In this document: piece after piece, positions 1-16,690 of the stretch
Layout of the letters: the number at the start of each line of letters is the position of its first letter
Position numbering within the stretch: position 1 is the first letter of the stretch
NCBI GenBank assembly: GCA_002712135.1
Contig: PASO01000030.1
Coordinates: 1 to 16,690, forward strand
DNA from: Gammaproteobacteria bacterium
GTDB taxonomy: Bacteria > Pseudomonadota > Gammaproteobacteria > Pseudomonadales > Azotimanducaceae
Length of the DNA: 16,690 nucleotides
Direction of reading: 5' to 3'
The notes under the pieces: model-generated
Told to the model about the DNA's origin: nothing
The model's input: only the letters and a program-made list of their open reading frames with translations
Database searches by the model: none
Translations under genes and position numbers: made by a program

Positions 1-211
1 CCGTTTCCACACCGTCAGGGTTTTTCAGATCGACTGCGATACTGCGACGGCCGCGAGCAAGAACATCCGATACCTGGGCAGGGTTGCCCGCTGCGCTAGC
101 GCGGTCAACCCTAATAATGTCTGCGCCCATATCCGCGAGCATCATGCCACAGTGAGGTCCTGGACCAATCCCCTGAATCTCAATTACTTTTACACCATCT
201 AGCGGTCCCAT
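1..211 (-). CDS. CaiB/BaiF CoA-transferase family III, alpha-methylacyl-CoA racemase-like (N-terminal 70 residues, cut by window edge)
   Basis: The gene reads leftward and runs off the window, so only about 70 N-terminal residues are visible. The protein begins MGPLDGVKVIEIQGIGPGPH and continues through a GADIIRVDR segment and an SIAVDLKNPDG segment. This order is the opening Rossmann-like part of family III CoA-transferases. The GIGPGPH stretch is typical of the alpha-methylacyl-CoA racemase branch, which epimerises 2-methylacyl-CoA esters, rather than of formyl- or carnitine-CoA transferases. The start is well placed: AGGAGG lies at 217-222, five bases before the ATG. It is divergent from the sulfatase, with about 100 bp between the two starts. 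Family is secure; racemase versus transferase needs the missing catalytic residues. Confidence 0.85.
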   Translation of the reverse strand, partial: MGPLDGVKVIEIQGIGPGPHCGMMLADMGADIIRVDRASAAGNPAQVSDVLARGRRSIAVDLKNPDGVET

Positions 212-216
212 ACTTT

Positions 217-222
217 CCTCCT
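217..222 (-). promoter_or_regulatory. Shine-Dalgarno site of the CoA-transferase family gene
   Basis: AGGAGG read on the minus strand, five bases before the ATG at 211-209. It fixes the start of the edge gene. Confidence 0.75.
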
Positions 223-312
223 GCTAATTCAACAACACGTGACGCTGCACCTGCCATTCGGCATACTCACGATTCATCTGACCAACCAAATTGCGATTGT
301 ATCAAATAGCCT

Positions 313-1761
313 ATGAGCAAGAAGCCCAACATCGTTTTCATATTTACGGACCAACAGCGCCCTGACACGATGGGGCACGCTGATGACCCGGTCGCCATCA
401 CCCCTCATCTTGATCGTTTAGCAAACGAGGGGATCGTGTTTCCCTTGTGCTGCACTACTGCACCCGTGTGTATGCCAGCAAGAGCCAGCCTCGTTTCAGG
501 CAAACAAGTGCACGAGCACGGCGTTTGGGGATTCGCCAATCCAGAACTTCGCCATGGACAAAGCCACGTTCGCAACATCAGAAACTCGGGTTACAAAACA
601 GGTATTGTTGGCAAAACCCATCTATGGAGACACGGAAAGGGACACGCAAGCGAGCATTTGGAAGAAATGCATGACTGGGGCTACGTTGACGCAAGAGAAG
701 CAACAGGCCCATCGGAATCAATAAATACCGACTCGAGGTATACCGATCATCTGGCTGAAAAAGGTCTGCTAGACCTGCACCGCGCGTATCTGACAACTTA
801 TCTGACCGGGCAAAGACGCCATGTGGCCCTGCCCTGGGAACTACCTCCTACCAATCTACCAACAGAAGATCATCTGGATATGTTTATCTCTGGCCTCGCA
901 GAGGAATGGATCGAGGATCATGACAGCACCGACCCCTTCTACCTTCAGGTCAACTTCGGCGGCCCTCATGATCCATGGGATTCACCTGCCGAGTACCGGC
1001 GGATGTATAACGCCGAAGATATACCGCTATCACTCACGGAGAAACCCACCGGCCCTGTCTCCCCCCACGTGCATTCCCTATTGAGCAATGCTCCAGCGAA
1101 GCTCAATCAAATGAGCGAATCGCAGAATAGAGTGATGAAGTCCTACTATTACAGCAAGGTTACCCTGATCGATGATTGTGTTGGTCGCGTGATCGTGGCA
1201 CTCGAGCAAAAAGGCGTATTGGACGACACCTGGATTGTGTTCTCCTCAGACCATGGCGAGATGCTGGGCGATCACGGATTGATTGCAAAAAAAGTATTCT
1301 ACGATGGCGCCATCAACGTGCCCTGTATCTTCAGACCACCAAGCGCATCAGGGGGATGGAAGAGCAACGCCATGGTGGGGCATCTCGATATCGTGTCCAC
1401 ACTGATGAGTATCACCGGAGCGGAACCGCTGGAAAAGACTGCTGGTCAATCTCTTCTACCCCTGCTTGAAAGCGGGGATTCCGCAGAGGGAGCAAATCAT
1501 CACCGAGATGTCCTCCTAAGCGAAATAGGTATACCTCCGGCCGGATTCGTCATGGTGCGTACAGAGCGATACAAGCTCTCCGTGAACGCGCTTACCCGCG
1601 AACCTGCAGATTTATACGACATGCAGGAAGATCCTAACGAGCTGCACAATCGAGTAGATGATCCGCAACTGGCATCCATTCGACAGGAACTCATCGACAT
1701 TGCACCTCGGGTGGAGGACATGAATACGACAGAGGTAGAAAACTGGAATCAGGCACGTTAG
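313..1761 (+). CDS. Type I sulfatase (formylglycine-dependent, Cys-type)
   Basis: A 482-residue sulfatase of the alkaline-phosphatase superfamily, hydrolysing a sulfate ester or sulfamate. The N-terminus NIVFIFTDQQRPD supplies metal ligands D13 and Q14. CMPARASLVSGK at 53-64 is the C-x-P-x-R signature; C53 would be oxidised to formylglycine by a sulfatase-maturing enzyme not encoded here. Further active-site elements are GKTH (100-103), GGPHDPWD (216-223, H219) and SSDHGEMLGDHG (311-322, D313 and H314). There is no signal peptide, so the enzyme is probably cytoplasmic and acts on an imported small sulfated compound. The length suits the arylsulfatase/choline-sulfatase group. No clear Shine-Dalgarno precedes the ATG, but the protein begins exactly where family members do. 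Substrate cannot be read from the sequence. Confidence 0.92.
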   Translation: MSKKPNIVFIFTDQQRPDTMGHADDPVAITPHLDRLANEGIVFPLCCTTAPVCMPARASLVSGKQVHEHGVWGFANPELRHGQSHVRNIRNSGYKTGIVGKTHLWRHGKGHASEHLEEMHDWGYVDAREATGPSESINTDSRYTDHLAEKGLLDLHRAYLTTYLTGQRRHVALPWELPPTNLPTEDHLDMFISGLAEEWIEDHDSTDPFYLQVNFGGPHDPWDSPAEYRRMYNAEDIPLSLTEKPTGPVSPHVHSLLSNAPAKLNQMSESQNRVMKSYYYSKVTLIDDCVGRVIVALEQKGVLDDTWIVFSSDHGEMLGDHGLIAKKVFYDGAINVPCIFRPPSASGGWKSNAMVGHLDIVSTLMSITGAEPLEKTAGQSLLPLLESGDSAEGANHHRDVLLSEIGIPPAGFVMVRTERYKLSVNALTREPADLYDMQEDPNELHNRVDDPQLASIRQELIDIAPRVEDMNTTEVENWNQAR

Positions 1762-1882
1762 AGCCTACAACACATTTCACTGTCTTTTTGGCAACAGGCA
1801 AGTCTCTCAGGTGTTTCTACAAAGCTAAGATCAATACCACCACAACCGGCCGTCATCCCAGTCAGTGATTTTTAATCCCCAT

Positions 1883-2206
1883 CTAAAGGTGACTATCACT
1901 GGCACACAGGGTCTGTTTCTCCATCGCAGCACAGCGTTCGCGAATCGCAAATCGACCTTCGTCAACCACTATTGACTCCCACTGCGGCTCTACCAGTAAT
2001 GCCTTTACTGCCTTCAATTTCATGCCAATTTTCAACTGTGACACCTTTGCGGTCAGTCCGGTTTCACGCGCCTGAGACAATGCTGCCGAATTGGCCAGAC
2101 ACAGCGACGTCTGCCACAGGAATTTGTAAACCCTTGGCAGTATCTGGGCAACGATGACAAAAGCTTCGAATACGCCTTTGGGTTCAGGTGCGTAAGGATA
2201 AGACAT
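1883..2206 (-). CDS. Small hypothetical protein (uncertain)
   Basis: A 107-residue open frame in the 531 bp gap between the sulfatase and the PhyH gene. The translation begins MSYPYAPEPKGVFEAF, has a hydrophobic stretch around residues 13-38 (FVIVAQILPRVYKFLW) and a mixed charged C-terminal half containing VEPQWESIVVDEGRFAIRER. Codon choice and composition resemble the neighbouring genes, which is the main reason for including it. I recognise no family. Against it, no Shine-Dalgarno precedes the ATG, and the frame stays open upstream without an obvious better start. If it is not real, 1762-2292 is a non-coding spacer between two plus-strand genes. Confidence 0.4.
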   Translation of the reverse strand: MSYPYAPEPKGVFEAFVIVAQILPRVYKFLWQTSLCLANSAALSQARETGLTAKVSQLKIGMKLKAVKALLVEPQWESIVVDEGRFAIRERCAAMEKQTLCASDSHL

Positions 2207-2273
2207 GCCAGGAGTATAGATCCCTTGCGAACTATGATGGACAATCGCAAAACTGCGTCTACACTCATAGCAC

Positions 2274-2279
2274 TATAAT
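2274..2279 (+). promoter_or_regulatory. Possible -10 box just upstream of the PhyH gene
   Basis: TATAAT matches the sigma-70 -10 consensus exactly and ends 13 bases before the ATG at 2293. No convincing -35 box is at the usual distance. Transcription starting about seven bases downstream would leave a leader of only a few nucleotides, and no Shine-Dalgarno lies between the box and the ATG. It could be chance in a locally AT-rich stretch. Confidence 0.35.
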
Positions 2280-2292
2280 TTAGATATATTCG

Positions 2293-3204
2293 ATGACTGC
2301 CCCTAACCCAGAACCGACAAGAGACCTTCAGGTTGCAAAGTCCAATATGGACAAATTCGGTTATTGCGTACTAACAAATGTCCTATCTATCAATGAAGTA
2401 GACGCATTGCGTACTCGTCTGTTTGAACAGGTTGAGGCAGAAGAACAACTGGATAAAACCTGGGTTAACCCTATTGGCAAACAGCTGGTTAAGTTCCTGG
2501 TGAACAAGGGCCAGGTATTTCGCGACCTCTTGTTTCAACCAAATTATCGAGCCGTAGTCGATCATGTTCTGGGGCCAGAATATCTTCTATCTTCGATAAA
2601 TGCGCATATCGCTTACCCCGGTGGATCATTGGAATTCCATCGGGATCAATTCTGGATGCCGCCACCTTCTAACGATAAAAAAGAACCTCTGATCAGAGCC
2701 GGCGCCATCAATCGTAAAGAACACAAGGGTCATCATGTACTCGGCGAAGATAACCCCCTAACAATTTCACCCGCCGTTGTCTGTAATTCCATGTGGATGC
2801 TGGACGACTTTACTGAAGAAAACGGCGCAACCATTCTAGTACCTGGTAGCCACCTCTCAGGCCGGGAACCAGACCCAAGGCTCGACACGGATGCCAACTG
2901 GACATCTGCTGTCGGTCCTGCCGGTAGCGTCGCGATCTTTGACGGACGCACCTGGCATTCAACCGGGCTAAACGTTACGGACCAGCCTCGAGTTGGTATC
3001 AACACCGGCTTTTGTGCGCCGCAATTTCGGCAACAGGAAAACTTTCAACTCGGCACCGCGCCCGAGGTGCTGGAAGAAGCCTCCAACGAATTGCTGGCAC
3101 TACTGGGTTTCAAAACCTATTTGGGCTACGGCGGTACCGAGGGGAATCACGAATGGGTGGCTCGAGGACAATATGGACTGGGTGAGCTAAAGCCCAAGCC
3201 CTAG
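2293..3204 (+). CDS. PhyH-family Fe(II)/2-oxoglutarate-dependent dioxygenase
   Basis: A 303-residue protein of the phytanoyl-CoA dioxygenase family, which hydroxylates an unactivated carbon using O2 and 2-oxoglutarate. The double-stranded beta-helix iron triad is visible: H116 and D118 in LEFHRDQFW, and H222 in GRTWHSTG. R233 in DQPRVGINT is the expected 2-oxoglutarate-binding arginine. NGATILVPGSHLSG (177-190) is the usual loop before the distal histidine. Length is normal and there is no signal peptide. Bacterial members act on many substrates, including CoA esters, phosphonates, quaternary amines and halogenation targets, so the name does not imply phytanoyl-CoA. It is convergent with the hydratase gene and overlaps it by the stop codons. 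The start has no Shine-Dalgarno. Confidence 0.9.
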   Translation: MTAPNPEPTRDLQVAKSNMDKFGYCVLTNVLSINEVDALRTRLFEQVEAEEQLDKTWVNPIGKQLVKFLVNKGQVFRDLLFQPNYRAVVDHVLGPEYLLSSINAHIAYPGGSLEFHRDQFWMPPPSNDKKEPLIRAGAINRKEHKGHHVLGEDNPLTISPAVVCNSMWMLDDFTEENGATILVPGSHLSGREPDPRLDTDANWTSAVGPAGSVAIFDGRTWHSTGLNVTDQPRVGINTGFCAPQFRQQENFQLGTAPEVLEEASNELLALLGFKTYLGYGGTEGNHEWVARGQYGLGELKPKP

Positions 3205-3959
3205 ATGAGGTCAAATTCGATTCGACCGAAGGCCCCGTAATCCCCAACGTAGTGGCCCGGTTGCCCAGGCTGGGGGCCACCCAGTGCGCCAGTCATCAGC
3301 AACTGGCCGGGTTCAAGGGTATAACCATGAGCAACCGCTTTATTGATCAGCCAGCATACCGCCTGGATCTGACCACCCATGGCATCGGTACCCACACCCT
3401 CTGATAACTTTTCGTCATCTCGTGACATCACTACGCGGACCGCATCTAGGTCATCTGTCGATGCAGCTACATCACCCGGAACAAAGGCCGCGGCCGCAGA
3501 ATTTACCGCGACCAGATCAGCGCCTGTACGTGAACCATCCGGGGCAAAAGCGGGGTCCGCAATTTCAAACACAGGAATCGCCTTATCGAGGTAATCCCAA
3601 ACGGTCTCTGGCGTTACCGACGCACTTATTGCAGCGCCAACACGGTAGCCGATTTCAGTTTCGATGACCGGGCCATGTAAATCGCCAAGATTAAACGAAC
3701 CACCGGATACACCCTCGCCGGCTTTGGGAAGCACACCAAACACAGGTTCACTCACGCCCAATGCCTTCTGGCCTGCCTCGTTGCTGAGCGCGGCTTTGAA
3801 TCCAGCTATGGTCATCCCGGACTGGGCAACCACTTTCGCCTGAATCTCATAGGCACTATCAAGATCAAGCGGCGACTCGGCAGACAATATCGGTCTCAAT
3901 TCGCCTGCTGCCATCGCAGCGACAATTCTATCCGCACTCTCCTGAACTCGATCTACCAT
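3201..3959 (-). CDS. 2-oxopent-4-enoate hydratase / oxaloacetate-type decarboxylase of the FAH superfamily
   Basis: A 252-residue protein of the MhpD/DmpE/DmpH branch of the fumarylacetoacetate hydrolase superfamily. These enzymes hydrate 2-oxopent-4-enoate or decarboxylate 4-oxalocrotonate in meta-cleavage pathways, using a divalent metal. The three carboxylate ligands are present: E100 and E102 in GPVIETEIGYRV, and E132 in FEIADPAF. The family order is kept: an N-terminal helix region, AGFKAALSNEAGQKALGVSEP (53-73), the metal site, then a C-terminal LLMTGALGGPQPGQPG segment. GAGGGG-like Shine-Dalgarno GAGGGG at 3966-3971 lies six bases before the ATG. Hydratase versus decarboxylase cannot be decided, and no other meta-cleavage gene is in the window. 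It is divergent from the DUF3080 gene and convergent with PhyH. Confidence 0.87.
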   Translation of the reverse strand: MVDRVQESADRIVAAMAAGELRPILSAESPLDLDSAYEIQAKVVAQSGMTIAGFKAALSNEAGQKALGVSEPVFGVLPKAGEGVSGGSFNLGDLHGPVIETEIGYRVGAAISASVTPETVWDYLDKAIPVFEIADPAFAPDGSRTGADLVAVNSAAAAFVPGDVAASTDDLDAVRVVMSRDDEKLSEGVGTDAMGGQIQAVCWLINKAVAHGYTLEPGQLLMTGALGGPQPGQPGHYVGDYGAFGRIEFDLI

Positions 3960-4092
3960 AGTGAACCCCTCGTAACTACTAATGAAAAGTACCGAGAGGT
4001 TACTTTGAACGGGACAACGGAATCAAATCCTATTAAGGCAAACCGGGAATTTACTTTTGGTAACTGATTCGACAGGTGCTATTTTGACAAGC

Positions 4093-5121
4093 ATGACGAT
4101 AATCCAGTTAAAGTTTTCGTGGCCGACTATAGCATTGATTACCGTTACTGCCTGCGCACCTATTGAGAATAGTTTGCAGATACAGGTTCGCGACTACAAC
4201 GAACGTTTAATGCGGGTGCTCGATGAATCCGTGGCGCAACCAGCAATTTCGTCATCGTTGCCCAGATTGCCCCGCGTTCGCGACCTGGTAATGACGTTAG
4301 AAACTGGTAGTGTCAATCCTATCGAGTACCTACAGCTTGGGGATTGCGAACTGCAGAACCTGATTGCGAAACGCAACTCCAGTCTGGGTAAGCTCGCCCT
4401 GCCATCTCAGCGTCTGGTATACGAGCTTAATTTCCTGCGATTATCGGACGCCTGCCAGGCACAACTCAATGATCAGGAACTCAGCGCTTACCTGCAGGAA
4501 GTAACAGAGAAAAAACGTGAACTACTTCCATCGCTAATCTGGCAAGCGACGCTGGGAAGCAAAGAGTTCCGTGAACTATGGAAGTACCGAAAATTATCTG
4601 AGCTTCCCGCACTGGATCCCCAACTTGAGCTGACCCTTTCACGCCTTAACAATTATATCGACGCGTGGTTAGCAGGAGACTACCGGGTAGACTCAGCGCG
4701 ACTGGAAGCTCAGTTATCAATCATCAGGTGGGGCAATGCCGGGGAGCATCTAAGCCAATGGATGATATTCAGTGATGAACTTGCTGTGGGCACCGCCGTC
4801 CTGAATTCACGACTGGCAAAACAACCTCTGTGTTTCAAGGAGATGAAAACGAAGGTCGCAGACAGATTCCACGCATTAGTTCGACAGTTCCTGATCGGAT
4901 CTATCCAGCCGCAGGTGGCGCGTCTGAATCGGGACCATTACTCTTTGTTTCCATTACTCCGATCTTTGGAAGGTAAACTCAGCATCGGCGAGCCATCTGC
5001 ATACACTGCCTGGCGGGAACAGCGGGACCTCCTGCTGGACCATTCGGTCTCCGCGTTATCACGACATGTCAGATCGCTCGAACCCCTCCTGAAGCAATGC
5101 GGCTACCTTCCTACCGGATGA
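4093..5121 (+). CDS. DUF3080 family lipoprotein
   Basis: This matches the gammaproteobacterial DUF3080 family, whose function is unknown. Characteristic segments are DYNERLMRVLDE shortly after the signal, the LPRLPRVRDL segment, and KRNSSLGKLALPSQRLVYEL. From the ATG at 4093 the N-terminus is MTIIQLKFSWPTIALITVTAC, a short basic then hydrophobic signal peptide ending in a lipobox-like VTAC; the cysteine at residue 21 would be the lipidated first residue of the mature protein. The frame stays open to a TTG at 4057, and a second TTG at 4084 has AGGTG at 4074-4078 at good spacing, so the true start may be a few codons upstream; the lipobox is unaffected. Mature length of about 320 residues is normal. 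It looks unrelated to the catabolic genes around it. Confidence 0.83.
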   Translation: MTIIQLKFSWPTIALITVTACAPIENSLQIQVRDYNERLMRVLDESVAQPAISSSLPRLPRVRDLVMTLETGSVNPIEYLQLGDCELQNLIAKRNSSLGKLALPSQRLVYELNFLRLSDACQAQLNDQELSAYLQEVTEKKRELLPSLIWQATLGSKEFRELWKYRKLSELPALDPQLELTLSRLNNYIDAWLAGDYRVDSARLEAQLSIIRWGNAGEHLSQWMIFSDELAVGTAVLNSRLAKQPLCFKEMKTKVADRFHALVRQFLIGSIQPQVARLNRDHYSLFPLLRSLEGKLSIGEPSAYTAWREQRDLLLDHSVSALSRHVRSLEPLLKQCGYLPTG

Positions 5122-5129
5122 TTTAGCGA

Positions 5130-6083
5130 CTACGCCATGGCTTCCCTGATACCTGCTAGTATCTTGTCGGAATCCGGGAACACATGATCCTCAAGCGTTG
5201 GGCTATAGGGAATCGGAACATTGAGCGCGCATATACGCTTGACCGGTGCCTTCATTGCCGCAAAGGTCTCCGCATGCTCGGTTGCTGCCGTGGCAATCTC
5301 AGCCGTGGCACCAGCGGTTGCACCGGCTGCATCAACGATCACTAACCGACCGGTCTTCTGTACCGAAGCCCTGAGGGTTTCAACGTCCATGGGTACCAGG
5401 GTACGAGGATCGATTATCTCTACCGATACACCTTCCTTGTCGAGGATTTCCGCAGCAGGAAGGGTGTCATGCAACATCCGACCCAGGGTGACCACCGTAA
5501 CATCAGTGCCCTCGCGCACGATGTGGGCCTCACCCAATGGCAGCGTGTATTCTTCCTCAGGTATTTCACCTTCAAACGCATACATGTTGCCTGCCTCAAA
5601 TGAGATAACCTGGTTGTCCTCGCGGATGGCCGATTTGAGTAGGCCCTTCAGATCGTAAGGTGTCGATGGCAGGATCATCTTCAAACCTGCCAGGTTCATA
5701 AACATGGAATATGGATTCTGAGAGTGCTGGGCAGCCATCCGCCCGCCGCCACCACACGAGGTGCGAAAAGTGATGGGAAACTTCGCCTGTCCACCAAACA
5801 TATAATGGATTTTCGATACCTGATTGACAATCTGATCCATGGCGACGAAGGAAAACGTCACCATGCTCCAGTTGACGATGGGCCTGAATCCCGAGCCTGC
5901 CGCACCCAGCCCAATGCCGGTGAATCCACCTTCCGCAATAGGTGTCGCTCTCACCCGTGACGTGCCGAATGCATCAGTGAGTGCATCCGGTGCATTTGTG
6001 GAAAGATGAATTGTCTTATCATCTTTCTTCATTTCCTCCATGACCGCTTCCAAACCGGCCTGAGAATAGGTAACTGTTCTCAT
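5130..6083 (-). CDS. 2-oxoacid/acetoin dehydrogenase E1 component, beta subunit
   Basis: A 317-residue E1 beta (transketolase pyrimidine-domain plus C-terminal domain) that with E1 alpha forms the ThDP-dependent decarboxylating component of pyruvate-, branched-chain- or acetoin-type dehydrogenases. TPIAEGGFTGIGLGAA at 48-62 carries the conserved ThDP-activating glutamate E51. The C-terminal domain shows TVVTLGRMLHDTLPAAE, VEIIDPRTLVPMD and LVIVDAA. The usual GEDVG segment near residue 28 is replaced by HLSTNAPDAL, so this is a divergent member. The ATG at 6083 is chosen over an in-frame TTG at 6104 because AGGGGA lies six bases upstream and the TTG start would overlap E1 alpha. It follows E1 alpha by ten bases, so the two are translationally close. 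No E2 or E3 gene follows; the next gene is convergent. Confidence 0.9.
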   Translation of the reverse strand: MRTVTYSQAGLEAVMEEMKKDDKTIHLSTNAPDALTDAFGTSRVRATPIAEGGFTGIGLGAAGSGFRPIVNWSMVTFSFVAMDQIVNQVSKIHYMFGGQAKFPITFRTSCGGGGRMAAQHSQNPYSMFMNLAGLKMILPSTPYDLKGLLKSAIREDNQVISFEAGNMYAFEGEIPEEEYTLPLGEAHIVREGTDVTVVTLGRMLHDTLPAAEILDKEGVSVEIIDPRTLVPMDVETLRASVQKTGRLVIVDAAGATAGATAEIATAATEHAETFAAMKAPVKRICALNVPIPYSPTLEDHVFPDSDKILAGIREAMA

Positions 6084-6089
6084 TGTGAT

Positions 6090-6095
6090 TCCCCT
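6090..6095 (-). promoter_or_regulatory. Shine-Dalgarno site of E1 beta, overlapping the E1 alpha stop
   Basis: AGGGGA on the minus strand, six bases before the ATG at 6083. It overlaps the TAG stop of E1 alpha at 6096-6094, which suggests coupled translation of the two subunits and decides the E1 beta start. Confidence 0.65.
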
Positions 6096-7059
6096 AATCT
6101 GCAAAAACGTCTACGAGTGCCTCTTCCGGGTCCGGAAATGGACTCTCTTCGGCAAACTTCACCGCGTCCAGGACTTCCTGGGCGATTTCCCCTTCCATTT
6201 TCGCCCAGTCTTCCTCGATCATAACCTCCCGCTCAATCAGATCAGCAGCGAACAATTTGATCGGATCTCTTTCCATCCACGCTTCAACCTGATCCGCCGG
6301 CCGTCTATCTATGGCTTCCTTTCTCTCCGTATGGGTGCGCTGGCGGTAGGTTTTGCATTCAATCAGGCTGGGACCCTCGCCAGCCCGCGCTCTTGCAACC
6401 GCTGCCTCAGCAACCTCGTGAACGGCCAGCACATCGTTACCATCCACGATCACGCCCGGAATGCCATAACCCGCAGCACGAGCGGCTATGTCTTCCAACG
6501 CTAAGGTACCCTTAGCCTCCGTATCGGCAGACCACAGATTGTTTTCACACACGTAGATCATCGGCAACTTCCACGCCGAAGCAATATTGATCGACTCATG
6601 GAATGGCCCGGCATTTGAAGCACCATCGACAAAGAACGACACCGCTACCTAACCTTTCCCCTCGAGTTGGGCAGCCAGACCAGCACCAGTCACAATGGGA
6701 ATACCTCCTGCCACTATGCCATTAGCACCCAGCATGCCGATGCTAAAATCTGCAATGTGCATCGAGCCGCCCTTGCCCTTGCAGTATCCCGTCGCCCGAC
6801 CGTATAGTTCTGCCATCATGCGATTGAGATCAGCACCCTTGGCGATGCAATGTCCATGACCACGGTGTGTGCTAATAATGCGATCATCGATATTGAGCGC
6901 GCTACATATTCCTGTCGCGACCGCTTCCTCACCGATATAACAGTGCACCACACCGTAGATGGCACCTCCTATATAGTCCTCAGAAGCTCGCTCCTCAAAG
7001 CGGCGTATGGTTTGCATAGTGCGCAACATCTCTAGTTGTTTCTCAGCGCTAAGAGCCAT
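6094..7059 (-). pseudogene. 2-oxoacid/acetoin dehydrogenase E1 component, alpha subunit, interrupted by an in-frame TAG
   Basis: Read as one frame this is a normal-length E1 alpha of 321 codons. The first part (7059-6649, 136 residues) has YIGEEAVATG, STHRGHGHCIAKGAD and KGKGGSMHI, all typical. It ends LAAQLEGKG followed by TAG at 6651-6649, where relatives read on as EGKG-x-VAVSFFGDGAS. The same frame continues after the TAG as VAVSFFVDGASNAGPFHES, through VCENNLWS, to a normal C-terminus ending in VFAD. In the ThDP/Mg motif the first glycine of GDG is valine (V144, GTC at 6630-6628); D145 and N173 remain. The upstream start is sound (AAGGGGGA before the ATG). A GTG at 6642, with GAGGGGAAAGG shortly before it, could restart translation of the second half. 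Explanations are recent inactivation, sequencing error, suppression or reinitiation; identity as E1 alpha is clear. Confidence 0.85.
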
Positions 7060-7093
7060 CTGTTTCCCCCTTCTTTAGTTTTGTGCAGGTCTT

Positions 7094-8824
7094 CTAGGCA
7101 GGCCTGTCGCCCTTCATTACCACCATCGTTCGACTATCAACACCGGGTAACATTTTCGACGGATCGCGAGTTACCACAACATCGATAATCGTCGGTATGT
7201 CTCGCTCTGCGATACCATCGGAAAACGCCGCAGCTAGTTCAGCTGGGTCTTCCACTCGGATGCCATGACAACCCATCTCACGGGCGACGTTCGCGTAATT
7301 GGTTTCGTCCAGATCACTTGACTGGTAACTGCCTTGACCGTACATGTTATGTTGCAATGCCTTTACATACCCCGAGGCTGCATTGTTCACAATGGCCAGC
7401 GTAAATCCGAGACCCAGCCGGCGGGCGGTTTCGAGCTCACCGATCATCATATTAAAACCCGCGTCACCGGTCAGCCCAACCACGGGCGAATTTGGCGCAC
7501 CCAGCTGTGCCCCAATCACGCCAGGCAGGCCGTAACCAATGGACGCAAAACCCCGGTTGGCGATATAACTGCGGCCGGATCGCTGAGAGTCATAAAGCAG
7601 TCCTGTCCAGTGCGCTGCGAACCCACCATCAACAACTAGTATGCCGTCCTCCGGCATAACGCCCTGCAGTTCACGAATCATCCGCGCCATATCTATTGGC
7701 CGTTCGTCAGAAGTATATCTAGGTTCAGCCTCGGCACGCCACGCGGTCATGCGCTTGGAGATTTCGGCTAGATAGTTTTCGCGCCGAGCCTGAATAGTTT
7801 CTGTATCGGCGACTAACAGTTCATGCAGATCTCGCAACCCCTCAGCAGCATCACCCCATAGCGCTATATCAGCGGGCGTGGTACGGCCAATTTCCTCAGC
7901 AACAATATCAAGATGGATAAACGGAACCTCTCGAGGTGGCAGCGCATAGCGTTTCGTGGCGATCTCACCCATCTTGCAACCAACAGACAGGACGCAGTCA
8001 GAGGATTCGATCAGTTCGTTCGCAATTCTCGACCAGCGCCCGAACAACCCCACACTAAGTGGGTGCGTACAGGGAATCGCCCCTTTGCCACTAAGAGTCT
8101 GGGCGACCGGGCACTGAATTATCTCGGCCAGGTTAAGCAGTTCATCGTAAGCCCTGGAGAGATGTACGCCACCTCCCGCTAGAATCACCGGGCGGTTGGC
8201 GCTCCCTAGTTTCCCAGCAGCTTGAGCTAGCGCATCACGACTGGGCCGGGAGCGCATTCCTGGTATTGATATAGTGTTTGAATCCGCATAGAAATCATCC
8301 GCAGGGAATTCAAAATCGTCATGGGCAATGTCCTCAGGCACATCCAAAATAACCGGGCCAGGACGACCGGAAGTGGCGACGCTGTAAGCTCGGCGGACGA
8401 GCTCAGGGATACGCAGGCCCTGTTCGATTCTAATCAACGACTTGACCGCGGGTTCAAGCATTGCTGACTGCCTGGTCTCCTGGGTCATATTTTTCCAAGA
8501 GTGATCGCGATTGCTGTTACCAACGATAACAACGATGGGTACGCCCGCGTTTAGTGACTCAACCAAACCCGTCAACAGGTTCGTGGCTCCTGGTCCCAAA
8601 GTCGCATCGCAGATGCCAGGTCTGCCCGTTACCCTGGCCCAGGCATCGGCGGCGAAAATTCCGCACCGCTCATCGTTGATCAAAGAATGGGTAAGCCCCA
8701 GTTCCCGCACAGCCTCATAGAAAGGTAGCAGCTGAAAGCCGGCCATACCGAACATTGGAGCAGGATCATGGAGCTTGAGCATTTCAGCAAGAGCCCTGCC
8801 TCCGTTCATGGATACTGTCGACAT
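7094..8824 (-). CDS. Acetolactate-synthase-like ThDP-dependent enzyme (first of three)
   Basis: A 576-residue protein with the three-domain decarboxylase fold: N-terminal pyrimidine-binding, central, and C-terminal pyrophosphate-binding domains. Counted from the preceding in-frame TTG codon, E53 in NDERCGIFAADAWAR is the cofactor-activating glutamate. ATLGPGATNLLTG (75-87) matches the acetolactate synthase loop. RPVILAGGGVHLS (212-224) opens the middle domain. GDAGFNM (454-460) and NN (481-482) are the ThDP/Mg motif, GDA replacing GDG. No regulatory small subunit is nearby, so a biosynthetic role is unlikely; a 2-oxo acid decarboxylase or carboligase is inferred. The ATG at 8824 is chosen because AGGAGG at 8834-8829 is four bases upstream. 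It lies between the SHGG-repeat gene (57 bp upstream) and E1 alpha (34 bp downstream) on the same strand, so one operon is likely. Confidence 0.88.
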   Translation of the reverse strand: MSTVSMNGGRALAEMLKLHDPAPMFGMAGFQLLPFYEAVRELGLTHSLINDERCGIFAADAWARVTGRPGICDATLGPGATNLLTGLVESLNAGVPIVVIVGNSNRDHSWKNMTQETRQSAMLEPAVKSLIRIEQGLRIPELVRRAYSVATSGRPGPVILDVPEDIAHDDFEFPADDFYADSNTISIPGMRSRPSRDALAQAAGKLGSANRPVILAGGGVHLSRAYDELLNLAEIIQCPVAQTLSGKGAIPCTHPLSVGLFGRWSRIANELIESSDCVLSVGCKMGEIATKRYALPPREVPFIHLDIVAEEIGRTTPADIALWGDAAEGLRDLHELLVADTETIQARRENYLAEISKRMTAWRAEAEPRYTSDERPIDMARMIRELQGVMPEDGILVVDGGFAAHWTGLLYDSQRSGRSYIANRGFASIGYGLPGVIGAQLGAPNSPVVGLTGDAGFNMMIGELETARRLGLGFTLAIVNNAASGYVKALQHNMYGQGSYQSSDLDETNYANVAREMGCHGIRVEDPAELAAAFSDGIAERDIPTIIDVVVTRDPSKMLPGVDSRTMVVMKGDRPA

Positions 8825-8828
8825 CAAA

Positions 8829-8834
8829 CCTCCT
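8829..8834 (-). promoter_or_regulatory. Shine-Dalgarno site of the first ThDP enzyme
   Basis: AGGAGG on the minus strand, four bases before the ATG at 8824; it favours this ATG over the in-frame TTG codon immediately before it. Confidence 0.7.
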
Positions 8835-8881
8835 ATTATCTGGTTATTATCCTAAAACTTAATATCGTGCTTCTAGTCTCA

Positions 8882-9664
8882 TTACGAACTAAACATTTCC
8901 ACAAATTCGGGCACAGACGCACCAATCACAACACCCCGATCCTCTGCCAACGCATTTCGGTGCGACACAACACCACTTTCCCAAGCTGAGCGTGCATCGC
9001 CAATGCGTGCGGTAGCAGCGTCGACTGTGACTGCCGGAACGCCCGCCCGTTCTAATATTTCGAGTCGTTTTATTCCCGCCTGATCAATCCCAACACCGGC
9101 ATCGTTGAACACAGCACCTCGCGCCTGCGCCGCAATTCCATATCTCGGTCTACCCGCCAAAACACCACCGTGTGAACCAGTAATGATAATAGCACCAGCA
9201 TCATTGTTCTTAACGAGAGCCGCCGAATCGCAGGCGATCACCCGGACCGGTGCCTCTTTAAGTATTGCTCGAGATTCTTCGTAAGCAGGCACATCACCTG
9301 CATAAGTTTGTCCGCTGCTCATACATTGCGCAGCTTCACCGCATGTCTGACCAACCTCGCAACCAAGTTCACGGGCCACTTCATTGCAATGACTAATGCG
9401 ACCTCGCTCGACCATATCTGCGCCATCACCGATACGCGCCGAACTATTGCTCACTGTTGCTGCTGCGACACCCAGTGGTTGTAGGTATTCGAGCGAACCC
9501 AGGCCGGCGTTATCGAGGCCCACCCCTGCATCGTTCAGTATGACTCCACGCAGACCAGCGAGGGCTGCCAGATAGCCACAGTAACGCCCCCCATGAGAAC
9601 CGGCCACGAGTACCGCACCAGAAAACTCGGGACCAAGCTTGGTAATGCTGTCTGCTATTTGGAT
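8882..9664 (-). CDS. Uncharacterised protein with an internal duplication around SHGG / NDAGVG motifs
   Basis: I do not recognise this family. Numbered from a GTG at 9607, two related halves are visible. The first has SHGG (4-7), LNDAGVGLDNAG (24-35), SARIGD (56-61) and ISHCNE (71-76). The second has GAIIITGSHGG (138-148), FNDAGVGIDQAG (167-178), TARIGD (199-204) and VSHRNA (214-219). The offset is a nearly constant 141-143 residues, so the gene arose by duplication and fusion. The hydrophobic strand before SHGG looks like the first strand of an alpha/beta domain. Starting at the GTG would cut that strand from the first half, and the frame is open and protein-like back to 9664 (GPEFSGAVLVAGSHGG). 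The only good ribosome site, AGGGGGGA, is seven bases before an ATC at 9664, with a stop codon at 9685-9683. The start is therefore probably a non-standard ATC, or was lost. It is the first gene of the minus-strand cluster. Confidence 0.7.
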   Translation of the reverse strand: MQIADSITKLGPEFSGAVLVAGSHGGRYCGYLAALAGLRGVILNDAGVGLDNAGLGSLEYLQPLGVAAATVSNSSARIGDGADMVERGRISHCNEVARELGCEVGQTCGEAAQCMSSGQTYAGDVPAYEESRAILKEAPVRVIACDSAALVKNNDAGAIIITGSHGGVLAGRPRYGIAAQARGAVFNDAGVGIDQAGIKRLEILERAGVPAVTVDAATARIGDARSAWESGVVSHRNALAEDRGVVIGASVPEFVEMFSS

Positions 9665-9671
9665 GCTTAAA

Positions 9672-9679
9672 TCCCCCCT
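9672..9679 (-). promoter_or_regulatory. Strong Shine-Dalgarno site with no standard start codon after it
   Basis: AGGGGGGA on the minus strand. Downstream in the SHGG frame the codons are GAT TTA AGC ATC CAA ATA; the ATC at 9664 is at ideal spacing, and no ATG, GTG or TTG occurs in that frame until 9607. The site points to translation beginning near 9664. Confidence 0.5.
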
Positions 9680-9844
9680 ATATCAGTAAATATACTCTAA
9701 CCTGCCATTTACTGTACATCAGTGTTCACGAAGATGGCTCCGAATGGCAAATCCTTAAAGCTTGTCTTTACGGTCGGGACACGCGCTGCCCGTCCATTGA
9801 CAGAAACAAAAGTGAGCAACATTCTACTCTGGCACCATTTACTT

Positions 9845-9850
9845 TATAGT
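9845..9850 (+). promoter_or_regulatory. Possible -10 box for the dienelactone hydrolase operon
   Basis: TATAGT, five of six matches to the -10 consensus, 31 bases before the ATG at 9882 in the divergent spacer 9665-9881. A perfect TTGACA occurs at 9797-9802 but is much too far away to pair with it, so the promoter is weakly supported. Confidence 0.25.
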
Positions 9851-9881
9851 TGGTCGTTTTGCACAGAAAGGACAAACGCCG

Positions 9882-10766
9882 ATGCCTATCTCCGAATGGC
9901 CACCAGCACCCGATCTGCAGCGAGCAGACATTAGCTTTAACTTTCGCGACAACGACTACCTAGGTCACCTAGTTGCACCACCGGAATCAGTTGGTCCCAG
10001 ACCGTTAGTCTTGGTGATTCACAACTTTCAGGGATTAAAGTTTTTCGACGTTGATGTGGCGGAGTATTTAGCGCGTGTCGGCTACGTCGGTCTTGCGATT
10101 GACCTATACGGCAACACACTACCGCCAGCCCAGAGGCTTTTTCCTACCGATGAGAGCAAAGTTAAATCATTCATGACTGCCACCTTCGAGGCCATGGTGG
10201 ATCTCGACCACGACTACGAAAAATTCAGGGCACTACTTCAGGAGTGGCTGGATCAGGGGCTCGCCCACCCCTCTGTTGACTCGTCTATACCTGGCGCTGC
10301 TATTGGCTACTGCTTTGGCGGCGTCGCTGTAATCGAAGCCGTCCGAGGAGGCCTGAACCTTGGCGGCGTCGTATCATTTCACGGACTACTGCAAACTGGT
10401 GAAGACCCCAGTCCTGCGCGAATGGGAGTAGAACGGCTACCCATTAAGGACTGCGAGAACAACTACAATGCAAATACCACCATCTTCATAGAGAATGGCG
10501 CTGAAGATCATCTTGTTCCAAGCGAAAGCCGAAGACGATTTTTTGACGAGATGGATAACGCAGGTGTTGACTGGTGCTTTAACGACCATGCAAAAACACC
10601 GCACGGGTTCGCTCTACCTCCTACTCTAGGTGGCCCTGGGAAACTACACAAGTCTACTGACCGGCGATCCACCATGCACATGTTAAGTCTGTTTCGTGAA
10701 ATCTTCCCGAATGTTCCACAAAACCCCGTCACCCATAACGGCGCCGGGACTTCTATTCCTGTTTAA
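9882..10766 (+). CDS. Dienelactone hydrolase family alpha/beta-hydrolase
   Basis: A 294-residue cytoplasmic alpha/beta-hydrolase of the dienelactone hydrolase family. The N-terminal core shows RPLVLVIHNFQG (40-51) with the oxyanion region and VGLAIDLYG (69-77). The nucleophile is a cysteine, C144, in AIGYCFGG (140-147), as in true dienelactone hydrolases. The other triad members are D209 in NGAEDHLVP (205-213) and H241 in TPHGF. The family opens enol-lactones or cleaves related esters in modified ortho-cleavage and other catabolic routes; the substrate here is unknown. Several residues beyond the core C-terminus (NVPQNPVTHNGAGTSIPV) are extra. AAAGGA at 9867-9872, nine bases before the ATG, supports the start. 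It leads a plus-strand group, with the GH32 gene only 12 bp downstream. Confidence 0.9.
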   Translation: MPISEWPPAPDLQRADISFNFRDNDYLGHLVAPPESVGPRPLVLVIHNFQGLKFFDVDVAEYLARVGYVGLAIDLYGNTLPPAQRLFPTDESKVKSFMTATFEAMVDLDHDYEKFRALLQEWLDQGLAHPSVDSSIPGAAIGYCFGGVAVIEAVRGGLNLGGVVSFHGLLQTGEDPSPARMGVERLPIKDCENNYNANTTIFIENGAEDHLVPSESRRRFFDEMDNAGVDWCFNDHAKTPHGFALPPTLGGPGKLHKSTDRRSTMHMLSLFREIFPNVPQNPVTHNGAGTSIPV

Positions 10767-10778
10767 AGATATTGAGCC

Positions 10779-12092
10779 ATGACCGACTACAATGAACTGC
10801 ACCGACCCCAATTTCATTTCACTGCAAAAGAAAACTGGATTAATGACCCGAATGGCCTCGTCTACTGCGACGGCGTATGGCATATGTATTTTCAACACAA
10901 CCCCGAGTCTACTATCTGGGGTAATATGACCTGGGGACATGCAATCAGTGATGATCTTCTGCATTGGAAGCAACTGGAACATGCACTCTACCCGGATGAA
11001 CACGGAACCATGTTCTCGGGATCAGCCGTCATAGATCACCAAGGGACAGCGGGCTTTGGGGAAGAGGTAATTCTATTATTTTATACCGCAGCAGGTGCCT
11101 ATGCCATTCCCAAGCGCGAGCATACTCAGTGCCTGGCCTATAGCACCGATGGCGGAATGACCGTCCAGAAATATGACAGTAATCCTATCGTCGATAGCTT
11201 TGCAAAGGGCAATCGAGATCCAAAAGTCATATGGCATGAAGAGAGTGAGCAATGGATCATGGCGCTTTTTCTAATCGATAATGACTTCTGCCTGTTACGT
11301 TCGACTGATACAAAGTCCTGGGAAAGATTTCAGGACATAACGCTCCCCGGTGTATCAGAGTGTCCTGACTTCTTTCCACTAATGGACGAGTCAGGCAACG
11401 AGCGTTGGATCTTCTGGGGAGCCAAAGGCAAATATCTGGTGGGGAGTTTCAATGGTGAACAATTTGTTCCGGAAACGGAGCTCCTGACCAGCGAACACGG
11501 CACTAACGGATATGCAGCACAAACCTGGAGCGACGCGCCTGATGGTCGCCGTATCCAGATATCCTGGATGCAGGGTGGGCTCTTCCCGGAAATGCCCTTC
11601 AATCACCAAATGTCCATCCCGGTTGAACTTAGCCTTGTCGGTTCCGGCAAAGACGTTACCCTGAACCGGTGGCCCATCAGCGAACTGGAAACACTGCAAA
11701 AAAACAGGACCAACCCTGGCGCTAGAACCGCGACAAAAGCTGTGCCTCTGGTGGTAGACACGCAAGCCAAACTACTGGACGTCACTTTTTCAGCAAGTCG
11801 ACGAGGTGAAGGTTTCGTTTATATCACAGTGCGGGGACAACCCATGGTGTTGCATTGGAAAGAGAACGAGCTTAGGTTTAAAGATCGTTCGATTCCTCTG
11901 GGTAACAGCGCATCCCCTGAGATCAGGATACTAGTAGACAAAGCTTCAATCGAAATATTTATTGATCGAGGTTTAGCTTCTGCTTCCTTCAACTTCCTGC
12001 CGGGCGCCTACGAACACCCACTAACGATGCATTCCGACGACGATCAGGATATCGATATTCTTGAAGTTAACGAACTGGACAGAGTCTGGTAG
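10779..12092 (+). CDS. Glycoside hydrolase family 32 (beta-fructofuranosidase/fructanase type)
   Basis: A 437-residue GH32 enzyme, hydrolysing beta-fructosyl linkages in sucrose, sucrose-6-phosphate or fructans. The three family signatures are present: WINDPNG at 20-26 with nucleophile D23, NRDPKV at 145-150 with the transition-state stabiliser D147, and SECPDFF at 193-199 with acid/base E194. The five-bladed propeller occupies roughly 8-300 and a C-terminal beta-sandwich follows, containing the expected late segment of the form VDKASIEIFIDRG. There is no signal peptide, so the substrate must be cytoplasmic; no sugar transporter or fructokinase is in the window. It lies between the dienelactone hydrolase (12 bp) and a ThDP enzyme (45 bp) on the same strand, an odd setting for an invertase. 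The Shine-Dalgarno is weak. Confidence 0.9.
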   Translation: MTDYNELHRPQFHFTAKENWINDPNGLVYCDGVWHMYFQHNPESTIWGNMTWGHAISDDLLHWKQLEHALYPDEHGTMFSGSAVIDHQGTAGFGEEVILLFYTAAGAYAIPKREHTQCLAYSTDGGMTVQKYDSNPIVDSFAKGNRDPKVIWHEESEQWIMALFLIDNDFCLLRSTDTKSWERFQDITLPGVSECPDFFPLMDESGNERWIFWGAKGKYLVGSFNGEQFVPETELLTSEHGTNGYAAQTWSDAPDGRRIQISWMQGGLFPEMPFNHQMSIPVELSLVGSGKDVTLNRWPISELETLQKNRTNPGARTATKAVPLVVDTQAKLLDVTFSASRRGEGFVYITVRGQPMVLHWKENELRFKDRSIPLGNSASPEIRILVDKASIEIFIDRGLASASFNFLPGAYEHPLTMHSDDDQDIDILEVNELDRVW

Positions 12093-12137
12093 TGTTTTAA
12101 GGTCTCACAGAAATTAGAAAACCATAGCGAGATAACC

Positions 12138-13856
12138 ATGCGTAAAGCTAAACAAGTTGTAGGTACCGGCGGCGAATTACTGATGCATCAACTGGTTGCC
12201 CAGGATGTAGATTACGCGTTTACGAATACAGGTAGCGCGGAAGCCGGCTTCTTTGATGCTTTCCTCACGGTCCCAGGTGTTCAACCGGTACTATTGTTAA
12301 ACGAGTCTTTAGTTTTATCCGCAGCGGATGGTTACGCGAAAGCATCTCGCAAGCCTGCATTCGTAAATGTGCACCTCGCAGCCGGAACGCGACAAGGATC
12401 AGGCCAGCTGTTCAATGCGTACTTCGATGGGACCCCAATGGTCGTTACTTCCGGTATGCGCGACGCCGGCGATTTTGGTGATCACAACACTCTGGGTGTT
12501 AGTGCCGGCTACTCTTCGATGAGTGTGGTGCAGGACGTTACCAAAAAGCGTTGGGAGATACGCGACCCTCGTGGCGTACCAGCCGCGACCCGCAGAGCTT
12601 TCAAGGAGGCAATGACAATGCCTTCCGGACCTGTGTATCTTGCCTATTCCGGTTCTGCGCTCGACACCAAGGACGTGGAAGGGACTATCATCCCGGCAGA
12701 GGCTCTAGAGATGGCACACCATCCGGACGAAGCCACCCTCAACCAAATTCACGACGCGCTACTTAATGCCGAGAATCCTTTGATAGTAGTCGGCCCAGAA
12801 ATTCAGAAGGCGAGCGCACAACAGGAAATACTTGATCTTGCAGATAATTACGCGGTTCCTGTCGCAATCAGTTTCTTCGACTTCGGTTCCTTTCCCAGAT
12901 CACACGCCAGCTTTGTCGGCATGGTGGAAACCCTGGACGACACAAGCTATGACGTCGTCTGTTGCGTGGGATATCGCCCAAATACTAATGGTACGCCAGC
13001 GGATTATCGCTTCCCCAACGCATTCAAGATTGGTATCGGCCATGACCCTGCGATATTGGGTGGCACATTTGCCCTCGACGTGAGTATCTGGTCGAACGTC
13101 AAGCACTCGCTCACTGCACTGAACGCATTGTGGAATCCAGCTGATTCGAATCTACATCATTTGTCTCAACGTCGAAGCGAGCTAAAAAAAGCCAGTGAAG
13201 AGCGAATCGTCCAGCAAACTGAAGGCGCTCTGGCTCACGCCAACGATAATCCTATCCATCCTAGTTTCCTGGGCCAGCGCATGGCTGATCTCCTCGCTCC
13301 AAACACAACGGTCGTCTCAGAGAATTTCAGAGCAGGCGATCATCTGATGCCTTTCGGTTTTGAGAAAGATGACTGGCGTTTGGTCCGTGCCTATGGTGGA
13401 AGCCTCGGTTACGGTGTGGGCGGTGCCGTCGGCGCGCAACTGGCCTCGCCAGACACGCCGCTGGTCCTCAGCATTGGTGACGGCTCAGTGATGTATAGTT
13501 CTTCCGGCTTCTGGACAATGGCGAGGTACAATTTACCAATCCTCACGGTGGTCTGGAATAACATGAATTACCAAACGGTTCGCGTGAATTTCGCTGGCTG
13601 GGGCGGCAACATGAAGGAACAAAACAAATACCCCGAAACCTACCTGGGCGACCCTGAAATCGACTTCGTCATGCTCGCAAAATCACAAGGTATTGATGGA
13701 CAGCAGGTAACTGAACCGGGTGAACTCGATACTGCCCTCAGGCGAGCGAGAGAAGTTCAAGCTGCCGGGGAACCCTATTTGCTGGACGTACGCATCACCA
13801 ACCTGGGCGCCGGCGCAGATCAGAGTTGGCACAAGGAATTTAAATTGGGAACCTAA
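12138..13856 (+). CDS. Benzoylformate-decarboxylase-like ThDP-dependent enzyme (second of three)
   Basis: A 572-residue decarboxylase-fold ThDP enzyme. E56 in LNESLVLSAADGYAKAS is the activating glutamate; GDGSVMYS (447-454) with NN at 474-475 is the ThDP/Mg motif. The first domain resembles benzoylformate decarboxylase closely. S33 in TNTGSAEAGF aligns by eye with that enzyme's Ser26, and H79 in FVNVHLAAGT with its catalytic His70. The second catalytic histidine (His281 there) has no obvious partner in VCCVGYRPNTNGTP (274-287). Related but altered chemistry on a 2-oxo acid is therefore inferred: decarboxylation to an aldehyde or carboligation. No acetolactate synthase small subunit is nearby. 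It is the third gene of the plus-strand group, 45 bp after GH32. The sequence before the ATG (GAGATAACC) is only a fair ribosome site. Confidence 0.88.
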   Translation: MRKAKQVVGTGGELLMHQLVAQDVDYAFTNTGSAEAGFFDAFLTVPGVQPVLLLNESLVLSAADGYAKASRKPAFVNVHLAAGTRQGSGQLFNAYFDGTPMVVTSGMRDAGDFGDHNTLGVSAGYSSMSVVQDVTKKRWEIRDPRGVPAATRRAFKEAMTMPSGPVYLAYSGSALDTKDVEGTIIPAEALEMAHHPDEATLNQIHDALLNAENPLIVVGPEIQKASAQQEILDLADNYAVPVAISFFDFGSFPRSHASFVGMVETLDDTSYDVVCCVGYRPNTNGTPADYRFPNAFKIGIGHDPAILGGTFALDVSIWSNVKHSLTALNALWNPADSNLHHLSQRRSELKKASEERIVQQTEGALAHANDNPIHPSFLGQRMADLLAPNTTVVSENFRAGDHLMPFGFEKDDWRLVRAYGGSLGYGVGGAVGAQLASPDTPLVLSIGDGSVMYSSSGFWTMARYNLPILTVVWNNMNYQTVRVNFAGWGGNMKEQNKYPETYLGDPEIDFVMLAKSQGIDGQQVTEPGELDTALRRAREVQAAGEPYLLDVRITNLGAGADQSWHKEFKLGT

Positions 13857-13872
13857 CGGCCAGAGTGGCCGT
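13856..13872. terminator. Hairpin between convergent genes, possible bidirectional terminator
   Basis: ACGGCCA, loop GAG, TGGCCGT: a perfect seven-base-pair GC-rich stem starting at the last base of the ThDP gene's TAA stop. It sits in the 44 bp gap between the converging ThDP and 3-hydroxyacyl-CoA dehydrogenase genes. Neither side has a run of T, so it is not a classical intrinsic terminator. Confidence 0.45.
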
Positions 13873-13900
13873 CAGGATCAATTCTGCTGCCAGAAACTAC

Positions 13901-14671
13901 TTACTTCCAGCCGCTTCTCGCGTTGGGCCCATCGGGGTATGGCCCTGCAGGCCAGCGAAAACCGAGCGTCATGGCGAGATTGACGTCTTGTCTTGTACCG
14001 ACGCCTTCCGCGACAAGCTTTTCTGCCTCTCTTCGAACTGCGGCCATAATGCGGTTACCGATAAATCCTGTATCACCGGGAACATCCTTCAACACGATAG
14101 GCGTCTTGCCCCAGCTCTTGCTCATATCAACGATCAGCTGAGTGATATCATCAGTCGTGTCTTCCGTATGCGTGACTTCAACCAGCTTCATAATGTTCGC
14201 CGGACTAAATAGATGCATACCGATGAACCGGTCTTTTCTGTTCGTAACCGCAGCAAGATCAGCAATCGTAAACATGGATGTATTACTGGCGAAAACCGCT
14301 TCATCCTTGACGACCTGATCCATTTCTTCCCAGACCTTCAATTTCAGAGGCTTGTTCTCAATTGCACCATCCTCACCGCCGCCGATAGCTTCGATAATCA
14401 TGTCACAATCTTTGAGATCCGCGACGTCAGTAGTAAAGCTCAGCCGACTCATTGCGGCATCCCTTTCGTCTTCAGTCATCTTCCCCATCTCAACGGCATT
14501 ATTGAATCCAAATCGACTGTTAAGAATAACGTCTTTAGAATTCTCAAGGATCTCGTCGGTCAGATCTCTGATGATCACGTTCTTGCCAGCCAGGACCGCG
14601 CACTGCCCAATGCCACCACCCATAACACCCGCACCTAAGATTCCAATGCATTTAATGTCTTCAAGATTCAT
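13901..14671 (-). CDS. 3-hydroxyacyl-CoA dehydrogenase, short C-terminal domain
   Basis: A 256-residue NAD-dependent L-3-hydroxyacyl-CoA dehydrogenase, oxidising a 3-hydroxyacyl-CoA to the 3-oxo form. The Rossmann motif GILGAGVMGGGIG is at 10-22, and D36 lies in the NAD-preferring position. The catalytic pair is present: H153 in GMHLFSPANIMKLVEV and E165 in the same segment. The SNTS segment (129-132) and GFIGNRI (202-208, N206) are also standard. The C-terminal dimerisation domain stops at LGFRWPAGPYPDGPNARSGWK, about 25-60 residues earlier than the 282-320 of typical relatives. It may be a naturally short subfamily or a truncated gene; the stop is only 44 bp from the converging ThDP gene. 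AGGAGA about ten bases before the ATG supports the start. It follows the third ThDP gene by 120 bp on the same strand. Confidence 0.87.
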   Translation of the reverse strand: MNLEDIKCIGILGAGVMGGGIGQCAVLAGKNVIIRDLTDEILENSKDVILNSRFGFNNAVEMGKMTEDERDAAMSRLSFTTDVADLKDCDMIIEAIGGGEDGAIENKPLKLKVWEEMDQVVKDEAVFASNTSMFTIADLAAVTNRKDRFIGMHLFSPANIMKLVEVTHTEDTTDDITQLIVDMSKSWGKTPIVLKDVPGDTGFIGNRIMAAVRREAEKLVAEGVGTRQDVNLAMTLGFRWPAGPYPDGPNARSGWK

Positions 14672-14791
14672 GTACTTATTATCTCCTATTAGCTATTTAA
14701 ACGAGCCAATGGGCTCAAAATTCAGGATGGGTATTCTACTGAAATCCACTGTCATTGAAATGCCAACTTTCCGTCTTCAAACAGTCAGCAG

Positions 14792-16450
14792 CTAGTTAAC
14801 CGTATTCTCCTCAACAAACCGATGCGGCGCTCGTGAATCCTCATTTCTCGTCTTCACGTCAATCAACACGGTCTTGCCTTCCTTATTAAGTTGCTCGGCC
14901 TGTTTTATTGCTGCTGGCAATTCTGATCCCTTGGTAACATAGAGTCCTTCGGCACCCATGCCCATAGCAATCTGCCCATAGTCACCGCTCATATGCGTTA
15001 CGCCAAACTGCTCACGAGCCGTCGGCGTACCACCTGGATAAGTTGCCATAATCCCATTGTTCAGCAACACAACGGTAATAGGTAGGCCTGCTCTCACTGA
15101 CGTCTCGATATCCAGACCGGACATCCCAAATGCCGCATCACCCATAAAAGCTACGCACGTACGCTCGGGCATGGCCTTCTTGGCGCCAATCATCAGGGGA
15201 ATCGAAGCCCCCAGGTGGGTCGTTTTACCCCATCCAACGTAACTGTGTGGTGTGGTCGCCGTATAAAATGGCCCGATTTCGTCCCGTGGCGCTCCCGCAT
15301 CATGGGTAACAATGCTGTTTTCCTTGTCCAGGTTCTGATCCAGTTCCCAGATAACACGATAGGGGCTGATCGGATCACTGTCGTTTTGTAGATAAGGCAT
15401 CCAGGAGGTCCACCAGGCGTCCTTTGCAGTCTTAATGCGCTCCAGGGCGCCAGTCTTTCGCCCACCTTCACCGATGAGGCCTTTAACCGCATCAATCATG
15501 AGCTCAAGCGTTAGCTTCGCGTCACCCACTAAACCTATGTCACATACCGTATCCTTGTTGACCTCATTCACATCGTTAACCGAATGAATAAGAAACTTGT
15601 TTGGATCAAACCGCTGTCCGTACGGAGTAGTGGTTAGGGAAGTACCCACAGCAAATATCAAATCTGATTCGTCCAACCACTGTCGCGCTGGCCCTGTGGT
15701 AGTCATCCCCCCGGAACCAATTGCCAGCGGATGTCTTTCATCGATAGCAGACTTGCCTACGAGGGAAGTATAAACCGGCACTTCAAGCAACTCGGCTAGC
15801 GTTCTTAGTTCCTCTGTAGCCTGTGCCGACATGACGCCAGCGCCAGCCCAGATCATTGGGTCTTTTGCATCAACCAGCGCTTTCGCCGCATCTGCAATAT
15901 CGCCTGCTGCAGGTACGCTGACGACAGTACGTGGCGATTGGTAATTGAATGCATCGTCAGGAATCTCCTGCCCGACTACATCCTGCGGCAATTCCACGAC
16001 GACCGGGCCTGGTGCAGCGGACTTAAGATGATGCATTGCTCGGCGCATCACGTTACCGGTTTCCTTCGGACTGGTAATAAACTCTGCGTGTCTCGACACA
16101 GTTCCCCAGGAGTTAACCGCCGAGAAATTCGGTCGTATAAATAGCTGATTCAGCGCATTACCGCCAGGCATCACCAGAATAGGAATGTTGTCCGCATTGG
16201 CCTGCGCCAGCCCGCCCATGGCGTTCTCAGCCCCAGCCTGCGACTGCATGCCTACCATGCTGATATTCTTGCGATCACTTACTCGCGAATAACCATCCGC
16301 AGCCATGACAGCACCCCGTTCGTGACGAAATGCGATTGGGCGAATACCCTCCTTCGCCAAGACCTCAATCATCGGGTTGCTTGGAAAGCAGGACATCCAG
16401 GTTAAGCCCTCTTCCTTCAGAATCTTCGCGATATACTCGGCACCATTCAT
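14792..16450 (-). CDS. Acetolactate-synthase-like ThDP-dependent enzyme (third of three)
   Basis: A 552-residue decarboxylase-fold ThDP enzyme, clearly different from the other two. E44 in FRHERGAVMAADGYSRVS is the activating glutamate; SQAGAENAMGGLAQA (70-84) is the adjoining loop. The middle domain begins at PMIWAGAGVMS (198-208). The ThDP/Mg motif is MGDAAFGMSG (436-445) with NN at 464-465, GDA in place of GDG, followed by NGIMATYPGG. The C-terminus ends in charged residues (NEDSRAPHRFVEENTVN). The family includes acetolactate synthase, glyoxylate carboligase, sulfoacetaldehyde acetyltransferase, oxalyl-CoA decarboxylase and 2-hydroxyacyl-CoA lyase; I cannot place it in one. AGGGGG lies a little upstream of the ATG. 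With the downstream 3-hydroxyacyl-CoA dehydrogenase it may form one transcription unit, which hints at a CoA-ester or hydroxy-acid substrate. Confidence 0.88.
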   Translation of the reverse strand: MNGAEYIAKILKEEGLTWMSCFPSNPMIEVLAKEGIRPIAFRHERGAVMAADGYSRVSDRKNISMVGMQSQAGAENAMGGLAQANADNIPILVMPGGNALNQLFIRPNFSAVNSWGTVSRHAEFITSPKETGNVMRRAMHHLKSAAPGPVVVELPQDVVGQEIPDDAFNYQSPRTVVSVPAAGDIADAAKALVDAKDPMIWAGAGVMSAQATEELRTLAELLEVPVYTSLVGKSAIDERHPLAIGSGGMTTTGPARQWLDESDLIFAVGTSLTTTPYGQRFDPNKFLIHSVNDVNEVNKDTVCDIGLVGDAKLTLELMIDAVKGLIGEGGRKTGALERIKTAKDAWWTSWMPYLQNDSDPISPYRVIWELDQNLDKENSIVTHDAGAPRDEIGPFYTATTPHSYVGWGKTTHLGASIPLMIGAKKAMPERTCVAFMGDAAFGMSGLDIETSVRAGLPITVVLLNNGIMATYPGGTPTAREQFGVTHMSGDYGQIAMGMGAEGLYVTKGSELPAAIKQAEQLNKEGKTVLIDVKTRNEDSRAPHRFVEENTVN

Positions 16451-16623
16451 GAATCTAACCCCCTAAAGCCAAAAAATTGAAAGCGCGCAGGATACTATAT
16501 CTGTAGAAGCGTTGCTCCCCTAACCTGACTTTACCCAAACCTCTTGTCCGGACTTCCTATCAGAAGAATATTCTGGTCAATTTCACGAAGCAAACTGGGG
16601 GCAAGCTTCTGATCCAGTTGCAG

Positions 16624-16690
16624 TTAGTCTGCACAGGTTTCCGCAGTCACGGTAAACCCCGAGGCACAGGCAATCCGATACTGGCAATCT
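16624..16690 (-). pseudogene. Possible amidohydrolase remnant at the right edge
   Basis: The minus-strand frame entering from the right edge reads DCQYRIACASGFTVTAETCAD and then TAA (16626-16624), continuing in the same frame as LQLDQKLAPSLLREIDQNI until TAA at 16533-16531. The stretch VTAETC-x-x-x-L-x-LD resembles the VTAETCPHYL-x-LD motif of allantoinase/hydantoinase/dihydroorotase amidohydrolases, with the stop where tyrosine is usual. Only about 20 codons are visible before the stop, so this may be chance or simply the genuine end of another gene. The rest of 16451-16623 shows no gene. Confidence 0.2.

Follow-up and report, generated by a model that had tools for sequence, protein, structure and literature searches.

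An 11-kb stretch with three decarboxylase-fold ThDP enzymes comprises two units of different history

Described relatives and the layout of the 11 kb

The closest described systems to the genes analyzed here are acetolactate synthase (AHAS), the ThDP enzyme BbmA, benzoylformate decarboxylase, the E1 components of acetoin and pyruvate dehydrogenases, the D-apionate branch (OiaK, OiaX) and the DUF1805 protein TA1206. In acetolactate synthase, an RFDDR stretch carries the acceptor-binding arginine, and the catabolic forms of this enzyme have no regulatory small subunit. The compound 3-oxo-isoapionate is a hydroxylated acetolactate. One account of D-apiose breakdown describes RuBisCO-like enzymes acting on 3-oxo-isoapionate-4-phosphate (PMC6302742), another source counts DUF1805 among methanogen families that are poorly characterised and have links to a tRNA methylase (PMC9425974), and 2-acetolactate figures among TRAP ligands in a review (PMC5812351).

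We analyzed the window, i.e., the whole 16,690-nucleotide stretch of a gammaproteobacterial contig, where three decarboxylase-fold ThDP enzymes and an E1 alpha/beta pair lie within 11 kb. Twelve window proteins were scanned against Pfam, and the thirteenth, E1 alpha, was assigned through PF00676. The three transcription groups are as an earlier note on this DNA had described them, and its coordinates for the ThDP genes proved right to within a start codon. The features are as follows:

3201..3959, minus strand: FAH-superfamily protein (FAH), nearest 2-oxopent-4-enoate hydratase; resident in the genus, left flank of the insertion (synteny)
4057..5121, plus strand: DUF3080 gene (Pfam; synteny)
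5130..6104, minus strand: E1 beta (E1b), intact, with an alternative ATG start at 6083 (Pfam Transket_pyr, Transketolase_C)
6094..7059, minus strand: E1 alpha (E1a) of the 2-oxo acid dehydrogenase type, broken as assembled (TAG 6649-6651)
7094..8827, minus strand: ThDP1, decarboxylase-fold ThDP enzyme, with SHGG the core of the inserted module (Pfam TPP N/M/C)
8882..9664, minus strand: SHGG protein, about 260 aa, a tandem repeat of a DUF1805-like domain
9882..10766, plus strand: dienelactone hydrolase family protein (DLH); resident cluster, right flank of the insertion
10779..12092, plus strand: GH32 N-terminal domain protein; resident cluster
12138..13856, plus strand: ThDP2, decarboxylase-fold ThDP enzyme; resident cluster (NCBIfam, PDB, genus genomes)
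13901..14671, minus strand: 3-hydroxyacyl-CoA dehydrogenase-like protein (HAD); resident cluster
14792..16450, minus strand: ThDP3, PRK06154-like ThDP enzyme; resident cluster (NCBIfam, genus orthologues)

The three ThDP proteins are indeed distinct, each with TPP N, M and C domains (Pfam), and all have the glutamate at the activating position and the GD[A/G]...NN motif (GDAGF..NN in ThDP1, GDGSV..NN in ThDP2, GDAAF..NN in ThDP3). Three such genes in 9.4 kb is a dense arrangement because the entire genome yields 17 TPP_enzyme_C matches, 13 of these in open frames of 540-619 aa; this genome has other pairs too, spaced by about 5.4 kb on contig C8 and by about 1.5 kb on contig C35. None of the three enzymes reaches the curated NCBIfam cut-off for acetolactate synthase, and, in line with the earlier note, no E2, E3 or acetolactate synthase small subunit was found among the twelve scanned proteins. 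The best NCBIfam and PDB match of ThDP2 is benzoylformate decarboxylase, the cut-off of which is not reached (NF005485, 241 bits against 493); ThDP3 narrowly misses that of the PRK06154 ThDP protein (NF004807, 595.4 bits against 607).

The segment between FAH and DLH

The 11 kb consists of two units of different history and is not one pathway. One unit is a resident cluster of the genus, with the gene order FAH-DLH-GH32-ThDP2-HAD-ThDP3, and the other is the module SHGG-ThDP1-E1a-E1b, which sits between FAH and DLH. In the related genome G002, FAH and DLH are separated by about 200-240 bp, followed by GH32-ThDP2-HAD-ThDP3, and the SHGG module is missing (synteny); G001 has the same FAH-DLH arrangement, without ThDP2. 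Thus, the minus-strand block 9664-5130 is an extra segment relative to both genomes. The DUF3080 gene, found in three of the seven genus genomes, also lies within the segment that these two genomes lack. Across the genus, SHGG is present in 2/7 genomes, ThDP2 in 6/7, and ThDP3 or a paralogue in 7/7, with ThDP3 orthologues of 84-98% in five of the other six. Because the ThDP1 tree places the window copy with Poribacteria and Latescibacterota, the module was probably acquired by horizontal transfer: the window and the relative L010 fall into one set with five Poribacteria, five Latescibacterota and one Gemmatimonadota (SH-aLRT 100).

This comparison bears on the reading of the earlier note, in which the E1 pair and the three ThDP enzymes together constitute a single accessory pathway that handles successive 2-oxo or 2-hydroxy intermediates and may hand an active aldehyde from one enzyme to another. 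The ThDP genes are physically close in the window, genome G003 fits the same order (its halves are on two contigs, with the break between DLH and GH32), and in one locus from Latescibacterota, L013, E1b is followed after about 1.4 kb by a 59% homologue of ThDP3. However, among 71 ThDP1 loci from several phyla, ThDP2 was found in none and ThDP3 in one; G002 and G001 have the resident cluster but not the module; and in G005 and G006, ThDP2 and ThDP3 are on separate contigs (those of G006 are short, and the G005 genes are near contig ends). A single series of steps is therefore not supported and appears very improbable. The window illustrates that adjoining paralogous enzymes may belong to separate pathways.

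ThDP1 and its partner SHGG

The linkage of SHGG, ThDP1 and the E1 pair, in contrast to that of the three ThDP enzymes, does recur, and no account of this gene set was found in the literature searched. Since ThDP1 was the gene by which the 71 loci were found, the counts concern its neighbours: with matches of at least 80 bits, SHGG is present in 60 loci, E1a in 50, E1b in 50 (35-74% identity), and all four genes in 43. In the 48 loci with at least 3 kb on both sides, SHGG is found in 45 and E1a in 33. The TRAP binding protein DctP is encoded in 14/71 loci, each of which also has E1a; an IclR regulator occurs in 23/71. The module in the window has neither transporter nor regulator. The module is also found in isolates of Shinella, Tistlia, Sedimentitalea and Tistrella; in Tistlia, the gene for the TRAP binding protein lies at L055:7035-8063.

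Judged by its sequence, ThDP1 is a ThDP subfamily of its own. It scores below the cut-off of each NCBIfam family among the matches listed (25 of 51 families), including that of acetolactate synthase (TIGR00118, 362 bits against 538.35). An alignment of 70 rows contains 125 invariant positions, among them E53, G454, D455, N481 and N482. ThDP1 shares with acetolactate synthase the ThDP fold over its whole length, the activating glutamate and the GD[A/G]..NN motif, in a nearly full-length alignment, but differs from it in having SHGG as a recurring partner and in lacking the RFDDR stretch; the aligned segment is CKMGEIA, and GCK.GEIA is nearly invariant at this position across the subfamily. These features were also weighed against the proposal that ThDP1 is a forward carboligase in synthesis, acetolactate-synthase-like or BbmA-like, with SHGG as its partner. 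The solved chains closest to ThDP1 are indeed BbmA (E 2.8e-67) and acetolactate synthases, although BbmA (8x3x, 8xod), the best solved sequence match of both ThDP1 and ThDP3, is distant. Conversely, the segment in place of RFDDR argues against a carboligase, and the scanned neighbours of ThDP1 (TRAP, IclR, SDR, FAH, luciferase-like, aldolase and dehydrogenase genes) fit uptake and breakdown better, which makes a synthetic role quite unlikely.

The SHGG protein of the window matches no Pfam or NCBIfam family; PF08827 was not called on it at 1e-3 and is precomputed on 19 of 120 homologues among the matches listed. The fold matches TA1206 (1qw2) at 13% identity; SHGG differs in being a tandem pair, in which two SHG..DAG sets are conserved. 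Translation is likely to start at the ATC at 9664-9662; the first ATG, GTG or TTG of the frame is the GTG at 9607. The protein set searched contains at least 4,915 relatives of SHGG; in the phylum of the window SHGG is rare, with matches at 1e-20 in 6/398 genomes (at most six candidates scored per genome), two of the six being half-length. When genomes were drawn by SHGG first, three besides that of the window had a full-length copy: L137 has ThDP1 and E1, L136 has a RuBisCO-like protein instead, and L135 has neither. Thirteen plasmid records match SHGG; at 1e-90, no plasmid record at all matches ThDP1. In the loci examined, most of which were found through ThDP1, the regular partner of SHGG is this unassigned ThDP subfamily.

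The other neighbours of SHGG raise the possibility that the substrate of SHGG-ThDP1 is a 3-oxo-isoapionate-type branched sugar acid and that ThDP1 replaces the kinase and the RuBisCO-like protein of other SHGG loci. In the genome G200 and at three loci on haloarchaeal plasmids, genes for a four-carbon acid sugar kinase and a RuBisCO-like protein adjoin SHGG, and G200 has a related phosphogluconate-dehydrogenase-like gene in common with two of these plasmids. For the RuBisCO-like proteins and kinases of L128 and G200, the best-scoring models are OiaX and OiaK of the D-apionate branch, so that some SHGG neighbours, archaeal and bacterial, are nearest to these models. Nevertheless, all scores (OiaX 504.5 and 452.6; OiaK 445.5 and 529.8) are below the cut-off of 700. 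Furthermore, none of the six genomes with OiaX above the cut-off is among the six SHGG-positive genomes (apparently in the same set of 398), only G200 has SHGG among 22 genomes with an OiaX-like match, the genome of the window (G000) has no such match at 1e-80, and RuBisCO-like and kinase matches are found in 0/73 ThDP1 loci. We consider this substrate very unlikely.

The E1 pair and the proposed function

Of the E1 alpha/beta pair, which the earlier note lists at 5130-7059, the beta subunit is intact. The alpha frame (7059-6094) contains an in-frame TAG at 6649-6651, missed in that note, which truncates the protein after residue 136, and the GDG motif, seven codons further on, is altered. Searching the genome with E1_dh (PF00676) returned the same single stop, and twelve relatives of >70% identity are open through this position. 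Comparison to acetoin/pyruvate dehydrogenase E1 alpha and beta, with the alpha of the window broken, was made through E1a of the relative L010, which reaches 352.6 bits against TIGR03182, below the cut-off of 393.85; its loop, HRGHGHCIAKGAD..GYCKGKGGSMH, presumably resembles that of acetoin dehydrogenase. No E2 match accompanies E1 in the window; such matches are elsewhere in the genome, the nearest at C30:48761-49438, and E2 homologues at 1e-8 occur in only 3/73 ThDP1 loci.

The stop codon and the altered motif suggest that the module could be decaying or dead in this genome, with E1 alpha broken and the rest to follow. The dN/dS values against G003 are, however, 0.06-0.12 for E1b, E1a, ThDP1 and SHGG, indicating that selection held until very recently. 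In addition, 15 of the 48 well-flanked loci have no E1a, so the core of the module may not need it, and a consensus error is conceivable, as the contig has scattered N further along. Decay is thus unlikely.

We infer substrate and reaction as follows. Our preferred reading, held tentatively and at somewhat short of an even chance, is that the horizontally acquired module, inserted into an older cluster, serves the breakdown of a small acid, either a 2-oxo acid or an acetolactate-like 2-hydroxy-3-oxo acid. The substrate would be taken up by the TRAP transporter where present; SHGG, the double DUF1805-like protein, might ready it by isomerisation or hydrolysis, which is a guess; ThDP1 would cleave the C-C bond next to the carbonyl; and the E1 pair would transfer the product, a 2-oxo acid or an acyl unit, to the lipoyl carrier of an E2/E3 system whose genes lie elsewhere. 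The nearest solved DctP is 4p8b (E 5.6e-138), the ligand of which we take to be (S)-2-acetolactate. The loci without E1a count against the catabolic reading, as do the lack of a transporter and a regulator in the module of the window, the full-length SHGG genomes L136 and L135 with no ThDP1, and the plasmid records, which match SHGG but not ThDP1. Should the E1 alpha stop prove genuine, the module would work here, if at all, as SHGG and ThDP1, which is the gene set of the loci without E1.

A more specific version, which we regard as distinctly improbable, is that SHGG and ThDP1 are a new pair, in which a ThDP lyase splits unphosphorylated, branched 2-hydroxy-3-oxo acids resembling acetolactate and the double-DUF1805 protein supplies the right isomer. 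If so, the pair would provide a different route from that of the kinase and RuBisCO-like protein encoded next to SHGG in archaea and in some bacteria, and it would hint at what DUF1805 does. Since the module is compact, occurs in named isolates and has its own TRAP binding protein in some loci, the substrate is directly searchable; once known, it would reveal what both a new ThDP subfamily and a DUF1805-type protein do. Cassettes of E1 and TRAP genes also exist alone, and in Thermus they are found with an 82-aa lipoyl protein nearest to acetoin dehydrogenase E2.

Gene content and synteny of the window

Thirteen protein-coding genes were identified in the window, the first four of them in its left part:

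313-1761, plus strand, sulfatase
2293-3204, plus strand, PhyH
3201-3959, minus strand, FAH
4057-5121, plus strand, DUF3080
5130-6104, minus strand, E1 beta, 2-oxo acid dehydrogenase type
6094-7059, minus strand, E1 alpha of the same type
7094-8827, minus strand, ThDP1, decarboxylase-fold ThDP enzyme
8882-9664, minus strand, SHGG, tandem repeat of a DUF1805-like domain
9882-10766, plus strand, DLH, dienelactone hydrolase family
10779-12092, plus strand, GH32
12138-13856, plus strand, ThDP2, decarboxylase-fold ThDP enzyme
13901-14671, minus strand, HAD, 3-hydroxyacyl-CoA dehydrogenase-like
14792-16450, minus strand, ThDP3, decarboxylase-fold ThDP enzyme

ThDP1, ThDP2 and ThDP3 each have all three TPP domains, the glutamate and the GD[A/G]..NN motif, and the dense ThDP gene set described in the earlier note is real. 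Across the whole genome there are 17 matches to TPP_enzyme_C, and 13 of these fall in frames of 540-619 aa; contigs C8 and C35 carry two further decarboxylase-fold ThDP gene pairs, ~5.4 kb and ~1.5 kb apart as judged by the C-terminal domains. The start codon of SHGG is seemingly ATC (9662-9664, minus strand), with a G-rich Shine-Dalgarno-like run just upstream; SHGG homologues begin ~20 residues ahead of the first ATG/GTG/TTG in the window's frame, and the close relative L010 has the same arrangement.

A single accessory pathway for the three ThDP enzymes and the E1 pair, as had been proposed, is not supported: a recurring module had been joined to an unrelated resident cluster. In G002, a genome of the same genus, the order is FAH, a gap of ~200-240 bp, DLH, GH32, ThDP2, HAD and ThDP3, and no match to SHGG, ThDP1, E1 alpha, E1 beta or DUF3080 was found between FAH and DLH; the arrangement in G001 is the same minus ThDP2. 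In G003, contig 9 carries DLH-SHGG-ThDP1-E1 alpha-E1 beta-DUF3080-FAH-PhyH-sulfatase, and GH32-ThDP2-HAD-ThDP3 is on contig 99. Together the two pieces agree with the gene order of the window if the assembly is interrupted between DLH and GH32. Among the seven genomes of the genus, SHGG is present in two, ThDP2 in six, and ThDP3 or a paralogue in all; ThDP3 orthologues of 84-98% occur in five of the six other genomes. ThDP2 and ThDP3 are linked in the window's genome, G003 and G002; their location on separate contigs in G005 and G006 is no strong test, because the G006 contigs are short (14 and 12 kb) and in G005 both genes are within 4-7 kb of a contig end.

Two further observations concern this region. 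DUF3080 lies inside the inserted segment, has the highest dN/dS of the 13 genes (0.38), and occurs in three of the seven genomes of the genus; the G005 copy is on a different contig. Compared with G003, dS is 2.69 for GH32 and 1.10 for DLH, against 0.19-0.40 for the adjoining ThDP2, HAD and ThDP3, suggesting recombinational replacement of the GH32-DLH stretch in one of the lineages.

The recurring module

Alignments of ThDP1 to acetolactate synthases and to BbmA extend over nearly the full length. Unlike acetolactate synthases, it has CKMGEIA in place of the RFDDR stretch, and it falls under the cut-off of every one of the 25 NCBIfam families listed out of 51. A 70-row alignment has 125 invariant positions, among them E53, the GD and NN residues of the ThDP motif, W111, N113-E117 and N481-Y487. 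Judging from sequence, ThDP1 is taken as a probable subfamily of its own.

A ThDP1 scan of the genome collection yielded 73 loci, of which 71 were counted after leaving out L010 and L080 (24% identity), with neighbour genes scored at 80 bits or more. The earlier note did contain one real recurring module: SHGG was found in 60 of the 71 loci, E1 alpha and E1 beta in 50 each, and all four genes in 43 (SHGG without E1 alpha, 17; E1 alpha without SHGG, 7; neither, 4). SHGG lies within 400 bp of ThDP1 in 40/71 loci; where at least 3 kb was available on both sides of ThDP1 (n=48), SHGG was present in 45 and E1 alpha in 33. ThDP2 was found in none of the 71 and ThDP3 in one. Best-stretch identities to the window's proteins are 41-71% (SHGG), 33-79% (E1 alpha) and 35-74% (E1 beta). 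Genes for DctP (14 loci, all with E1 alpha), DctQ (14), DctM (15) and IclR (23) also recur. Searches with three E2-type proteins from the window's genome recovered E2 homologues in 3/73 loci. Two E1 alpha genes are present in 10 loci; in nine alphaproteobacterial loci (L021, L023, L026, L036, L037, L043, L044, L067, L074) they flank ThDP1 and are divergent from each other. A homologue of the window's sulfatase is near SHGG-ThDP1 in 9/71 loci (L014, L015, L025, L033, L034, L040, L042, L048, L082).

Going by the titles of their records, the loci belong to Gammaproteobacteria, Alphaproteobacteria, Bordetella, Variovorax, Actinomycetota, Planctomycetaceae, Poribacteria, Latescibacterota, Gemmatimonadota and Eremiobacterota. 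A quick tree built from 79 rows groups ThDP1 of the window and L010 with 11 rows from Poribacteria, Latescibacterota and Gemmatimonadota (SH-aLRT 100); ThDP2, ThDP3 and the paralogues have very long branches, and their placement is therefore unsafe. We infer that the window's module was probably transferred from a lineage of the Poribacteria/Latescibacterota/Gemmatimonadota type. Binning error was rejected as the cause of the grouping, because the genus cluster is on the same contig and G003 has the same junction.

Since a ThDP1-first search finds only ThDP1's neighbours, an SHGG profile was searched against 398 genomes of Pseudomonadota, with at most six candidates scored per genome. Six genomes matched, the window's own included; two matches, L138 and L139 (G252, G372), are half-length, single-repeat relatives (~113-120 positions), and an SDR gene adjoins the one in L139. 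The three full-length matches outside the window's genome have different neighbours: IclR-E1 alpha-E1 beta-DctP-DctQ-DctM-ThDP1-SHGG in L137; a phosphogluconate-dehydrogenase-like gene, an OiaK-like kinase and an OiaX-like RuBisCO-like protein in L136; and an SDR as the sole match among the sought genes in L135. Thirteen plasmid records matched SHGG. In three haloarchaeal plasmids of the eight examined, SHGG adjoins a RuBisCO-like protein and a four-carbon acid sugar kinase; in the other five it is near SDR, acyl-CoA, FAH or DLH genes or, in the case of Ponticoccus, near replication and dehydrogenase genes. ThDP1 had no match among plasmid records at 1e-90.

Proposed function

The TRAP binding protein present in 14 loci is nearest to 4p8b (E 5.6e-138, residues 5-342 aligned), a structure that presumably holds (S)-2-acetolactate. 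E1-TRAP cassettes also occur in Azospirillum, with no ThDP1 or SHGG match within the surrounding 19 kb, and in Thermus, with a free lipoyl protein. On the Thermus plasmid (L133:6766-11725), E1 alpha, E1 beta, the 82-aa free-standing lipoyl protein and the TRAP transporter form one run, in which no E2 catalytic gene is annotated. A review lists 2-acetolactate among the TRAP ligands found (PMC5812351). Because of the proximity to 4p8b and the separate E1-TRAP cassettes, we propose that a small oxo or hydroxy-oxo acid would be taken up, that ThDP1 would cleave a C-C bond, and that E1 would move the acyl unit to a lipoyl carrier. SHGG might, as a guess from gene position, be an isomerase or hydrolase. 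A branched sugar acid is a possible substrate given the OiaK/OiaX-like neighbours of SHGG, but it is kept only as a rival, because the six genomes found with OiaX above the cut-off are without SHGG. The SHGG-ThDP1-E1 module is worth bench work.

The E1 alpha reading frame

The window's E1 alpha, which had been taken for a complete gene, is broken as assembled: an in-frame TAG (6649-6651) follows residue 136 of ~321, and a changed GDG motif comes soon afterwards. A genome-wide E1_dh search reported the same single stop. At this position, 12 relatives of >70% identity, L010 included, have an open frame and keep GDG. The window itself is free of ambiguous bases, but farther on in the same contig two stretches of 20 kb contain 117 and 109 N, which may be assembly ambiguities or withheld bases; the stop is possibly a consensus error. 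Compared with G003, the dN/dS of E1 alpha (0.080) matches those of E1 beta (0.064), ThDP1 (0.066) and SHGG (0.118), so any loss of E1 alpha would be very recent.
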